Assembly: GCA_002733575.1 (NCBI GenBank)
Contig: NVWB01000005.1
Location: 20,502 to 84,501, forward strand
DNA length: 64,000 bases
DNA from: Blastopirellula sp.
GTDB taxonomy: Bacteria; Planctomycetota; Planctomycetia; Pirellulales; Pirellulaceae
Direction: 5' to 3'
A model generated the notes under the pieces. It was not told where the DNA came from. It searched no databases and saw nothing but the letters and a program-made list of their open reading frames with translations. Below, one piece after another: positions 1-64,000 of this stretch. The first letter of the stretch is position 1. Each line of letters starts with the position of its first letter. The position numbers were made by a program, and so were the translations under genes.

Positions 1-2
1 GT

Positions 3-1988
3 TTTTTGTTCTTAATGACCATCAGCTTGGTGGGAATGGCAAATGCTGCCCCGAAGAAGGGCGCGATTGCTGCGAAACGCAAAGCGGCTTTGAAGAAAAA
101 AATTGCGGAAGAAAAAAAGAAGGATCTGAAACGCAAAGAGCAAGCAGCCGTTCCCAAACGTAGGATAGAGATTTCCACTATCTCTCCAGAGACCCAAGAT
201 CGAGCCAGGGCGGCCGCGGCAATGGTTGATCGTTTGGTCGGAGAGAACTTCACCAAACTAAACATTAGCCCGAATCTTAAAACGACCGACGAGCAATTCG
301 TGCGGCGTGTATATCTTGATGTCGTGGGCCGCATTCCAACAGCACTCGAAGTCAACAAATTTCTGACAAATAAAGCTCCGAACAAACGCTCCGATTTAAT
401 CGACGACCTGTTGAACTCGCCCGGCTACTCCTCGCACTTCTTTAACTACTGGGCCGATATCCTGCGAGTCACCGACAAGCTTCATCCACAAGTTCCCTCG
501 GTGGCCTATACCCAGTGGATCAAAGAATCGCTTGAACAAAATAAACCGTACGACGAATTCGTGTATGAGATGCTTTATTCCAACGGCAAGGTTTGGGACA
601 ATCCGGCCTCGGGCTACATGATCCGTGATACCGGCATGCCACTCGATAATATGAACAACACGATTCGTACTTTCTTGGGAACACAAATCGGTTGTGCCCA
701 ATGCCACGATCACCCGTTTGATCGTTGGACCCAAAAAGAGTTCTACCAAATCGCGGCGTTTACCTACGGGGCACAGACAAAAGTTGGCGCTAAAGACAAA
801 AAACGCTTTGGTGGCGAAAACATTAATTTAAAACTCCGAGGGGAAGTTACCAAGATTAAGCCGGATGAAAATGTAGGCCGCTACAATCGACTGATCAACG
901 GCAATCTGTTTGAGGTCTATGACCTGCCTGCTCGTAAACTTAAACTGCCGCATGACTATGCTTACGACGATGCCAAACCGAATCAGGTGATCAACCCTAA
1001 AACCTTATGGGGCAACGAAGCCGATCTCGCTTCAGCAGCCGCACCCCGCGAGGCGTTTGCCCAATGGGTCACCTCGAAAGAGAACCCACGTTTTGCGAAA
1101 ACCATCGCCAATCGACTTTGGAAAAAGTTAATGGGCGTCGGTCAAATTGAACCGGTCGATGATATTACTGACGACAGCGTGGCAGAAAATGAGAAACTCA
1201 TGAAGTTCTTATCGTATGCCATGATTCAACTCGATTTCGACATGAAAGAGTATCTTCGGATTCTACTCAACTCCGAAATCTATCAGCGTCAGGCCAGCAC
1301 CTTCGATCCTGAAGATGGCGATGAATATCACTTCCCTGGCCCACTATTACGACGCATGACAGCCGAGCAAGTTTGGGACTCGTTCATTACGATGAGTGTA
1401 CCTAATGCGGATGAATATCAGGCACGCCCAGCCTTTGTAGAAGCAGATATTCTCAATGTCGATCTAACAGAAACCTCGGGCCAAGATTTGATCGATCGAC
1501 TCGTAAGCTATCAACTCGCAGTAGGTGGCAAAAACAAAAGAATCCGCGAAGAGATGTTCAAATACAAAGGAACTGAAATCGAAGGGGCCGCGACAATGTT
1601 GCTTGCCAGAGCGTCTGAGTTACCCCAGCCGGCACCTGTGGGGCATTTCATTCGTCAGTTCGGTCAGTCAGATCGAGAACTGATTCAATCGTCTTCGACT
1701 CAGGGAAATGTTCCGCAAGTATTGCAAATGTTCAATGGGCCAATCACGCATATCATGCTGGATGAAAAATCTCCACTCGCCAGAGCGTTGAGCCGAGAGC
1801 CCACCACCGATGGTCGAATTGATGCCATCTTCAAGACCATTCTAGGCAGGGCACCTACAGCGAACGAGCTTGCCATTGCCCGTAAAGAAATAACAGAAAT
1901 GGCCGCTAAGGAAGAAAACAAAAAAGCAGGTTACGGCAACGTAATTTGGGCATTGATTAACACCCGAGAATTTCTGTTCATTCAATAA
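3..1988 (+). CDS. DUF1549/DUF1553 secreted protein (5'-partial)
   Basis: Planctomycete-type protein with an N-terminal DUF1549 and C-terminal DUF1553 domain; the family is abundant in Planctomycetes and its reaction is not established. The visible start is a hydrophobic stretch ending in ANA-AP, which looks like the core and cleavage site of a signal peptide, but no positively charged n-region precedes it and the frame is open to the window edge. The true start is therefore probably upstream. A Lys/Arg-rich segment follows cleavage. A CAQCHDHPFD motif (about residue 230) is the CxxCH signature of DUF1549; 'ANRLWKKLMGVG' typifies DUF1553. The DUF1501 gene follows after 69 bp, the standard pairing for this family. 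Export to the periplasm is inferred. Confidence 0.9.
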   Translation, partial: FLFLMTISLVGMANAAPKKGAIAAKRKAALKKKIAEEKKKDLKRKEQAAVPKRRIEISTISPETQDRARAAAAMVDRLVGENFTKLNISPNLKTTDEQFVRRVYLDVVGRIPTALEVNKFLTNKAPNKRSDLIDDLLNSPGYSSHFFNYWADILRVTDKLHPQVPSVAYTQWIKESLEQNKPYDEFVYEMLYSNGKVWDNPASGYMIRDTGMPLDNMNNTIRTFLGTQIGCAQCHDHPFDRWTQKEFYQIAAFTYGAQTKVGAKDKKRFGGENINLKLRGEVTKIKPDENVGRYNRLINGNLFEVYDLPARKLKLPHDYAYDDAKPNQVINPKTLWGNEADLASAAAPREAFAQWVTSKENPRFAKTIANRLWKKLMGVGQIEPVDDITDDSVAENEKLMKFLSYAMIQLDFDMKEYLRILLNSEIYQRQASTFDPEDGDEYHFPGPLLRRMTAEQVWDSFITMSVPNADEYQARPAFVEADILNVDLTETSGQDLIDRLVSYQLAVGGKNKRIREEMFKYKGTEIEGAATMLLARASELPQPAPVGHFIRQFGQSDRELIQSSSTQGNVPQVLQMFNGPITHIMLDEKSPLARALSREPTTDGRIDAIFKTILGRAPTANELAIARKEITEMAAKEENKKAGYGNVIWALINTREFLFIQ

Positions 1989-2057
1989 CAGCATTTTCTA
2001 ATCGACCTGTTTTCTGTTTCAGACAAGCAAACGAACTTCATATAAAAGAAACTACGC

Positions 2058-3338
2058 ATGAACGACCCACTTCTAAAAATGAACCCTTTTTCGCGTCGCC
2101 AGTTTCTCGAAACCATGGCCCAAGCCGCATTGGGTGTCACCATGTTTGGCGGTTCTAAACTGATGGCCGCAGATTCTTCCACAGGCAAACAGGGCAAAGC
2201 CAAAAACGTCATTTACCTGTTCATGAATGGGGCCATGTCTCATCTAGATACGTTTGACTTAAAGCCTGGAAGAGAAGTCCAAGGCGATACCAAACCACTA
2301 AAAACCAAAAACACCGAGATCTTGATTGGCCAGTGGCTGCCGAAAATCAGCAAGCAAACAGACAAACTGGCCATCATTAATTCGATGACCCAGGAAACCG
2401 CCGCTCATGAACCGGGTCGCTATTTAATGCGAACCAGCTACCCAGAAATCGCCTCGACTCGCCATCCAAGCATGGGCGCTTGGGCTCAACGCCTTCATGG
2501 AAAACGGTTGGAAGACATGCCAGACAATGTGGTCATTGGCAGCGCCAGTCAACATCCAGGGGCCGGGTTCTTAGACCCTGAATTCAGCCCTCTGCCGATT
2601 GGCGACCCAAACAAAGGTTTACAAAACACGAAGCGACAAGAGTACGTCACCGAATCGTTGTTCAGTCGAAGACTCGATTTGATTTCAAAATTCGATGCAA
2701 ACTTTCAAGCCAAATACAAGCAAAAGAAAGTCACCGCATATAACGACTTTTACGAACAAGCCACGCGCCTACTCGAAAGCTCGGACCTCGCTAGTTTCGA
2801 TCTGAACTTAGAGAAGGATGCAACACGCGAAAAATATGGGATGAACAACTTCGGCCAAGGTTGCCTGTTGGCCCGCCGGTTGGTCGAAAATCAAGTTCGC
2901 TTTGTCGAAGTCAGTTATGGTAGCTGGGATCACCACCGTGATATCTACGAAACCATTCCTGATCATGCTGCCGTGATGGACCAAGCACTTTCCGCATTGC
3001 TAGAAGACCTTGCAGAGAAGGGCCTGCTCGATGAAACCCTCGTCGTGCTCACCACGGAATTTGGGCGAACACCAAAAATCAACGCCAATGGTGGCCGCGA
3101 TCATCACCCTGGCGCGTTCAGCACCTTGCTGGCAGGCGGCGGAATCCAAGGGGGTCAAAAATATGGTACCTCAGACGAAGATGGATTTTCCGCCGATGAG
3201 AATCCCGTAAGCGTTGCAGATTTCAACGCCACAATCGCCTACGCCATGGGCCTCGATACCGAAGAAGAAATCTATTCTTCAGCCGGAAGACCCTTCAAAG
3301 TGGCCCATGATGGCGTGCCTATTAAGGAGCTTTTCTAA
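2058..3338 (+). CDS. DUF1501 family protein, Tat-exported
   Basis: A 426-residue protein of the DUF1501 family, which has a sulfatase/alkaline-phosphatase-like fold; substrate unknown. The N-terminus carries a twin-arginine signal (SRRQFLE near residue 13) followed by a hydrophobic stretch ending at LMAADS, so export of a folded, possibly metal-bound protein is expected. Family-typical stretches are visible: 'FMNGAMSHLDTFDLKP', 'GQGCLLARRLVENQVRFVEV', 'WDHH' and 'TTEFGRTPKIN', the last followed by GRDHHPG. It lies 69 bp downstream of the DUF1549/DUF1553 gene on the same strand, so the two are probably one transcript. Confident in the family, not in a biochemical role. Confidence 0.92.
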   Translation: MNDPLLKMNPFSRRQFLETMAQAALGVTMFGGSKLMAADSSTGKQGKAKNVIYLFMNGAMSHLDTFDLKPGREVQGDTKPLKTKNTEILIGQWLPKISKQTDKLAIINSMTQETAAHEPGRYLMRTSYPEIASTRHPSMGAWAQRLHGKRLEDMPDNVVIGSASQHPGAGFLDPEFSPLPIGDPNKGLQNTKRQEYVTESLFSRRLDLISKFDANFQAKYKQKKVTAYNDFYEQATRLLESSDLASFDLNLEKDATREKYGMNNFGQGCLLARRLVENQVRFVEVSYGSWDHHRDIYETIPDHAAVMDQALSALLEDLAEKGLLDETLVVLTTEFGRTPKINANGGRDHHPGAFSTLLAGGGIQGGQKYGTSDEDGFSADENPVSVADFNATIAYAMGLDTEEEIYSSAGRPFKVAHDGVPIKELF

Positions 3339-3404
3339 AATCGAATCGACATTGCGTTAATCCTTTACTGTGTAAAGCTTTATCGTATATTGACTCACAA
3401 TTTT

Positions 3405-3466
3405 AACCCGAAGCGTAAGTGAGGAGCCGCCGCAATTACACTTCGTCCTCGCTTACGCTTCGGGTT
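3405..3466. repeat. REP-like inverted repeat, 21-bp arms
   Basis: Arms at 3405-3425 and 3446-3466 are reverse complements apart from one base; the arm core is cccgaagcgtaagtgagga. The 20-base loop is GC-rich. It lies between the DUF1501 stop and the ECF sigma gene in a 315-bp gap. Similar 'cccgaagcgtaagcgagg' palindromes are, from memory, common in Pirellulales genomes. It may work as a terminator-like hairpin for the upstream pair; there is no T-run. Confidence 0.8.
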
Positions 3467-3653
3467 GAGATGGAATACACAAACCCTGTGTATACAATAA
3501 CTTAGAGCAATCCCTCTGTTTTTTCTCATCCTTCTGTAAGATAATTGCGAAAAATGCAATAAGCGCTTACGCTAATGTCGTTTATGATAGGGTGTGGATT
3601 GATTTCCGCTTATCTTGAGTACTTTTCTGTTCCTGGCTCGTTAATAGACTGAT

Positions 3654-4223
3654 ATGGCTTCGCAACCTACGACACCGAGTTTCGACGCAGCGAAGCTGAT
3701 CGAAACACATCAAACCGGAATCTGGAGATATCTCCGGTCTCTGGGGTGTGAAGGACATGAAGCTGAGGATCTTACCCAGGATACTTTCCTGAAGGTTCTT
3801 CAGAAGCCATTTGAAGACTATGAGCCTGTTGCTACAGCCGCATATCTTCGCCGGGTGGCCCATAATTTGTTCATTGATTTCTGCCGCCGTCATGGTCGCA
3901 GAATTGTGACCGAAGAAATTGAGCAGTTAGACGCCCAATGGAATCAATGGGTCAAAGATGATAGCGGAACAGAACTGTTGGAAGATTTGGCCGTTTGCTT
4001 TCAAAAGCTAACCCCCAGAGCCCAACAAGCCTTACGACTTCGATATGACGACAAAAAAACACGCCTTGAAATTGCCGAGATCTTAGAGATTGGCGAGCAT
4101 GGTGCTAAGAACCTGATGCAGCGTGCAAAACAACAACTCAAAGCGTGTATTGAGCGAAAACAAAAAACTGATACACCTAATACAGTCACACCGAATTCAA
4201 CCACACATAATACAGAAGAGTAA
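3654..4223 (+). CDS. ECF-type RNA polymerase sigma factor
   Basis: A 189-residue sigma-70 family protein of ECF size. Sigma region 2 is seen at about residues 10-90 (IETHQTGIWRYLRSLGC, then EAEDLTQDTFLKVLQ, where polymerase binding and -10 recognition occur). Region 4 is seen at about 110-165 (LTPRAQQALRLRYDDKKTRLEIAEIL, a helix-turn-helix that reads the -35 element). It starts at ATG with no clear ribosome-binding site. The next gene begins 12 bases after its stop and encodes a membrane protein with an anti-sigma-like cytoplasmic head, so the pair is probably co-transcribed and functionally linked. The C-terminal Thr/Asn-rich tail is low-complexity. Confidence 0.93.
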   Translation: MASQPTTPSFDAAKLIETHQTGIWRYLRSLGCEGHEAEDLTQDTFLKVLQKPFEDYEPVATAAYLRRVAHNLFIDFCRRHGRRIVTEEIEQLDAQWNQWVKDDSGTELLEDLAVCFQKLTPRAQQALRLRYDDKKTRLEIAEILEIGEHGAKNLMQRAKQQLKACIERKQKTDTPNTVTPNSTTHNTEE

Positions 4224-4235
4224 TCACAGTTTTAC

Positions 4236-6458
4236 ATGAGCGATAAACCCGACCCAATTTTCGACCTATTTTTGGAAGAGCTGCTCAGTGAGCAAACTCC
4301 GCCAGATCTCAGTGCGCGAATCCTGGCCGCTCATCAACAGAAAACTGCTCCTAAAGCTCAGCCACCTAAAGTTGCTACGATTGCAAATGGGGTTGCCATA
4401 GCGGTTGCTGCCTCTAATTCAGATCCATGCGATTCAAACACCAAGGTAGTTTCCGCCAGAACAAAAGCTCGCAAAGCACGCCGCAATCGCTTTGCCATTT
4501 CAATGAGCTTGTCACTGGTGCTCTTTCTGGCCATCGGCGGTCTCTCTTACTGGGGTGTTACGAATTTTGTCATCCCAGGTGATCAACCGATTGCGGACAA
4601 TGATCCACAAAAGGATCCACAAAAGGATCCACAAAAGGATCCACAAAAGGATCCACAAAATCCAATTGAAACAAATCAGGATGAGCAATTCGTTCAGGTC
4701 AATCCTGATGTTTCTCCCATAGAAACAAATCAAGTAACACCAGATACGCGTGTTCCCAAAGAAACGACACAAGTTTCCTCCAACAACACAAAGCCCGCTG
4801 TGGTTCAAGCCACGCTTGCGGTGGCCAAAAATCAGCCTTCGGCCACTTTGATTCAATCTGATGAGCAAGTGATTCAGGAAATCAACACCCTAATTGCAGC
4901 CGCTTGGAACGAATCAGATATTCAACCTGCCAAAGCTGCCACCGAAGAAGAATGGTGCCGTCGAACGTACCTTCGACTGCTGGGCCGTATTCCTACGGTC
5001 GATGAATTAAAAAAATATACTTCTCGAAGACCGAAAGACAAACAAACTTGGCTCGTCGATAAAATCCTGTCAGACAAAACCTACACCGAAGAGTTCGCTA
5101 GTTACTGGGGCGCACGTTGGGCCAATGTTTTAGTCGGTCGTGCTGGCGGCATGCAAAAAGATAGCCCTATTGATCGTGAAAGCCTTGAACAGTATCTGGC
5201 TTCGCATTTTGCCAAAAACACGCCTTACAATTATGTGGTTCAAGAATTGCTAACGGCGACCGGTTCCACCACGCCAGACGCCAAAGACTTCAACCCGGCT
5301 ACCAACTTTTTAGTCAGCATGCTAGACGACAAAGCCACATTGGCCACCAGTAAAGCTTGCGAAGTCTTTCTGGGCCAGCGTCTCCAATGTATTCAGTGCC
5401 ACAATCATCCTTCCAACGACTGGCAACAAAATCGCTTCTGGCAACTCAACGCGTTTTTCCGTCAATCTGATAGCAAAAAGAACCTTGATTCAAAAGGCTA
5501 TCGAATTGCAGATCACGACTTCTCAGGCGAAGGCGGAGACGCCAACAGTACAAACTCTAAAAGGGCGAACCCCAACGGTGCAGAAGTTTACTTTGAAGAA
5601 CTCAATGGACGAGTCCAAGTCGCTTACCCGCGATTTGTTGACAATACGGAAATCCCTCGCTCTGGCAAACTCAGCGAGGTCAATCGCCGCGAGCAATTGG
5701 CCAGCTTGATTACCACTTCCAACTTGCTTCCCAAAGCAACCGTCAATCGCGTCTGGCAACATTTCCTCGGCATTGGATTCACCGTTCCGGTAGACGACAT
5801 GGGTCCACATAACCCACCATCACACCCTGAGTTGTTAAACAACTTGGCCGATCACTTTGCCGCCAGCGGATATGATTTCAAACGCCTAATGAAATGGATC
5901 ACCTTGAGCAAAGCCTACGGCCTCTCAAGCCAGGCACCTGCTGACCAATTTGCCAATCACCCTGAACTTAATTACCCACAAGCTTCCGGCCAATTGTTCG
6001 CTCGCTACTATTCTCGACAGATGGAAGCCGAGCAGTTGTTCCATTCGCTGACGATGGTAGCCAAATCTAGCAACAAGCCGCTCAACATTATTGCCGATGC
6101 CCGAGATCGTCAACAATGGCTAGGCCAGTTTGCTCGCAAAATGGGCGACGACGAAGCGAGTGAAGACACCTCGTTTAATGGCTCAATTTCGCAGTCGCTA
6201 GAAATGATGAACGGCCAGCTTATGTACAAGGCCACCAATAAAAAGAATGGCGTGCTGCAAGGGGTAATTTCCAGCAAGATGAACCCTGCCGAAAAGGTCG
6301 ACCACCTATTTTTGGCCGCTTTGTCACGGCACCCTTCCAAAAAAGAAAAAAAGGCGATTCAGCAGATTTTGCAAAAACGCCAACACGAACTCGACCTATC
6401 ACTCCAAGATATCTGGTGGGCTCTACTCAACAGCAACGAATTTATCTTGGATCACTAA
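4236..6458 (+). CDS. Membrane-anchored DUF1549/DUF1553 protein with anti-sigma-like N-terminus
   Basis: A 740-residue fusion-type protein. Residues 8-35 (FDLFLEELLSEQTPPDLSAR and after) resemble a short motif found in planctomycete proteins encoded beside ECF sigma factors. A single membrane segment spans about 86-113, after a Lys/Arg-rich stretch. A periplasmic linker follows with five DPQK-type repeats (residues about 123-142), then DUF1549 from about residue 213 with CIQCHNHPSNDW (C385, C388, H389), then DUF1553 ending in 'LLNSNEFIL'. The orientation inferred is N-terminus inside and DUF1549/1553 outside. Placed 12 bases after the sigma factor, it could hold or release it in response to an envelope signal. 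That role is inference; the family assignment is firm. Confidence 0.9.
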   Translation: MSDKPDPIFDLFLEELLSEQTPPDLSARILAAHQQKTAPKAQPPKVATIANGVAIAVAASNSDPCDSNTKVVSARTKARKARRNRFAISMSLSLVLFLAIGGLSYWGVTNFVIPGDQPIADNDPQKDPQKDPQKDPQKDPQNPIETNQDEQFVQVNPDVSPIETNQVTPDTRVPKETTQVSSNNTKPAVVQATLAVAKNQPSATLIQSDEQVIQEINTLIAAAWNESDIQPAKAATEEEWCRRTYLRLLGRIPTVDELKKYTSRRPKDKQTWLVDKILSDKTYTEEFASYWGARWANVLVGRAGGMQKDSPIDRESLEQYLASHFAKNTPYNYVVQELLTATGSTTPDAKDFNPATNFLVSMLDDKATLATSKACEVFLGQRLQCIQCHNHPSNDWQQNRFWQLNAFFRQSDSKKNLDSKGYRIADHDFSGEGGDANSTNSKRANPNGAEVYFEELNGRVQVAYPRFVDNTEIPRSGKLSEVNRREQLASLITTSNLLPKATVNRVWQHFLGIGFTVPVDDMGPHNPPSHPELLNNLADHFAASGYDFKRLMKWITLSKAYGLSSQAPADQFANHPELNYPQASGQLFARYYSRQMEAEQLFHSLTMVAKSSNKPLNIIADARDRQQWLGQFARKMGDDEASEDTSFNGSISQSLEMMNGQLMYKATNKKNGVLQGVISSKMNPAEKVDHLFLAALSRHPSKKEKKAIQQILQKRQHELDLSLQDIWWALLNSNEFILDH
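4602..4661 (+). repeat. Five tandem copies of a 12-bp unit in a coding region
   Basis: The unit gatccacaaaag occurs four times exactly, then a fifth time ending in t (4602-4613, 4614-4625, 4626-4637, 4638-4649, 4650-4661). It encodes DPQK repeats in the periplasmic linker just after the membrane segment of the DUF1549 protein. The unit is a multiple of three, so copy-number change would lengthen or shorten the linker without a frameshift. Confidence 0.97.
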
Positions 6459-6508
6459 TCGTTTAATCAAAAATCACTAGTAACTTTACCACGCAGAAAG
6501 TTTTATTT

Positions 6509-7777
6509 ATGACTACCACACCTACTGGAATGAGTCGGCGTCACTTTATGTCTCACATGGCGGGGGCTTCGGCGATGGTTGCTCCGGCGTTGATGATGGG
6601 CCAATCGATCAAGGCCAATGCGGCCGAGTTGACCAAGCGTCGCAAAAGTTGCATTATGCTTTGGATGGGTGGTGGCCCTAGCACGATGGATATCTGGGAC
6701 TTGAAACCTGGTGCCGCAACTGGTGGTCCGTTCCGTCCGATTTCGACCGCTGGTGACTTGCAAATTTGTGAGCACATGCCACAAACCGCAAAGATCATGG
6801 ACAACCTGTCAGTCGTGCGTTCGATGAGCACGCGAGAAGCTGATCACGGGCGTGGACGTTACTACATGCACACCGGTTATGTTCCTAATCCGAACATCGA
6901 ACACCCTAGCTACGGCGCGGTGATTTCTCACGAAACCATCGATCAACGACCTGGCTTGGAAGTTCCTCCGTTCGTCAGCGTCGGCGGCGGAAGCGTAGGA
7001 CCAGGATTCCTCGGCATGGGCTGGGCCCCGTTTACGGTCAACAGCAACGGTCAAGTTCGCAACCTGCGAATGAACGGCATGGACAAAGAAACCCTCAACA
7101 AACGCTTGCATATGTTGAGCTTGGTTGAGTCTGGTTTCATCCAACAAAACCGTGGCCCGAGTGCGGAAGATCACGCCAAGATTCTGAAGAAAACCGTCGA
7201 CTTGATGACTTCAGAACAAATGAAGGCCTTCAAAGTTTCCGAAGAACCTGCCGCGATGACCGAACTTTACGGCAACAACAACTTCGGCAAAGGCTGCATG
7301 TTGGCTCGTCGCTTGGTCGAAAACGGAGTGCCATTTATTGAAGTCGATCTTGGCGGTTGGGACAACCATCAAAACATCTTCAACACCCTGGCCGACACCA
7401 AATTGCCGATGATGGATCAAGCCATCGGCGGACTGGTAACCGACTTGAAGCAACGTGGTTTGCTGGAAGACACGACCATCATGTGGATGGGCGAATTCAG
7501 CCGCACGCCTCGCATCAACGGCAACACTGGTCGTGACCATTGGGCACGTAGTTGGAGCGTTATGGTCGGTGGCGGCGGTATCAAAGGTGGCCAAGCCATC
7601 GGTGAAACCAGTGCCGATGGTACCCGAGTCGAAACTGAACCTTACAGTTCCGAAGACATCATGGCCACCGTTTGCCGAGCAATGGGTATCTCGCTAGAGA
7701 CCACGTTCACCAGCAAAAACGGACGCCCAATGAAAATCGCCAACGGCGGCCGCGTGATCAAAGAGTTGATCGCCTAG
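6509..7777 (+). CDS. DUF1501 family protein, Tat-exported
   Basis: A 422-residue DUF1501 protein with a twin-arginine signal (MSRRHFMSH at residues 8-16, hydrophobic stretch, ANAAE cleavage region). Family features: 'MLWMGGGPSTMDIWDLKPG', 'FGKGCMLARRLVENGVPFIEV', 'GGWDNHQNIF', 'GEFSRTPRINGNTGRDHW'. It follows the sigma-linked DUF1549 gene by 50 bp and is the export partner expected for it. It is clearly divergent from the other DUF1501 protein in the window, so the two pairs are paralogous rather than a recent duplication. Its codon use is more GC-rich and regular than the surrounding genes by eye, which may reflect high expression. Confidence 0.92.
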   Translation: MTTTPTGMSRRHFMSHMAGASAMVAPALMMGQSIKANAAELTKRRKSCIMLWMGGGPSTMDIWDLKPGAATGGPFRPISTAGDLQICEHMPQTAKIMDNLSVVRSMSTREADHGRGRYYMHTGYVPNPNIEHPSYGAVISHETIDQRPGLEVPPFVSVGGGSVGPGFLGMGWAPFTVNSNGQVRNLRMNGMDKETLNKRLHMLSLVESGFIQQNRGPSAEDHAKILKKTVDLMTSEQMKAFKVSEEPAAMTELYGNNNFGKGCMLARRLVENGVPFIEVDLGGWDNHQNIFNTLADTKLPMMDQAIGGLVTDLKQRGLLEDTTIMWMGEFSRTPRINGNTGRDHWARSWSVMVGGGGIKGGQAIGETSADGTRVETEPYSSEDIMATVCRAMGISLETTFTSKNGRPMKIANGGRVIKELIA

Positions 7778-7823
7778 TGCCAGTTTAGTTCTAACGAACC
7801 AAACCAAAAATCCAACGAAGCGC

Positions 7824-7870
7824 GACGGTCGAAAGCCCAATGTCCTCACCGGCAGAAAGTCTTTCGACCG
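7824..7870 (+). terminator. Hairpin terminator after the DUF1501 gene
   Basis: Perfect 11-bp stem: acggtcgaaag (7824-7834) pairs with ctttcgaccgt (7860-7870) across a 25-base loop, followed by the T-rich ttcttta. It lies 47 bases after the DUF1501 stop and before palindromic element A. The T-run is interrupted, so Rho-independent termination is likely but not certain. Confidence 0.65.
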
Positions 7871-7926
7871 TTTCTTTATGCGCTGATGGCGTTGTGATTG
7901 AGCTATGATCTACCTTTGCATCTTGT

Positions 7927-8387
7927 CTAGAACATTTTAAAAATTCGTGTCCCGACTCATTACGAAAAACGGCTTTTGATTTTCAGTTTTTCTCAGTCCC
8001 GTTAGGGACGATATCATGTAGCCAGGGAATTCATTCCCTGGAACCGATATGCCCCAATTCAAGAAAGCCCCAGTCGGGGCGACATCGAGAGGATCAAGGA
8101 TGTTTTGGCATTTAACTGCCGATTCGTGTTAGGAATATCTTTGATTTACAGTATGAAACTGCCGCTTTAAATCGATGTCGCCCCATCCGGGGCTTTGAGG
8201 TTTCGTGGCTCTTTTTCCAGGGGATAAATCCCCTGGCTACACGATTTCGTCCCTTTCGGGACTAAAAATAATTTCAATCTGACGCATTATCTAGCCTGAA
8301 GAGACTAGAAAGAACCGAAGAACCTGACAGTAATTTCCCCCACTCATCGATGAATACTCGGGTATGCTATCTTTAGAAATGCTCTAG
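7927..8387. repeat. Palindromic MITE-like element, copy A (461 bp)
   Basis: Bounded by ctagaacatttt (from 7927) and the inverted aaatgctctag (to 8387). Inside, small hairpins occur in mirror order: GTCCC/GGGAC, then CCAGGGAA/TTCCCTGG, then GCCCC/GGGGC (8066-8087), about 85 bp of spacer, GCCCC/GGGGC again (8173-8194), CCAGGGGA/TCCCCTGG, and GTCCC/GGGAC. The hairpin stems are conserved between arms while their loops differ. The right flank (about 8265-8387) and left flank (7936-7992) match copy B in reverse orientation. No protein is encoded; non-autonomous mobility is inferred. Confidence 0.85.
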
Positions 8388-8480
8388 AAAATCAGTTCGC
8401 ACATTTATGTTGTGAGCAGCCTGAATCCATGCTACGATTTCAAGCATGTACTACGCACCCTCATCAGGCACCCCTGCTCC

Positions 8481-9173
8481 ATGAAATACCTCCCCAAATT
8501 CCGCTTCAGCGTCCGCACGTTGATGATCATCACGGCGCTGCTTTGTGTAGGGTTTGGATATCTCGGCTTGAAGATGCGCCGGGCTCAGAAGCAGCGGGAA
8601 GTGGTTGTCTGGGTGCAAGAGCATCGAGGTTCGGTGGAGTATTCGTTTAGACGCGGAAGAATGCTTTTCAATCCAGCATCAATGCTTGGTTCAAGTATAC
8701 CCAGGTTTGATTTTGGAAAGTCGCCTGTGCCTGAGTGGCTGCTTAATCTATTTGGTGTTGATTTCTTTCATTCCGTAACTATTGTTGATTTCCCCTATAA
8801 TGAAGAAATTTCTGATCTCTCTCCACTTGCTTCACTTACCGATCTTAAGAAAATCTGGATATCTTCACCCAACGTTACCGACCTTTCGGCAATAGCTCAT
8901 CTGACTCAGATCGAAGAATTAAGTCTTTCTGGATCATCCGTGACAGATCTTTCACCTCTAGGAAAATTCGAAAACCTTAAAGAGCTTGACCTCCAACGCA
9001 CTCAAGCCACGGATATATCACCTTTGTTCAAGCTAAAAAAATTGTCACTTGTACATTTAATGGGAACAGAAGTTTCCAAAGAGGAAATTGCTAAATTGCA
9101 AAAGGCAGTTCCGGATTGCAAGGTAGAATATTTAGAATATCTTTGGGATGATTATGACTTTGGGTTCGACTAA
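8481..9173 (+). CDS. Membrane-anchored leucine-rich-repeat-like protein
   Basis: A 230-residue protein starting at ATG 8481. This start is preferred over a GTG 69 bases upstream because the two paralogues near 42 kb begin with the same motif (MxxxPKFRFSxRTLMI). One membrane helix at about residues 12-30 is followed by 'RRAQKQREVVVWVQEHRGSV', conserved in the paralogues. The C-terminal half contains irregular leucine-rich repeats of about 22 residues (ISDLSPLASLTDLKKIW..., VTDLSAIAHLTQIEELS..., VTDLSPLGKFENLKELD..., ATDISPLFKLKKLSLVH). The repeats are predicted to be outside the membrane or in the periplasm. Planctomycete LRR proteins of this type have no known function. Element A ends 93 bases upstream. 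Confidence 0.82.
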   Translation: MKYLPKFRFSVRTLMIITALLCVGFGYLGLKMRRAQKQREVVVWVQEHRGSVEYSFRRGRMLFNPASMLGSSIPRFDFGKSPVPEWLLNLFGVDFFHSVTIVDFPYNEEISDLSPLASLTDLKKIWISSPNVTDLSAIAHLTQIEELSLSGSSVTDLSPLGKFENLKELDLQRTQATDISPLFKLKKLSLVHLMGTEVSKEEIAKLQKAVPDCKVEYLEYLWDDYDFGFD

Positions 9174-9187
9174 ACTCAAGTCTTTCC

Positions 9188-9958
9188 CTAACGCTTACCC
9201 CAACGAAACGATCTCTTGTCTTGCGTCACAATTGCCTGCATGTCGGGGCTCAGGGAGTAGTATTTTGACGGGCGGTTGATTTCTAGTTCGACTTGATGCC
9301 GACTATGGGGGCTGCTGGCGTAAATTACGGGGGCGTTGGTGACTCGAAAAATACTGGTCGGTTTGCCGTTCCAGCGGGTCATGTACAGACCGGCCCCGAG
9401 TGATGGTTCTCGTTGGAACTCAAACGGTTTGCTGGTGAGCATCTGAATGATTTTTCGGTCGTCGCCGGTTTGCCCACGGAAAGTGATTCGCTGAACGCGT
9501 TGATTGCGATCAAAGTAATACGTCAGCGAACCGGCCAAGTCGTTGACCTCGGTTCCCGTGACCAGTGGTACTCGCAGTCCTTCTAAATTCAAGTCAGCCA
9601 ACGTGGTCGAAACTCTCGGCCAGCGGGCCATGATCCAACGGGGCGTGGCCTCGAAGTTCAAGGCTTCTTGCAAACTATGAAAAGCAGGATCGGTAGGAGT
9701 GCCTGCCCCGGCAATTGATATTGTAGGAGTCGAGCTTCCAGGCGAAGTGCCCCCGGTTTGTGTGTTGGAAACAAATGCAGGGACACCAATCAGGCTATCT
9801 GGTGTTTCATTTTTTTTCTCATCACCAGAGGGGATCACACCTTCGGCCATCTCCCACGCCGAGGAAGTGGCTTCTTTGAAGTCCACATTGTAATAAGAGT
9901 AGGGTGCGCCAAAACAAGCACCCATGATCGCCATATAAGTTAAATTGCGTCGAATCAC
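9188..9958 (-). CDS. Hypothetical protein with N-terminal membrane segment
   Basis: A 256-residue protein I do not recognise. The start is GTG at 9958, supported by a GGAG eight bases upstream. Residues about 6-22 (LTYMAIMGACFGAPYSYY) form a short hydrophobic stretch, a signal peptide or anchor. Residues about 28-85 are Ser/Thr/Pro/Gly-rich and probably disordered. The C-terminal part (about 95-250) reads as a folded domain: 'WIMARWPRVSTTLADLNLEGLRVPLV', 'LAGSLTYYFDRNQRVQRITF', 'GDDRKIIQMLTSKPFEF'. It is convergent with the LRR gene (14 bp between stops) and divergent from the methyltransferase gene (174 bp), so it probably has its own promoter in that gap. Confidence 0.75.
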   Translation of the reverse strand: MIRRNLTYMAIMGACFGAPYSYYNVDFKEATSSAWEMAEGVIPSGDEKKNETPDSLIGVPAFVSNTQTGGTSPGSSTPTISIAGAGTPTDPAFHSLQEALNFEATPRWIMARWPRVSTTLADLNLEGLRVPLVTGTEVNDLAGSLTYYFDRNQRVQRITFRGQTGDDRKIIQMLTSKPFEFQREPSLGAGLYMTRWNGKPTSIFRVTNAPVIYASSPHSRHQVELEINRPSKYYSLSPDMQAIVTQDKRSFRWGKR

Positions 9959-10132
9959 GATTGAAACTCCGAGCCAAAAAAGAGAAACCGATATTGTCTA
10001 TTTCGACATTTGGCACGGTAAAGATCGAGCAAACCCGGTTTGCGTGATTTGATCGGTCTGTTAAGTTTTGTTTCTCCGATTAGAATGATCGGATTACTCG
10101 TTTCTAACTGTAGAACATGAACCCAACCTGCC

Positions 10133-11365
10133 ATGCCTGAGCCTGCACAAAACCTACAACCGGCAACACCGGCCGATTTCCAATGGATCACCGGAGAGCA
10201 GGCCCGAGATCTGTTGGCACAATTGTCGAAACAGCATGGCCAAAAGCTTTCGCTGGCCGTGATGTTGCAATTGCGAAAAGAAGTCGGGGCCACGCGTGCA
10301 GGCTTACTCGTCGAACAGCACGAACTTCGCCCGCGTGGCAAATCAAAGTTCAAAGCGGCGGACCAAATGTTCTTCACCAAGATAGGGCTCGAACAATCGA
10401 CCGATGAACAAATTGCCCAGTACAAAGCAAAGCGGTTTGTTGAGTCCGGCATTCAAACATCCGATCACGTGGCCGATTGCTGCTGTGGAATCGGCGGAGA
10501 CACGGCCGCGTTGAGTCAACATTCGCAGGTTACCGCGGTCGATTTGTCAGAGCAGCATCTATTTTACGCTGCCGCCAATTGCCAGGCAGCCGGAAGAAGT
10601 TCCATAAAAACGCATTGTGAAAGAGCAGAAACGATTGACTTGCAAAACTTTGCGGCGTGGCATATTGATCCTGATCGCCGAGTCGATGGGCGGCGAACCA
10701 CCCAGCTAGAACACTATAGCCCTACGCTTGCTGACTTGGAACAGATGTTACAAACCAACGACAACGCGGCCATTAAACTGGCACCAGCGGCGAGTGTTCC
10801 AGACGCTTGGCAGCAAAGGGCCGAACTTCAGTGGATCAGCCGAGACCGCGAATGCAAACAACTGGTTGCCTGGTTCGGCAAGTTGGCACTGCAACCAGGC
10901 CAGCGAAAAGCAACCAAGATTGATCGAGAGGGCACGCCTCACAGTTTTACCGGTCAGTTAGGCAAGCGAGCGAATACTTCAGCAGACCAAGTCGGTCAAT
11001 TCGTTTACGAACCAGATCCGGCCATTCTTGCGGCTGAATTAACCGATGCGATTGCCGTTGAGTTCAATTTAAAGCGATTGATGCCACGAAGTGTGTACCT
11101 TACTGCCGATCATCCTGTGAAATCGCCGCTGCTTTCGATGTTCCATTTGATTGAGTGTTTGCCGATGGATGTAAAGAAAATTCGCAAAACACTTCTGCAA
11201 CTTGAGATCGGCCAACTCGAAATCAAAAAACGTGGCGTAGATATTCTGCCAGAAGCATTTCGCAAAAAGCTGAAATTAAAAACTGAACTGCCAGGCCAAG
11301 CCGTGTTGATATTAACGCCAACGCCTGAAGGCAATCGGGCCATTTTATGCCAGCGAGTTACATAA
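10133..11365 (+). CDS. SAM-dependent methyltransferase, THUMP-like family
   Basis: A 410-residue protein with a class I methyltransferase core. Motif I is seen as VADCCCGIGGDT (about residues 114-125), followed by 'VTAVDLSEQHLFYAAANCQ', where the acidic residue would bind the SAM ribose. 'AWHIDPDRRVDGRR' (about 180) resembles motif IV of the THUMP-like methyltransferases, whose C-terminal domain is seen here from about residue 310 (SVYLTADHPVKSPLLSMFHL). The N-terminal 90 residues are helical and conserved in the family. The substrate is probably an RNA or protein but is not determined. It stands alone, divergent from the preceding gene. Confidence 0.82.
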   Translation: MPEPAQNLQPATPADFQWITGEQARDLLAQLSKQHGQKLSLAVMLQLRKEVGATRAGLLVEQHELRPRGKSKFKAADQMFFTKIGLEQSTDEQIAQYKAKRFVESGIQTSDHVADCCCGIGGDTAALSQHSQVTAVDLSEQHLFYAAANCQAAGRSSIKTHCERAETIDLQNFAAWHIDPDRRVDGRRTTQLEHYSPTLADLEQMLQTNDNAAIKLAPAASVPDAWQQRAELQWISRDRECKQLVAWFGKLALQPGQRKATKIDREGTPHSFTGQLGKRANTSADQVGQFVYEPDPAILAAELTDAIAVEFNLKRLMPRSVYLTADHPVKSPLLSMFHLIECLPMDVKKIRKTLLQLEIGQLEIKKRGVDILPEAFRKKLKLKTELPGQAVLILTPTPEGNRAILCQRVT

Positions 11366-11491
11366 ATTCAACAATTGTGTGAAACTGGGGCACTTACCGG
11401 GTAGCCCAGTTTGCTCGCAAACTGGGTTGACGCAGTCAACAAGAGGTCGCACGTGGTGCTGAGCCTAGAACAAAAGATGTTCATTTTTGAC

Positions 11492-11563
11492 GTAGGTCAG
11501 TGCTGTGCCTGACTATGAAGTGGCATCGATTCTCAATCTCCGTCAGGCACAGCACTGACCTAC
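11492..11563. repeat. Perfect 22-bp inverted repeat in a 378-bp gap
   Basis: gtaggtcagtgctgtgcctg+ac (11492-11513) is exactly complementary to 11542-11563, with a 28-base loop. The gap (11366-11743) also holds fragments such as 'gtagcccagtttgctcgcaaactgg', itself a small palindrome near 11401. The sequence looks like a dispersed intergenic palindrome rather than a terminator, as no T-run follows. Nothing else is recognised in the gap. Confidence 0.85.
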
Positions 11564-11743
11564 AGATTTTCAAATCCAAAGTTGTTCGACATTCAACATG
11601 AAATCTCTTGCGGCTGCGCCGCCCAGTTTGCGATCAAACAGGGCTACCCATTCTTTTCTTTGAATCAGCCCCCGATTTGCAAACCGCGTCTCTAGCGGTT
11701 AAGTTAAAGGGCTCACTTAAATTTCATCCTGGAGTTTTGTCAC

Positions 11744-12499
11744 ATGTGGAAATCACTTTTTCTTGTTGTTCCTTGTATGATGGTTTCGTTTTCGCCCATG
11801 TTTGCTGATACCCAACCCAAAGCCGAGCCTGGCAAACAGGTGGCTCAAACACTCACTTATCAAGATGCTGATGGCAAAGAGCAATCGATCTCGTATTGGC
11901 TCTATCTGCCCAAAGACCACAAAGCCGATGGCAAAAAAATGCCGCTGATGCTCTTTCTGCATGGGGCAGGCGAACGTGGCGACGACTTGGAAAAAGTTGC
12001 AAAACATGGTCCACCAAAAATTGTTCAAACGAAAAAAGATTTTCCTTTCATTGTGATCTCGCCCCAGTGTCCTAAAGGAGTTTGGTGGAACACAGCAGAA
12101 AACCTTGGCAAACTGAATAAATTAGTTGAGACCATTATCGATCAGCAGAACGTCGATACCTCGCGTGTTTATTGCACCGGCTTAAGCATGGGCGGTTATG
12201 GTACTTGGTCGCTCGTGGCCAAGTACCCTGGGCTTTTTGCCGCAGCGGTTCCGATTTGTGGCGGCGGTGATCCTGATGATGCGGCTGCACTGGCGAAGAC
12301 TCCGATTTGGGCATTTCATGGCGATGCTGACAGTGTGGTGCCACACAAACGCAGCAAGGAAATGGTAGACGCAGTCAACGCAGCTAAAGGCGATGTCCAA
12401 CTGACTTCCTACCCAGGAGTCAATCACGATAGCTGGACTAAAACTTATAACAATGCTGAAGTCTACAAGTGGTTGCTTTCGCATACGAAGAAAAATTAA
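11744..12499 (+). CDS. Secreted alpha/beta-hydrolase (esterase/peptidase-like)
   Basis: A 251-residue protein with a signal peptide (about residues 1-21, cleavage near MFA-DT) and an alpha/beta-hydrolase fold. The oxyanion region HGAGERG lies at 73-79. The nucleophile is S148 in GLSMGG, the acid is probably D196 in HGDADSVVP, and the histidine is H228 in GVNHDSW. This layout matches the phospholipase/carboxylesterase and PHB-depolymerase-like group that degrades esters in the periplasm; the substrate is unknown. The start ATG is 11744. The DUF4013 gene follows after 38 bp with its own strong ribosome-binding site, so the two may share a transcript. Confidence 0.87.
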   Translation: MWKSLFLVVPCMMVSFSPMFADTQPKAEPGKQVAQTLTYQDADGKEQSISYWLYLPKDHKADGKKMPLMLFLHGAGERGDDLEKVAKHGPPKIVQTKKDFPFIVISPQCPKGVWWNTAENLGKLNKLVETIIDQQNVDTSRVYCTGLSMGGYGTWSLVAKYPGLFAAAVPICGGGDPDDAAALAKTPIWAFHGDADSVVPHKRSKEMVDAVNAAKGDVQLTSYPGVNHDSWTKTYNNAEVYKWLLSHTKKN

Positions 12500-12537
12500 A
12501 GCACAACCTTCACTCGATTTGATCTTAGGAGAACACG

Positions 12538-13326
12538 ATGTCCTCGAATTTCCCTACGGATGAACACAATCCCTATAGCTCGCCGAGTGAAGGCTACCAA
12601 CCACCAGGAGAGCCAGTGGGCACCGGCACGCCGCGGCGTGACTCCATTGATTATTTCTACGCCTATAACTTTGTGTTTGAAAGTCAAAACTGGGTCACTA
12701 CTCTGCTATTAAGTACACTGACAATGATCATACCACTGGTGGGTGGAATTGTATTGATCGGTTACCACTACGAAGTCATCGCGGTGTTAGCCATGGGCCG
12801 CGGGCGTCCTTATCCTGACTATGACTTCGGTCGGTTTGGTGAATATCTGACCCGTGGTGTTTGGGTCTTCTTAGTGAGTCTGTGTGCGGGACTGCTTGTT
12901 CAGGTCATTATAGCTCCACTAGTCATTTGCGGTTGGTTGATGATTGGAATAGCCGTAAGCATTGATCCAGTGTTAGGAATCATCGGGATGTTTTTCTTCA
13001 TTCTTCTAATGATTGCATGTAGTATCATTCCATCCTTTATCATGACACCACTTACCCTTAGAGCTGGCTTGACAAAAAACTTTGGCGAAGCTTTTGATTT
13101 TGCATTCGTGAAAGACTTTGTTTCAAAAATGTGGGTCGAACAAATTCTGGTTGCCCTATTTATGAGCATCAGTTCTTTGTTTGTGGTGCTGGCAGGGGGG
13201 ATAATGTTTTGTGTTGGAATGTACCCGGCACTGGTTTTGGTAATGATGGCATATACCCACATCCAATTTCAGTTGTACCAAGTCTACCTTTCACGCGGCG
13301 GAGTGCCGATACGCATTGCACAGTAA
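12538..13326 (+). CDS. DUF4013 multi-pass membrane protein
   Basis: A 262-residue integral membrane protein. The first 40 residues are polar and Pro/Gly/Ser-rich (NPYSSPSEGYQPPGEP). At least five hydrophobic segments follow, near residues 58-82, 108-133, 140-170, 198-220 and 222-245. The stretch between the first two (GRPYPDYDFGRFGEYLTRG) is typical of DUF4013. The family has no assigned function. A GGAG six bases upstream supports ATG 12538. Palindromic element B begins about 23 bases after the stop. Confidence 0.85.
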   Translation: MSSNFPTDEHNPYSSPSEGYQPPGEPVGTGTPRRDSIDYFYAYNFVFESQNWVTTLLLSTLTMIIPLVGGIVLIGYHYEVIAVLAMGRGRPYPDYDFGRFGEYLTRGVWVFLVSLCAGLLVQVIIAPLVICGWLMIGIAVSIDPVLGIIGMFFFILLMIACSIIPSFIMTPLTLRAGLTKNFGEAFDFAFVKDFVSKMWVEQILVALFMSISSLFVVLAGGIMFCVGMYPALVLVMMAYTHIQFQLYQVYLSRGGVPIRIAQ

Positions 13327-13348
13327 GAAATGTTCAATGCGTATTACG

Positions 13349-13612
13349 AGGGCATTTCTAAAGATAGCATACTGAGTATTCACCGATGGTTGGGGCAAAT
13401 GATTGTCATGTTCTCCGGTTCTTTCTAGTCTCTCCAGTCTAGTAATGCTTCAGATTGAATTTATTTATTAGTCCCGATAGGGACGATATCGTGTAGCCAG
13501 GGAATGAATTCCCTGGCTACACGATATCGTCCCTAACGGGACTGAAAAAACAGAAAAATAAAAAATCCGCTTTTCATAATTAGTCGGAACAAGGATTTTT
13601 AAAATGCTCTAG
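13349..13612. repeat. Palindromic MITE-like element, copy B (about 264 bp)
   Basis: Copy B is in reverse orientation to copy A. Its core, 13470-13543, is a 74-bp near-perfect palindrome (35 of 37 positions pair) containing the GTCCC/GGGAC and CCAGGGAA/TTCCCTGG hairpins with no spacer at the centre. The flanks match copy A: 'gcatttctaaagatagcat' at 13352-13370 and 'ttttaaaatgctctag' at the right end. The terminal ctag provides the TAG stop of the downstream minus-strand sulfatase (13609-13611). The element sits exactly between two converging genes, where the hairpin could stop transcription from both sides. Confidence 0.85.
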
Positions 13613-14973
13613 GGCTTGATCACAATCGAATGATCTGGCACATCGGAATTGTCTTTCTGCGATTCTTGTACGCGAATTGCTTGTAGTTTGGCCAGTTGCT
13701 TCTTGTTCGTCGCAGCCCGGTCTGTTTTCTCGTATGGATCAACACTCAAGTGAAATAACTCCGAAGTTTTCTTCTTGGTGTTGTAGATTAACTTCCAATC
13801 GCCCAGATGCACGGCCACACTGGTTCCGCCGGGGCCTACGTTGTAGAGAACACGATTCTCATTGCCTGGTATTTTGCCGGTAATGACAGGCCAAATATTT
13901 TGTCCATCCCAGGCTAAGTCTTCCTCTTGTTCAAAGCCAACTAAGTGACATAGCGTAGGCATCCAGTCGACCACATGCAGCGGGGCGGTAATCTTTTTCG
14001 GCTGTAGATGTCCTTTCCAATGGACAAACGCTGGCACGCGAATCCCGCCTTCGTACGATTGTTTTTTCCAACCTCGCAGTGGATGATTTAGCCCTTGGAC
14101 TTTGGTGGTCGCCTTGGTGTTGGGGTAGTTACGGCTATCGTCTCCGTTGGTTCCGCCGTTGTCTGAGAAGAAGAGGATTAGCGTGTTGTCTCGCTGTCCG
14201 GTTTGTTCCAGTGCGGCCAGCATTTGGCCTACGCCGTCATCTAAATGGGCCACACTGGCCGCGTATTGACGTCGGCCAGTATCAATGAGTTGACATAAGT
14301 CGAGATATTTCTCCGTTTCATCAAACGGAGTATGAACCGCTGTATACGGAACATAGATAAAGAAAGGGCCTTCTCGTTTGGCTTCGATAAACTTGACTGC
14401 TTCGCTGGTGACTAAGTCGGTCACGTGTCCTTTTTCTTCGATCAACTGGTCATTGCGATGCCAGGTCTGCATGTACTCGCCCTGTTTGTACAAGTGGCTC
14501 CAAGGGTTCACGCCGCCTGCCAAGCTTCCGTGCGAATGTTGAAACCCAAACTGCTTGGGGCCCCACTGAGTTTTAGAACCAAGATGCCATTTACCAGTGA
14601 TGTAAGTTTCATAGCCGACCGATTGAAGTGCCGAAGCCAGGGTAACCGTGTTCCAAGGAAGCACTCGCGTGTTGGATGGGGCATGGTTGCCAAAACGGCT
14701 CCAATATCGGCCAGTCAACAGTCCGGCCCTAGTCGGCGTACACATCGGCGCCACATAATGCCGGTCAAGTTCTACGCTTTGTTTACAAAGCTGATCGATA
14801 TGCGGCGTAGGAATCGGGCTGCCATGATAACCGACATCGGCCCAGCCCATGTCGTCGGCTACAATCACCAAGATATTGGGGCGAGTAGTAGGTTCACTGC
14901 CTAGCAGTTGATGAGCAAGAGCTATCAGCCCTAGAAAACATGAATAAGATATTAAACGGGTACAGATCGACAT
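13609..14973 (-). CDS. Sulfatase (formylglycine type), secreted
   Basis: A 454-residue arylsulfatase-family protein. A signal peptide covers about residues 1-25. Metal-binding aspartates are in VADDMGW (D40, D41). The CTPTR motif (C78) is the site converted to formylglycine in type I sulfatases, with the second half of the signature in LLTGRYWSRFG. 'FFSDNGGTNGD' gives the second metal-binding Asp/Asn pair and 'TGKWHLG' the conserved Lys/His. It hydrolyses sulfate esters, possibly on algal polysaccharide (inference). Its stop codon is formed by the end of element B. The next minus-strand gene upstream is 29 bp away, so co-transcription with the lipoprotein gene is possible. Confidence 0.93.
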   Translation of the reverse strand: MSICTRLISYSCFLGLIALAHQLLGSEPTTRPNILVIVADDMGWADVGYHGSPIPTPHIDQLCKQSVELDRHYVAPMCTPTRAGLLTGRYWSRFGNHAPSNTRVLPWNTVTLASALQSVGYETYITGKWHLGSKTQWGPKQFGFQHSHGSLAGGVNPWSHLYKQGEYMQTWHRNDQLIEEKGHVTDLVTSEAVKFIEAKREGPFFIYVPYTAVHTPFDETEKYLDLCQLIDTGRRQYAASVAHLDDGVGQMLAALEQTGQRDNTLILFFSDNGGTNGDDSRNYPNTKATTKVQGLNHPLRGWKKQSYEGGIRVPAFVHWKGHLQPKKITAPLHVVDWMPTLCHLVGFEQEEDLAWDGQNIWPVITGKIPGNENRVLYNVGPGGTSVAVHLGDWKLIYNTKKKTSELFHLSVDPYEKTDRAATNKKQLAKLQAIRVQESQKDNSDVPDHSIVIKP

Positions 14974-15002
14974 CGGTAAATTATCCAGTCTGTGTAAGAA
15001 CT

Positions 15003-16532
15003 TTATCTGGCACTCTCTACTTCTTTAACTTCGATAGTGACGTTGCCGATGTTATCGCCAAGCTGTGCCGGGTGGTCGTTGACTTTGAGATAGAGCGTGG
15101 TGTTGGTTTCAATCTTTAGTTCGCGTTGTGAACCGACTGGCTCTTGAAAGGCAAGTGGCGCGGTGCCTTGGCCATTCCAGTTATCGGCGCGTAAACCGCA
15201 CATTAACATTCCCAATGGAAATCCGTTGTAGTATCTCAGCGTAATTCCGTTGGGTTCGCTCATCCAAGGTTGATTGTCTTCCTGAGCAATTTGATATTGG
15301 CCAGAAGCACTTAGCTGATAGGTTTTGCCGGCTTCTAACAAGATGCCGGTTGACTGCCAGCCTCGATCGGCGGTGATCATCGCAGTGGCCGAAGCACCTG
15401 TGATCGCTTGCCCTTTTTTATATTGGACATCATTTCTAGCGAAGTCATATCCATACTCAGAATTCACCACGAACAGTTGCCAGCCTTCGCTGATCTCTGG
15501 CCACTGGTCGGCCAGTGATTCAAGTAATCTTCGACTCAAGTCAGTATGAAAACGCACGTTCTTGTACGATTCTCGAAAGGCTTTTTGTGAGCGAGGGTTA
15601 TGATCTAAATAGGTCACCGCACCCCAGCACCAGCCATACGGTTCGTTCTGTAAATGAGCGGTCGGGCCGTAGATCATGATCGTGCCCAAGGTCATGCCGC
15701 GCTGTGCTTTGTATTCTTCCTTGATAATTTTGATGCGTCCCCACATCGGAACATCTAGTTTGTTGTTCGGCACTATTCCAACTTCAAGTTTCTTGCCGTC
15801 CCAGGAGTGCGTACCAAAGTATTCGGCCATCCCCTCCATGTACCACGGCGGACCTGCGCCGCCGAGTAGATTGTTCATAAAGGCGTGCGTTCCTTCGTGC
15901 AGCAAAAGATGACGCTGGTAGTAATCGCTCGGTTGATCCAATAGCCAGACCGTGTCATTGCGTGCATAGCCATATAAGAACTCTGGTAAGTTGCCAGGCA
16001 AAAGTCCGGCGGCTGAGAACTTTTCTTTGCCAGACATCAAGCAGGCTTTGATCTTCCAGTTGGCGTGCTTAGCAGGGTCTACATGAAAGTAACTGCACCA
16101 GTGGGGAAATGCCGCGTCGAACAACGCAGGAAATGAATTGAGTTCGGCACTCGCAGGCAAGTCGGTATAGAGCGTCAGGTGCGTGCCTGAGATTGTGCGA
16201 ATTCCGGCGACTGATAATTTGGCAGGGTCGGCTTCAAACTCCTCATGAACTTGTATCGGCCCCGGTTTGAAACGCTCTTTGGCGTTATCATTGTTCATAA
16301 ATTGATTGAAGAGTCGTTCTCCTTCATTCTTGGGTGGGGCCGTTTCTGGCTTTTTCGATGTGCCTTGCCGAAAAGCCGTAGGGTTGCCTGGATCTTCAAT
16401 CGTGGCTGTCGTTTGTTGCGAAGTGGTAACCGGTCGCTGCGCTGTTGATGGCTGAGTTGCAGATGGTTTCGAACCACAGCCGACGAGGGACAAACCCAAT
16501 GCGGCGAGAATAGTTAAACGTATCAAATCCAT
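15003..16532 (-). CDS. Lipoprotein with HExxH-type metallopeptidase motif
   Basis: A 509-residue predicted lipoprotein with lipobox LVGC (C19). ATG 16532 is chosen; a GTG three codons upstream is also possible. A Thr/Pro-rich linker precedes a domain with HEGTHAFM (H212, E213, H216) and 'WYMEGMAEYFG' (E237), the zinc ligand and catalytic layout of gluzincin-like peptidases related to DUF1570. The C-terminal 150 residues ('GITGASATAMITADRGWQST', then 'SASGQYQI' and 'GITLRYYNGFPLGML') form a separate beta-rich domain that may bind carbohydrate. Peptidase activity is inferred from the motif. The gene lies just upstream of the sulfatase on the same strand. Confidence 0.8.
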   Translation of the reverse strand: MDLIRLTILAALGLSLVGCGSKPSATQPSTAQRPVTTSQQTTATIEDPGNPTAFRQGTSKKPETAPPKNEGERLFNQFMNNDNAKERFKPGPIQVHEEFEADPAKLSVAGIRTISGTHLTLYTDLPASAELNSFPALFDAAFPHWCSYFHVDPAKHANWKIKACLMSGKEKFSAAGLLPGNLPEFLYGYARNDTVWLLDQPSDYYQRHLLLHEGTHAFMNNLLGGAGPPWYMEGMAEYFGTHSWDGKKLEVGIVPNNKLDVPMWGRIKIIKEEYKAQRGMTLGTIMIYGPTAHLQNEPYGWCWGAVTYLDHNPRSQKAFRESYKNVRFHTDLSRRLLESLADQWPEISEGWQLFVVNSEYGYDFARNDVQYKKGQAITGASATAMITADRGWQSTGILLEAGKTYQLSASGQYQIAQEDNQPWMSEPNGITLRYYNGFPLGMLMCGLRADNWNGQGTAPLAFQEPVGSQRELKIETNTTLYLKVNDHPAQLGDNIGNVTIEVKEVESAR

Positions 16533-16642
16533 TGAGTGCACCAGAAATAAATGAAAAGTACCACAAAGGGGAGAATCTTTCTTCCATTCGTGTTATTCTA
16601 AACAAAAACTACAAGAGTTACCGACCCCAGACGAAAATAACT

Positions 16643-17095
16643 ATGGAACAAGCTCCGCGTAAATATACATCAAAACTATCACAGGCTCATTTTTCCTGTG
16701 GAATCGTGGCATTTCTTGGTGCGTTGGTCAGTTTAACCGACTGGCCAGAATTGCCCGATAACTTGACCGAGTGGTTGCCGCTGACCATTGCGGCATGGAT
16801 TATCGCCGGGATTGTACAATTAATGCTGGCCCAGGGCCATATTCGCACATCTGTATTAGATCGACAAAACTTGCAACTACCGGCAGCAGCGGAACGTAAA
16901 ACTACGTTGGTTTGGGCCGCCACAAATGTTGTTGTTTTGTGTGCCGTATTCTATTTTTACTGGCAAGGTTCCCAGTCGATCTTACTATTGGCAAATCAGA
17001 ATTTGTTGTTAGTTAGCCTAGCGATTAGCAACTCGTTTTCACTGATCGTTTGGATCGCTCGCTGGTTCACAATTTCCGACTCCTCACAAAGCTAA
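16643..17095 (+). CDS. Small multi-pass membrane protein, unknown
   Basis: A 150-residue protein with four predicted membrane segments, near residues 17-35, 47-65, 88-105 and 112-140. ATG 16643 is preferred over an ATG 111 bases upstream, because the longer form would overlap the divergent lipoprotein start and adds a polar, low-complexity N-terminus. I do not recognise the family. It ends six bases before the solute-binding lipoprotein gene, so the two are probably co-transcribed. It is too short, and lacks the EAA motif, to be the ABC permease for that binding protein. Confidence 0.7.
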   Translation: MEQAPRKYTSKLSQAHFSCGIVAFLGALVSLTDWPELPDNLTEWLPLTIAAWIIAGIVQLMLAQGHIRTSVLDRQNLQLPAAAERKTTLVWAATNVVVLCAVFYFYWQGSQSILLLANQNLLLVSLAISNSFSLIVWIARWFTISDSSQS

Positions 17096-17101
17096 TCGAG
17101 T

Positions 17102-18136
17102 ATGACTTTTCAGAATAAACACCAAACGATACTATTTCTTGCATTATTGACCGTGGTCGGTTCGTTGTGGGGCTGTCGGTCTGCTTCTGAGAACGAAGTG
17201 ATCGTCTACACCGCATTGGATCAACAGTTCTCAGAACCGCATTTCAAGATGTTCACCGAGCAAACCGGTATTCCAGTCGTGCCGAAGTTTGATACTGAAG
17301 CCAATAAAACCGTAGGGCTTACTACAGCAATCTTGGCAGAAAAGAATCGGCCTCGCTGTGATTTGTTTTGGAACAACGAAATTCTCAATACATTACGGCT
17401 CGAAAAGGCGGGGCTGCTCGACGTTTACTTTCCTAAAAACCGGGAATCCTTTCCGGCAGAGTTTCGTTCAGCGGAAGGACACTGGAGCGGCTTTGCGGCC
17501 AGAGCCCGAGTATTAATAATCAACACCGATAAAATAAAACCGGCCGATTTGCCTGAGTCGATTTTTGATCTCGCCGACCCGGCTTGGAAAGGCCAATGTG
17601 GATTTGCCAAACCACTGTTTGGAACGACCGCCACACATGCTGCGGTTTTATTTGCGACACTCGGCGAAGAAAAAGCAACGCAGTTTTTTACTGATCTAAA
17701 AGCAAACGCTCGCATGATGCCTGGTAACAAGCAAGTGGCCCTAGCGGTTTCAAACGGACAACTGGCCTTTGGGCTCACCGATACCGACGATGCCATCATC
17801 GAAATCGAACGCGGCATGCCGGTTGCCATTGTCTACCCTGACCAGGGAGCCGATCAATTGGGCACACTGTTCATTCCGAACACTTTGGCAATCATTAAAA
17901 ATGGCCCCAATACCAAAGCGGCCCAACAACTGGTCGATTATCTACTAACCGCAGAAGTTGAAACGGCCTTATCGCAGGGCCCTAGTGCTCAAATTCCGTT
18001 GAATAAAAACATTGATATCGAACTGCGAGTTGAATCGCCTCAGACTATCAAGTCAATGCAAGTCGATTTCCACGAAGCGGCCAACCACTGGAACACCGCC
18101 GCCGCACAGATGGAAGCGTTGTTCTTGGCGCCGTAG
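17102..18136 (+). CDS. Extracellular solute-binding lipoprotein (iron(III)-type family)
   Basis: A 344-residue periplasmic binding protein of the family 1 / Fe(III)-type ABC transporter group. A signal sequence ends in a lipobox-like SLWGC (C25). The mature N-terminus 'EVIVYTALDQQFSEPHFKMFTEQTGI' is characteristic of this group, as are 'CDLFWNNEI' and 'FTDTDDAI'-like stretches (GLTDTDDAIIEIERGMPVAIVYPDQG). It should capture a small ligand, iron or an anion, for a membrane permease. No permease or ATPase gene is nearby, so it is an orphan binding protein. The downstream gene (18172) is 35 bp away on the same strand. Confidence 0.88.
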   Translation: MTFQNKHQTILFLALLTVVGSLWGCRSASENEVIVYTALDQQFSEPHFKMFTEQTGIPVVPKFDTEANKTVGLTTAILAEKNRPRCDLFWNNEILNTLRLEKAGLLDVYFPKNRESFPAEFRSAEGHWSGFAARARVLIINTDKIKPADLPESIFDLADPAWKGQCGFAKPLFGTTATHAAVLFATLGEEKATQFFTDLKANARMMPGNKQVALAVSNGQLAFGLTDTDDAIIEIERGMPVAIVYPDQGADQLGTLFIPNTLAIIKNGPNTKAAQQLVDYLLTAEVETALSQGPSAQIPLNKNIDIELRVESPQTIKSMQVDFHEAANHWNTAAAQMEALFLAP

Positions 18137-18171
18137 AATAACGTGGGCACGTGTCTATCAAGGAAAGAAAA

Positions 18172-18723
18172 ATGAGTCGAAGAGAAACAATCCGACAACA
18201 ACTAGAGAGAGCGGCAAAAGACAATCTCATCGTTCGGGTCTACCGAAGTAAAATGGGGGGCGAATGGGAACACGGATATGTTGTAGGCATGGGGGATGAT
18301 TTTATTGCATTGGAATCAATTTCTAATTCAATTTATTATGATGGTTATCGCTGCATTCTTTTATCCGATGTTACGAAATGTGATGTTCCTGACAAATACA
18401 GTGAATTCCTAGAGAAAGCATTGAGATTACGGGGACTGAAACAGCAAGGCGACCAAGGTGTTGATTATTCTTCAGCAAAATCTATTATTCAGTCAGTTTC
18501 AGAGAGATTCCCTCTTGTGACAATTCACCAAGAGAGACTTTATCCCAATGAATGCTACATTGGGAGCGTTGACAAACTTAGTAATGGTTTTCTTGAGTTA
18601 CAGGAAATTGATCCTGGTGGAATATGGTGTGAGGAATCGGAGCCCTACAAGTTATCGGATATAACAAAAATAGCATTCGGAGGAGCCTACGAAGAAGCGT
18701 TATTTCTAGCTGTAAATGGTTAG
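18172..18723 (+). CDS. Hypothetical protein with two similar beta-barrel-like halves
   Basis: A 183-residue cytoplasmic protein, function unknown. ATG 18172 is chosen because aaggaaag lies just upstream; a GTG start 21 bases earlier is also open. Two halves show a similar pattern. Residues about 17-77 read 'LIVRVYRSKMGG', then 'GYVVGMGDDFIALESIS', then 'CILLSDVTKCDV'. Residues about 118-177 read 'LVTIHQERLYP', then 'CYIGSVDKLSNGFLELQEI', then 'PYKLSDITKIAF'. This suggests a tandem small beta-barrel (Sm/SH3-like) fold, by inspection only. It is visibly more AT-rich than its neighbours, which may point to transfer. Confidence 0.7.
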   Translation: MSRRETIRQQLERAAKDNLIVRVYRSKMGGEWEHGYVVGMGDDFIALESISNSIYYDGYRCILLSDVTKCDVPDKYSEFLEKALRLRGLKQQGDQGVDYSSAKSIIQSVSERFPLVTIHQERLYPNECYIGSVDKLSNGFLELQEIDPGGIWCEESEPYKLSDITKIAFGGAYEEALFLAVNG

Positions 18724-18854
18724 AAGTCTCGTAGGATGGCTGCTTGCCACTTACGCTTACCCACATTTTTGGCTTGGATGTTTTAGGAGTTCGACGCCGT
18801 TGACTAGTTGGTGGAGTTTACCGAGAAGTGTCTCTACTTCTGCATAAATAAAAC

Positions 18855-19856
18855 TCACGCTTCAACTCGCTCGATCTGTCGAGATCGAATTCTTGGCGCC
18901 ACCGCTTCGGCATCGGTGATTTGTGAATTGCGTACGATGCCGAGTTCGTCTGGCGATTTTCCAACCCAAGTGCTTTCTTTTCCGTGGATACTTATCGTTC
19001 CACTGGCTGGATCAAACGTCAGGGTCGTGAACAACGCGTCTTGGTAAGGGCATGTCGAACTAATCCAGCGGTGCTGTTTGTGAATCTCAGGCGAATAGCT
19101 TTCGTGCTTGTAAGTTCCCCCGACCCATTTATAAGAGGCCGAGTTCACATGCAGATATGAAATCTTTTCGACTTGAATGAGATCGTCAATATGTGTGTGC
19201 CCATTCAAGCAGAGGACCACTTTGTCGGCATGGGCACTCAAGATTTGTTGAATCTCTTTTGCATTGTCAATCGCCGAAGAACCGGCTAAAGGTTGATGGC
19301 AAACCACGACAACAGGGCCCTCGAATGTTTTCAGTTGTTCTTTCAGCCAAGTGACTTGCTGCTTGCCGACAAACTTGACATACCCGCCTTGGTGCGTGGG
19401 CGAACCTTTGTCGTTGCCATCGAGAACCAAAAATCGCAAGCCGCCAATGTCATGATGATAAAAGCGATCACTCATTCCCCAAACATCCAGGCACTGCTGC
19501 TTTGTGTGCCCACTATCAGTATCATGATTTCCAATTACATGCAGCGAAGTAGCGTGCGCCTGATTGAATTTATCGATGACCGGTTTATTGGCTTTGCTGG
19601 GATACGCAAAATCTCCGAGCTGCATAATTGCATCTGGTTTAACTTTGTCCATCTCGCTCAGAAAGTCGTCTAACCTCGCCTCGCCATCGTGCATGATGTC
19701 TTGATGCAAATCGGCAATCAAGCCAATCTTCACTGGCTTCTCCAACTGATGAACCCGAGCCTTGGCCTCCGCTGCCAGCGAAATAGAAGCGGCAGTTGCA
19801 CCTAATGTCAAAACAAACTCCCGACGAGACGATTTTTTAGTTGATGAATTTGGCAT
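18855..19856 (-). CDS. Calcineurin-like metallophosphoesterase, Tat-exported
   Basis: A 333-residue protein with a twin-arginine signal (SSRREFVLTLG, residues 9-19) ending near AEAKA. Metal-binding motifs of the calcineurin-like family appear in order: IADLH, LGDFAY, GNHDTD, VVCHQP and NGHTH. They would bind two metal ions and cleave a phosphomonoester or phosphodiester in the periplasm. The C-terminus holds 'LTFDPASGTISIHG'. The substrate is not apparent. The gene stands alone. The 130 bp between it and the converging upstream gene has nothing recognised; element C lies 131 bp upstream of its start. Confidence 0.9.
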   Translation of the reverse strand: MPNSSTKKSSRREFVLTLGATAASISLAAEAKARVHQLEKPVKIGLIADLHQDIMHDGEARLDDFLSEMDKVKPDAIMQLGDFAYPSKANKPVIDKFNQAHATSLHVIGNHDTDSGHTKQQCLDVWGMSDRFYHHDIGGLRFLVLDGNDKGSPTHQGGYVKFVGKQQVTWLKEQLKTFEGPVVVVCHQPLAGSSAIDNAKEIQQILSAHADKVVLCLNGHTHIDDLIQVEKISYLHVNSASYKWVGGTYKHESYSPEIHKQHRWISSTCPYQDALFTTLTFDPASGTISIHGKESTWVGKSPDELGIVRNSQITDAEAVAPRIRSRQIERVEA

Positions 19857-19986
19857 GGTTGTTTTTCTCTAACGAATCTGAGGTAAAAAGAATGACTCTG
19901 TAAGAAATTGAGATCGTACCCTGCCCAGCTATGTGCCTGACATTGGAGAAATCATTCTATCACTTGCGGCTTGAGTTGCAAATTAT

Positions 19987-20361
19987 TAGAGCATTTTTAA
20001 AACTGCTGTTCTGCTAAAATATTAGTGCCGGTAGGAACGAAGTCAGCTAGACTGGTTCTTCAGAACCAGGAATAGCCTTGCCTGAAATCTCAAAGTCCCG
20101 GCAGGGACCATGTCGATTTATTACGTTATTTCAAGCTGAAAACCAAAGAGATTTCTACCACGAATCGGTAGCCTGAAATCAAAACATCCACGATGCGCCC
20201 GACGTCGTCCCATCCGGGACTATCTTGAATTTGGGCGAAGTCACCTAGCCTGGGGATGAATCCCCAGGCTAGGTGACTTCGCCCCTATCGGAACTGAGAA
20301 AACTTGAAATTCCGGACTCTTTTCGTAGATTCTCGGAGTACAATTCTTCAAGATGCTCTAG
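19987..20361. repeat. Palindromic MITE-like element, copy C (about 375 bp)
   Basis: The ends are perfect inverted octamers: tagagcat (19987-19994) and atgctcta (20353-20360). The interior differs from A, B and D in sequence but keeps the plan. A large hairpin near 20233-20285 pairs gggcgaagtcacctagcctgg with its complement around gatgaatc, and GTCCC/GGGAC-type stems occur near 20097 and 20208. It lies between the metallophosphoesterase promoter side and the end of the TPR gene, 9 bp from that gene's stop codon. Confidence 0.78.
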
Positions 20362-20369
20362 TCGAATGA

Positions 20370-22913
20370 CTACGACCCATCGATCAATTTTAGCAGCGTC
20401 TCAAACTGGCTTTTTCTGGCAGGACCGCCTAAGTTGGGATGCAATGTTTGCATGTACCGGATTACCTTGCTCGCTTCTTCTTTGTTGCCCAGCCGAAAAT
20501 GACTCCGCGCAATTTCATACTTGGCTTGATACCAAGCGGCTGACTTAGGTGGTGTTTTATTGGCCATGTATCGCCATTGTGCCAATGCCTGAGTCACATC
20601 TTCTTTTGTAGTGCCGCTTGAAAGTAGTTCCGCAAATTCAATTTGAATCGTTTGATTTTTTAGGTTCGCAGCTGCTAGTTTTTTCATGGTTGAAACAGCA
20701 GTAGCCCTTTCGCCCTGCAAGTTCAACACATGAACTTGTGTGAGCTTCAATTTCAATTGTTCTTCTGGCGAAAGCTGAGCTTGCAGCGGAGTGATCTGGC
20801 GGATGACCATGGCTTGTAAGTTGGCCATATTGGGTTTCGTTTTCTCAGGGCTGCTTGAAGTGATCTCTGCTAAGGCGTCAAGCAGTTGCATCAATTTCTG
20901 GGGCGACCCGCCTGACAAGGCCGACAGCGTTTGCTGTGCTTTTTCACTTTGCCCCTGGCCTGCTTGAGCAATTACCAGTAGCGACTGTAAGCGGTTTAAC
21001 CAATCTTGCGGTGGATTAGAGTTCTCTTTGAGTGCTACGCCAATCACCGCTTCTGCATTGGCATAGCCGTTCTTGCCGTAGTGAATCCAAAGCTCTGCCG
21101 CGGTTTCAGCCGCTGTGCGAGTGGTCGGAGACCAAACACCATCGGTTGCGCCAGGGTTCTTCAAAATCAACTGTTCAAAGAAGTTGATTAACCTCGCAGC
21201 ATCTTGCTCGACCAATCCATTCCGGCTGCTGGCGAGTGCCAATTGTTGTAAGGCCGTCTGTCGTGTTAACTGAATTACTTCGTGATATTTTGGATAATCA
21301 GAACGAACTTGCATCAGCAACTTGGTTGCTTTGCTCCAAAGCTTTTGAGATGCATAAAGTTTGCCCAGCCAAAAGTTGGCTTGATTGGCCACTGAACTAC
21401 CTGGCCAGTGGGTCAGGTTTTCTTCTAGGATCTCTTGATAGAGTGCCAATTTGGATAGATCTTGCCGACGAATCGAATACGTGAGAGCGTGTGCTGCGGT
21501 TAGATGGATGCGTGCTGCATCTTTGTGGGTTCGGTATTTCAAAGCCAATTCACGAAACCGGCCAGCGGCACCTGCGTAGTCATCTTGATTCAAGGCAACC
21601 GCCGCGGCCGTACTGCCGATCTGAAATAGTTGATCACTAGTGGCATCCGCTTTTAGCGCCGCTTGATATGCTTTGTCGTAGGTCTTTAGTGCATCTGCTA
21701 ATCGATCTTGGCGATAAAATCCTGCTGCGGTTTTAATCAACAAGTCGACATTGGCCGAATCGCCTGACACGGCCCTGTCAGTAAGTGTCATTTCGGCCCG
21801 ACGAGACCAATAGGCTCCATGCAAACTGTCTAGTTGTTTTGCAACAACCGCCGCCTTCGCTTGCCAGAGTTTTAAGTCATCCGCCTTGTTTTTTGTTTCA
21901 GCATCTTTCCAGAGAGCCACGTAAGTTTCAAACAGGGCATAGTCCAAATCGGCGGAAGTTTGGCCGTCGATCATGCGTTCAAACTCAGTAATCTTTGCCG
22001 ATTCGTACAACTTTTGTTGATCAAGTAATAATCGCACCTGTTGAGCTCTGGCTGCCAATTGCACGTCGACCGGTGGTTCTAACTTCAGCAGGGCGTTGAT
22101 ACGTTCTGACGATTCATCAAAACGTGCTAATAATCGTTGGCAGCGAATCTGGGCCAAACGACTAGGCCACATACTGGGCGAGTCTTCACGGTGTTGGGTT
22201 AATGGTTTTAGGAGAGCCAAAGCTTGCAACAGTGAATTCGTCCGGTCAGGGCTTTGCGGTGGATAACAGAGTCCCTGGTTCATGTAGGCTCTTGCTTGTT
22301 GATACTCGATGTTATGTGTTATTGCAGTCAGCTCAATTAAACTGAGCTTGTCCGAGTTGGCATTAGGCCCTTGAACCATGGCTCTCTGGAGTATTGCAAC
22401 CTGGTTTTTATGATCCAGGAGTTGGCCCAAACAAGTTCGCAGATAGGTCCTGGCTTCCTCAATCGAAGCTCCGCCTGCCGCTTGGACTTCTGCTTCTTGA
22501 CGTGCCAATTCTCCACGTGCCAGCAAACCGAGCGTGGATTGTAAGCGAACCAGAATCAATCGTGGATTGCGGGGAGAAAACTTGGCAAATTTAACGGGGA
22601 GGCTATCGGCCGCTTTCCAGAGTAAAGCCCGCTCTGCTGGCGGAGAGTTCAATGCGTGGATTGCATACGTGCGAATCCAGGCCGCCGCGATTTCCGCTCT
22701 TTCTTTATCCGTAAGTCCCGCTTCGACCACACGTTTGGCTGCATAAGCTTCGGCCAATCGATAAAGCTGGCGAGAGCGCAGGCCATCGACCATGCGTAAA
22801 TCATCACTTGCTTGTGTCGAGTGGCTCGATATTTCAGCGCAGACCGGTTGCCAGAGGATGAGCCAGCAACTCAGCACGAAAGCTAATCGAATTAGGGGCA
22901 CAAGGTGATTCAT
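20370..22913 (-). CDS. Large TPR-repeat protein, secreted
   Basis: An 847-residue protein with a signal peptide (about residues 1-27, cleavage near VCA-EI) and many tetratricopeptide-like helical pairs along its length. Examples are 'ADALKTYDKAYQAALKADATSDQLFQIGS', 'YAGAAGRFRELALKYRTHKDAAR' and 'FWLGKLYASQKLWSKATKLL'. TPR solenoids hold protein complexes together; this one is predicted to be periplasmic. It is the last gene of the VWA/TPR/TolQ/ExbD/ExbD run, 33 bp downstream of the second ExbD gene. It may scaffold the periplasmic side of the proton-driven motor. Element C follows its stop. Confidence 0.85.
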   Translation of the reverse strand: MNHLVPLIRLAFVLSCWLILWQPVCAEISSHSTQASDDLRMVDGLRSRQLYRLAEAYAAKRVVEAGLTDKERAEIAAAWIRTYAIHALNSPPAERALLWKAADSLPVKFAKFSPRNPRLILVRLQSTLGLLARGELARQEAEVQAAGGASIEEARTYLRTCLGQLLDHKNQVAILQRAMVQGPNANSDKLSLIELTAITHNIEYQQARAYMNQGLCYPPQSPDRTNSLLQALALLKPLTQHREDSPSMWPSRLAQIRCQRLLARFDESSERINALLKLEPPVDVQLAARAQQVRLLLDQQKLYESAKITEFERMIDGQTSADLDYALFETYVALWKDAETKNKADDLKLWQAKAAVVAKQLDSLHGAYWSRRAEMTLTDRAVSGDSANVDLLIKTAAGFYRQDRLADALKTYDKAYQAALKADATSDQLFQIGSTAAAVALNQDDYAGAAGRFRELALKYRTHKDAARIHLTAAHALTYSIRRQDLSKLALYQEILEENLTHWPGSSVANQANFWLGKLYASQKLWSKATKLLMQVRSDYPKYHEVIQLTRQTALQQLALASSRNGLVEQDAARLINFFEQLILKNPGATDGVWSPTTRTAAETAAELWIHYGKNGYANAEAVIGVALKENSNPPQDWLNRLQSLLVIAQAGQGQSEKAQQTLSALSGGSPQKLMQLLDALAEITSSSPEKTKPNMANLQAMVIRQITPLQAQLSPEEQLKLKLTQVHVLNLQGERATAVSTMKKLAAANLKNQTIQIEFAELLSSGTTKEDVTQALAQWRYMANKTPPKSAAWYQAKYEIARSHFRLGNKEEASKVIRYMQTLHPNLGGPARKSQFETLLKLIDGS

Positions 22914-22946
22914 GTTCTGTTTAACAGCAGGTCGTTATAAGTAACT

Positions 22947-23396
22947 TCAAGTGTCTTCCGATACGGCAAATTGGATCTCTTGATAATTTAACTGCCGGGC
23001 CACGTCATACACATCGATAACATCGCCGACCGAGACTCCTTCGTCAGGGTCAATCACCAGTGAGGTATCGCTCTTGATTTCTTCTATTATTTCCCTGAGT
23101 ATCTTTCGAACTTCAGCTAGGCTAGAGTAAGGTTCTTCATTGACCATCCACATGGGTTGATCACCCTCTTGAATCAAACGGACAACCACTTGATCAAAGT
23201 CTTCCTTCTCAAGCTGCTTTTCGGTCGATTGGCCTTTTCCTACAAGCGGCGTCAAAGTGCTGGGAAGTGAGTACTCGACAATTTGAAAGCTGGCGGTCCA
23301 GATAAAGAACACCAGCAACAAAAACACCACGTCGATCATCGGCGTCATGGCGATTTCTAAACTTTTGCGATCTTGATAAGGCGAATGTCTTTTCAT
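22947..23396 (-). CDS. ExbD/TolR-family protein (second copy)
   Basis: A 149-residue protein. ATG 23396 overlaps the stop of the preceding ExbD gene by one base (TAATG), which signals translational coupling. One membrane segment at about residues 18-40 contains the conserved Asp of TPMIDVVFLLLVFF (D22), the proton-handling residue of ExbD/TolR. The rest is periplasmic ('VSVGDVIDVYDVARQLNYQEIQFAV'). It should form the rotor or plug of a proton-motive-force-driven complex with the TolQ-like protein. The second copy is divergent from the first, so a heteromeric ExbD pair is likely. Confidence 0.9.
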   Translation of the reverse strand: MKRHSPYQDRKSLEIAMTPMIDVVFLLLVFFIWTASFQIVEYSLPSTLTPLVGKGQSTEKQLEKEDFDQVVVRLIQEGDQPMWMVNEEPYSSLAEVRKILREIIEEIKSDTSLVIDPDEGVSVGDVIDVYDVARQLNYQEIQFAVSEDT

Positions 23397-23824
23397 TAGC
23401 GGGCATCCTCTTTTCGAATGACGGCAAACACCACATTCCAAATCTCGGCCTCGGCACAAGCCAACATAATCGGTTGAACTTCTCGATATGCGACCGTGCG
23501 ATCACAACGAATCCGCACTTCCAAATCAGAACTTGACCGGTTTTTCTCGTACATCAGCCGTTGTTTTAATTCTGTTTTATTGACACGTTTTCCGGCCAAC
23601 AGCATTTGACCTTGCGGGTCAATGTTCACAATAATTCTCTCGCGTTCGCCATCAATAATTTCATGCCCACTATCGGCAGAAGGCAGCGCCAGAGGCATTT
23701 GACTTTCCTGCTTTGCCAAATGGCTTGAGACCAGAAAGAAAATGATCAATAAAAAAACGACGTCGATCATCGGGGTCATGTTAAACCCAAATTCACCTGA
23801 TTTTAGATTGGAATGAACTTTCAT
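23396..23824 (-). CDS. ExbD/TolR-family protein (first copy)
   Basis: A 142-residue protein with the ExbD signature NMTPMIDVVFLLIIFF (D21) in its single membrane helix (about residues 17-36). A periplasmic domain follows with 'IVNIDPQGQMLLAGKRVNKTELKQRL', the usual ExbD strand-helix pattern. Its ATG overlaps the end of the TolQ-like gene by four bases (ATGA) and its stop overlaps the next ExbD start. This gives tight translational coupling of all three genes and fits a fixed subunit ratio. It couples proton flow to work in the periplasm; no TonB or TolA gene lies nearby. Confidence 0.92.
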   Translation of the reverse strand: MKVHSNLKSGEFGFNMTPMIDVVFLLIIFFLVSSHLAKQESQMPLALPSADSGHEIIDGERERIIVNIDPQGQMLLAGKRVNKTELKQRLMYEKNRSSSDLEVRIRCDRTVAYREVQPIMLACAEAEIWNVVFAVIRKEDAR

Positions 23825-24660
23825 CCGCTCTTGCCTCCACTATTGGAAGCTTGACGGCGTCGACGTTTCAATGGAGTAAAGACTTGTTGTGCTTGATAGG
23901 CGGCTTCTGCTACCAGTTCGTCAATCCAGTTACGGAAAACAGCAAACGCACCCAAGCAAGGAATGGCAATGATCAACCCGCCCACGGTGGTAACGAGTGC
24001 TTGGTAAATTCCTTCGGCCAAATCAGCGGCACCTGCGGCCCCTTGGGTGCTGGCCACTTGTTGAAAGGCAAAAATCATTCCAGTGACTGTACCTAACAGA
24101 CCAACCATCGGTGCGATGTTGCCGATGACCGAGAGATATTCGATTTTGCGAAACAACCGGGCCGATTGTTCAGCGGTCGCGTCTTCCAATGCTTTTTCTA
24201 CGCCAGTCCAACCGCTATCGAGTTCGGCAATGCCACTTAAAATCACGAAGGAAAGAAAGCTGGGTGCCTCTATACACGCGTTTTCGGCTTCTTCAACCTT
24301 GCCTGCTAACAAGTAATCACGCACGGTGTCTCGCAGGCCCTCAGGCATTAAGTCTTTTTGCCGGATGGTCATCGCATGCTCGAACACCAAATAGGAGGCG
24401 GTCAATGACAATGCAAACAACAGCAACAAAATCATCATGCCCACGATGCCGCCAGACAAGACAATGTCAACGAAGCCTGCCCCTTGCGTATTGCTTCCAG
24501 TATCTGAAACAGGTGCCGCTGGTGTACCTGAACTATCAGCCGGCTGTGCAATAACAGGTGTTTCCCAGAATGCCAAGTTGCCTGATTGCCACTGAAGTGC
24601 TGAGAGCATCAGGAACAAGATCCCGAATGCCGTTACGATAGTACGTGTCCTGTTTGACAA
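23821..24660 (-). CDS. MotA/TolQ/ExbB-family proton channel protein
   Basis: A 279-residue protein. The start is TTG 24660, supported by GGGAG six bases upstream. An N-terminal signal-like helix and a Ser/Thr-rich segment precede the family core: a membrane segment at about 65-90 ('GGIVGMMILLLLFALSLTASY'), a cytoplasmic loop, and two helices at about 175-240. The core includes 'SVIGNIAPMVGLLGTVTGMI' and 'LVTTVGGLIIAIPCLGAFA', the TolQ/ExbB signature. It forms the pentameric stator with the ExbD proteins. The long N-terminal extension is common in planctomycete versions. Confidence 0.92.
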   Translation of the reverse strand: MSNRTRTIVTAFGILFLMLSALQWQSGNLAFWETPVIAQPADSSGTPAAPVSDTGSNTQGAGFVDIVLSGGIVGMMILLLLFALSLTASYLVFEHAMTIRQKDLMPEGLRDTVRDYLLAGKVEEAENACIEAPSFLSFVILSGIAELDSGWTGVEKALEDATAEQSARLFRKIEYLSVIGNIAPMVGLLGTVTGMIFAFQQVASTQGAAGAADLAEGIYQALVTTVGGLIIAIPCLGAFAVFRNWIDELVAEAAYQAQQVFTPLKRRRRQASNSGGKSG

Positions 24661-24736
24661 AATTGTCTCCCTACGATTTATTTAAGTCAGGTCGTTTGTG
24701 TTTGAAGTATCAAATTGTTTCAGATCAATATGCTGG

Positions 24737-24910
24737 GTGCCACTGGCCCCGCCAGTGTGAAGTGCAATTGTTCTGTCTGTGTATCTTGCATTTGAACAAT
24801 ATAAGTTGTAATCAATTCCTTTGGTTGTTCCCTGAAATACGTTTTTCGATTTTAACCAATAGTTATTTATCTGGTCTCTATGCAATTCACACTGGCGGAG
24901 CCAGTGGCAC
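24737..24910. repeat. Inverted repeat inside the TolQ operon gap
   Basis: Arms of 30 bp at 24737-24766 and 24881-24910 match as reverse complements at 28 of 30 positions (core cactggccccgccagtgtga). Each arm is also a short palindrome around 'ggcccc/ggctcc'. The 114-bp interior is AT-rich and non-coding. It lies in the 269-bp gap between the second and third genes of the VWA/TolQ run and could attenuate or process the transcript. 'gccactggctccgccagtg' palindromes recur in planctomycete genomes from memory. Confidence 0.85.
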
Positions 24911-24929
24911 ACAGAAACAAATTTCAAAC

Positions 24930-26021
24930 TTAATCACTGGCCTCTAACAATTGTTCTAATGCAAGTTTGGCTTCATTACTGGAAGCCGTGTGTTGGTAGT
25001 TGGTTATCACTTCACGATAAATACGTGCCGCTTCTTCTGGTCTTTCAAGTTCTTCTAATTGACGTGCCGTTTGAAACAATGCGTCGCTCACCAGGTGATG
25101 ATGCCGAGGGTACAAGATCGGTATTTTCATGTAACTCAACGCGGTCACTTCCGGTACTTCCGGCTCCTTTTGACGGTCTCGGGCTTTACTGATTAAGTAC
25201 GTTGGCCCGGCCCTCACGGTTTTGGGTAGTCGCGTGATTTGTGCTTCCCACATATCGATCTGGGCCGGAATGGCGAGATGCAGCTTCGTCCTACGAAGCT
25301 GCATCTCGGCCAGTTGTGCAATGATGGGGTTGGGATTTAGCTCTAGTGATTTCAAAACGCTGATGCACGTTTTTCGATCTACGGTAAAAAGTAACCAACT
25401 GGCACCCATCAGTTGAGCATAGGGCAACTCACGGTTTTGAATCCACGAGACGGCCCTTCTTTCGAGTTCGATACTGACCACATGATTCATCCAAGCCAAC
25501 GGCATTTCACCTAATAACCGTGTGGTTGGATCACTGCGAACAATCAGCAAGAAGTCTTCGCCGGCTAGGTCGATTTGACCCTGATATCGGTGGCACCACG
25601 AAAGTTGTGCCAGAATTTCACGTTTGACCCAACGACGATCTTCTAGCTGCATCGCCTGTCCATACGCGATCGTGGCGTTTTGATATTTCTTGTTCGCAAA
25701 TGCCTTGTCTGCAAGTTGATGCGATGAAATCTTTGTGTATTGAATTCCAGTTACTTTTGAACCGGCGATCTGATCTTCCCGTCCGCCGATGGTTCGTAAG
25801 ATGAGCACTTCACCCGTGTATTCTAGAACGGTGCCACGTAACTGCGTCGGTGATTTCGGCCCGGTTGGGTTGAGAGACACCAGGTCTTCCGCCTGCAAAC
25901 GCTGACTAAAGAGCGTGAGGCAGCAGAAGCAGGCGATCAACAGAGCGAGCAGCTTTAATGCGCAGCGCAAGCCAGTATGGCTGTCACTGGTTCGCTCGAA
26001 TTGGTTTTGAAACAGTTGCAC
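24930..26021 (-). CDS. Secreted TPR-like protein of the TolQ/VWA operon
   Basis: A 363-residue protein. GTG 26021 is chosen because GAAGGAG lies six bases upstream. A basic n-region and long hydrophobic segment (about residues 23-45) form a signal peptide or anchor ending near LQA-ED. Residues 50-85 read as a small beta domain ('LRGTVLEYTGEVLILRTIGG'). Helical repeat pairs follow, including a final TPR-like unit 'ALFQTARQLEELERPEEAARIYREVITNYQHTASSNEAKLAL'. It is predicted to act in the periplasm beside the TolQ/ExbD motor. Role inferred from position only. Confidence 0.78.
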   Translation of the reverse strand: MQLFQNQFERTSDSHTGLRCALKLLALLIACFCCLTLFSQRLQAEDLVSLNPTGPKSPTQLRGTVLEYTGEVLILRTIGGREDQIAGSKVTGIQYTKISSHQLADKAFANKKYQNATIAYGQAMQLEDRRWVKREILAQLSWCHRYQGQIDLAGEDFLLIVRSDPTTRLLGEMPLAWMNHVVSIELERRAVSWIQNRELPYAQLMGASWLLFTVDRKTCISVLKSLELNPNPIIAQLAEMQLRRTKLHLAIPAQIDMWEAQITRLPKTVRAGPTYLISKARDRQKEPEVPEVTALSYMKIPILYPRHHHLVSDALFQTARQLEELERPEEAARIYREVITNYQHTASSNEAKLALEQLLEASD

Positions 26022-26073
26022 TCTCGCTCCTTCGTGTGCAAATTTAGTAAAAATCTGGATCAGTTTTTGGGCT

Positions 26074-27093
26074 TCATTTTGAGATGTCTATGTAGATATG
26101 TCTTCCAGCATTTTGCTCGGCCAGCTTCACCAGGAAATTCCGTTTTCCACTAAAGGGGATATCGCCAAATTCGATAGTATGAATCACGGTCCCTTTATTT
26201 CTACGCCGGACTCGTTCTAACTCACTCGGAAACATTTCAGGCTGAGCGGCATCGGTCAAAAAGAAAATCACATCGGGCTGCATGTTGAGTGCCAACAGTA
26301 GCGCAGGCAAGTGTTGCGTTCCCCCATTGGCAGTTACCGATTTCACAAATCGTTCGGCCAATATCTTACCTTGTGTATTGGCGAATACCAGCTTGCCTCG
26401 ACCATCGCCGGTATCAAAGATGCGTTGGTTCTCATTGTAAAACACAATGGAAAACTGATGCGTTTCTTCCAACTCACCCAGGCTGGCGATCAGTTCGCTT
26501 TTCGCGGCGGCCAACGGGCGACCGCCCCAGCCATTCATGCTGCCACTGCGATCAAACACATAAACGAATTTGCTGCCTGTGCCTTCGGCACCAAAAACCG
26601 AGGTGGTTCCTTTTTCGCCTGCGCCAGGTCGTTTGTTTTCGCCACCAGTGCCTAACTCACCTATCCCCGGTAGTCCTTTGCCGATTTCATTCCCATTCAG
26701 CGGCTCACCTCCATCGCTGGCAAGCAGAGACCCAACATCAAAAGGGACGTCATCAATCGCTGGCACGCTGCTTTCGATTGCTTCAGAAGGATCGGTCGAG
26801 TCAGTTTGCTCTGCCTTGCTGGTGCTGTTGTTGCGCGAGCCATCAAAGTACTCGGTCTCTCCATTCTCATGACTGGCCAACACGATGCTGCCACTGCGAT
26901 CGGGTTCGTCCCCTGGTGCATCTCGATTGACTTCCTGAACCGTCAAGGCCAGCACTATCACCAACGAAGTATGCAGCAGCAGCGAAAGCGCCCAGGCCGG
27001 GATGACTCGTTTGCCAGACATACCTTGGCCGTGTGAATGCATGGCAGATGCAACATCAAACGCAGCGGCTTCTTCTGGCAAATCGGCAGACAT
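26074..27093 (-). CDS. Membrane-anchored von Willebrand factor A protein
   Basis: A 339-residue protein with a cytoplasmic N-terminus, one membrane helix at about residues 31-52, a long polar Gly/Asp/Ser-rich linker and a C-terminal VWA domain from about residue 173. The MIDAS metal site is visible: DRSGSM (D181, S183, S185), a Thr in NGGTQH, and an Asp in FFLTDAAQP. VWA domains bind protein partners through a divalent metal. It is the first gene of the minus-strand run that includes TolQ/ExbD homologues, 52 bp upstream of the next gene. The VWA domain should be periplasmic, within reach of the ExbD domains. Confidence 0.87.
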   Translation of the reverse strand: MSADLPEEAAAFDVASAMHSHGQGMSGKRVIPAWALSLLLHTSLVIVLALTVQEVNRDAPGDEPDRSGSIVLASHENGETEYFDGSRNNSTSKAEQTDSTDPSEAIESSVPAIDDVPFDVGSLLASDGGEPLNGNEIGKGLPGIGELGTGGENKRPGAGEKGTTSVFGAEGTGSKFVYVFDRSGSMNGWGGRPLAAAKSELIASLGELEETHQFSIVFYNENQRIFDTGDGRGKLVFANTQGKILAERFVKSVTANGGTQHLPALLLALNMQPDVIFFLTDAAQPEMFPSELERVRRRNKGTVIHTIEFGDIPFSGKRNFLVKLAEQNAGRHIYIDISK

Positions 27094-27261
27094 GATTTGT
27101 GGTTCTTTGAAAGGGCTAGGGAAATTAAAATGGCCGGGTAATTCTAGGGATACCGCTATTTTACGTCAATGTGGTTAATCGCACCCTATTTTGTCCAAAC
27201 TTCCTGTGCTTACAGGGGGTATTTCTATTGAACCGGTAAATTTCCTCTGATCTTACCGTTT

Positions 27262-27566
27262 TAGAGCATTTTCAACATGACTGTTTTGCCGTGAAACCTT
27301 CTGTCCCAGAGGGACAGTATCGTGTAGCCAGGGGATTTATCCCCTGGAATCGAAGCTCAAAGAACCCAAAAGCCCCAGCGGGGCGACATCGCAAAAGTTG
27401 AGTGGTGTTGCCATCTGAAAACGAATTTCACAAAGAATAATCATCGAATCATAGCTTCTAAAAGGGTTTATTGAACCGATGTCGCCCCGCTGGGGCTTGG
27501 AGGATTTAGCTCTTTCATCTCCAGGGGATAAATCCCCTGGCTACACGATTTCGTCCCTACGGGACT
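27262..27566. repeat. Palindromic MITE-like element, copy D (about 305 bp)
   Basis: The left terminus is tagagcattttc (27262). The outer arms 27303-27347 and 27521-27565 pair at about 40 of 45 positions and contain GTCCC/GGGAC and CCAGGGGA/TCCCCTGG stems. The inner arms 27371-27391 and 27477-27497 are perfectly complementary over 21 bp (agccccagcggggcgacatc+g). About 85 bp of unrelated spacer sits at the centre. No right-hand terminal motif is visible, so that end may be decayed. It lies in the 756-bp divergent gap between the VWA and EamA genes; the rest of the gap has no recognised feature. Confidence 0.85.
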
Positions 27567-27849
27567 GAAAAAAATGACACTTATGGATTAGAGGCCAGAG
27601 GGTTTTCCATTACTTTAAATTTTAAAAATTAGTAATTTGAGGGCAGTAACTTTATCTGAGTTCGATGAATTCTTGGCCGCTGAAACCTCTGATGGCCTGC
27701 GCCCACACCCGATGATTAAGTGCTCTATCTAAAGAACTTAACCAATGGTAGCAATTTAATACTATCACTAGACCCAGTTCTTCACAAACAATCGGTCGCT
27801 TGATATCGTAGAGTTTCAATCTTCGAGCATAAAGAAACATAGCACCAAC

Positions 27850-28755
27850 GTGACTTCCACCGAATCTGACCCCCCACAAGACGCACAAATCTCTCGCAAC
27901 CAAGGCCGGCTGCTAATCGTTGCGGCTGCCGTGTTGTGGAGTACCAGTGGGTTGTTTGCCAAGAGCCCTTACTTCAACGACTGGCCGCTAGAACATCGCG
28001 GCATGCTACTCGCTTTTTGGCGGGCCGCGTTTGCTTCGGTGATCTTGCTTTGCTTTGTGCGAAGACCCAACTTTCATTGGCGTTACCTGCCGTTGTTGGG
28101 CTGCTTTGTGGTGATGAACATCAGCTTTCTCTCGGCCATGACTTCGGGCGAAGCCAGCAACGCAATTTGGTTACAACACACGGCTCCTGCCTGGGTGCTG
28201 ATGGGCAGCCTGTTAATTTTACGCGATAAAGTGCTTCCAAAAGATTGGACCTTACTGGCGTTTTGCGCCGCTGGCATAGGGCTGATTCTCAGTTTTGAAC
28301 TACAAGGTGCCAACTCCTGGGGCGCCGTGCAAGGGTTGATCTCTGGTGTAACGTATGCCGGGGTGGTTCTCTCACTGCGATATTTACGAGACGAAGACAG
28401 CGCCTGGGTCGTGGCAATCGCGCATATTGTCACGGCCTTATGTTTGTTCCCGTATGTGGTCTACCAAGGAATTTGGCCCAGCGGTTCTCAGTGGCTGCCA
28501 CTGGCCGGGTTCGGGATGCTGCAAATGGGTTTTCCGTACTTCTTATTTGCCCTGGGCTTACGCAAAATCACCAGCCACGAAGCCTCCGGCATCTGCCTGC
28601 TTGAACCAATTTTAGTCCCCGTCTGGGTCTTCATCGCTTGGCACAACTCACCCGGCTATCAATCCCCCGCCTGGTGGACCCTGGCCGGCGGTGCTTTGAT
28701 TTTAGTTGGGCTGGCTAGTAAGTATTTGCTACCGGGTAAGCAAGACCGAAAGTAA
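27850..28755 (+). CDS. EamA-family (DMT) transporter
   Basis: A 301-residue inner-membrane protein with about ten hydrophobic helices and two EamA repeats (about residues 16-142 and 155-292). Typical features are 'AAAVLWSTSGLFAKSP' at the start of helix 1, 'AIWLQHTAPAWVLMGSLLIL' closing the first repeat, and 'EASGICLLEPILVPVWVFI' in the second. It probably exports a metabolite; the substrate cannot be read from sequence. The start is GTG 27850; no ATG is available in frame near the expected N-terminus. It converges with the SDR gene and ends just before a hairpin. Confidence 0.88.
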   Translation: MTSTESDPPQDAQISRNQGRLLIVAAAVLWSTSGLFAKSPYFNDWPLEHRGMLLAFWRAAFASVILLCFVRRPNFHWRYLPLLGCFVVMNISFLSAMTSGEASNAIWLQHTAPAWVLMGSLLILRDKVLPKDWTLLAFCAAGIGLILSFELQGANSWGAVQGLISGVTYAGVVLSLRYLRDEDSAWVVAIAHIVTALCLFPYVVYQGIWPSGSQWLPLAGFGMLQMGFPYFLFALGLRKITSHEASGICLLEPILVPVWVFIAWHNSPGYQSPAWWTLAGGALILVGLASKYLLPGKQDRK

Positions 28756-28761
28756 ACCGTT

Positions 28762-28785
28762 GGGTGCCATTCGGGCATGGCACCC
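28762..28785. terminator. Hairpin between converging EamA and SDR genes
   Basis: Perfect 9-bp stem: gggtgccat (28762-28770) and atggcaccc (28777-28785) with a six-base loop, seven bases after the EamA stop. There is no clear T-run on either strand. The stem has the same 'gggtgccat' core as the repeat near 62.4 kb, so it may be a minimal copy of that repeat that also blocks read-through. Confidence 0.55.
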
Positions 28786-28823
28786 TGATTTCAATAAAAC
28801 AACCCGGCGGGCCTCACATTTGT

Positions 28824-29549
28824 TTAGGTATATTCCTGGAAGGAAGGCTTAATAATCAACTCCGGCACATGGGCTCGGGCCGGTAAGTTACAGATCGACA
28901 CGATTAGTTCACGGAAGTCTTCTGGCTGTAAAATTCTTGCTCGGTGTTCGGCAGATACCGGGTTCGGGCGCTGATCAAGAATCGGGGTTTCGACTTCGCC
29001 AGGGTAAACATTGGTGATTCGAATTCCGTTGGCCGCCTCTTCATTTCCTGCGGCAGTTCCCAGTGCGGTCATCGCAAATTTGGAAGCACAATAGGCAATG
29101 CCACCTAAAGAAGAAGCTCGTTTTCCGGAGATGGACGAGATATTAATGATCAACCCATCTTTTCGCTCGCGCATTTGCGGCAGCACGGTATACATCAAGT
29201 TATAGCCACCGGTGGCGTTTATGAGCATGACTTTGTCCCACTCTTCTGGCACCATTTCGGCCATCGAGCGTTTTTTGATGTTGATGCCTGCCGCATTGAC
29301 CAGAATATCGACCTTGCCTAAAGTCTTGTCGGCCCAGTTAATTAGGGCAGTCACGCTCTCGCGGTCCGAAACATCGACGCTATGACAGTGAATTTCATCG
29401 GAACTAGCCTCTGCGGCTTTTTCTAGCACCTCAAACCGTCGACCAGCAATGCCCACAGTAGCCCCTGCTGCGGCCAATCCCTCGGCAATTGCGAGTCCTA
29501 TTCCAGTTCCACCACCGACGATTAAGGCTGATTTCCCACTAAGACTCAT
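28824..29549 (-). CDS. Short-chain dehydrogenase/reductase
   Basis: A 241-residue classical SDR. The NAD(P)-binding motif GGGTGIG is at 12-18 and NAAG at 85-88. The catalytic serine is in NISSISG (S138/S139), with Y153 and K157 in YCASK. An Arg pair after strand 2 (AGRRFE) suggests preference for NADPH. It is closest in pattern to 3-ketoacyl-ACP-reductase-like enzymes, but the substrate is unknown and no fatty-acid gene is near. The gene stands alone, and the 288 bp between it and the next plus-strand gene has nothing recognised apart from promoter space. Confidence 0.9.
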   Translation of the reverse strand: MSLSGKSALIVGGGTGIGLAIAEGLAAAGATVGIAGRRFEVLEKAAEASSDEIHCHSVDVSDRESVTALINWADKTLGKVDILVNAAGINIKKRSMAEMVPEEWDKVMLINATGGYNLMYTVLPQMRERKDGLIINISSISGKRASSLGGIAYCASKFAMTALGTAAGNEEAANGIRITNVYPGEVETPILDQRPNPVSAEHRARILQPEDFRELIVSICNLPARAHVPELIIKPSFQEYT

Positions 29550-29837
29550 CTTCTCACATTCTCCACGAATTTTTTATTGAACGGTGTTTAAGGTTTTTAG
29601 ATTAAGATAACCAGCTTACCAGAAACTAAGTTGCCGGAAATATGGCGGAAAATATCTTAGATTTCAGCCTCTGACGCGAATTAGAATAGAAAGGGTAATA
29701 GCCTCAATCTGAAAAGTTGTTCAAAATTACTGGTTTTCACTACTGGAGAGGGGCTATGCAGTCAGAGTAAACTAGAGAGAGTCAGATATCGGTGATGTTT
29801 GGCCACTTATCCCATTGTCGAATTCTCGAAAGCAGCT

Positions 29838-30782
29838 ATGTCGTCAGTTTCTGAGCCAATCGATTCGCGCATCAAGGTGGTAACGCCTGAGAACATTGCG
29901 TTCAACTATCAAATCGGGGGACCATTCCGTAGACTGGCTGCGTTCTTGCTGGATCTCGGGATTCGATTGGCGGTGCTCATTGGTCTTTGGATGATCTTAG
30001 TCTGCACAGGAATCTTAGAATTCTTGATGAGTATATTAGGATTAGGTGCAGTGGACTTTTCTGCCGCAATTTTTCTTTTGGTATATTTTGCACTCGATTG
30101 GTTTTATGGATCTTTATTTGAGACCTACTGGAACGGACAGACGCCGGGTAAAAGATTGCTTAGCTTAAGGGTCTTAAGTTCCAACGGAGAACCGATTAAT
30201 GGCTTACAAGCATTTGGAAGAAACCTGCTTCGTTATGCAGATATGATGCCTACGGTGCCTGTTCCTACCGAAGCTTTACAAATGCAATTCGGTACACATC
30301 CAATTCTTCCCACTTTTTTGGTCGGATTGATTGTGCCATTATTTAGCAAAAGATTTCAACGGCTTGGAGACTTGGTTTGTGGAACCATGGTGGTAATTGA
30401 AGATCGAAGCTGGTTGATGAAAGTGGCAAAGGTCGAAGACGACCGGGCTCGTTTGTTGGCCGAATTTATTCCTGCCAACTATGTGGTAGGGCGTAGTTTA
30501 AGTAAAGCGATTGCCACGTATGTGGAACGTCGTCGGTATTTCACCACGGCCCGGCGTCGTGAGATTGCCCGGCATTTGGCGCAACCGATGCTGGCAAAAT
30601 TCGATCTTCCAGAAGATACTAGTTATGATCTATTGTTGTGTGCTGTGTACTACCGCACTTTCCTTTCAGATCAAAGTGCTGATCGAACTTCGAATGAGTC
30701 AGAGATATTAACCAATGGGCCTCCACAGGCCTCGACCAATACATTAGACCTCAGTTCATTCAAGCCAAGAATCGGAAACTAA
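29838..30782 (+). CDS. RDD-family membrane protein
   Basis: A 314-residue protein. ATG 29838 is preferred over an upstream ATG at 29799 because the conserved family start is 'VVTPENIAFNYQIGGPFRRL'. The RDD domain (residues about 22-180) contains the Arg of GPFRRLAAFLLD, the Asp of the first helix, and 'WNGQTPGKRLLSLRVLSSNGE', a hallmark of the family. A cytoplasmic helical tail follows (about 190-314). It is the first gene of a seven-gene run with SpoIIM, DUF4129, DUF4350, MoxR and DUF58 proteins; the same association is seen in other bacteria. It has been suggested to act as a transporter, without proof here. Confidence 0.88.
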   Translation: MSSVSEPIDSRIKVVTPENIAFNYQIGGPFRRLAAFLLDLGIRLAVLIGLWMILVCTGILEFLMSILGLGAVDFSAAIFLLVYFALDWFYGSLFETYWNGQTPGKRLLSLRVLSSNGEPINGLQAFGRNLLRYADMMPTVPVPTEALQMQFGTHPILPTFLVGLIVPLFSKRFQRLGDLVCGTMVVIEDRSWLMKVAKVEDDRARLLAEFIPANYVVGRSLSKAIATYVERRRYFTTARRREIARHLAQPMLAKFDLPEDTSYDLLLCAVYYRTFLSDQSADRTSNESEILTNGPPQASTNTLDLSSFKPRIGN

Positions 30783-30794
30783 AGGGAGAAGCAT

Positions 30795-31856
30795 TTGAAA
30801 GTCGCGGAACTGATTGAACAACGTCGCAGCAACTGGCAAGAGCTAGAGCAGTTGTGTACGACCATGGAGAACAAACGTAAACGTAGTATGACTGCGCGTT
30901 CGATCTCTCGATTCGCCACGCTCTATCGGGGCGCGTGCGCCGACTTAGCACTGGCGGACTCGTATCAGTTGCCGCCGAACATTGTCGAATACTTGCATCA
31001 ACTGGTAGGCAGGGCACACAACCAACTCTATCGCAGTCGGCGGATTGATTGGACTAGCCTGGTAAACAGCCTGATCTTTGAAGTCCCTAGCCATATTTTT
31101 CATGACCGTTGTGTTCAAGTTTGTTTCTGTCTGTTCTGGTCGGTCTTTCTGATGTGCGGTTACTTGGCGTCAGGTTCCGACAGTACGTTTGCTGATCAAA
31201 TCGTCGGTGCCGAACAATTAGATATGATGAGCGAAATGCACTCACGAAGTGTTGGGAATAGCGGATTTACACCTTCTGCGTATATGTCAGCTCGTTATAT
31301 TCAACACAACACAAGTATCGGCCTGCAATGCTTTGCCTTGGGAATTACCGTGATTGGCGGCCTGGGTGTGTTGCTGTCGAATGCGAGTACCTTGGGTACC
31401 GTTTTTGGTTATATGGCCAGCCCCAATGTTCCAGACGATGTCAGCAACAACTTTTTTGAATTTGTAACCGCTCATGGTCCGTTTGAGTTAACCGCAATCA
31501 TCTTATCCGCAGGCGCCGGTTTACGGTTGGGAATGGCATTGATCAATCCTCGCTTCCGTGATGCGGAACTCAAGGAACACGAACAACCGAATATCGAAAA
31601 CGATCTGTTCGATAAAATGCGGATGTTGACGTTTAACCGAATTGATTCGCTAAAAATTGCCGCACGACGGGCCTTACCGATCATGGGTTCGGCGGCAGTC
31701 ATGTTTGGTTTAGCGGCCATGATCGAAGCTTGGATTTCTCCTTCTCCTTTACCGCTGATTTTTAAGCAGATGATCGCAGTGACTTCCAGTGGCATGTTGA
31801 CTATCTACTTTATTCTGCTGGGTTTCCCACGAAGGGAGCATGATGCAGTTAGATAA
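30795..31856 (+). CDS. Stage II sporulation protein M-like membrane protein
   Basis: A 353-residue protein of the SpoIIM family, starting at TTG 30795 after the ribosome-binding site AAAGGGAG. A soluble helical N-terminus (about 1-100, with 'ICRFATLYRGACADLALAD'-like stretch SRFATLYRGACADLALADS) precedes about five membrane helices. The middle contains 'GLGVLLSNASTLGTVFGYM' and 'FVTAHGPFELTAIILSAGAGLRLGMAL', the SpoIIM core with its conserved His-Gly/Glu motif. In spore-formers SpoIIM acts in peptidoglycan remodelling at the septum; planctomycetes do not sporulate, so its job here is unknown. It overlaps the next gene by 14 bases. Confidence 0.87.
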   Translation: MKVAELIEQRRSNWQELEQLCTTMENKRKRSMTARSISRFATLYRGACADLALADSYQLPPNIVEYLHQLVGRAHNQLYRSRRIDWTSLVNSLIFEVPSHIFHDRCVQVCFCLFWSVFLMCGYLASGSDSTFADQIVGAEQLDMMSEMHSRSVGNSGFTPSAYMSARYIQHNTSIGLQCFALGITVIGGLGVLLSNASTLGTVFGYMASPNVPDDVSNNFFEFVTAHGPFELTAIILSAGAGLRLGMALINPRFRDAELKEHEQPNIENDLFDKMRMLTFNRIDSLKIAARRALPIMGSAAVMFGLAAMIEAWISPSPLPLIFKQMIAVTSSGMLTIYFILLGFPRREHDAVR

Positions 31857-32718
31857 AACGCAAATTGCCATTCGTGAACGTGGCCTGTTAGAAATTTATG
31901 ACTTGGCATTGCTGGTCACTAAATGTTATTGGAAGAGAATACTGTTGTCTCTGGCAATCTTTGGTATTCCGGTTTCACTGCTCAACTTCTTCTTGCTGTA
32001 CAGCTTGCAAATCGAAGTCGGCGTGTGGGATGTTTCAGCGCAGTTTTTCACACTCACGGTGGTGCTCATCTATTTAGAAGCTCCACTGGTCACGGTTCCG
32101 CTAACCATGTTTCTCGGCGATGCGTTATTCCACGACAAGCCCGATTGGCGGCGGGCATTCCTTGGGTTCTGGCCATTAACGCCGCGTGTGTTTTGGAGCA
32201 TCTTGATGCTCAGAGGAGTCCTCCCAGGGATAGCACTGGTCTATTTCAGCATGTTTGAAGATGGCATCCTGGCGGTCGTCTTTTTAGTGCTGCTTTGTTT
32301 ATATGCTGTGGTACTCCGCGTGGTTCGCCCTTACATCAGCGAGATTGTTTTACTTGAACGCAATCCGTTAAGATCGAAGAACAAATCAGTCATCACTATC
32401 GGACGAAGAAGTTCGGCCTTGCATGGTCCAAATTTTGGAGACATGGTCGTGCGTGGTATGGCGTCGAGTGTCTCGATTTTAATCGTACTGGCAATCGTGC
32501 TCAACATTTGGGCCGCACGAGGCTATTTGTTTGGAGCCTGGGGTATCGATCTCTGGTATCTCAACTTGTTGTTGCCACTAGGATTGTGGCTAGTAGTGGC
32601 ATTTATGAGCGTAGTCCGGTTCCTGAGCTATCTTGATCTGCGAATTCGTCGAGAAGGCTGGGAAGTCGAACTAGTGGTTCGAGCCGAAGCCAATCGCTGG
32701 AAAGGAGTCTTATCATGA
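31843..32718 (+). CDS. Membrane protein of the MoxR/DUF58 operon, unknown
   Basis: A 291-residue protein with about six hydrophobic segments. Two ATGs lie in tandem (31840 and 31843); the second has better spacing from GGGAG (31834-31838) and is used. I do not recognise a named family. A basic pair-rich loop (about residues 165-190, ERNPLRSKNKSVITIGRRS) divides the first membrane group from the last two helices. It overlaps SpoIIM at its start and DUF4129 at its end (ATGA), so its production is coupled to both. By position it is a membrane partner of the SpoIIM/DUF4129 complex. Confidence 0.75.
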   Translation: MQLDKTQIAIRERGLLEIYDLALLVTKCYWKRILLSLAIFGIPVSLLNFFLLYSLQIEVGVWDVSAQFFTLTVVLIYLEAPLVTVPLTMFLGDALFHDKPDWRRAFLGFWPLTPRVFWSILMLRGVLPGIALVYFSMFEDGILAVVFLVLLCLYAVVLRVVRPYISEIVLLERNPLRSKNKSVITIGRRSSALHGPNFGDMVVRGMASSVSILIVLAIVLNIWAARGYLFGAWGIDLWYLNLLLPLGLWLVVAFMSVVRFLSYLDLRIRREGWEVELVVRAEANRWKGVLS

Positions 32719-33578
32719 GTTCACTTTCCTTACGCACAATGATTCGAGTGACTTTGTTGCTACTACTTCCCATCTCGGCAAGTCTTTTCCTGCTTGTACC
32801 AGAGGCCAGTGCGCAAAATTTCTGGGAAGAAGATTACGAACCCAACACACTGGATGACCCCATAGGTTCAGGGGAAGAGAGTTTACAGCAGTTACCCCAA
32901 GCCCCTTGGTACAATGCCGAGTCAGGACAAGTGCAGCCGGTTGCAGTTTCTGTCACAGCAGAAGATGCAAAAGCTAGCGAGCCAACGACTCGCCCGAGAA
33001 AAGATCCCCCTCCCAAACCAAAAAATACTGGCACTTGGAATTGGCCAAGCTGGCTCAATTGGGATTTATCATTCTTGGGTTTTGGTTTCTATACTATCCT
33101 TTACATCGTATTCGCGGCTCTGTTGATCGGCTTGGTTATCATAGTGATGCGTACCATCGCGATGTCGAGCGAAGAGGGAATCATGTCCAACAACAGCTTC
33201 GCCGATGAAATTACAAGTCATGTAGATCGTGTTGAGAATCTACCATTTCAGTTGAAGCGGCCTGACTCCGACTTCCTCACCGAAGCCCGTCGTCACTACA
33301 ACGAAGGCAACTATCGTGAAGCCATTGTCTATCTGTTTAGTTACGAACTAGTAGAACTCGACAAAGGCCAAGTCATACATCTAACCAAAGGAAAAACCAA
33401 CGGGCAGTATCTGCGTGAAATGGGCAGACGCCTCGCGTTACGAGGTATCCTTGAGTTGACCATGAACGCGTTTGAAGATGTATTCTTTGGTCAACGCGAA
33501 CTCTCAAAACGTCAATTTGAATCTTGCTGGGACCAAGTTGATCAGTTTAAGACACTGGTTCAAGGAGGGGCATCATAA
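32715..33578 (+). CDS. DUF4129 domain membrane protein
   Basis: A 287-residue protein with a signal peptide (cleavage near ASA-QN at about 33), a Pro-rich periplasmic linker, a membrane helix at about 117-145 and a C-terminal cytoplasmic DUF4129 domain. The domain shows 'EARRHYNEGNYREAIVYLFSYELVELDKGQVIHLTKGKTNGQYLRE', the family signature. DUF4129 proteins are regular members of MoxR/DUF58 operons, where they may link the ATPase to membrane components. The ATG overlaps the previous stop by four bases, and its stop (33576-33578) overlaps the next start by one base. Confidence 0.86.
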   Translation: MSSLSLRTMIRVTLLLLLPISASLFLLVPEASAQNFWEEDYEPNTLDDPIGSGEESLQQLPQAPWYNAESGQVQPVAVSVTAEDAKASEPTTRPRKDPPPKPKNTGTWNWPSWLNWDLSFLGFGFYTILYIVFAALLIGLVIIVMRTIAMSSEEGIMSNNSFADEITSHVDRVENLPFQLKRPDSDFLTEARRHYNEGNYREAIVYLFSYELVELDKGQVIHLTKGKTNGQYLREMGRRLALRGILELTMNAFEDVFFGQRELSKRQFESCWDQVDQFKTLVQGGAS

Positions 33579-34759
33579 TGGCTCTGCGAACATCAAACCT
33601 ATTCACGATCCTTGCTCTGGTTAGTTTCGTCAGTCTCTGCGGTTGTGGACAACAACAGTCGGACATGAATAGCACTTACGGAACCCGTAGCGGCAGTTCC
33701 ATTGGCAGCGTGAATGGCACTTGGGTGTTATCTGACATGTTCCAAGAAGCCGGTTATTACACGAGTACTGCCAAACGACTTTCGCCACGAATTTTGCGCA
33801 GCGATGTCATTGTTTGGGCGCCAGATACATTCCATGGCCCCACAAGAGAGACCCGCGTCTACTTTGAAGATTGGTTAACCGAGCAAGATGGCCGCACGTT
33901 GATTTACATCGGGCGTGATTACGATGCGTCGATTGATTATTGGGAGCAGATGCAATCGCAAGCGACCACTACCGACAAAGCCGATTTTCTGCGGCAAAAA
34001 GCGCTGGCCCGACAGTCGTATGATCAGCGAAGAAACCTCATGCCAGAGAAGCAAGATGTCGACTGGTTCGAAATTGTTCGTGATCAACCGCAGACCACCG
34101 CAAGAACGCTACAGGGCCCTTGGGCAACAGGTGTAGTAGCCGAGGATGCTGATATCATGATTCGCTCTAAGTACAATTTTCCAGAATCCAAAGAAAATCA
34201 AAACGTCAACAAATGGAGTGACGACTTTGTGCTGAGTGAAGTGCTGCTCAAGTCAGGCAAGCATAATATCGTGACGCGTTTGGAAGATGACTATATGGAC
34301 TCACGAATTATCGTGGTCAACAACGGTTCGTTTTTACTGAACATGCCGCTGGTCAATCCAGAACACCGCGTTTTAGCAGGCAAGTTAATTGAAGAATGTG
34401 GTTACGGCAGCAGCGTTGCTTTTCTGGAATCTGGCGAGGACGTGCAAATTGTACACTCTGAGGATAACGCTTCTGGAAACAGCGGCTGGGAATGGCTAAC
34501 GGTTTGGCCGTTGAATGTCTCAGGCTTGCATTTTGCACTTCTGATGATTGTACTTTGCTTTGCCCTGTTTCCTTACTTTGGACGTCCACGAACCTTGCCG
34601 GAAGAACCGACATCGGACTTTAAAAAACATATCGATGCACTCGGCCAGTTGCTAGAAATTACCCAAGATTATGATTACGCTCAACTGAGAGTAAAACAAT
34701 ATCAACAGATGACCAAGACGGAAACGGTTTACCGTCGAGGGCGTTCTAAGAACGGTTAA
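33578..34759 (+). CDS. DUF4350-type lipoprotein
   Basis: A 393-residue protein with a lipobox-like SLCGC (C23), so probably lipid-anchored on the periplasmic face. The domain reads 'TWVLSDMFQEAGYYTSTAKRLSPRIL', 'DVIVWAPDTFHGPTRETRVYFEDWL' and 'TLIYIGRDYDASI', a glutamine-amidotransferase-like DUF4350 pattern that often precedes MoxR. A membrane helix at about 312-332 brings the C-terminal helical tail into the cytoplasm (RPRTLPEEPTSDFKKHIDALG). It sits between DUF4129 and MoxR and ends 76 bp before the MoxR start. Confidence 0.82.
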   Translation: MALRTSNLFTILALVSFVSLCGCGQQQSDMNSTYGTRSGSSIGSVNGTWVLSDMFQEAGYYTSTAKRLSPRILRSDVIVWAPDTFHGPTRETRVYFEDWLTEQDGRTLIYIGRDYDASIDYWEQMQSQATTTDKADFLRQKALARQSYDQRRNLMPEKQDVDWFEIVRDQPQTTARTLQGPWATGVVAEDADIMIRSKYNFPESKENQNVNKWSDDFVLSEVLLKSGKHNIVTRLEDDYMDSRIIVVNNGSFLLNMPLVNPEHRVLAGKLIEECGYGSSVAFLESGEDVQIVHSEDNASGNSGWEWLTVWPLNVSGLHFALLMIVLCFALFPYFGRPRTLPEEPTSDFKKHIDALGQLLEITQDYDYAQLRVKQYQQMTKTETVYRRGRSKNG

Positions 34760-34835
34760 ACGACAGTTCATACCACCACGTAAAAATATCCCAATTCAAA
34801 ACTGATTCGATCCTTTCAATATTGATTGACATACA

Positions 34836-36185
34836 ATGAATTCACCTGCTTCCGACGTAATCGAGTTTCAATGTGTCCATTGCAGCAAAGTCTTGCGAGT
34901 TCCAGTGGCCGCTGCTGGCAAAAAAGCCAAATGCCCCGGCTGTGCCAACATCCAAGAAGTGCCGCCAGAACCCTCGAACAATGTTGCGGCACCAATCAGC
35001 GGAGTCGATAATCCGTCTGCCGATCCAATCATCTCCGCACCGACTGGCGAGTCCATCTTTGATTCGGATGTTATGAGTGGCTCTGGCATATCGATAACGT
35101 CACCTGCTAGTCCCACTCCAAGCCCACCAGTCGCTCCTCCTGTTGCCCCTGCTGTCAGTGAGCTGACAACGCCTGTTTCGCCAGTAAGTTCGGCAGACAA
35201 AATGACCAGCCATCACACGTCGCAAGAGTCAAACACGCCGACGCGAGAGCTGTTCAAAAAGATCACCAGCGAAATCAGTAAAATTTATGTTGGCCAGGAA
35301 GAAATGGTCCTCGGCACCCTGGTTGCCCTGTTTTCCAGTGGACACGTATTGATCGAAAGTCCGCCTGGATTAGGGAAAACCTTATTCGTCCGGGCACTAG
35401 GGCGAGTCTTAGGCTGTGACTTTGGGCGTGTGCAGTTCACCGCCGACTTAATGCCGAGTGATATTACCGGTGCCCCGATCTTCGATATGAAATCGAATGA
35501 ATTTCGTTTTCGCAAAGGGCCAATTTTCACTCAGCTTTTATTGGCCGATGAAATCAATCGTGCCCCAGCAAAAACGCATGCCGCTTTGCTAGAAATCATG
35601 CAAGAGTTTCATGTCACAGTCGATGGAACAACGCACGAAATTGAACGACCGTTTCTCGTGATGGCCACCCAGAACCCGATTGAGTCGGAAGGAACCTATA
35701 ATCTTCCGGAAGCTCAGTTGGACCGTTTTATGTTCAAGTTAAATTTGGACTATCCAGCAGTGGAAGAAGAAGCCGAAATTCTGCGAGATCACAGTCGACA
35801 GCTTGACATCAACAAGCGGCTAGAAGAAGAACTGGACGTAATTTGCTCTCCTCAACAGATATTAGAAGTCACACTGGCCAATGGAAAGGTGATTGTCGAT
35901 GACAAATTAATTGACTACATCAACAAAATTGTCCGGCTAACACGCGAGTGGCCACAGTTTCACATGGGTGCATCACCTCGGGCCGGTTTGACACTGATGC
36001 AAGGGGCCAGAACTTTGGCCGCATTCTCAGGCCGTGATTATGCAGTGCCAGATGATGTGGTGCAAATCGCGCTACCTGCATTGCGTCATCGAGTGATTCT
36101 ATCGGCCGAAGCCGAAGTAGAAGGCCATCATGTTGATGAATTATTGACCGAATTGATTCGCACAGTCGAGGTACCCAGACTTTGA
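34836..36185 (+). CDS. MoxR-family AAA+ ATPase with N-terminal zinc ribbon
   Basis: A 449-residue protein. Residues 11-40 form a probable zinc ribbon: C13xxC16 and C33xxC36. A Pro/Ser-rich linker (about 45-130) follows. The MoxR AAA+ core has Walker A in PPGLGKT (about 178-184), Walker B in LLLADEINRAP (D238, E239), sensor 1 in 'VMATQNPIESEGTYNLPEAQLDRF' and an arginine-finger region in that stretch. The C-terminal lid has 'GASPRAGLTLMQGARTLA'. MoxR ATPases remodel protein complexes, often acting with the DUF58 protein encoded next to them; the two genes overlap here. The zinc ribbon is a planctomycete-style addition. Confidence 0.93.
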   Translation: MNSPASDVIEFQCVHCSKVLRVPVAAAGKKAKCPGCANIQEVPPEPSNNVAAPISGVDNPSADPIISAPTGESIFDSDVMSGSGISITSPASPTPSPPVAPPVAPAVSELTTPVSPVSSADKMTSHHTSQESNTPTRELFKKITSEISKIYVGQEEMVLGTLVALFSSGHVLIESPPGLGKTLFVRALGRVLGCDFGRVQFTADLMPSDITGAPIFDMKSNEFRFRKGPIFTQLLLADEINRAPAKTHAALLEIMQEFHVTVDGTTHEIERPFLVMATQNPIESEGTYNLPEAQLDRFMFKLNLDYPAVEEEAEILRDHSRQLDINKRLEEELDVICSPQQILEVTLANGKVIVDDKLIDYINKIVRLTREWPQFHMGASPRAGLTLMQGARTLAAFSGRDYAVPDDVVQIALPALRHRVILSAEAEVEGHHVDELLTELIRTVEVPRL

Positions 36186-37606
36186 GCGAATTCTTTCTAC
36201 TAGTCGAATCTTGGGTCAAAGATTTCCAGCAATTACCGATCTTGGTGTTTTTGACTTTTGCATTGCCGTTGTTCGTAATGGCCCGATGGCTGCGTACCTA
36301 TCCCTCGCAGATATTGGCCTTTGCGTTTGTCATCCCTTGCGTGCTGTCGCTGTTGATTGTCGTCGGCATTGATACCTTGCTGATCGCATTAACCATCGAC
36401 ATTGCGTTTATAGCCGTAGGTCTCATTGATTTAGTACGCCTACCACGGGCTTCGCATATTACGATTGAACGTAAAACCTTGAAAGTGGCCTCGCTGAAAA
36501 AGAAGCATCGCGTCACGTTGACGGTCTCCAACAAGTCTGGCATCAATATCCGCGCCGATATTCGGGATGATATTCCCCAAGAGTTTGTGGCAGGCCCAGA
36601 AGAGTTTGATATTTCAATCAGCGCCAGAAGTCGGTCAACTGTGCATTATGAATTTGAATCAACCAAACGTGGTGCCTTTCAACTGAACTGTGTACACGTA
36701 CGAATTCGTAGCCCTTGGCTGCTGTGGCAAAGAATCGTCAAGATTCCGTTGGAGACTGTGATTCGGGTTTACCCTGACATGAAGCAACTGGGCGAGTATG
36801 CCCTGCTAGCAAGAACGAATCGCTTGAGTTTAATGGGCGTGCGTCGCACTCGAAAAGTCGGACAAGATCACGATTTTGAGCGTCTGCGAGACTACACACC
36901 AGATGACAATTACAAACACATCGATTGGCGAACCACCGCCAGGCGTCGCAAGTTGACCGTCAAAGACTATCAAACCAGCCAAAGTCAAAGAATCATTTTC
37001 ATGATCGACTGTGGCCGGATGATGTCGAACGAGGCCGATGGAATTAGTCTGTTAGATCATGCGTTAAACGCCATGTTAATGCTAGGTTACGTTGCCCTAC
37101 GCCAAGGAGATTCGGTCGGAGTTATATGCTTCTCAGACAAAGTGCATTCGTATGTGCCGCCTCGCACTGGCGCCAATCACATGAACCAACTTCTGCATTC
37201 AGCCTACGATCAATTTCCATCGTTGGTCGAGTCACGTTACGACGAAGCCTTCATGCACTTGCGTACAAATTGTCGTAAGCGTTCGCTGGTGGTTTTAATT
37301 AGCAATGTCATCGATGAAGTCAATGCACATCAGATTGAACAATATCTTGGCACACTCGTCGGCCGGCATTTACCGCTGGGCGTGTTGATGCGAGATCACC
37401 GGTTGTTCGACGCGGTAGAAACCGAAAAGATGTACGGCAGCCATCTGTTTAAAGCCGCCGCCGCTGCTGAAATTTTGTCGTGGCGGCATCAAGTGCTGAC
37501 CGACTTAACCCACAAAGGAGTCATGGCCATGGATGTCTTTCCAGAAGACCTGACCGCCAACCTTGTCAATCAATATCTAGAAATCAAAGCCCGGCATTTG
37601 CTTTAA
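36182..37606 (+). CDS. DUF58 domain protein
   Basis: A 474-residue protein. The start is TTG 36182, overlapping the MoxR stop (TTGA), consistent with translational coupling. Two or three membrane helices lie at about 15-85. A DUF58 domain follows with 'GQDHDFERLRDYTPDDNYKHIDWRTTARRRKLTVKDYQ' (about 220-260), the family signature, then a VWA-like fold with 'IIFMIDCGRMMS', where the MIDAS-type D is followed by C-G rather than S-x-S. The MIDAS is therefore degenerate. DUF58 proteins are considered partners of MoxR ATPases. It is the last gene of the operon; a small gagcat/atgctc hairpin lies eight bases after its stop. Confidence 0.92.
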   Translation: MSEFFLLVESWVKDFQQLPILVFLTFALPLFVMARWLRTYPSQILAFAFVIPCVLSLLIVVGIDTLLIALTIDIAFIAVGLIDLVRLPRASHITIERKTLKVASLKKKHRVTLTVSNKSGINIRADIRDDIPQEFVAGPEEFDISISARSRSTVHYEFESTKRGAFQLNCVHVRIRSPWLLWQRIVKIPLETVIRVYPDMKQLGEYALLARTNRLSLMGVRRTRKVGQDHDFERLRDYTPDDNYKHIDWRTTARRRKLTVKDYQTSQSQRIIFMIDCGRMMSNEADGISLLDHALNAMLMLGYVALRQGDSVGVICFSDKVHSYVPPRTGANHMNQLLHSAYDQFPSLVESRYDEAFMHLRTNCRKRSLVVLISNVIDEVNAHQIEQYLGTLVGRHLPLGVLMRDHRLFDAVETEKMYGSHLFKAAAAAEILSWRHQVLTDLTHKGVMAMDVFPEDLTANLVNQYLEIKARHLL

Positions 37607-37680
37607 AACAGGAGAGCATTTTATGCTCAGCGGCACGCCAGCCGACTTATGAAGTGCAAAAAAAGATGTCTCACGCCAAG

Positions 37681-37851
37681 ACGCAAAGGCGCCAAGAAAG
37701 GAAATAAGAAGCTTTCAGCACAGAGAAAACAGAGGGTTGGGTTTCAGACTTCATCTTGTTGATCATGTTTATCTTGTCGAAAAAAAGTTCTCACGCGAAG
37801 CCTCGAAGTCGCTAAGAAATATTACTTCACACCTTCTTGGCGCCTTTGCGT
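37681..37851. repeat. Inverted repeat of the 'caaaggcgccaag' type
   Basis: acgcaaaggcgccaagaa (37681-37698) is perfectly complementary to 37834-37851. The surrounding text ('tctcacgc(c/g)aag...') appears twice as a near direct repeat at about 37669 and 37789, and a related fragment occurs near 63880. It fills most of the 299-bp gap between the DUF58 gene and the converging GH5-like gene. 'ttctcacgcaaagacgcaaaggcg' sequences are widespread intergenic repeats in bacteria. Their function is unknown. Confidence 0.8.
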
Positions 37852-37905
37852 GATTTGTTTTTCGTTTCTCTGAGGATAGTTTTATGACACACAAGAAACA
37901 ACACT

Positions 37906-39003
37906 TCACTGCTTCGGTGCGTTCTCTTGCCAATACTCAAGCCACACAGCTAGGATGGCCCCTGGTATGTCGCCCTCCTTTTTGAGTTCGGGGATGGTTT
38001 TTCCCCAGTAGAAACTGATCCAACCATCGGTGAAACTCCGCGAGCGTTTAATGAACGTGTCCATATCTTCCATGCCTGATTTCAGTGGAAACATTTCTTC
38101 GATGACAAGCGGCTTGCCAATTTCATACACCTTCAACGCATCGATGGCCTTATCAACTTCGCCTTTGGTTGGATAGAAATGTACACTCACAAAATCAAGC
38201 GGCTTGCCTACTTCCGCATCGTGAAACAGCGGTTTGGCCCCTTTGAATGTCAACGCCCAAGGAATCACGCCGACCGTAATCAGATGTCGGTCATCAACTT
38301 CTCGAATCGCACTGCTTAACTCGGCCACCCAAGCCTTGGCTACTTCTTTGCGATCACGCCCTTTAAGATCAAGCGTAATTCGCTGCACGAAAAACTTACC
38401 GCCCAAGTTACCGGTTAACCACTCGTTGTCTCCTTCTTTTCCTGCCATCACAGGTTCGTTCATCAAGTCATAACAGAAGACCGCAGGGCTCTCTTTGCAG
38501 ACCCCGGCAACCGCTTTCCAAAACCGGCATTGCACATCCCAGCGATCCGATTCTGATAGCCCGTCATACCACGGCGGAACGTCTTGTTTGTGATAACAGG
38601 CTAGGCCCGTCAAGTCGAGATAAAGCCCGGTCGCTTCCGCCAACTTCACTAACTTGGCCAACTGCTTTAAGTTCGATTTATCAGGCTCTTGGGCCGTCTT
38701 CATCGTTTGGCCCAATTGCAAATGAATGCGAACCACATTGCAGCCGAGGGCTTTGATCTCTTGAAAATCTTCGACCACGGTGTCCCAGTCTTGCCAATAG
38801 TCTTCCAATAGATCGCCGCCATCGTTGTGATCGTAGTTCACTCCCCAGATAACAAACTTGTTGCCGGTATCAGCTTCGATAAAATGTGTTTTGTCAGGGC
38901 TGACTTTTATCCATGGCAGTTGATTCTCGGCAGCCCAAGCCCCGCTTGAAGTGAATAGCAGTGCAAGACAGGTTGAAAGCATAAGAGTGAGTGATAGTTT
39001 CAT
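37906..39003 (-). CDS. Secreted glycoside hydrolase family 5-like protein
   Basis: A 365-residue protein with a signal peptide (about 1-24, cleavage GAWA-AE). It shows the (beta/alpha)8 GH5 pattern: 'FVIWGVNYDH' (strand 1), 'GCNVVRIHLQLG' (strand 2 with the conserved Arg), 'YDLMNEPV' with the likely acid/base E183, 'FVSVHFYPT' (strand 6 His/Tyr), and 'PLVIEEMFP' with the likely nucleophile E302 or E303. The enzyme should cleave beta-glycosidic bonds in a mannan- or glucan-type polymer; exact substrate unknown. It stands alone on the minus strand, divergent from the cytochrome gene. Confidence 0.87.
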   Translation of the reverse strand: MKLSLTLMLSTCLALLFTSSGAWAAENQLPWIKVSPDKTHFIEADTGNKFVIWGVNYDHNDGGDLLEDYWQDWDTVVEDFQEIKALGCNVVRIHLQLGQTMKTAQEPDKSNLKQLAKLVKLAEATGLYLDLTGLACYHKQDVPPWYDGLSESDRWDVQCRFWKAVAGVCKESPAVFCYDLMNEPVMAGKEGDNEWLTGNLGGKFFVQRITLDLKGRDRKEVAKAWVAELSSAIREVDDRHLITVGVIPWALTFKGAKPLFHDAEVGKPLDFVSVHFYPTKGEVDKAIDALKVYEIGKPLVIEEMFPLKSGMEDMDTFIKRSRSFTDGWISFYWGKTIPELKKEGDIPGAILAVWLEYWQENAPKQ

Positions 39004-39185
39004 CGATATTCCACCGGTTCAGGCCAATTAGTACTACTCTAAAGTCTAGCGAAAGCTGGACACAGAAAGTAGTTAATAACGTGAAATAGTGGATGCAAAC
39101 AATAATATTTTGTAGTCTCGCCAGTTTCATGCTACAATAACTGGCCCCAATTGTCCTTTCTTTCTCTTCGCTGGAGCCCATCACA

Positions 39186-40421
39186 ATGTTCCGTTATCAC
39201 TTCTCCTTTCTGGTCCTGATTCTTGTTTCAACCGCATCCCTTCAAGCCGAAGATAGTGCGTTGGATTTATTTCGCACGCGGATTTCTCCGATATTGAAAT
39301 CGTCCAATCCTTCGAGTTGCACCGAGTGCCATCTGAGCGGGGTTGATCTAAAGAATTACATCGGAGACACCCAAGAAGAGACGTTTGCGTCGTTGAAAGA
39401 GGCAGGGCTGATTGATATGAAGCACCCTGATCAGTCGAAGCTGTTGACCTTTATCAAGCGAGCCCCAGAGAAGCAAACCCCGGTCAGTGAAAAGGCGAGG
39501 AACTTGGAATACGAGGCATTCCGTGCGTGGATTCATGCGGCGGTCAAAGACCCTAAAGTGGCAGCTGCCAAAACCGAAACCAATCAGCTAGGGCCAACCC
39601 TTCCGCTGGAAGTGATCCGCCATACCCGACAAGACCGCGTCGTCGGTTCGTTTGTTGAAAATGTGTGGACAGAAATTGGCCGCTGCGTTAGTTGTCATTC
39701 GGCAGAGATGAATCGAAAAATGATTGGCCGCAACGATAACACCAAAGAAGATATCGACGCCATCTCTTGGGTCGTGCCCCGCAATCCGGCCGCGACCTTA
39801 GACAAGCTTTATGAATCGGGCAACATTGACACCGATGACCCTTACGCCAGTTTAATGTTGACCAAACCATCCGGTTTATCGGATCACGGCGGCGGGCCAA
39901 AGTTTGCGGTCGGCAGCCGAACCGACAAAAACTATCGCCGCTTTTTGAAAGACTACGCCGCCATTCTGAACGACGAATACCAAGATGCCAAAGAGCTGCC
40001 CGAACCTTCCAAACAAGTGGCATTCATCACCAAACAGAACTTGCGAATTGTTGACCTCCCTGAAAAATTTGGCCGCAAGTTACTTCGGGCCGATATCTAT
40101 CGCTGGCAGGGCGATAAGTGGTCAGAAACCCCTTGGGGAACTGCCGAAAACGCAATCGCCGGCAAACGCCACATGTGGCAAAGCTATGTGCTGGCAACCG
40201 CTCCACGTGATTCGGCCAGGGCCAAAAAACTGAAACCAGAAACCCCACTGCCTGGCGGACGCTACCTGATCAAAATCTATATTGACCAAGAAGACAAAGT
40301 CAAAGCTGATCGAGACTACGTCCTGGGCCCCAAAGAATTCTACGGCCAAGTCGAAATCAAAGGGCCTTGGAAAGTTGGGTATCAACCGCCAAAGATTATC
40401 CATGCCCCAGTGAAGGATTAA
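39186..40421 (+). CDS. Secreted protein with two CxxCH haem-binding motifs
   Basis: A 411-residue protein with a signal peptide (about 1-20). CTECH (C45-H49) begins a small cytochrome-c-like domain similar to the planctomycete cytochrome families, with 'LSGVDLKNYIGDTQEETFASLKEAGLID'. CVSCH (C167-H171) begins a second possible haem site, in the context 'SAEMNRKMIGRN'. Conserved His and Met residues could provide axial ligands. The C-terminal part ends with beta strands such as 'GGRYLIKIYIDQEDKV'. A role in periplasmic electron transfer or haem-linked chemistry is inferred. The 182 bp upstream contains its promoter and that of the divergent GH5-like gene. Confidence 0.85.
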   Translation: MFRYHFSFLVLILVSTASLQAEDSALDLFRTRISPILKSSNPSSCTECHLSGVDLKNYIGDTQEETFASLKEAGLIDMKHPDQSKLLTFIKRAPEKQTPVSEKARNLEYEAFRAWIHAAVKDPKVAAAKTETNQLGPTLPLEVIRHTRQDRVVGSFVENVWTEIGRCVSCHSAEMNRKMIGRNDNTKEDIDAISWVVPRNPAATLDKLYESGNIDTDDPYASLMLTKPSGLSDHGGGPKFAVGSRTDKNYRRFLKDYAAILNDEYQDAKELPEPSKQVAFITKQNLRIVDLPEKFGRKLLRADIYRWQGDKWSETPWGTAENAIAGKRHMWQSYVLATAPRDSARAKKLKPETPLPGGRYLIKIYIDQEDKVKADRDYVLGPKEFYGQVEIKGPWKVGYQPPKIIHAPVKD

Positions 40422-40497
40422 TGGAAGCGCGTTCTCCTTCTAAGTAATGCTATTTATAGCACGTGGGTTCTGTAGTCTTTATGAACAACAGATAGAT

Positions 40498-40974
40498 ATG
40501 ATCAAGCTCTACACTGGAATCGACAATCAGATGAAATACAACGAAGCCTGGATCGATGATGATTGCGTAGTTCAACACTTCGGAAGAATTGGCACGAAGG
40601 GTCGGACAAGATATCATGATTGCAATCCTGCTCTCTCGGATGAAGACAATATATTCCAAGTGTTGAAATCTGCATTCAACAAAGGATACCAAGAGATCGA
40701 CTTAGACAATCACTCTATTATTATTATTGAGTTTCAAATTATCGGTATGGGATCAGAAGAGGACATTGAGAAACTAAATCGCCTTCAGGATAGGATGAAT
40801 GAGACGCTGGGATGGACTGGCCTCGGTATGTGTGATGGTGGAAGTGTCGGAAGCGATTCCATGGAAGCCTGCTGCTTTGTTGTTGAGGTTGAAGTTGCAA
40901 GAAAAGTAATCGAATCGGATCTTGAAAATACTGAATTTGCAAACTACACTCGCATCTATGAAGAGCAGCGGTGA
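40498..40974 (+). CDS. WGR-like domain protein
   Basis: A 158-residue protein. ATG 40498 is chosen because the conserved start is MIKLYTGIDNQ; an ATG 51 bases earlier is in frame but adds a hydrophobic stretch not expected of the family. Residues about 14-70 read 'YNEAWIDDDCVVQHFGRIGTKGRTRYH', a WGR-type pattern with FGRIGTKG replacing the usual WGRIG. WGR domains bind nucleic acid ends in PARPs and are found alone in bacteria. The C-terminal half ('QIIGMGSEEDIEKLNRLQDRMNETLGWTGLGMCDGG') is separate and unknown. No toxin or PARP catalytic domain is near. Confidence 0.72.
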   Translation: MIKLYTGIDNQMKYNEAWIDDDCVVQHFGRIGTKGRTRYHDCNPALSDEDNIFQVLKSAFNKGYQEIDLDNHSIIIIEFQIIGMGSEEDIEKLNRLQDRMNETLGWTGLGMCDGGSVGSDSMEACCFVVEVEVARKVIESDLENTEFANYTRIYEEQR

Positions 40975-41113
40975 GTTTGTGAAGAAGTTTCTCTTGCAGA
41001 AAATTTAGGTAGCCCTGATACCTAGCCTGCTGTCGACAAGAGGGCATTATGTTTCGCCCAAGTGTATCAATCACTTGCTTCCCACATCACAGCTCACCGA
41101 GACACCTCACGAA

Positions 41114-41333
41114 CGCCGAAGGTGTTCTACTCCAAAGCCTAGGGCACGCGAGAATGCGAGGCATTGGAAGCGTACCCTAGGAATGGTTTCGATTTCAGCA
41201 CCAACGCTGAAAGTGTTGAACAGACGCCCGTGTTTGTAGTACTCCTTCAGAGTACACTTTTTTGGAACCAATCTACCCAGGGTGACGCGACGCAATCGCT
41301 GACCCTGGGCTGTGGAGTAAAACGCCGTTGGCG
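41114..41333. repeat. Structured intergenic repeat with nested inverted arms
   Basis: The outer arms 41114-41144 and 41303-41333 pair at 25 of 31 positions. Two internal hairpins are visible: cctagggcacgc with gcgtaccctagg (41139-41181), and cccagggt with accctggg (about 41277-41308). No credible gene is present. Short open frames on both strands here have the odd composition of repeats and recur in planctomycete genomes as spurious 'hypothetical proteins'. It occupies the 420-bp gap between the WGR gene and the LRR pseudogene. Confidence 0.75.
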
Positions 41334-41394
41334 TATTTTGATTCAATACGACATTACTTTTTATCAGAATCAGCGATTTCGCAATTTGGAAAGT

Positions 41395-42039
41395 TTAGTT
41401 GGATTTTTCGATGCCACTCTTCCCGATTTTCAGAAAAGAAAGTTCTACATAATGCAGTTCTTCCATTTTCAATAATGGCAAAATATCAGTTACTGGTGTG
41501 TTTGAAAAAGTAAGGAATCCGATAAACTGGATATCTGATAGTGGTGACAGATCACTGACCTGGGTATCTGAAATATCGAGAAACAAGAGTTCCTTCGTGT
41601 TTGACAGTGGAGTTATATCCGTGATAGGAGTCGCAGAAAGAATAATTATGCTCAAATTCTTTATCTGCTTAAGAGGCATAATATCCGAAATTTTAGTGTT
41701 GGATAGGTCGATATGGCGAAGCTGACCAAGTTGTGCTAGAGGTCCAATATCTGTTATTTCACTGTCCGAAAGATCAATGACCGAGATCGTATCAACAAAG
41801 TCATACCCAAACATCGAAATCAGCCATTCAGATTTCTCAGGTGGTGAACCTATTCCGTAACCAGAGAACTGACCCGCATATTGAACAAATCCTCCGTTGG
41901 CCTCAACCCAATCAACCACGGCCCGTTGCCGTTGGGCTGCACGGATCTTCATCACCAGCGGTCACAGCAAGACACAAATCACCGCCGTAACGATCATCAG
42001 CGTTCGCATGCTGAAACGGAATTTTGGGATGTATTTCAT
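41395..42039 (-). pseudogene. LRR-like membrane protein gene interrupted by TGA
   Basis: The frame from ATG 42039 to the stop at 41395 is 215 codons. It starts with MKYIPKFRFSMRTLMIVTAV, then meets an in-frame TGA at 41962-41964 (codon 26), and continues with 'PLVMKIRAAQRQRAVVDWVEANGG' and four LRR-like units (ITDIGPLAQLGQLRHIDL..., ISDIMPLKQIKNLSIIIL..., ITDITPLSNTKELLFLDI..., VSDLSPLSDIQFIGFLTF...). Alignment with the 8481-9173 protein puts the stop at a Gly codon, so a single GGA-to-TGA change would explain it. The gene lies nine bases downstream of an intact paralogue. Reinitiation at GTG 41955 is possible but would lack the membrane anchor. Confidence 0.85.
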
Positions 42040-42048
42040 GCGGATTTA

Positions 42049-42909
42049 TTAGAAGGCTGTGATCTTACTGTTGGGCAATGCTTCTTTCAGATCGTCCACT
42101 TCGTCTTGACGAACCTTGCAATACATTATGAGGGATAGTTGCTTCAACTTTGTAAAGCGTTTCAGTGGTGTCAATTCCTCAAATGAAATTACACGAAGAT
42201 GAAGTCGTTCCAATCCTTGGAGTTCTTCCAGCGGTTGAATTTCGGCAACTGGCGTGTTTTCTAAGATCACTGTTTTCAAATGCTTAAGTTGAACAATATG
42301 CTGAAGAGTAGTTTTGTCCGCTCCGTACAAGCGAATCGTGTGCAGGTTTTCAAGACTAGAGAGCGGAGATATATCTGGAATATATCCCTCGAATGTAATG
42401 CTCTCTAGGTTCTTTAGTTCTGCAAGGGGCGAAAGATCAGACTGAACTGTGAGCGATTTATTTGTGAAAGTAATACTTCTAATACCCTCGATCTGAGCAA
42501 GTGGGCTCAGGTCTAACACCGGGAGAATCTCTTGGTTAATTAAATTCATGGTCCGATAATCAAGCTGAGAGAATTCATAAAAACTTGGGCCAATTTGTAC
42601 ATGCTCTACGGTTTCTAAAAAGTTTTCACCAAAAAACCCGCGAATCCATTTTGGAGTACCAGGGCCTTTAGTCGGACCAGAGAAGGGTTTGTTTTGGTAA
42701 TAGGGTGTAACTCCGCCCGAAGGATATTGAGAAGTATACTGATACTGATATCGGATACTACCAAAATGTTCATGCACCCAAACGACTGTTTGTTGCTGCT
42801 TTTGGGCTTGGTTGATGCGTATTCCGGCCAGTGTCGAGATGATCGCAATCACCGCCGTAACGATCATTAGCGTTCGCATACTAAAGCGAAATTTTGGAAT
42901 CCATCGCAT
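42049..42909 (-). CDS. Membrane-anchored leucine-rich-repeat-like protein
   Basis: A 286-residue paralogue of the proteins at 8481 and 41395. It begins MRWIPKFRFSMRTLMIVTAVIA, with a membrane helix at about 12-32, then 'QAQKQQQTVVWVHEHFGSIRYQYQ'. Residues about 125-280 form irregular leucine-rich repeats (LDLSPLAQIEGIRSITFTN, LSPLAELKNLESITFEG, ISPLSSLENLHTIRLYG, IQPLEELQGLERLHLR, LTPLKRFTKLKQLSL). Function unknown; surface recognition is a common but unproven idea for planctomycete LRR proteins. The start is ATG 42909. It is the intact upstream member of a tandem pair. Confidence 0.85.
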   Translation of the reverse strand: MRWIPKFRFSMRTLMIVTAVIAIISTLAGIRINQAQKQQQTVVWVHEHFGSIRYQYQYTSQYPSGGVTPYYQNKPFSGPTKGPGTPKWIRGFFGENFLETVEHVQIGPSFYEFSQLDYRTMNLINQEILPVLDLSPLAQIEGIRSITFTNKSLTVQSDLSPLAELKNLESITFEGYIPDISPLSSLENLHTIRLYGADKTTLQHIVQLKHLKTVILENTPVAEIQPLEELQGLERLHLRVISFEELTPLKRFTKLKQLSLIMYCKVRQDEVDDLKEALPNSKITAF

Positions 42910-43026
42910 GTTGGCACGATCTTTCGATTGAGGTAGTAGAGTCCCCTAGAAAGATCGTACTATGATTTTGAGCCGTAGGCAACAGAAATGTTCAATTATC
43001 GCCAGTTGCCTCGGTATTGCGATTTC

Positions 43027-46000
43027 CTATTTGTTTAATTCAGCAAACCTATCTTGGAGCGAGAGCACGTTCATGTCTTCTTCTCGTAAGGCTTCCATTG
43101 CTTTCACTGCGGCTTCAGCAGCTTGAATCGTGGTGATACACGGAATTCCTTGTTGAACCGCGGCTGCTCGAATACGGCCTTCATCGGTTCTGGCCCCTTT
43201 GCCGTTGGGCGTATTCAGAACTAGCGAGACTTCTTTATCGATCATGTGGTCAATCAAGTTCGGATGGCCTTCGGCCAGTTTCTTGACTTGCTCTACTTTG
43301 ATACCTTCTTCCGCCAGTTTGCGAGCCGTTCCTTCGGTACACATCATCTGGTAGCCCATCGAAGCCAGTCTTCGTGCGATATCGACGATCTGCCCTTTAT
43401 GGCGGGCTGTTACACTGAGGAAGACCTTGCCATCTTCCGGCTGAGGCAAAATAACTCCAGCGGCCAATTGCGATTTTGCGAAGGCAATCGAGAATCGTTC
43501 GCTGATGCCCATCACTTCGCCCGTCGAACGCATCTCGGGTCCGAGTACGATATCAACACCGGCAAACTTGCGAAACGGGAAGACTGATTCTTTGATCGAT
43601 ACATGGGCCGGAATCGGTTCGGCAGTCACACCAAGCTCTTCCAAGGTGCAGCCAGTCATTACTTTGGCGGCAATTTTGGCCACTTGCATCCCAGTTGCTT
43701 TGGCAACAAAGGGAACAGTACGACTGGCACGAGGATTCACTTCCAACACATAGACATTAATTTTGCCATCTTCTTGCTTGATTGCATATTGAACATTCAT
43801 CAGCCCGATGACCTTCAAATGCAAAGCCATCGCTACGGTTGCTTCACGAATTTCCTGAACTACCGGGCCAGGCAAACTATAAGGGGGAATCACACAAGCC
43901 GAGTCGCCCGAGTGAACACCCGCTTCTTCAATATGCTCCATGATTCCGGCGACGACAACGTTTTCTCCATCGCAGATACAATCGACATCGACTTCGATGG
44001 CATCTTCCAAGAATTTATCGATCAGCACCGGCTGGCCTTGGGCCACGATGAACGCCTCGGCGACATAGCGTTCAAATTGTTTGTCGTCGTAACAGATCTC
44101 CATCGCACGACCTCCCAAGACAAAGCTAGGGCGAACCAACACGGGATAACCGACTTGCCCAACCAGTGAGCGGGCCTGATTCATGTTTCTGGCAATCGCG
44201 TTGGCCGGTTGTTTTAATTCAAGTTTATGTAACAACTTCTGGAATTTTTCGCGGTCTTCGGCAGCTTCAATGGTATCGACACTGGTTCCAATAATCGGCA
44301 CGCCAGCGGTGGCCAATCCGCGAGCCAAGTTCAACGGAGTTTGCCCGCCGAACTGCACGATGACTCCATCAGGATTGATGCGATCACAGATGTTCAGCAC
44401 ATCTTCAGTGGTGAGCGGTTCAAAGAAAAGCAGGTCACTGGTGTCGTAATCGGTACTGACCGTTTCGGGGTTACTGTTGACCATGACCGATTCGATGCCG
44501 AGTTCTCGCAGTGCGAAACTGGCGTGACAGCAACAATAATCGAATTCAATTCCTTGCCCGATACGATTCGGTCCGCCACCCAAGATCATGACCCGGCGTT
44601 TGCCTTCGACCTTGGCTGGCGTTTCGTCTTCGTCTTCGTAGGTCGAATAGTAATACGGCGTGTAGGCTTCAAATTCAGCAGCACAGGTATCGACTGATTT
44701 AAAAGTGGCAACTATTCCACGTTGCTTGCGATTCTCTCGGACATCGATTTCGTTGTTGTTTAACAACGTGGCCAGTTGACGATCTGAGAACCCATATTGT
44801 TTTGCCATTTTCAGCGTGGCATCGTCAACGGCATCAAGCGAACCAAGTTCGAGCAAATGGTTTTCCATCTCCACCAATTGCAACATTTGATCGCCGAACC
44901 ACGGGTCGATGCCGGTGATTTCGTATAACTGATCGACGGACATTCCGCTTTTTAGTGCATAACGCAAGTACCAAGGTCGGTCGGCATTGGGAATACTGAT
45001 TTTGGCGCGGATCTCTTCTTCGGTCGGTTGTTCATCCGTTCCCCAAAGGTCTTTGCCATCGCAGCCAAAACCAAACGCTCCGACTTCCAGTCCGCGTAAG
45101 GCTTTTTGGAATGACTCTTTAAACGTCCGCCCAATGGCCATCGTCTCGCCGACACTTTTCATTTGTGTGGTCAACGTGGCATCGGCTTCGGGGAATTTTT
45201 CAAAGGCGAAACGTGGAATCTTGGTGACCACGTAATCAATAGTTGGCTCGAAGCAAGCCAGTGTCTCACGCGTGATGTCATTCGTCAGTTCGTGTAAGCG
45301 ATAACCTACCGCCAGCTTGGCTGCAATCTTTGCAATCGGGAATCCGGTCGCTTTCGAAGCGAGTGCAGAACTGCGGCTTACGCGAGGATTCATCTCGATG
45401 ACAATCATGCGGTCGGAATGAGGATCGGTCGCAAACTGAATGTTTGACCCGCCTGTTTCCACGCCAATCTCTCGAATGACCGCCAGCGAGGCATCTCGCA
45501 TGCGTTGGTATTCTTTGTCACTCAATGTTTGGGCAGGTGCAACGGTGATTGAGTCGCCGGTATGCACGCCCATTGGGTCAAAGTTTTCGATGGAACAAAT
45601 GATCACCACGTTGTCGTCAACGTCGCGCATCACTTCCATCTCGTATTCTTTCCAGCCGATAATTGATTCTTCTACCAGAACTTCAGTTACAGGGGATTGA
45701 TTAAGACCATCGCGAATCAGGCTATCAAACTCTTCACGATTATAAGCGATGCTAGAACCTGAGCCGCCCATGGTAAAGCTAGGGCGAATCACTGCAGGCA
45801 GGCCAACTTGATCGAGCACAACCCGCGCATCTTCAAGCGTTTTCACGGTAGCACCACGGCAAACTTCGAGCCCAATTTTACCCATCGCGGCTTTAAACTG
45901 TTCGCGTTCTTCTGCCTTGGCGATGACATCGGCTCGGGCACCGATCATCTCGACGCCATATTTCTTTAGCACGCCTTGTGCTTCTAATTCCATGGCCAAA

Positions 46001-46290
46001 TTCAACCCGGTTTGACCACCGAGTGTTGGCAGCAAAGCATCTGGCTTTTCTTTGGCGATGACCTTCTCAACGATTTCCCAAGACAGCGGCTCAATATACG
46101 TGGCGTCTGCCGTATCGGGGTCGGTCATGATGGTGGCCGGATTGGAGTTGACCAACACCACCTCGTAGCCCTCTTCACGCAAGGCTTTGCAAGCCTGAGT
46201 ACCGGAGTAATCAAACTCACACGCTTGTCCAATAACGATCGGACCAGAACCAATAATCAGAATCTTGTGGATATCGTCGCGGCGTGGCAC
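43027..46290 (-). CDS. carB: Carbamoyl-phosphate synthase large subunit
   Basis: CarB, about 1087 residues, uses ammonia from CarA, bicarbonate and two ATP to make carbamoyl phosphate for arginine and pyrimidine synthesis in the cytoplasm. GTG 46290 is chosen: it gives the canonical start (M)[25 protein letters not shown] 60 bases upstream adds 20 non-conserved residues. Two duplicated ATP-grasp halves are visible, beginning '[28 protein letters not shown]' and '[28 protein letters not shown]', with 'GGQTGLNLA' and 'GGQTPLNLA' loops and the C-terminal MGS-type domain with '[27 protein letters not shown]'. carA is not in the window. Confidence 0.96.
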
Positions 46291-46582
46291 TTGCTGTTTT
46301 CCCAAAAGGGTCGTTAATTCAGGCGTCAGGCAAGGTGTTCGAGGTTTCAAACAAGACCCTACCCAAACTAGAAAGCGGTATAAAATCTCTTCAATTTAAC
46401 CCGACTCGGCAGGTCAAAACAAGGGGTTAGAGCATCGGGTTTCTGAGTAAATGAAGGCCATTCCCTACTACAATCGACACCCCGAGAGGAAAAGAAATCC
46501 CAGGATTCTCGGCTCGGATAAGCTTAGGGTGAACAAGAGGAGACTGTAGCGGGCTTAAACAGAAAGATTTGGCATTTCAATG

Positions 46583-48418
46583 TCATTTAAGAATCGGGCG
46601 GATTTCGGTCATAGAGACCCAGCCGAAGCCTAGATTGGTGACAGTTATCCGTAAAAACTTGGCGGTTGCTTGGAACTTGTGCTCGCTTTTCTTCGTGACT
46701 TGTTTGCTTTCTAGCTGATCGACTACGGTTTGCCACGATTTGCCGTCAGTTGAGACTTCCACTTTGTGATTGAACCACGTTGGGTTTTTCCAGTCGATGG
46801 TAAGCCCTGCCAGGTTTTGGGGTTCTTCAAATTCAACTTGCCACCACTGGGGCACAGCGTCTCCATTGCCGGCCCAGCGTGTGGTGTGCTTGCCGTCAAC
46901 GGCGGCCTGGGGCGGATTGCCTTGCTGGTTGGATGATGCCGAGACCATTCCCAGTTTTGTTTTCACCGGTATGGTCGCGGATTTGGATGATTGTTTTGGG
47001 CGTGATTTGGGTTTAGCGGGCTTTGATTTTGCTGCATCGTAATTAGGGTTCACCGTTGGCATTTGTGCGTCGACAGATTTTCGCCATGCTTTTAAATCTT
47101 CGAGCATTGACTTGGCCAGTTGGATTTCAGTGTCGGCCAGATCGTTCTTTTCAGCAGGATCTTTTTTCAGATTGTAGAGTTCCAATTTTCCATCTTCAAA
47201 AAACTCAATCAGTTTCCAATTGCCTTGACGTATGGCTCCATACGGATTGGTGCGATGATAGTGCGGGTAATGCCAGAATAGTTCGTTGCGATCAATGTTG
47301 CCTGACTGTTTCAGCAGTGAAGTCAAGTTGACACCATCCAAATGTTGATCTGGTTTTTGTGCCAGCCCGGCCATGTCTAACATGGTCGGATAAAAATCGG
47401 TGCCAATGATGGGCGTATCACAAATAGAACCTGGTTGAACTACGCCGGGCCATTTGACAAAAGTTGGCTCTCGGGTTCCACCTTCATAAGCCAGGGCCTT
47501 TGCTCCACGTAATCCGCCAGAGCTTTGTTCGGAGGTTCCGCCGTTGTCACCAGTGAAAATTACCACGGTGTTTTTATCCAGATTCAATTCTCGCAATTTC
47601 TTCATCACGCGGCCGACACTGTCGTCGACGCTTTGCAATAATCCAGCGTAAGCAGGGGAAACCCGTTCGTTGTTTTTATTCTCGAAACCTTTGGCCTTGT
47701 TCTTATATTTTTCGAGGTACTCCGGCTTGGTCATAATCGGCCCATGTACCGCGTAGTACGAGAGATAAAGCAAAAAGGGTTCGTCTTTTGAATCTTCGAT
47801 AAACTTTTCGGCATAGTCGGTCAGATTATCGGTAAGGAAGTCGCCTTCTTTACTGCCTTCGATATTGGGCATATCAAAAGGGTGAAAGTATTTGCCTGGG
47901 CCTTTGGGTTGTCCCCATTCGCGTCCGCCGATGTTTTGATCAAAACCGTGAGAATCAGGGTAGTGTTTATCGAACAGGTCCGGTTCTCGATTAGGCATCA
48001 AGTGCCACTTGCCGAAGAACTGGGTTTTGTAGCCTGCTTCTTTTAACGCTTCCGGCAAGGTGATCAGACTGTGATCTATTTTCATTTTCCAATCTGGAAT
48101 CAATAGCTTAGGGTTGCCCTTGCCGTGTCCTGCGATCCAATCGGTCAAATGCAATCGACCAGGATACTGCCCGGTGATAATGGCCGCCCTGCTTGGCGAG
48201 CAAACCGTGCATGCCGAATAGGCGTTGGTGAACTTCATCCCTTCGCTGCACAGTTGATCTAGGTTGGGTGTTTCGTGAAAAGTGGCCCCATAGCAACCAA
48301 GATCACCCCAGCCGAGGTCATCGACCAGAAAGAAAACAAAGTTCGGTTTCTGTGCGGCCTGAGTTGTTGAAGCGGCAAAAACCGCGACGAAAGCCAGAAG
48401 ATAGATACGGAGTCGCAT
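46583..48418 (-). CDS. Sulfatase with C-terminal discoidin-like domain
   Basis: A 611-residue secreted sulfatase. ATG 48418 is preferred over an ATG seven codons earlier because AAGGAA lies just upstream. A signal peptide covers 1-21. Metal ligands are at LVDDLGWGD (D33, D34) and the formylglycine site is C73 in CSPSR, with 'TGQYPGR' completing the signature. 'VIFTGDNGGT' provides the second metal pair. Residues about 440-480 are Lys/Pro/Ser-rich linker. The last 130 residues ('VSASSNQQGNPPQAAVDGKHTTRWAGN', then 'WWQVEFEEPQNLAGLTIDW') form an F5/8 type C domain that would bind a sugar or polymer substrate. Confidence 0.94.
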   Translation of the reverse strand: MRLRIYLLAFVAVFAASTTQAAQKPNFVFFLVDDLGWGDLGCYGATFHETPNLDQLCSEGMKFTNAYSACTVCSPSRAAIITGQYPGRLHLTDWIAGHGKGNPKLLIPDWKMKIDHSLITLPEALKEAGYKTQFFGKWHLMPNREPDLFDKHYPDSHGFDQNIGGREWGQPKGPGKYFHPFDMPNIEGSKEGDFLTDNLTDYAEKFIEDSKDEPFLLYLSYYAVHGPIMTKPEYLEKYKNKAKGFENKNNERVSPAYAGLLQSVDDSVGRVMKKLRELNLDKNTVVIFTGDNGGTSEQSSGGLRGAKALAYEGGTREPTFVKWPGVVQPGSICDTPIIGTDFYPTMLDMAGLAQKPDQHLDGVNLTSLLKQSGNIDRNELFWHYPHYHRTNPYGAIRQGNWKLIEFFEDGKLELYNLKKDPAEKNDLADTEIQLAKSMLEDLKAWRKSVDAQMPTVNPNYDAAKSKPAKPKSRPKQSSKSATIPVKTKLGMVSASSNQQGNPPQAAVDGKHTTRWAGNGDAVPQWWQVEFEEPQNLAGLTIDWKNPTWFNHKVEVSTDGKSWQTVVDQLESKQVTKKSEHKFQATAKFLRITVTNLGFGWVSMTEIRPILK

Positions 48419-48744
48419 GGTTGATTCCTTGGGAGTCACAAATATGGATTGAGGTGTGCCCTGCGTTGGGACTTCTATTGTAATTCAATCGGGTCATGTA
48501 TGTGCGGCCCCAATCATCGTGTGCTTTGGTGACTTATTGGGTATAGGCAGTATTTACCACTGGTTTGCTGTGATGAAGTGCTGGTTTTTGGATAAAACAC
48601 TCAGAATCTTGGCAACCTCATGAGAAATCTCTCGTTAATGTACATTGTAGCCCAAGTGTGCTAATTGCCACCGGGGTTACAGATCGTCTAAAATCTGACG
48701 ATTGACCTTTACTAGTATTGCAGTGTAAGAATTGGAATAAACAG
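48419..48744. other. Divergent intergenic region before vgrG
   Basis: A 326-bp gap between the minus-strand sulfatase and plus-strand VgrG genes. It must contain both promoters; I see no convincing paired -35/-10 boxes, no repeat and no coding potential. The AT-content rises toward the VgrG start. Confidence 0.6.
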
Positions 48745-50646
48745 ATGACCATAGAGTCGATTGGAAATGCGAATCAGAGCTTCGAATTCAAAATAGATGG
48801 GAAAGAAATCGAAGACCTCTATCTTGATTCCTTTCACGGCAAGGAAGGAATGTCTCGACTCTTTTCTTTTGAATTAGTTTTGTATTCAGAAGATTTGAGT
48901 CTAGGTCCTAAGGATTTTTTGAACAAAGAGATTAGTTTTTGTGTAAAGCAAGAAGATTCCCCGCAATGGTACAACGGTGTAGTCCAGCGGTTTCAGTACG
49001 GCGGCTTCATTGCGGCTGAGATCGTTGAGTACCGCATCACGGTCGTTCCCAAAATGTGGATACTAACTAAGAATCGAAAGTATCAAATATTCACTGAAAA
49101 GAAAGCTTCGGATATCATTTCATCGATTCTTTCTGAAAATGGAATCTCGGGATCATCGATAGCAACTACAAACACAGTCCATGAGAAGTGTACTCAATAT
49201 GGTGAGAGTGACTTTCATTTTATCTCTCGATTAATGGAACAAGAAGGACTGTTTTACTACTTCAACCATAGTAACGGATCTCACGATCTTGTCATCGAAC
49301 AAGGAAAGGGCTGGCAAGGTGGATCCCCAATGAAACCAAGCATCGATCAGTTCTATTCTGTCAAGCCTCAATACGAATTGAGAAGCCATGAAACGAAAGC
49401 AATGGCTTACGACTTTGTCAAAGATGTGAAGTTGATTGAAAAAAAGTCGCCTTCAAAAGATTCGGATGTCAAAAAACATGGTGCAGGAGAACTTCAAGAG
49501 TACACAGGTATCTCAAACAAAAGTATCTTGAACGATTATGCTGATGCCAGGATGTCTACCGAAGAGTCGCAATATGCAAAGGCTTCGTTTACTACTTTTG
49601 ATTCTAGCATCAGAATGGGAAACGTAATTCAGTGCAACGATTTTCCCAGTCTGGATTCAAGCGATGCGTGCAGCTTAATCGATTCAGACTGGATTCCGAT
49701 TGAATTAGAGACGCATGCATTCGAGCAAAATCGCATCTCAAATATCGAAGAAAATAAAACTTTCCAAGAAAAGGGAGAGTTCTTTATCAGAGAAATGAAT
49801 TCAGGCGCGAAGGAATTAGATCGCGTGTTCGGAGACCTTGAACTCGATTCTCCTTATCTCTTGAAAGCAGAAAATTTTGTCGATCTTTGTAGTAAAAATA
49901 CAAGAGAATTCACTCCATTTTTCAACCGGATGCACTGCCTCCGCAAAGGCGCCAACCTGACCCCCCCGCGGATTACGACCAAACCGGTAATCTCAGGCGT
50001 GCAAACCGCACGTGTGGTAGATCACTCCGATCCAGATCCAGACAAGATTGGCGGGAGAATAAGAGTCCAATTCTTCTGGCATGAGAAAGAAGACTCTTGC
50101 TTCGCTCGCTTGACGCAGCCTATTGCAGGTAGCGGCTGGGGTTTTATGGCCATGCCACGTGTAGGGCAAGATGTGGTAGTAGCCTTCGAACAAGGTGATC
50201 CTGATCAACCGGTGATTGTTGGCAGTGTTTACAATGGGAAAAATCATCCTTCGTATCCAGAAACAGAAGATTGGAGCAAAACTTATTTCCGAGATGAAAA
50301 AGGGAGTGAAATCCTATTTGATGAAGAAGGCCCAGACGGAGCACTTCTTTCTCTCAAGGCGATCGAATATCTCAAACGCGAAGTCATGAAAGACATGAAG
50401 AGTGAAATTCATGGTGACAAAAAGGAAACTATAGACGGTGAACGCACCACTAAAATCACAAGAGATGACACGCTTGAAATCACAGGCGACCACACCACTA
50501 AAGTTACACAAAATGAAAAACTGGATGCCCTGCAAATTGAAATCACTGCCAAAACGACTATCAAGTTAAAAGCGGGGGGGAGTTCCATCGAAATCGGCCC
50601 TGGCGGAGTGACGATTAAAGGACCGGTGATCAATTTAAATCCTTAA
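48745..50646 (+). CDS. vgrG: Type VI secretion spike protein VgrG
   Basis: A 633-residue VgrG. ATG 48745 gives the expected start MTIESIGNANQSFEF; a TTG further upstream is less likely. The gp27-like part (about 1-380) shows 'SRLFSFELVLYSEDL' and 'ESDFHFISRLMEQEGLFYYFNH', the latter diagnostic. The gp5 OB-fold (about 410-500) shows 'GRIRVQFFWHEKEDSCFARL' and 'GQDVVVAFEQGDPDQPVIVGSVYN'. A beta-helix needle follows with repeats 'GERTTKITRDDTLEITGDHTTKV'. No extra effector domain follows. C7 (49961-49967) and G7 (50574-50580) runs lie in the gene. The first 1.2 kb is AT-rich and the rest GC-richer. PAAR and FHA-DUF4123 genes follow. Confidence 0.95.
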   Translation: MTIESIGNANQSFEFKIDGKEIEDLYLDSFHGKEGMSRLFSFELVLYSEDLSLGPKDFLNKEISFCVKQEDSPQWYNGVVQRFQYGGFIAAEIVEYRITVVPKMWILTKNRKYQIFTEKKASDIISSILSENGISGSSIATTNTVHEKCTQYGESDFHFISRLMEQEGLFYYFNHSNGSHDLVIEQGKGWQGGSPMKPSIDQFYSVKPQYELRSHETKAMAYDFVKDVKLIEKKSPSKDSDVKKHGAGELQEYTGISNKSILNDYADARMSTEESQYAKASFTTFDSSIRMGNVIQCNDFPSLDSSDACSLIDSDWIPIELETHAFEQNRISNIEENKTFQEKGEFFIREMNSGAKELDRVFGDLELDSPYLLKAENFVDLCSKNTREFTPFFNRMHCLRKGANLTPPRITTKPVISGVQTARVVDHSDPDPDKIGGRIRVQFFWHEKEDSCFARLTQPIAGSGWGFMAMPRVGQDVVVAFEQGDPDQPVIVGSVYNGKNHPSYPETEDWSKTYFRDEKGSEILFDEEGPDGALLSLKAIEYLKREVMKDMKSEIHGDKKETIDGERTTKITRDDTLEITGDHTTKVTQNEKLDALQIEITAKTTIKLKAGGSSIEIGPGGVTIKGPVINLNP

Positions 50647-50734
50647 TCGTACCACTAGTTCAGGTGTAAGATCCCAATAGTTTAAAGTCTGTATACTTAG
50701 TTAAAACCAAATTAATATCGTAAAGGAGAAACCA

Positions 50735-51028
50735 ATGCCCCCTGCTGCCAGAGTTGGAGATATGCACGTTTGCCCTAAGGTAGAACCTGGTCCGGTTCCG
50801 CACGTGGGTGGACCAATAATGCCATTAGGATCACACAATGTTTTAATTGGAAGCATGCCAGCGGCACGTAAAGGAGACATGGCAACTTGCACAGGCCCGC
50901 CAGATACCATTTCTCAAGGTTCTGCTAACGTGATGGCCAATGGCATGCCAATGGCTAGAATGTTAGATTCATGTAACCATGGTGGGATAATTGTCCAAGG
51001 CTTTCCTATGGTCATAGTTGGCGGATAA
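50735..51028 (+). CDS. PAAR-domain spike-tip protein
   Basis: A 97-residue protein with a PAAR fold along its full length: PPAARVGDMHVCPKVEPG at the start, then 'MPAARKGDMATCTGPPDTI' and 'MPMARMLDSCNHGGIIVQG'. The His and Cys residues (H11, C13, C49, C78, H80) fit the zinc-binding PAAR tip, which sharpens the VgrG spike and can carry effectors. It starts at ATG 50735 with a strong AAAGGAG. It contains no toxin extension. The gap to the VgrG gene is 88 bp and to the FHA gene 35 bp, so the three are probably one transcript. Confidence 0.94.
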   Translation: MPPAARVGDMHVCPKVEPGPVPHVGGPIMPLGSHNVLIGSMPAARKGDMATCTGPPDTISQGSANVMANGMPMARMLDSCNHGGIIVQGFPMVIVGG

Positions 51029-51063
51029 TAGAAAAACCTCATCAAAGAATAACTGATAAAATT

Positions 51064-52725
51064 ATGCGTGCTCGCATCACCATCGAATCAACCGGCGACA
51101 AACCAGTTGGAACTCGTATCCGAATTGAAGAAGGTCAAGTCGTCCGCTTCGGTCGCCACGCTAGTGCCGATGTGACCGTGGCCGATAATCAAATCTCGGG
51201 CCTGCATTTTGCACTCCAGTGCGATGCAGCACGCTGTAGAATTCGAGACTTACAAAGCACCAACGGCACGTGGGTCAACGAGATCAAAGTGAATCTCATC
51301 GAACTGACCGATGGCGATACCTTTAAAGCAGGCAACACAACCTTTAGCATTTCGTTTGAAGGGAGCGTGAATCAGACGGTCAACGACCCTGAAGTCTACC
51401 CTGAACTGCGTGCATTACAGGCAAAAGAAGAAGCAAACACTGGCCCGGCTGTGGGCGCACCAGAATTCCAGCCTGCATCAATGGATGCACCGCACTTGGG
51501 TCTTGATCTCAATCCGGCTCCGCTTGATGTTTCTTCCGCACCTGTTGTTAATCCAAACATTGTTTCAGATGAACCTGCGGCTGCGGTTGATCCAGGCTCT
51601 TTGCCCGATACCGGTGCTGACCCTGTAGCTATCGTGCCTGCTGAAATGTCTGAAGCGAATGTAAGGCCGGTTTCTCGAATGATCTTGAACTTTCAAGATC
51701 AATCAGGCCCTCGTCGCGTGTGGCTCGTTCCAGGTCAAACCGTGATCATCGGTCGAACAGAGATGGCCGATGTCACCGTGACCGGCGATGGCCAAATTTC
51801 TTCGGCCCACTTTGCGGTCGATTGCAATGCCGAGAAGTGCAAAGTGCGTGACTTACAAAGTCAAAACGGCATACTGCTTAATGACACAAAAGTCCCTCAC
51901 GCTTCCATCTACGATGGTGACCAGATTCAAGCGGGTGACACGCAGTTCATTGTCCAAGTACAGGGAGGACCAGAAGCTCCAGGCGCTGCACTACGAACTT
52001 GGAGCCCCGGTAATCAGGCCGAAGCTCCATTGGCTGGTAGCCACCAGTTCGCCACTTATCATAAGACGAAAATCAATGACGAACTCTTTGCCTTTGAGCA
52101 AGTAGAGAGTGATCCACCGCCCATTGAACTGATTCGTCGTCTGGCCCGCAACCGCACCTTTTATTTAGTGATTGATCCTTTGAAAGTAGGCAAGATCAGT
52201 TCCCAAATCGATAGCGTTGAAACTAAATACCTGATCGATTGGGTACCTGAAGTCACTGCCGAGGCCATGTCTCCGTTGATCCACAAGATCTGTGATGTCG
52301 AACAAAATATCGACTATCTTTCCGAAGTCTGGGGAAGAGACGGCGCAATGTTGTTCTTCCCTGTGAATGACGATGGTCCGCTGTTTGATCACTTGATTTC
52401 GCTGGCCAAGTATTATCCCGAAGAAAGCCAATTACCAGAAGGCGTCACCGAAGCCCCCCCTTCGATGTTGATCTATTACTGGCCCAGCGTGTTAAGCATG
52501 CTGATCGTGAACAAAAACTTTCCACTGGCCAAACGTTTCTTAGAAAACGTCGAGTTCGCCGTCGGCCAAGGTGAATCGCCAGAAACTTGGAAAGCTTATG
52601 CCCGCAAACCATTTCAAGAGAAATTGATCGCTGCTGGTTTCATGGAATTCACGGAGAGTGAAGAGGAACCTGAAGAACCGCCTGTGGAAGATGATTCAGG
52701 TGAATCAGCGTCACAAGACGCCTAG
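51064..52725 (+). CDS. Two FHA domains fused to a DUF4123-like adaptor domain
   Basis: A 553-residue cytoplasmic protein. FHA domain 1 is at about residues 16-98 (FGRHASADVTV, then LQSTNGTWVN); FHA domain 2 at about 205-305 (IGRTEMADVTV, then LQSQNGILLN). Each shows the phosphothreonine-binding G-R...S-x-x-H and N-G pattern (QISGLHF, QISSAHF). A Pro/Ala-rich linker joins them. Residues from about 365 ('TFYLVIDPLKVGKISS', 'AMLFFPVNDDGPLFDHLISL', 'MLIYYWPSVLSMLI') resemble DUF4123, the adaptor that loads effectors onto VgrG. The assignment of the last domain is by pattern and should be taken as likely. An acidic Glu-rich tail ends the protein. It would link phospho-signalling to spike loading (inference). 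Confidence 0.8.
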   Translation: MRARITIESTGDKPVGTRIRIEEGQVVRFGRHASADVTVADNQISGLHFALQCDAARCRIRDLQSTNGTWVNEIKVNLIELTDGDTFKAGNTTFSISFEGSVNQTVNDPEVYPELRALQAKEEANTGPAVGAPEFQPASMDAPHLGLDLNPAPLDVSSAPVVNPNIVSDEPAAAVDPGSLPDTGADPVAIVPAEMSEANVRPVSRMILNFQDQSGPRRVWLVPGQTVIIGRTEMADVTVTGDGQISSAHFAVDCNAEKCKVRDLQSQNGILLNDTKVPHASIYDGDQIQAGDTQFIVQVQGGPEAPGAALRTWSPGNQAEAPLAGSHQFATYHKTKINDELFAFEQVESDPPPIELIRRLARNRTFYLVIDPLKVGKISSQIDSVETKYLIDWVPEVTAEAMSPLIHKICDVEQNIDYLSEVWGRDGAMLFFPVNDDGPLFDHLISLAKYYPEESQLPEGVTEAPPSMLIYYWPSVLSMLIVNKNFPLAKRFLENVEFAVGQGESPETWKAYARKPFQEKLIAAGFMEFTESEEEPEEPPVEDDSGESASQDA

Positions 52726-52741
52726 CACTCCTAGTGAATTA

Positions 52742-53173
52742 ATGAAAATTATTGAGAAAAACGACATCTGCTATCCCTACGCAGGCGCGAGGACCACTGG
52801 CATTAGAATTGGCGGAATCGCACTCTGCACTCTCGTATCAATTGCCGCCTTCTGTTTCACACCCTTGATCATTATGATGCTCTATTTTGTGATTTGGGTA
52901 ATTGGATTGGAGTTGTTCTTTTTCTATTATCGATCGATGCGATTAAATATATTTAACAACGGAGAGCTCGTTCAAGCAGTTGTGGACAACAAAAGAATTA
53001 TCGAGAAAGTTTCGATCTACAAACTATCGGTTGAGTATGAGTTCAACGAAGTTCGTTATCAAGCTTATTCATCAGTCCCGAATCGTTTTTTCCTCTCGGT
53101 TAAGCTAGGTAGTAAAATTAGCATCAAAGTGGACCCTCGTTCGCCAAAGCGCTGGATTCCTTATGAATCGTAG
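52742..53173 (+). CDS. Small membrane protein, DUF3592-like, last gene of the VgrG cassette
   Basis: A 143-residue protein. ATG 52742 lies 16 bases after the FHA-gene stop; in-frame codons upstream overlap that gene. Two hydrophobic helices cover about residues 20-65, and the C-terminal 75 residues form a beta-rich domain ('LVQAVVDNKRIIEKVSIYKLSVEYEFNEVRYQAYSSV', then 'LGSKISIKVDPRSPKRWIPYE') resembling DUF3592. By position and topology it is a candidate immunity or accessory protein for a VgrG-delivered toxin, but no toxin is identified. It converges with the PHP-type gene, with one base between the stops. Confidence 0.7.
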   Translation: MKIIEKNDICYPYAGARTTGIRIGGIALCTLVSIAAFCFTPLIIMMLYFVIWVIGLELFFFYYRSMRLNIFNNGELVQAVVDNKRIIEKVSIYKLSVEYEFNEVRYQAYSSVPNRFFLSVKLGSKISIKVDPRSPKRWIPYES

Positions 53174-53174
53174 A

Positions 53175-55316
53175 TTATCTACCCGCTCTAGCTCTCTCGG
53201 TTTCTTTCCAGGCGTTTAGATACTTGAGAAACCCTTCTTTGACTTGGGGCGAAGCGGCATCAATTGCAGCCAGTGATTTCATGTCGATCAGATTTCCGTT
53301 TTTCTGTTGATACAAATGGGCCGCTTGCGAAGCGATTGCTTGATCAAACCCAGAAAGCTGCTTGAGTAGTTTAGGCAGATTATTGTTTGACTCATTTACG
53401 ATCTTCTCCGCATACACTCTTGCCGCATCGGCTTTGCCGTTGTTGTCGGCATCGACCCAAGCGGCTCCGCTACAGCCGATCAATTCAGCAGTAAACTTGG
53501 GCGAAAGCGGCTGGTAAGGCTTGGCGGTCTTCCAGTAGTTACCCTTCACACCAGGGCCACGGGCAATTGCGACTAAGTGAACATCATGGTTAGGAGTGTC
53601 GATTTCCCAGTTGGCGGTATGAATAACACCATTTTTGGCTCTCGATCTTTTCATTGAGCCATACGTGTCTAACTTCTCATCGATTCTCTTCGTAATTTCT
53701 TCACTTCGGATCAGCTGCCCATTGGCATAAAGTTCCACCACCGAAGCATCAACCCAATGCGGGCCTAGCACGCGAACTTGAATCCTCAGTTTCTCGCCAT
53801 TGGTCTTTACCAGGTCACCCGAACTATATTTCCCATTGATCTTCATCTCTGCCAATAAACCGTAGCTTACCATCACCTTGCCAGCGACGAAGTTTTCTAC
53901 CGCTTGATCAATGTTGATTTTACCGGGAACATAGTCATCGGCTCGAATATACGTTCGCCCCTGACCAACAATATATCGGGTCACATCGTGCGAATCACTT
54001 GAACCAACCGGCGTGACTTGATATCCGCGATTTAATAGTGCCATCCAATCGTGAAACAACCGCATGATATCGGTTTGGGTTGCGCCAGAGTTGATGACTT
54101 CCATCGCATTAAATCGCATGTCCCAGCCATCTAAGTTTTCGCCAACGACATCGTTAAAGTACTCAGGCGAAAAGGGCTTCGTTCCGCGATGAACATCACG
54201 GGCATGATTCAAAATCGCAATCTTGACACCAGGTGTGCCGTAGATCGAATCAAGTGTCTCCTTCCAAACCGAAGATTTATAATTCGGCGGCGCGGCACCT
54301 TCTGCAAATGGAAAGACATTGAAGTGCCCTGTTTGCGTAGTGACTTCGTCTCCCATGACAGGCGTAAAGTATTGGCTGACCCCCATCTTCTCGGCCCAAG
54401 GCCGGGTATCAATCACCACGTTGTGATCGGTCGTAATCGGCAGTTCAATTCCTTCCCCTGCCAATGTGATCATCCGTTCTTCAACGGTCGAATCCCCATG
54501 GCCAGAGTGTGTGCGGGTGTGGGTATGCGTATCACACGCGACATAGCCAGGGGTGGGAACTTCTCGTCTGAGGTAAAGATAGAGCACTTGCGCTTCATCA
54601 TCTTTGCATTCAAAGGAGTATTTGCGTACGGAGTACTCAAATCCGCGGCTAGCATACAGGGTGTATTTGCCTTTGGGCAGATGAAATTCGGCTTTTCCAG
54701 TACTAGTATAAATCACGCCAGGACGAACGGCCATGTGATCATTAGAAACTGCATCCGTATCAAACAACGACCCGTTTTCATCCACAATCGTCAATCGGCC
54801 CGGTGAGTATTCTTTCGTGTCGAACATCTTTAGATGAACTTCGATATCAACCTTCGAGAAAAGCTCCTGCTTAGATTTTGCATAGAGCGTAATATCCCCT
54901 ACCAAAATGTCATCGGCAGCAACACCTTCTTTCGTACTGATCGTCAGTCGATTGGTTCCCTGTTTTACACTGGTCGGTGGAACTTCAATAAAGTGGACGA
55001 TATCATTTTCATCTCTGATGAGCGTGCTGATGGCTCGGTCATTAAACCGCACGGTCCATTGTTGTTTGATGTCTTGTTGTCGCAATCGCAAAGTCCAGCC
55101 GGTTGCTTCTTTTGCTCCCAGTTTTTCTTTGTCAACTTGAAAGATCTGCTCAAACAGTCGGGCATCGGCGGTTTCACTAAACTCGGCCCATTCGCGTGGC
55201 TCTGCATTTCGCAGGTGTAACATGCCGGAGTGGATTGCGACCGATGAAGGATCGGCAGAGTAGGCCAGAGAAGAGAAGGTCAGCAACAGTAAAATAGTAG
55301 AGAGGGAGTGTCTCAT
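53175..55316 (-). CDS. CehA/McbA-type PHP metallohydrolase, secreted
   Basis: A 713-residue protein with a signal peptide (about 1-20, cleavage AYS-AD). The N-terminal half (about 25-250) is beta-rich, with 'VRFNDRAISTLIRDE' and a carboxypeptidase-regulatory-like segment 'KGKYTLYASRGFEYSVRKYSF'. The PHP-type metal-binding region follows: 'CDTHTHTRTHSGHGD', 'TTDHNVVIDT', 'LNHARDVH' and 'VGSSDSHDVTRYIVG'. The family includes metal-dependent hydrolases of the CehA/McbA group (esters/carbamates); the physiological substrate here is unknown. It starts at ATG 55316. The C-terminal section contains 'GAAWVDADNNGKADAAR', a calcium-binding-like loop. Confidence 0.86.
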   Translation of the reverse strand: MRHSLSTILLLLTFSSLAYSADPSSVAIHSGMLHLRNAEPREWAEFSETADARLFEQIFQVDKEKLGAKEATGWTLRLRQQDIKQQWTVRFNDRAISTLIRDENDIVHFIEVPPTSVKQGTNRLTISTKEGVAADDILVGDITLYAKSKQELFSKVDIEVHLKMFDTKEYSPGRLTIVDENGSLFDTDAVSNDHMAVRPGVIYTSTGKAEFHLPKGKYTLYASRGFEYSVRKYSFECKDDEAQVLYLYLRREVPTPGYVACDTHTHTRTHSGHGDSTVEERMITLAGEGIELPITTDHNVVIDTRPWAEKMGVSQYFTPVMGDEVTTQTGHFNVFPFAEGAAPPNYKSSVWKETLDSIYGTPGVKIAILNHARDVHRGTKPFSPEYFNDVVGENLDGWDMRFNAMEVINSGATQTDIMRLFHDWMALLNRGYQVTPVGSSDSHDVTRYIVGQGRTYIRADDYVPGKINIDQAVENFVAGKVMVSYGLLAEMKINGKYSSGDLVKTNGEKLRIQVRVLGPHWVDASVVELYANGQLIRSEEITKRIDEKLDTYGSMKRSRAKNGVIHTANWEIDTPNHDVHLVAIARGPGVKGNYWKTAKPYQPLSPKFTAELIGCSGAAWVDADNNGKADAARVYAEKIVNESNNNLPKLLKQLSGFDQAIASQAAHLYQQKNGNLIDMKSLAAIDAASPQVKEGFLKYLNAWKETERARAGR

Positions 55317-55478
55317 TGGATTACCTTGGATTTGAGTAGAACAGCCCTAGTATAAACCAAGCGGCATCAACAATCACCCATGCGATCAATTTGCTTTAAG
55401 AAAATCAGATGCTGTAGAGAAAAGAGCCCACAATAACAAGATTCTTGCAGGCTCCTATGAAATGGTTTACGCTTTTGA

Positions 55479-55739
55479 TTATGGTGCAACAGTTGGAGAT
55501 CTCTCTTGTTTTGTAACCAAGGGCGCGATCATTATCCCGCCCACAAATGTCACTACAAGGGGAATCAAGACGCAGATTGCACTAACGGGATCGGCTGGCG
55601 TAATCGCCACTGAAAACAGAGCCAGTAAGGTCAGTGAAATGACCCACAATCGATAGCGAGTTCTATCGAAAAACAAGGTAGAAACGGCAACTCCGAGAAC
55701 TAACATCAGTTCCAAGGCACCAACACTGGGATACCACAT
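55479..55739 (-). CDS. Small three-helix membrane protein
   Basis: An 86-residue protein with three hydrophobic segments (about 6-22, 30-48 and 52-75). The ribosome-binding site GGAGGA lies seven bases before ATG 55739, which strongly supports translation. I do not recognise a family; the length and hydrophobicity fit small planctomycete membrane proteins. The reading frame opposite it on the plus strand (55462-55656) has no ribosome-binding site and is a shadow. The gene stands alone between the PHP-type gene and the acetyltransferase. Confidence 0.72.
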   Translation of the reverse strand: MWYPSVGALELMLVLGVAVSTLFFDRTRYRLWVISLTLLALFSVAITPADPVSAICVLIPLVVTFVGGIMIAPLVTKQERSPTVAP

Positions 55740-55746
55740 AACAAAT

Positions 55747-55806
55747 CCTCCGGGAAATCGTGTAAGATCAAACGGCTACTTGCGAAAGCCGGTTATCTCC
55801 CGGAGG
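55747..55806. repeat. Inverted repeat covering a ribosome-binding site
   Basis: cctccggga (55747-55755) pairs with tcccggagg (55798-55806) across a 42-base loop. On the minus strand the left arm contains the GGAGGA ribosome-binding site of the small membrane protein, so the hairpin could hide it in the mRNA. It could equally be a chance palindrome. Confidence 0.5.
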
Positions 55807-55878
55807 GGAATAAGCGGAACATAGCAGCAAACGACCCTTTTAAGATACCATAAACATATAAAACGAATCAAGAGAAAT

Positions 55879-56307
55879 ATGAGCGAACTTCAAATCAGGG
55901 CCTTTCAAGAAGAGGATCAAGCTGCCGTGATTCAACTCTGGCGAGACTGCCAGTTAGTACGATCCAATAATGACCCTGTGAAAGATATTCAACGGAAGCT
56001 CAAAGTACAGCGTGAGTTGTTTTTAGTGGGCGAAATCAACAACACAATTGTGGCCAGTGTAATGGCTGGCTACGACGGACATCGTGGTGCGGTAAACTAC
56101 TTGGCCGTACATCCTACGAAGCAGCAACTCGGTTTCGGCAAAGAGTTAATGAGCGTCGTCGAACATCTACTCGATGAACTCGGCTGCCCTAAAATTAACT
56201 TGCATGTACGTACCAGTAATTCGGAAGTGATTAAATTCTACGAATCACTCGACTACCAAATTGATGACGTTTACTGCATTGGCAAACGACTTGAATACGA
56301 TGAGTAG
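55879..56307 (+). CDS. ypeA: GNAT acetyltransferase, YpeA-like
   Basis: A 142-residue GNAT-fold N-acetyltransferase, cytoplasmic. It closely follows the YpeA pattern: 'IRAFQEEDQAAVIQLWRDCQLVRSNNDPVKDIQRKL', 'FLVGEINNTIVASVMAGYDGHRGAVNYLAVHP' and a C-terminal 'INLHVRTSNSEVIKFYESLDYQIDDVYCIGKRL'. The acetyl-CoA-binding loop is seen as 'QLGFGKELM', a variant of Q/RxxGxG. The substrate of YpeA is not established. The gene starts at ATG 55879 and converges with the sulfatase gene, five bases apart. Confidence 0.9.
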   Translation: MSELQIRAFQEEDQAAVIQLWRDCQLVRSNNDPVKDIQRKLKVQRELFLVGEINNTIVASVMAGYDGHRGAVNYLAVHPTKQQLGFGKELMSVVEHLLDELGCPKINLHVRTSNSEVIKFYESLDYQIDDVYCIGKRLEYDE

Positions 56308-56312
56308 TTTCT

Positions 56313-57794
56313 TTATCGGCTCAACTTCCGCTGATCGAGTCGATCACCCGCTGGTATGCGTACGGGCAAGTTCAGCCCATCCGATTCGGCAAACTCGCGG
56401 AACATTTGCTCTCGCAGTTCTTTGATCTTCTCTTGATAAGCGGGAATGTCGATCAAATTGTGCCGCTCGATTGGGTCAGTTTCTAAATCATAAAACGCAT
56501 CAATATCCCAGACACCTTGAAAGTAAACGTACTTGTAGCGATCGGTCCGAATGGCAAACAGCGAAGGGGTAGCCGGGAAGTTCCACTCCCACTGGTATTC
56601 GTACAAAATATGATCCCGCCACGGCTTCTCTTTACCGAATAGAAATGGGGCAAACGAATCACCATCAAACTTGGCCGCTTGCGGAATCTCTACACCAGCC
56701 AGTTCTAGTACGGTAGATGCGATATCAAAATTCTGAATCATCTGCGAAATTTCTAAGCCACCCTGCACACGACCTGGTGCCCAAACTAATAGCGGCACAC
56801 GAATCGATGTTTCAAAGGCGTCGCGTTTGTCGTAAAAACCATGTTCGCCGAGATGAAACCCGTTGTCGCCCATGTAGAACACAATCGTGTCTTCGGCCAT
56901 TTTTGATTCGGTTAAGTGGTCCATGATGCGGCCGATATTTTCATCGAGACCATGCACGGTTTCGCAGTAGTCATAAAACAGTTCGTCCAAGTCAGGCACA
57001 GGGTCTTTGTCAAAGGGCCCCGTTTCCATGTGATCGATTCCATGAATCGAGTATCGACGCTGACGCACCCAATTCGGTTGCGTGCGATAATTGCGTTCGG
57101 TGTTGGCCATCGTTTCGGGGTAGTCAATTTTATTGCCGCGATACTTGCCCTTGTTTCGCTTCGCTGGTTGAAACGGGTAATGAACCGCCTTGTAAGCCAA
57201 ATGCAAAAAGAAAGGTTCGTCTGATTGCTTTCGCTCTTTGAGCCAGTCGATGGAAAGGTCGGTCAACACATCGGCATTGTACCGGCCTTTGAATTCTTTG
57301 GTCGTTCCGTTGATGTTCATCACAGGATCAAAATAACTGCCCTGCCCTTTGAAACTCATCCAGTCATCAAAACCAGGCCGTGCTTCGTCGTGCCCGTGAC
57401 CCATGTGCCATTTGCCGATGAACCCGGTATGGTAGCCAGCTTGCTGTAAGTACTGCGGATAGAAGATCGTTCCTTCTTGCACCGGTCGTTGATTATCAAC
57501 CACTTTGTGATGGTGCATGTATTGCCCGGTTAAAATCGAAGCCCGGCTGGGAGAGCAAAGCGAAGTCGAGACAAACGCGTTCTTTAAATGGGCTCCCTCG
57601 TTGGCCATGCGATCAAGATTCGGCGTCTCTAAAAAGTCCGGCGATTGCGGCATGAAGCTCATGAAATCGAACCGGTGATCATCACTGAGGATAAAGATGA
57701 TATTCGGGCGTTTGTCTTCCGCAAATGCACTGGCAGCAGTCAACAGAAAGAAGGCAAGCACCAAGGGCCGTAAGTGGTTCGATAAGTAATTCAT
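56313..57794 (-). CDS. Sulfatase (formylglycine type), secreted
   Basis: A 493-residue sulfatase with a signal peptide (about 1-25, ASAFA-ED). The metal site starts at ILSDDHRFDF (D38, D39); the formylglycine position is C80 in CSPSR, followed by ILTGQYMHHH. The second metal pair is in 'VFYMGDNGFHLGEHGFYDKRD'. The sequence resembles iduronate-2-sulfatase-like family members (FLHLAYKAVHYPFQP, HNLIDIPAYQ). Its substrate is probably a sulfated polysaccharide. It is unlike the other two sulfatases in this window. The gene stands alone. A formylglycine-generating enzyme gene is not in the window. Confidence 0.94.
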   Translation of the reverse strand: MNYLSNHLRPLVLAFFLLTAASAFAEDKRPNIIFILSDDHRFDFMSFMPQSPDFLETPNLDRMANEGAHLKNAFVSTSLCSPSRASILTGQYMHHHKVVDNQRPVQEGTIFYPQYLQQAGYHTGFIGKWHMGHGHDEARPGFDDWMSFKGQGSYFDPVMNINGTTKEFKGRYNADVLTDLSIDWLKERKQSDEPFFLHLAYKAVHYPFQPAKRNKGKYRGNKIDYPETMANTERNYRTQPNWVRQRRYSIHGIDHMETGPFDKDPVPDLDELFYDYCETVHGLDENIGRIMDHLTESKMAEDTIVFYMGDNGFHLGEHGFYDKRDAFETSIRVPLLVWAPGRVQGGLEISQMIQNFDIASTVLELAGVEIPQAAKFDGDSFAPFLFGKEKPWRDHILYEYQWEWNFPATPSLFAIRTDRYKYVYFQGVWDIDAFYDLETDPIERHNLIDIPAYQEKIKELREQMFREFAESDGLNLPVRIPAGDRLDQRKLSR

Positions 57795-57881
57795 GGGAAG
57801 TCCATCAATGGGGTAGGATAAATTTGCGAGCAGTTATTCTATTCTAGCTTGAACTACCAGTGAAAATCAAAGATAGAGGCA

Positions 57882-59336
57882 TTACTTTTTCAAATCTTTT
57901 TTGATCTGCTTCATTTCAGCAGCCTGGGGCAAATCTTTGTAATACGGATCAAGCGGGTAACAGCCAGAGATCACCCCGTGGCGTGGGGCCGTGGTGCAAT
58001 CGCTAAAAGTACGGCATACCTTTTTGCGTGTCATCGTGCCGTCTCGCAAAGTTTGGGCTGGCAAGTCAGGGAAAGAAAGCACCATGCGGCCTAATCCTAC
58101 GCTGTCGGCCCAGCCTTGGCGGACGACTGCCTGTGCCACATGCGGCAAGTAATCTTGCAGATAGGAATACCCTGTGCCAACCAGCGGCAAGCCTGGCACG
58201 GCCAGTTTGCACTGGCGGGTTGCTTCTATCTGCCGGGCCACGCCAATCAACGGGTCTTCAGGCGGCAAGTATCCATCACTCGGCGGAAAAATGGCCGGCC
58301 TTTGAATGTGCGGATTATAATAAGGGCTGCCGCAACTCAAGTTCACTGAGAAGACGCCCAACTGTTTGAGAAGCTTCAACAACAGAATCGGTTCTTCCAG
58401 ATCAAGTTGCAGCGGGGCTTCAGCGTTGGTGCCAAACCCGTATTGATAAGGAAGCAAACCACTGGCGTCCATCGGCTGTCCGACTTCTTGGCTGGTTTGA
58501 TACGGCAAAATATCGAACACACTTAACCGCACCCCGATCTCTAGTTCAGGGTGTTCTGATTGAATTCGTTGAATGATGGTCGACAACAGACGAGTTCTGC
58601 CTTGGAAGTCACCGCCATATTTTCCTTCGCGGGTTCGGGCCGATAAAAATTCATGCAGTAAATAACCATGACACGCTTTGACATCGACAAATTGAAATCC
58701 AACTTCCTTGGCCAAGCCCGCCGCGCGAACGTAGTTGTCAATCAAGGGTTCTAATTCATCATCGGTCCAGACTACCGAATCATCGTTGGGATCGATTCCA
58801 AACTTGCCATCCAGCAGTGGGTGATGATAGGCAATGCGGGGTTCTAGTTTTTTCTTGTCATAAGGGCGGCAAAATCGACCGGAGTGCGTAAGCTGCAAAC
58901 CAGTGACAAAATCGGAAGTTGTGCCGAATGATTCTTCGTGCGCCGACATCAGGGTGTCAAACAATTGGGCCAAGCCGGCTTTGTTTTCAGGGATTGCCAT
59001 CGTCTGATTCGGGTTGGCCCGCCCATCAGGCTGAACGGCTGCCGCTTCTCCACCCCAGATGAACTTGGCACCAGAGAGCCCAAAGTTGCGCCAGCGATTC
59101 AAAGTGAATTCAGTCGGCGATCCATCGGTGTTGGCATCCCAGCCTTCCATCGGATGAATGCACCAGCGATTGCCGGCAGTCAGATTGCCAAGTTTTAAAG
59201 GTGCTGCCAGCGGAGAACCTTGTTCGGCGGTTAAGATCTCTTGATCACAAGGCAAGTCGATGCCCAGCGATTCAACTCGCTGTTGAAAATCTTCGACCGT
59301 CTTGAGTTGAGCTACTTTGATGTATTGTTGATTCAT
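57882..59336 (-). CDS. Old Yellow Enzyme-family NADH:flavin oxidoreductase
   Basis: A 484-residue FMN-dependent oxidoreductase of the Old Yellow Enzyme (NADH:flavin oxidoreductase) group, cytoplasmic. The TIM barrel begins with 'PLKLGNLTAGNRWCIHPMEGWDANTDG', the usual substrate and flavin region. 'QLTHSGRF', 'VDVKACHGYLLHEFLSARTREGKYGG', 'EIGVRLS' and 'GLGRMVLSFPDLP' are typical active-site and FMN-binding stretches. It probably reduces activated C=C bonds; the physiological substrate is unknown. The C-terminus contains several Cys (KVCRTFSDCTTAPRHGVISGCYPLD), which could bind an iron-sulfur cluster as in related enzymes. It ends 21 bp downstream of the UvrD gene on the same strand. Confidence 0.9.
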   Translation of the reverse strand: MNQQYIKVAQLKTVEDFQQRVESLGIDLPCDQEILTAEQGSPLAAPLKLGNLTAGNRWCIHPMEGWDANTDGSPTEFTLNRWRNFGLSGAKFIWGGEAAAVQPDGRANPNQTMAIPENKAGLAQLFDTLMSAHEESFGTTSDFVTGLQLTHSGRFCRPYDKKKLEPRIAYHHPLLDGKFGIDPNDDSVVWTDDELEPLIDNYVRAAGLAKEVGFQFVDVKACHGYLLHEFLSARTREGKYGGDFQGRTRLLSTIIQRIQSEHPELEIGVRLSVFDILPYQTSQEVGQPMDASGLLPYQYGFGTNAEAPLQLDLEEPILLLKLLKQLGVFSVNLSCGSPYYNPHIQRPAIFPPSDGYLPPEDPLIGVARQIEATRQCKLAVPGLPLVGTGYSYLQDYLPHVAQAVVRQGWADSVGLGRMVLSFPDLPAQTLRDGTMTRKKVCRTFSDCTTAPRHGVISGCYPLDPYYKDLPQAAEMKQIKKDLKK

Positions 59337-59357
59337 GTTTTGACTGATTTTGTTGAA

Positions 59358-61646
59358 TTATTTGGACGAAGCGACAGGTCGTAAATTACTATGAGCAAGC
59401 CGGAACTTCTTTTCACCGGCACCCATGAAAAACTGGACTACCGCGGTCCGTTTGGTGTTTTCTCCGCTTAGAGCAATGATTTTTCCGAGGCCATATTCCT
59501 CATGCGTCACGATTTGACCTTGCTTGAAGGCATTGGGCGACACTGGTTCTTGGCTCGCACTGCTTGAATCTGCACCTAGCATATCAGCGGCAGTCATCAC
59601 ATGGCTGGAAGACTCAAACGGGCTTGTTTGCTGTGTTGTTGTGGTTTCGCCGGTGCTGTCGAACTGGTCGATTTCAAATTCTGGCTCGGGTTGAAAAAAT
59701 GAATCTTGAGCAACCGGAACATGGGCCTCGTGAATTTCCATCTCGTCACGCGGCAGTTCCATCAGAAACGGGCTGGGCACTGTCATGTGGCGGCGCCCTC
59801 GGAAGTCTCGATACTGGGCCGTGCTGATATAAAGATCTTCTTCGGCTCGCGTAATTCCCACAAAGAACAACCGACGTTCTTCTTCCAGTTGCTCTGGTTT
59901 TTCGCGAGAACGTTCGTGCGGTAGCAACCCTTGTTCCACTGCCACAATATGCACCACTGGAAATTCAAGCCCTTTGGCCGCATGCAGCGTCATCAAGGTG
60001 ACTCGATCTAAATCACCATCAAAATCATCGGTCTCGTTGACCAGGGCCTTGTTCTCTAGATATTGCTCTAAGGTTCCATCATGCGGATGGTCCATGTCGA
60101 ATTCTCGGGCCGATGAGAGCAGTTCCTCAATGTTCTCCAACCGGGTTTGATCCTCGGTATCGGTCGAGTCTTCAAATTGTTTACGAAAACCGGCCTCGTT
60201 GATAATCACGCCGAGGATCTGTTCCACTGGGTCATTAATTCTGATGCCCATTTTATCAAATAGCGTCACGAACTTGGCAACTGCGAGTGCCGAGCGATTG
60301 CTCAATGATTCGATCATGCCAGCCTCTCGCGCGGCTTCCAGCATCGTCAGTCCATGCTTTAACGCATGCAATCGCAGCTTCATGATCGTCGCTTTGCCGA
60401 TGCTACGTTTGGGCGTGTTGATAACACGTTCTAACGCCACATCATCGCTCGGATTGTTCATCAGCAACGTATACGCCAGCACATCTTTGATTTCTTTCCG
60501 ATGATAGAACTCTACGCCGCTGACAATCATATAGGGCACACCCTGGTTGCGTAGTGCGTCTTCATAAGTTCGTGACAACGCATTGATGCGATAGAAGACC
60601 GCAAAGTCACGTGCCCTGCGTTTGCCTTGGGCAATTTGGGCCGCAATCCGCTGGGCAATGGCGCCGGCTTCTTCTTTGTGGTTGAAGTACGAAGTCAGTT
60701 TGACCGGATCGCCCGGCTGGTTTTCAGTAAACAGCTCCTTCTTCTTGCGTTTCTTGTTGTTCGTAATCAGGGCATCGGCCACCGATAAAATATTCGGCGT
60801 GCTGCGGTAGTTTTGCTCTAAACGAACCACTTTGACTTGTGGGAAGTCTTTCTCAAAGTCCAGAATGTTCTTTAAACTGGCACCCCGCCAACCATAGATC
60901 GATTGATCCGGGTCACCAGTGACGCCTAAGTTCGGGTAGTCTCTCGAAAGAGCCCTGACCATTAGGTACTGCACAAAGTTGGTGTCTTGATATTCGTCGA
61001 CTAATAGATACTTAAATCGCTCATCAAGCGAACTGCGAAGTTCTTCGTTTTCGACCAAAATTCGGCAAGCGTGCATCAGTAAATCATCGAAATCGACCGC
61101 GTTCGATTTCAACAATGCCTTTTCGTACAATGGGTAAATGCGTTCAACAATGGAACCAACATCGTCGCCGAGACGCCGTTTATAACGCTCGGCGGTTACC
61201 ATGTTGTTTTTTGCGTGACTGATTTCCTTAGAGATCTTTTCCGGCGTGTAATGGGCCGTGTCGATATCGGCTTCTTCGATCGTTCTTTTCAACAGTTGCA
61301 TCGAATCACGTGTGTCGTAGATCGAATAGTTGGAAGCGAGACCTGCGTATTCGGGATACTGACGTAACAGTCGGGCACAAAAGCGGTGAAACGTGCCGAG
61401 CCAAACCGATTGCTGCGGCACCAACCGGTCAAGCCGCTGCCGCATTTCATCGGCCGATTTGTTGGTAAATGTCAACGCGACAATTTGATGCGAGGGCACA
61501 CCTTGTTCCAACAGATGTGCAATTCGGTGCGTGATGACTCTGGTCTTTCCACTACCGGGCCCTGCCAACACTAACAGTGGTCCATCGACATGCGTGACCG
61601 CATCAATTTGTGGTTGCGTAAGAGATTCGAGTAAGCGATTGGTCAT
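59358..61646 (-). CDS. UvrD/PcrA-type DNA helicase
   Basis: A 762-residue superfamily 1A helicase that unwinds DNA 3' to 5' in repair and replication restart. A Q-motif (LTQPQIDAV) is followed by Walker A AGPGSGKT (K34), motif Ia 'ALTFTNKSADEMRQR', Walker B 'YLLVDEYQDTN', motif III 'GDPDQSIYGWRGA', motif IV 'LEQNYRST', motif V 'LMTLHAAKGLEFPVVHI' and motif VI 'ERRLFFVGITRAEEDLYI'. The C-terminal Tudor-like domain ('GQIVTHEEYGLGKIIALSG', then 'FFMGAGEKKFRLAHSNLRPV') contacts RNA polymerase in PcrA. uvrD and pcrA are both possible names. The gene starts at ATG 61646. Confidence 0.96.
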   Translation of the reverse strand: MTNRLLESLTQPQIDAVTHVDGPLLVLAGPGSGKTRVITHRIAHLLEQGVPSHQIVALTFTNKSADEMRQRLDRLVPQQSVWLGTFHRFCARLLRQYPEYAGLASNYSIYDTRDSMQLLKRTIEEADIDTAHYTPEKISKEISHAKNNMVTAERYKRRLGDDVGSIVERIYPLYEKALLKSNAVDFDDLLMHACRILVENEELRSSLDERFKYLLVDEYQDTNFVQYLMVRALSRDYPNLGVTGDPDQSIYGWRGASLKNILDFEKDFPQVKVVRLEQNYRSTPNILSVADALITNNKKRKKKELFTENQPGDPVKLTSYFNHKEEAGAIAQRIAAQIAQGKRRARDFAVFYRINALSRTYEDALRNQGVPYMIVSGVEFYHRKEIKDVLAYTLLMNNPSDDVALERVINTPKRSIGKATIMKLRLHALKHGLTMLEAAREAGMIESLSNRSALAVAKFVTLFDKMGIRINDPVEQILGVIINEAGFRKQFEDSTDTEDQTRLENIEELLSSAREFDMDHPHDGTLEQYLENKALVNETDDFDGDLDRVTLMTLHAAKGLEFPVVHIVAVEQGLLPHERSREKPEQLEEERRLFFVGITRAEEDLYISTAQYRDFRGRRHMTVPSPFLMELPRDEMEIHEAHVPVAQDSFFQPEPEFEIDQFDSTGETTTTQQTSPFESSSHVMTAADMLGADSSSASQEPVSPNAFKQGQIVTHEEYGLGKIIALSGENTKRTAVVQFFMGAGEKKFRLAHSNLRPVASSK

Positions 61647-61864
61647 CTGTAATTCTTTGTATTATCGATCAACGCTTGGTAGTCTATTTACGAAGTGCAA
61701 AGCGTGAACGAAGTAGGAAAGCTGCTAGCAATTATTTTGAGTAGTTTCCACATTTTTATGATAATTAGCTATCATAAACGGAATCAATTGCTATATTAAG
61801 TAGACGTAATTGCTAGAGAAACAAATGATTTCCTACAATTGCTCTTATCAAAAATAAAGCAGTA

Positions 61865-61881
61865 GGTTCGAGGGACGAACC
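61865..61881 (+). promoter_or_regulatory. Leader hairpin before the alpha-CTD-like gene
   Basis: ggttcg (61865-61870) pairs with cgaacc (61876-61881). Ten bases later lies a run of T (about 61892-61901), then GGGAGGG and the start codon 61920. It could be an attenuator or just part of the leader; the gap between stem and T-run argues against a classical terminator. The rest of the 273-bp gap (61647-61919) is AT-rich and unassigned. Confidence 0.4.
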
Positions 61882-61919
61882 GCTAACAATCTTATTTTTT
61901 TGCTTGGGAGGGAACCCTA

Positions 61920-62192
61920 ATGACCCGCATTCCTTTAGATTCTGTGACACTTGCGGCCGATAACAAAGAAGCCAAGCTGGGAATGAGTACAGCTGAAATT
62001 GGGCTTTCTGTCCGCACAACCAACTGCCTTGAAGAACGGGGAATCTTTACCGTTCGTGATCTGCTGAACTGCACCCGAGCCGATTTGCTGAGCATCTCGA
62101 ACTTCGGTGAAAAGACGCTAGACGAAGTCTACGGTTCACTCGAAAACGTCGGTTTTTTCCGCAAATCACGTCAAGCGGCCCCAGTAGGGTAA
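61920..62192 (+). CDS. Stand-alone RNA polymerase alpha C-terminal-domain-like protein
   Basis: A 90-residue protein with the helix-hairpin-helix fold of the RNA polymerase alpha-subunit C-terminal domain. By alignment with E. coli alpha-CTD, R32 matches R265, N35 matches N268, C36 matches C269, G63 matches G296, K65 matches K298, T66 replaces S299 and E69 matches E302. These are the residues that contact UP-element DNA. It lacks the alpha N-terminal domain, so it cannot dimerise into polymerase in the usual way. It may bind UP-like DNA or activators, either helping or competing with polymerase. A strong GGGAGGG precedes ATG 61920. A tandem repeat and hairpin follow it. Confidence 0.9.
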   Translation: MTRIPLDSVTLAADNKEAKLGMSTAEIGLSVRTTNCLEERGIFTVRDLLNCTRADLLSISNFGEKTLDEVYGSLENVGFFRKSRQAAPVG

Positions 62193-62233
62193 CCAAAACA
62201 CTCTCGTGATTCCGAGACCACGCTAGACAGAAT

Positions 62234-62289
62234 CCGTAAATACATAACCCGTAAATACATAACCCGTAAACACATAACCCGTAAACACC
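62234..62289 (+). repeat. 15-bp tandem repeat, about 3.6 copies
   Basis: Unit ccgtaaatacataac at 62234-62248 and 62249-62263, then ccgtaaacacataac (62264-62278) and a partial fourth. It lies between the alpha-CTD-like stop and the terminator hairpin. Copy number is probably variable between strains. Confidence 0.95.
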
Positions 62290-62294
62290 GGCGA

Positions 62295-62329
62295 AATTCC
62301 ACGGTCTCCTCCTCAGGGGCCGTGGAATT
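62295..62329 (+). terminator. Hairpin terminator of the alpha-CTD-like gene
   Basis: Perfect 10-bp stem: aattccacgg (62295-62304) with ccgtggaatt (62320-62329), 15-base loop, then atttatttctt. The T-rich tail fits Rho-independent termination. Confidence 0.7.
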
Positions 62330-62378
62330 ATTTATTTCTTGAATAACTTCACCGGCGTTGGGTGCCATGCCTTCGCTT

Positions 62379-62699
62379 GGGTGCCATGCTTTTTGCCGTT
62401 AGGCATAAGCATGTTTTGAAGTGATATGGTGCCAACTTCAAGCAATGCGAACCACGCAAACCCGTTCAGCGGAACGAGTGTTCCCGCGTTGCCAGAAGCG
62501 ACAAATTAATCACCACCATTCACTCGACCACCAGTGGGCTGTTGAACCAAATAACGGCCAGGGGGCCGAGTGTTAATTTTTGCCAGTGTCACCCATCGTA
62601 GATTTTCGAGTTTCCCGATGGCCAAAGTGCATCGTTTCAGTTTACCATACGGGCAAATCAAAAACATGCTTATGCCTAACGGCAAAAGCATGGCACCCT
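62379..62699. repeat. Intergenic repeat bounded by about 39-bp inverted ends
   Basis: The left end 62379-62417 (gggtgccatgct, then tttgccgttaggcataagca) is inverted at 62661-62699, with one extra T in the left copy. The interior contains no credible gene. The first 76 bp recurs exactly at 63925-64000, so the element exists in at least two copies within 2 kb. It fills the gap between the alpha-CTD-like and PEP-CTERM genes. Possibly a small non-autonomous mobile element. Confidence 0.85.
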
Positions 62700-62773
62700 T
62701 GGCTTCTCCATCTCACTCAAGAAACAAAAAACGGGCAGCAAATGCCACCCGTATTTATCGCTTCGCTTGATTC

Positions 62774-63595
62774 CTAGGCTTCTGCTGCTAGTTTCTCTTT
62801 ACGTCTTCGTCGTGCTGCTGCTCCACCGAAGCAAAGTGCACCAATGCCGAAGATGGCTAGTGATGTTGGTTCTGGGGTGGAGGTCATGGACGCCTCGGAA
62901 AGGTCTAAGTTTGCAACATCCGAATCCGATAGCACATGGTCATAGAGTTGAATGCGAGCCACGCTGCCCGGGTCATCTTCCCCACCGTTGTCTTTGAAAA
63001 AACGAATCAAGTTGCCGGGGACGGTATTTTCCGAATAGGCCCAATAGGCGCTGTAGGATTGTGTCCATTGCAAAGATCCATCAACGTATCCTCGAATCGT
63101 ACCGGAATTATCGTTAGTAAGTACGACCGTCGCATATTGGTTAGGAACAGCGACTATTAGGTCGTAGTAGCTGCCAGCCCCGTAGTAATAGTTCCTTAGC
63201 CGACCGAACTCATAGTAAAGCCCATAATCATTTACACCACCACTAAAGTTCAACAACCGCGTGAAGTATGAGAGAGTATCAAATTCCATCAACATCGCCA
63301 CGGTATAGGTCGAGCCAAAGTGCTGCCCAAGATGAGAAGAGGTGTTGTCGAAATCAAGACCTGTTGAGGCCCCAAATGTATAGATGTTTTGGCTATTGCC
63401 TCCTATCGTCGTACTTGAGAAGCTTCCCGCTAGTCCAAATAAAGTCAAGTCGGGAGCTCCTGCAACTGAGCTCGTAAAGTCATTGTTAAATTCGTAGTCG
63501 GCAACAATACCAGCGGATACGTCGGTATTCGTCCCGATTACTATCGCTAAGAACGCCGTCACACTGGCTACCGCAAATAAAATTGTCCGCTTCAT
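62774..63595 (-). CDS. PEP-CTERM protein with LamG-like domain
   Basis: A 273-residue exported protein: signal peptide about residues 1-27 (SAG-IVA region), a LamG/concanavalin-like beta-sandwich domain at about 30-235, and a C-terminal PEP-CTERM sorting signal from about 240 (STPEPTSLAIFGIGALCFGG, then AARRRRKEK). The 'YEFNNDFTSSVAGAPDL' start and 'DGSLQWTQSY' near the end are typical of LamG-type domains that bind glycans. The sorting signal implies processing and anchoring by an exosortase, not present in this window. It is probably secreted into the extracellular matrix. The start is ATG 63595. Confidence 0.9.
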   Translation of the reverse strand: MKRTILFAVASVTAFLAIVIGTNTDVSAGIVADYEFNNDFTSSVAGAPDLTLFGLAGSFSSTTIGGNSQNIYTFGASTGLDFDNTSSHLGQHFGSTYTVAMLMEFDTLSYFTRLLNFSGGVNDYGLYYEFGRLRNYYYGAGSYYDLIVAVPNQYATVVLTNDNSGTIRGYVDGSLQWTQSYSAYWAYSENTVPGNLIRFFKDNGGEDDPGSVARIQLYDHVLSDSDVANLDLSEASMTSTPEPTSLAIFGIGALCFGGAAARRRRKEKLAAEA

Positions 63596-63924
63596 AGTTG
63601 TGTCTCTCTCGTGCGTACTAGTAATATAAAGTGATAACGCCTCGATATACTAAGGGCCTAAATCTTGGTGATTTAGGACGCTAAAAGCAGATAAACTTCT
63701 GCAATCGTTATATGGTGACATCCAATAGAACTACTTTACAGCTAAAAGTGGGGGAGATGCAACTGTCTATAAGAGAAAAACCGTAAAATTAATGTAAATA
63801 CTTTGGGGGGCTGACAGTTCGATAAGAAGTGCTTCATCCACCTTCAAACAGTTATCTATCGGAATTGGTTTTCACACTAAGCCTCGAAGCCGCGAAGGAT
63901 TTTGAAATCAAACCTTCTTCGCCA
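63596..63924. other. Intergenic region before the terminal repeat
   Basis: No gene is recognised. The first 150 bp holds the promoter region of the PEP-CTERM gene. Around 63868-63924 there is a fragment resembling the 'ttctcacgcgaagcctcgaagtcgc' repeat seen near 37.79 kb. Confidence 0.6.
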
Positions 63925-64000
63925 GGGTGCCATGCTTTTTGCCGTTAGGCATAAGCATGTTTTGAAGTGATATGGTGCCAACTTCAAGCAATGCGAACCA
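63925..64000 (+). repeat. Second copy of the 62379 repeat (runs off the window)
   Basis: 76 bp identical to 62379-62454, in the same orientation, ending at the window edge. The identity implies recent duplication or conversion; the remainder of the copy lies beyond position 64000. Confidence 0.95.

Follow-up and report, generated by a model that had tools for sequence, protein, structure and literature searches.

A VgrG-PAAR cassette with an FHA-FHA protein bearing a remotely DUF4123-like domain in Blastopirellula

Gene content of the cassette

The window, a 64,000-nucleotide stretch of a Blastopirellula sp. contig (NVWB01000005.1), contains at 48745-53173 a cassette of four plus-strand genes, all with uninterrupted frames, that is flanked by two minus-strand genes, a sulfatase gene at 46583-48439 and a gene for a protein of 713 aa at 53175-55316. 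The cassette genes, together with a gene pair further along the window that has homologs at related loci, are as follows.

48745-50646, plus strand: VgrG (TssI) spike gene; 633 aa, ending at the beta-prism (..VINLNP) with no C-terminal extension
50735-51028, plus strand: PAAR tip gene; 97 aa, no extension; PF05488 at 81.3 bits
51064-52725, plus strand: gene of the FHA-FHA-(DUF4123-like) protein; 553 aa, C-terminal domain at about residues 320-526
52742-53173, plus strand: small membrane protein gene; 143 aa from the ATG at 52742 (171 aa from a GTG at 52658)
57882-61646, minus strand: FMN-oxidoreductase and UvrD-type helicase genes; 64-68% identical to genes of loci L055, L056 and L057

The spike gene is identified by NCBIfam TIGR03361 (286.6 bits, cut-off 186.35) and by Phage_GPD and OB domains (PF05954/PF04717) above the Pfam cut-offs, with Gp5_trimer_C below its own. 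It is a divergent VgrG, showing 26-32% identity to relatives aligned over at least 90% of the query among the 120 listed of 1507 matches, where names such as Novipirellula and Pirellulaceae point to a planctomycete; a search of 241 genomes at E 1e-60 matched only the window's own copy, at a cut-off that conceals weaker VgrGs shown by another search. The PAAR protein passes the PF05488 cut-off of 27, scores below the cut-off of the NCBIfam PAAR model (38.7 of 124), and is 52% identical to a PAAR protein on contig C88 of the same assembly. The third protein matches the FHA family PF00498 over two stretches (E 1.1e-26). The grouping of a spike, a tip and an FHA-FHA protein whose further domain is remotely DUF4123-like, essentially as the first-pass annotation proposed, is thus borne out by TIGR03361, PF05488 and PF00498 and by the sibling profile comparison described below.

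Also upheld is the remark that the usual toxin gene is absent, since no effector or toxin family known to Pfam or NCBIfam is recognised in the cassette; the downstream effector and immunity genes that are usual in auxiliary VgrG islands are likewise not recognised there. Promoter and terminator scans gave results at chance level. The small last gene likely starts at the ATG, 16 bases after the FHA stop, rather than at the earlier GTG. Its product matches no family above cut-off in Pfam or NCBIfam and nothing else in 240 genomes of the taxonomic family, and presumably resembles DUF3592, which Pfam did not report. It has a hydrophobic two-helix stretch, predicted by AlphaFold run with no alignment as one long helical hairpin region (mean pLDDT 59), so that its earlier description as a small two-helix protein stands, whereas the immunity or cargo role suggested for it is supported by nothing found.

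The FHA protein and its C-terminal domain family

Both FHA domains keep the ligand-site residues G-R, S-x-x-H and N-G-x-x-x-N, which are invariant among the orthologues. A structure model of the whole protein (mean pLDDT 72) found FHA-type matches in the best 50 of 474 PDB rows (E up to 10, judged by title), two of these 50 being spliceosome chains; the model therefore gives no fold assignment for the C-terminal domain. Nor did a solved relative turn up when the PDB was searched by sequence, once from a single DUF4123 protein and once from four.

The C-terminal domain scores 79 bits against a family model built without the window. Pfam DUF4123 (PF13503) gives no report for the window FHA protein, and a sibling on contig C194, with 18.5 bits against a cut-off of 25.8, also falls short. 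Profile comparison shows the kinship of the family: 17 FHA-protein C-termini aligned by hhalign to five DUF4123 proteins, these from the same taxonomic family as the window, with a probability of 91% and E 9.2e-7 over 135 columns, and of 100 column shuffles none scored above 23.9, the real alignment reaching 47.5. Sibling C-termini taken without the window and the related protein P0002 gave E 5.8e-7 against DUF4123, and the family-alignment genome search also returned the true DUF4123 protein of genome G155 (E 9e-7). The window-orthologue profile matches the sibling C-termini at E 1.5e-17, or 3.2e-26 with the window and P0002 alone; set directly against DUF4123 it gives no significant match (P 0.19 and 0.17), so that the DUF4123 kinship of the window protein is transitive. 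A direct match of the window protein was sought and obtained neither by Pfam nor by direct hhalign; the link runs through the siblings. Judged by these sequence profiles, the domain thus defines an FHA-fused family remotely homologous to DUF4123, and the proposed DUF4123 likeness of the last domain is seen, remotely, in the sibling family by profile, with no significant direct match of the window protein itself.

Used as a protein query, residues 318-535 matched nothing but the window protein among 722 candidates, a contig scan of genomes with the single protein found nothing, and the same scan with an alignment found three partial loci, entered only in an FHA scan. With alignment A5 (13 rows, window included) the domain is found in 30 of the 240 genomes of the taxonomic family; in a phylum sample it occurs in 11 of 392, seven belonging to this family and four to another family of the same class. 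FHA domains were also found in 32 of 33 domain-bearing ORFs scanned, some of which are the same gene in overlapping loci; the odd ORF (L106) is cut by the locus end, and in another scan its 803-aa frame does match FHA. A true DUF4123 protein occurs in only 4 of the 240 genomes.

TssK is common in the taxonomic family (93/240 genomes) and accompanies the domain in 29 of the 30 domain-bearing genomes, G134 being the exception. The association is strong by Fisher's test (1e-12), which ignores kinship, and persists when counted by genus (10/10 vs 25/58, p about 0.001) in what is a coarse test. A TssK gene is present within 75 kb on the same contig for 28 of the 48 domain matches, among which the true DUF4123 protein of G155 counts as one, and for none of the five window-type copies, namely the window's and four in genus g43. 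Taken together the counts support a link between this family of FHA-domain proteins and the T6SS.

Type VI secretion genes in the assembly and sibling operons

The assembly is binned, 88% complete and 3.1% contaminated. A TssC search of it gave four matches. Contig C49 carries TssA, TssB, TssC, a second TssC, TssE, TssF, TssG and ClpV, as well as a 269-aa gene that we take to be TagJ (NCBIfam reports nothing for it), and contig C338 carries TssK, a TssL that is above the Pfam DotU cut-off and below that of the NCBIfam model, and a 556-aa TssM-like protein with an IcmF-related N-terminal domain. The two contigs may abut, since each ends in what by eye appears to be part of an outer-membrane efflux gene. 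In G111 a single contig carries TssK, two genes of 214 and 560 aa, and a TssA-to-ClpV run. The two tandem TssC genes of C49 (L014 4843-8007) and the short TssM-like gene of C338 (L072 620-2290) have counterparts of similar size in that genome.

Contig C88 holds a further VgrG-PAAR locus, with a kinase-WD40 protein, an FHA protein, a true DUF4123 protein and two Hcp genes, and on C194 an FHA protein gene adjoins a TssB-TssC-like fusion. Tested pieces of C49, C88, C194 and C338 correlate with the window in tetranucleotide composition at 0.82-0.97. Another T6SS, on C170 (L013) and C250 (L073) with kinase and FHA genes on C250, was considered as the organism's own and set aside; its GC is 0.40 and its tetranucleotide correlation 0.64 and 0.53, a deviating composition that makes contamination likely.

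When 441 frames, from the window and bases 1-20000 of its contig, were compared by blastp with 33 proteins from other T6SS loci of the assembly, the only matches were the VgrG, the PAAR protein, the FHA protein and one upstream protein kinase; no kinase gene adjoins the cassette. The kinase-domain protein upstream of the window on contig C406 (L069 9258-13592) shares 35% identity with the C88 kinase over 269 aa and lies far from the cassette. The first-pass annotation was therefore right that no core gene accompanies the cassette in the window, but core genes lie on C49 and C338, so that complete absence of a T6SS is not the case and a system without a T6SS core is rejected; the genome search suggested at that stage did recover both a core and, on C88, another VgrG island. 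Since the assembly has its core genes on other contigs, the cassette counts as an auxiliary VgrG island. Like known auxiliary (orphan) VgrG islands it has VgrG and PAAR genes away from the core, accessory genes, and a core in the same assembly; unlike them it has no recognisable effector or canonical DUF4123 gene and carries an FHA-FHA protein instead.

Operons related to the cassette are found in G022 and G155, where VgrG is followed by an FHA-FHA-domain protein, PAAR, DUF4123 and further genes; the order differs in that PAAR stands before the FHA gene in the window and after it in both siblings. After the true DUF4123 gene the G155 operon encodes a TNT-domain protein (L084 7365-8837; PF14021, E 2.4e-29), a likely effector. 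On C88 (L016) the kinase-WD40 gene (107-5338) directly precedes the FHA-(DUF4123-like) gene (5579-6802), and the two genes also adjoin in G089 and G106 (L059, L087). TssB-TssC-like fusions, with VipA and the VipB N-terminal domain and with VipB_2 not reported, adjoin FHA-(DUF4123-like) genes on C194 (L015 5372-6859) and in G089 (L060 11270-12784) and are 43% identical to each other. A large von Willebrand-type protein adjoins the Hcp and VgrG genes on C88 (L016 14886-18476), and long proteins with 22-30% local likeness to it lie near T6SS-linked genes at other loci (L059, L061, L062, L090, L091).

The VgrG C-termini bear on what the FHA protein might bind. DUF4123 adaptors bind a VgrG C-terminal extension according to the excerpted texts of PMC13133936 and PMC13373197. 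Among nine VgrG C-termini compared an extension is present in four (C88, G022, G155 and G089), three of which have DUF4123 in the operon, while the G089 genome gives no DUF4123 match. The five VgrGs with no extension (window, C170, the second VgrG of G022, G103 and G023) have no DUF4123 in their operons, although the second VgrG of G022 lies only ~4 kb from a DUF4123 gene. Because the sibling operons of G022 and G155 carry a separate true DUF4123 gene, the FHA protein appears to be no simple adaptor replacement, and the original proposal of an adaptor simply fused to FHA domains is weakened both by this and by the tail-less window VgrG.

A phosphothreonine-gated cargo adaptor, the idea of the first-pass annotation, whose C-terminal domain would bind effector and VgrG in the manner of Tap/Tec and whose FHA domains would switch loading, is for these reasons unlikely. 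The remote DUF4123 homology of the domain family, the position of the gene beside VgrG and PAAR, and the lack of any other adaptor gene in the cassette agree with such an adaptor, and the first two are genuine points of likeness to the Tap/Tec proteins (DUF4123, PF13503). However, the VgrG has no tail, the FHA proteins of G022 and G155 coexist with a true DUF4123, no effector gene adjoins, and the direct DUF4123 match is not significant. The window protein further differs from Tap/Tec in its fusion to two FHA domains, in the silence of Pfam, and in the signature Y-D-P-R-V, which reads Y-W-P-S-V.

Orthologues and the possible role of the FHA protein

Orthologues 35-37% identical to the window FHA protein are found in genus g43 at L055, L056 and L057 (G089, G042 and G113). 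There the FHA gene adjoins FMN-oxidoreductase and UvrD-type helicase genes (Pfam, L055 only), the homologs of which lie at 57882-61646 in the window, with other genes between the FHA gene and the oxidoreductase gene. No VgrG or PAAR gene was found by blastp near the g43 orthologues in three stretches of 19.5 kb; the FHA gene can thus do without VgrG and PAAR. In a 22-row tree, support of 99/99 unites the window with P0002, P0003 and three g43 rows, of which P0003 and the g43 rows sit on a long branch. Against the model built without the window, the window's domain scores 79 bits and that of P0002 86, compared with 25-34 for three g43 loci and 19-28 for P0003-P0005, genomic context being covered for the window and the g43 loci. 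Between these two the domain appears better kept where VgrG and PAAR are present (79 bits vs 25-34 in g43, where it has drifted). The spike genes were either lost in g43 or gained in the window lineage.

These orthologues raise the question of whether the FHA protein acts apart from the spike, as those of g43 may, with VgrG and PAAR as recent or chance neighbors. The shared oxidoreductase and helicase neighborhood in g43, where VgrG and PAAR are lacking, would fit this, as would a GC content lower in the VgrG N-half (0.40) and the small gene (0.42) than in the FHA gene (0.505). Such a separate role is nonetheless distinctly unlikely, as the window domain resembles the T6SS-linked family far more closely than do the g43 domains and the same VgrG and PAAR partnership occurs in two other genera. 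Quite improbable is a decaying island, in which a former VgrG-FHA-PAAR-DUF4123-effector operon lost adaptor and effector: the G022 and G155 operons do hold DUF4123 and further genes (in G155 the TNT-domain protein), both lacking in the window, but the four window frames are open, VgrG and PAAR score above Pfam cut-offs, and the gene order differs with PAAR before FHA.

The role of the FHA protein most likely falls between those of Fha1/TagH and Tap/Tec. Threonine-phosphorylation control of T6SS assembly by PpkA-Fha is described in the excerpted text of PMC10433429. Like Fha1/TagH with PpkA, the window protein is a T6SS-associated FHA protein with ligand-site residues, and kinase genes lie beside its paralogues; unlike Fha1/TagH it has two FHA domains and a DUF4123-like C-terminus, and its gene lies in a VgrG island and not in the core (C49/C338) with a PpkA-type kinase. 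It also recalls the Tvp accessory proteins, which in the excerpted text of PMC13373197 are accessory factors of one particular VgrG-PAAR pair but DUF2169-based, and Pfam reported no DUF2169 in the cassette proteins. FHA and DUF4123 are treated as separate proteins in the excerpts of PMC7283901, PMC8861277 and PMC10433429, and that of PMC3482391 has FHA domains in another context with DUF4123 absent. A literature search within one library listed no title naming an FHA-DUF4123 fusion and none on the T6SS of the window's taxonomic group.

The reading tentatively preferred, with a probability of roughly 0.4, is that the FHA-FHA-(DUF4123-like) protein is a phosphothreonine-gated factor for mounting the auxiliary spike on, or keeping it at, the shared machine. 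It is favored because a T6SS signaling factor is what the FHA fusion and the association with T6SS point to, and because a VgrG that lacks the tail, and sibling operons that also encode a true DUF4123, disfavor a plain adaptor. A Hanks-type kinase, for which the kinase-WD40 protein adjoining the C88 paralogue is a candidate, would phosphorylate a T6SS component, and one or both FHA domains would bind the phosphorylated component. The C-terminal domain would contact spike or baseplate through a surface distinct from the one by which true DUF4123 adaptors engage the VgrG tail, and the protein would determine when the VgrG-PAAR spike goes onto, or stays at, the shared T6SS; cargo, if any, would be encoded elsewhere. 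Counting against this gated factor are the lack of an adjoining kinase, the g43 genes that have no VgrG or PAAR nearby, the lack of a TssK gene within 75 kb of any window-type copy, the coarseness of the only test that allows for kinship in the genome association, the domain-bearing genome G134 in which no TssK is seen, and the direct DUF4123 comparison that is not significant.

More broadly, and as a speculation rather less probable than the gated factor, the FHA-(DUF4123-like) fusions might be a planctomycete class of T6SS gatekeepers combining in one polypeptide what Fha1 and Tap/Tec do, the phosphothreonine state picking which spike, that of C88 or that of the window island, is served by the single shared core. 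In a taxonomic family where TssK is common, a phosphothreonine reader joined to a domain of an adaptor-like family would bring a concrete protein to the question of how one among several VgrG spikes is selected for a single T6SS core.
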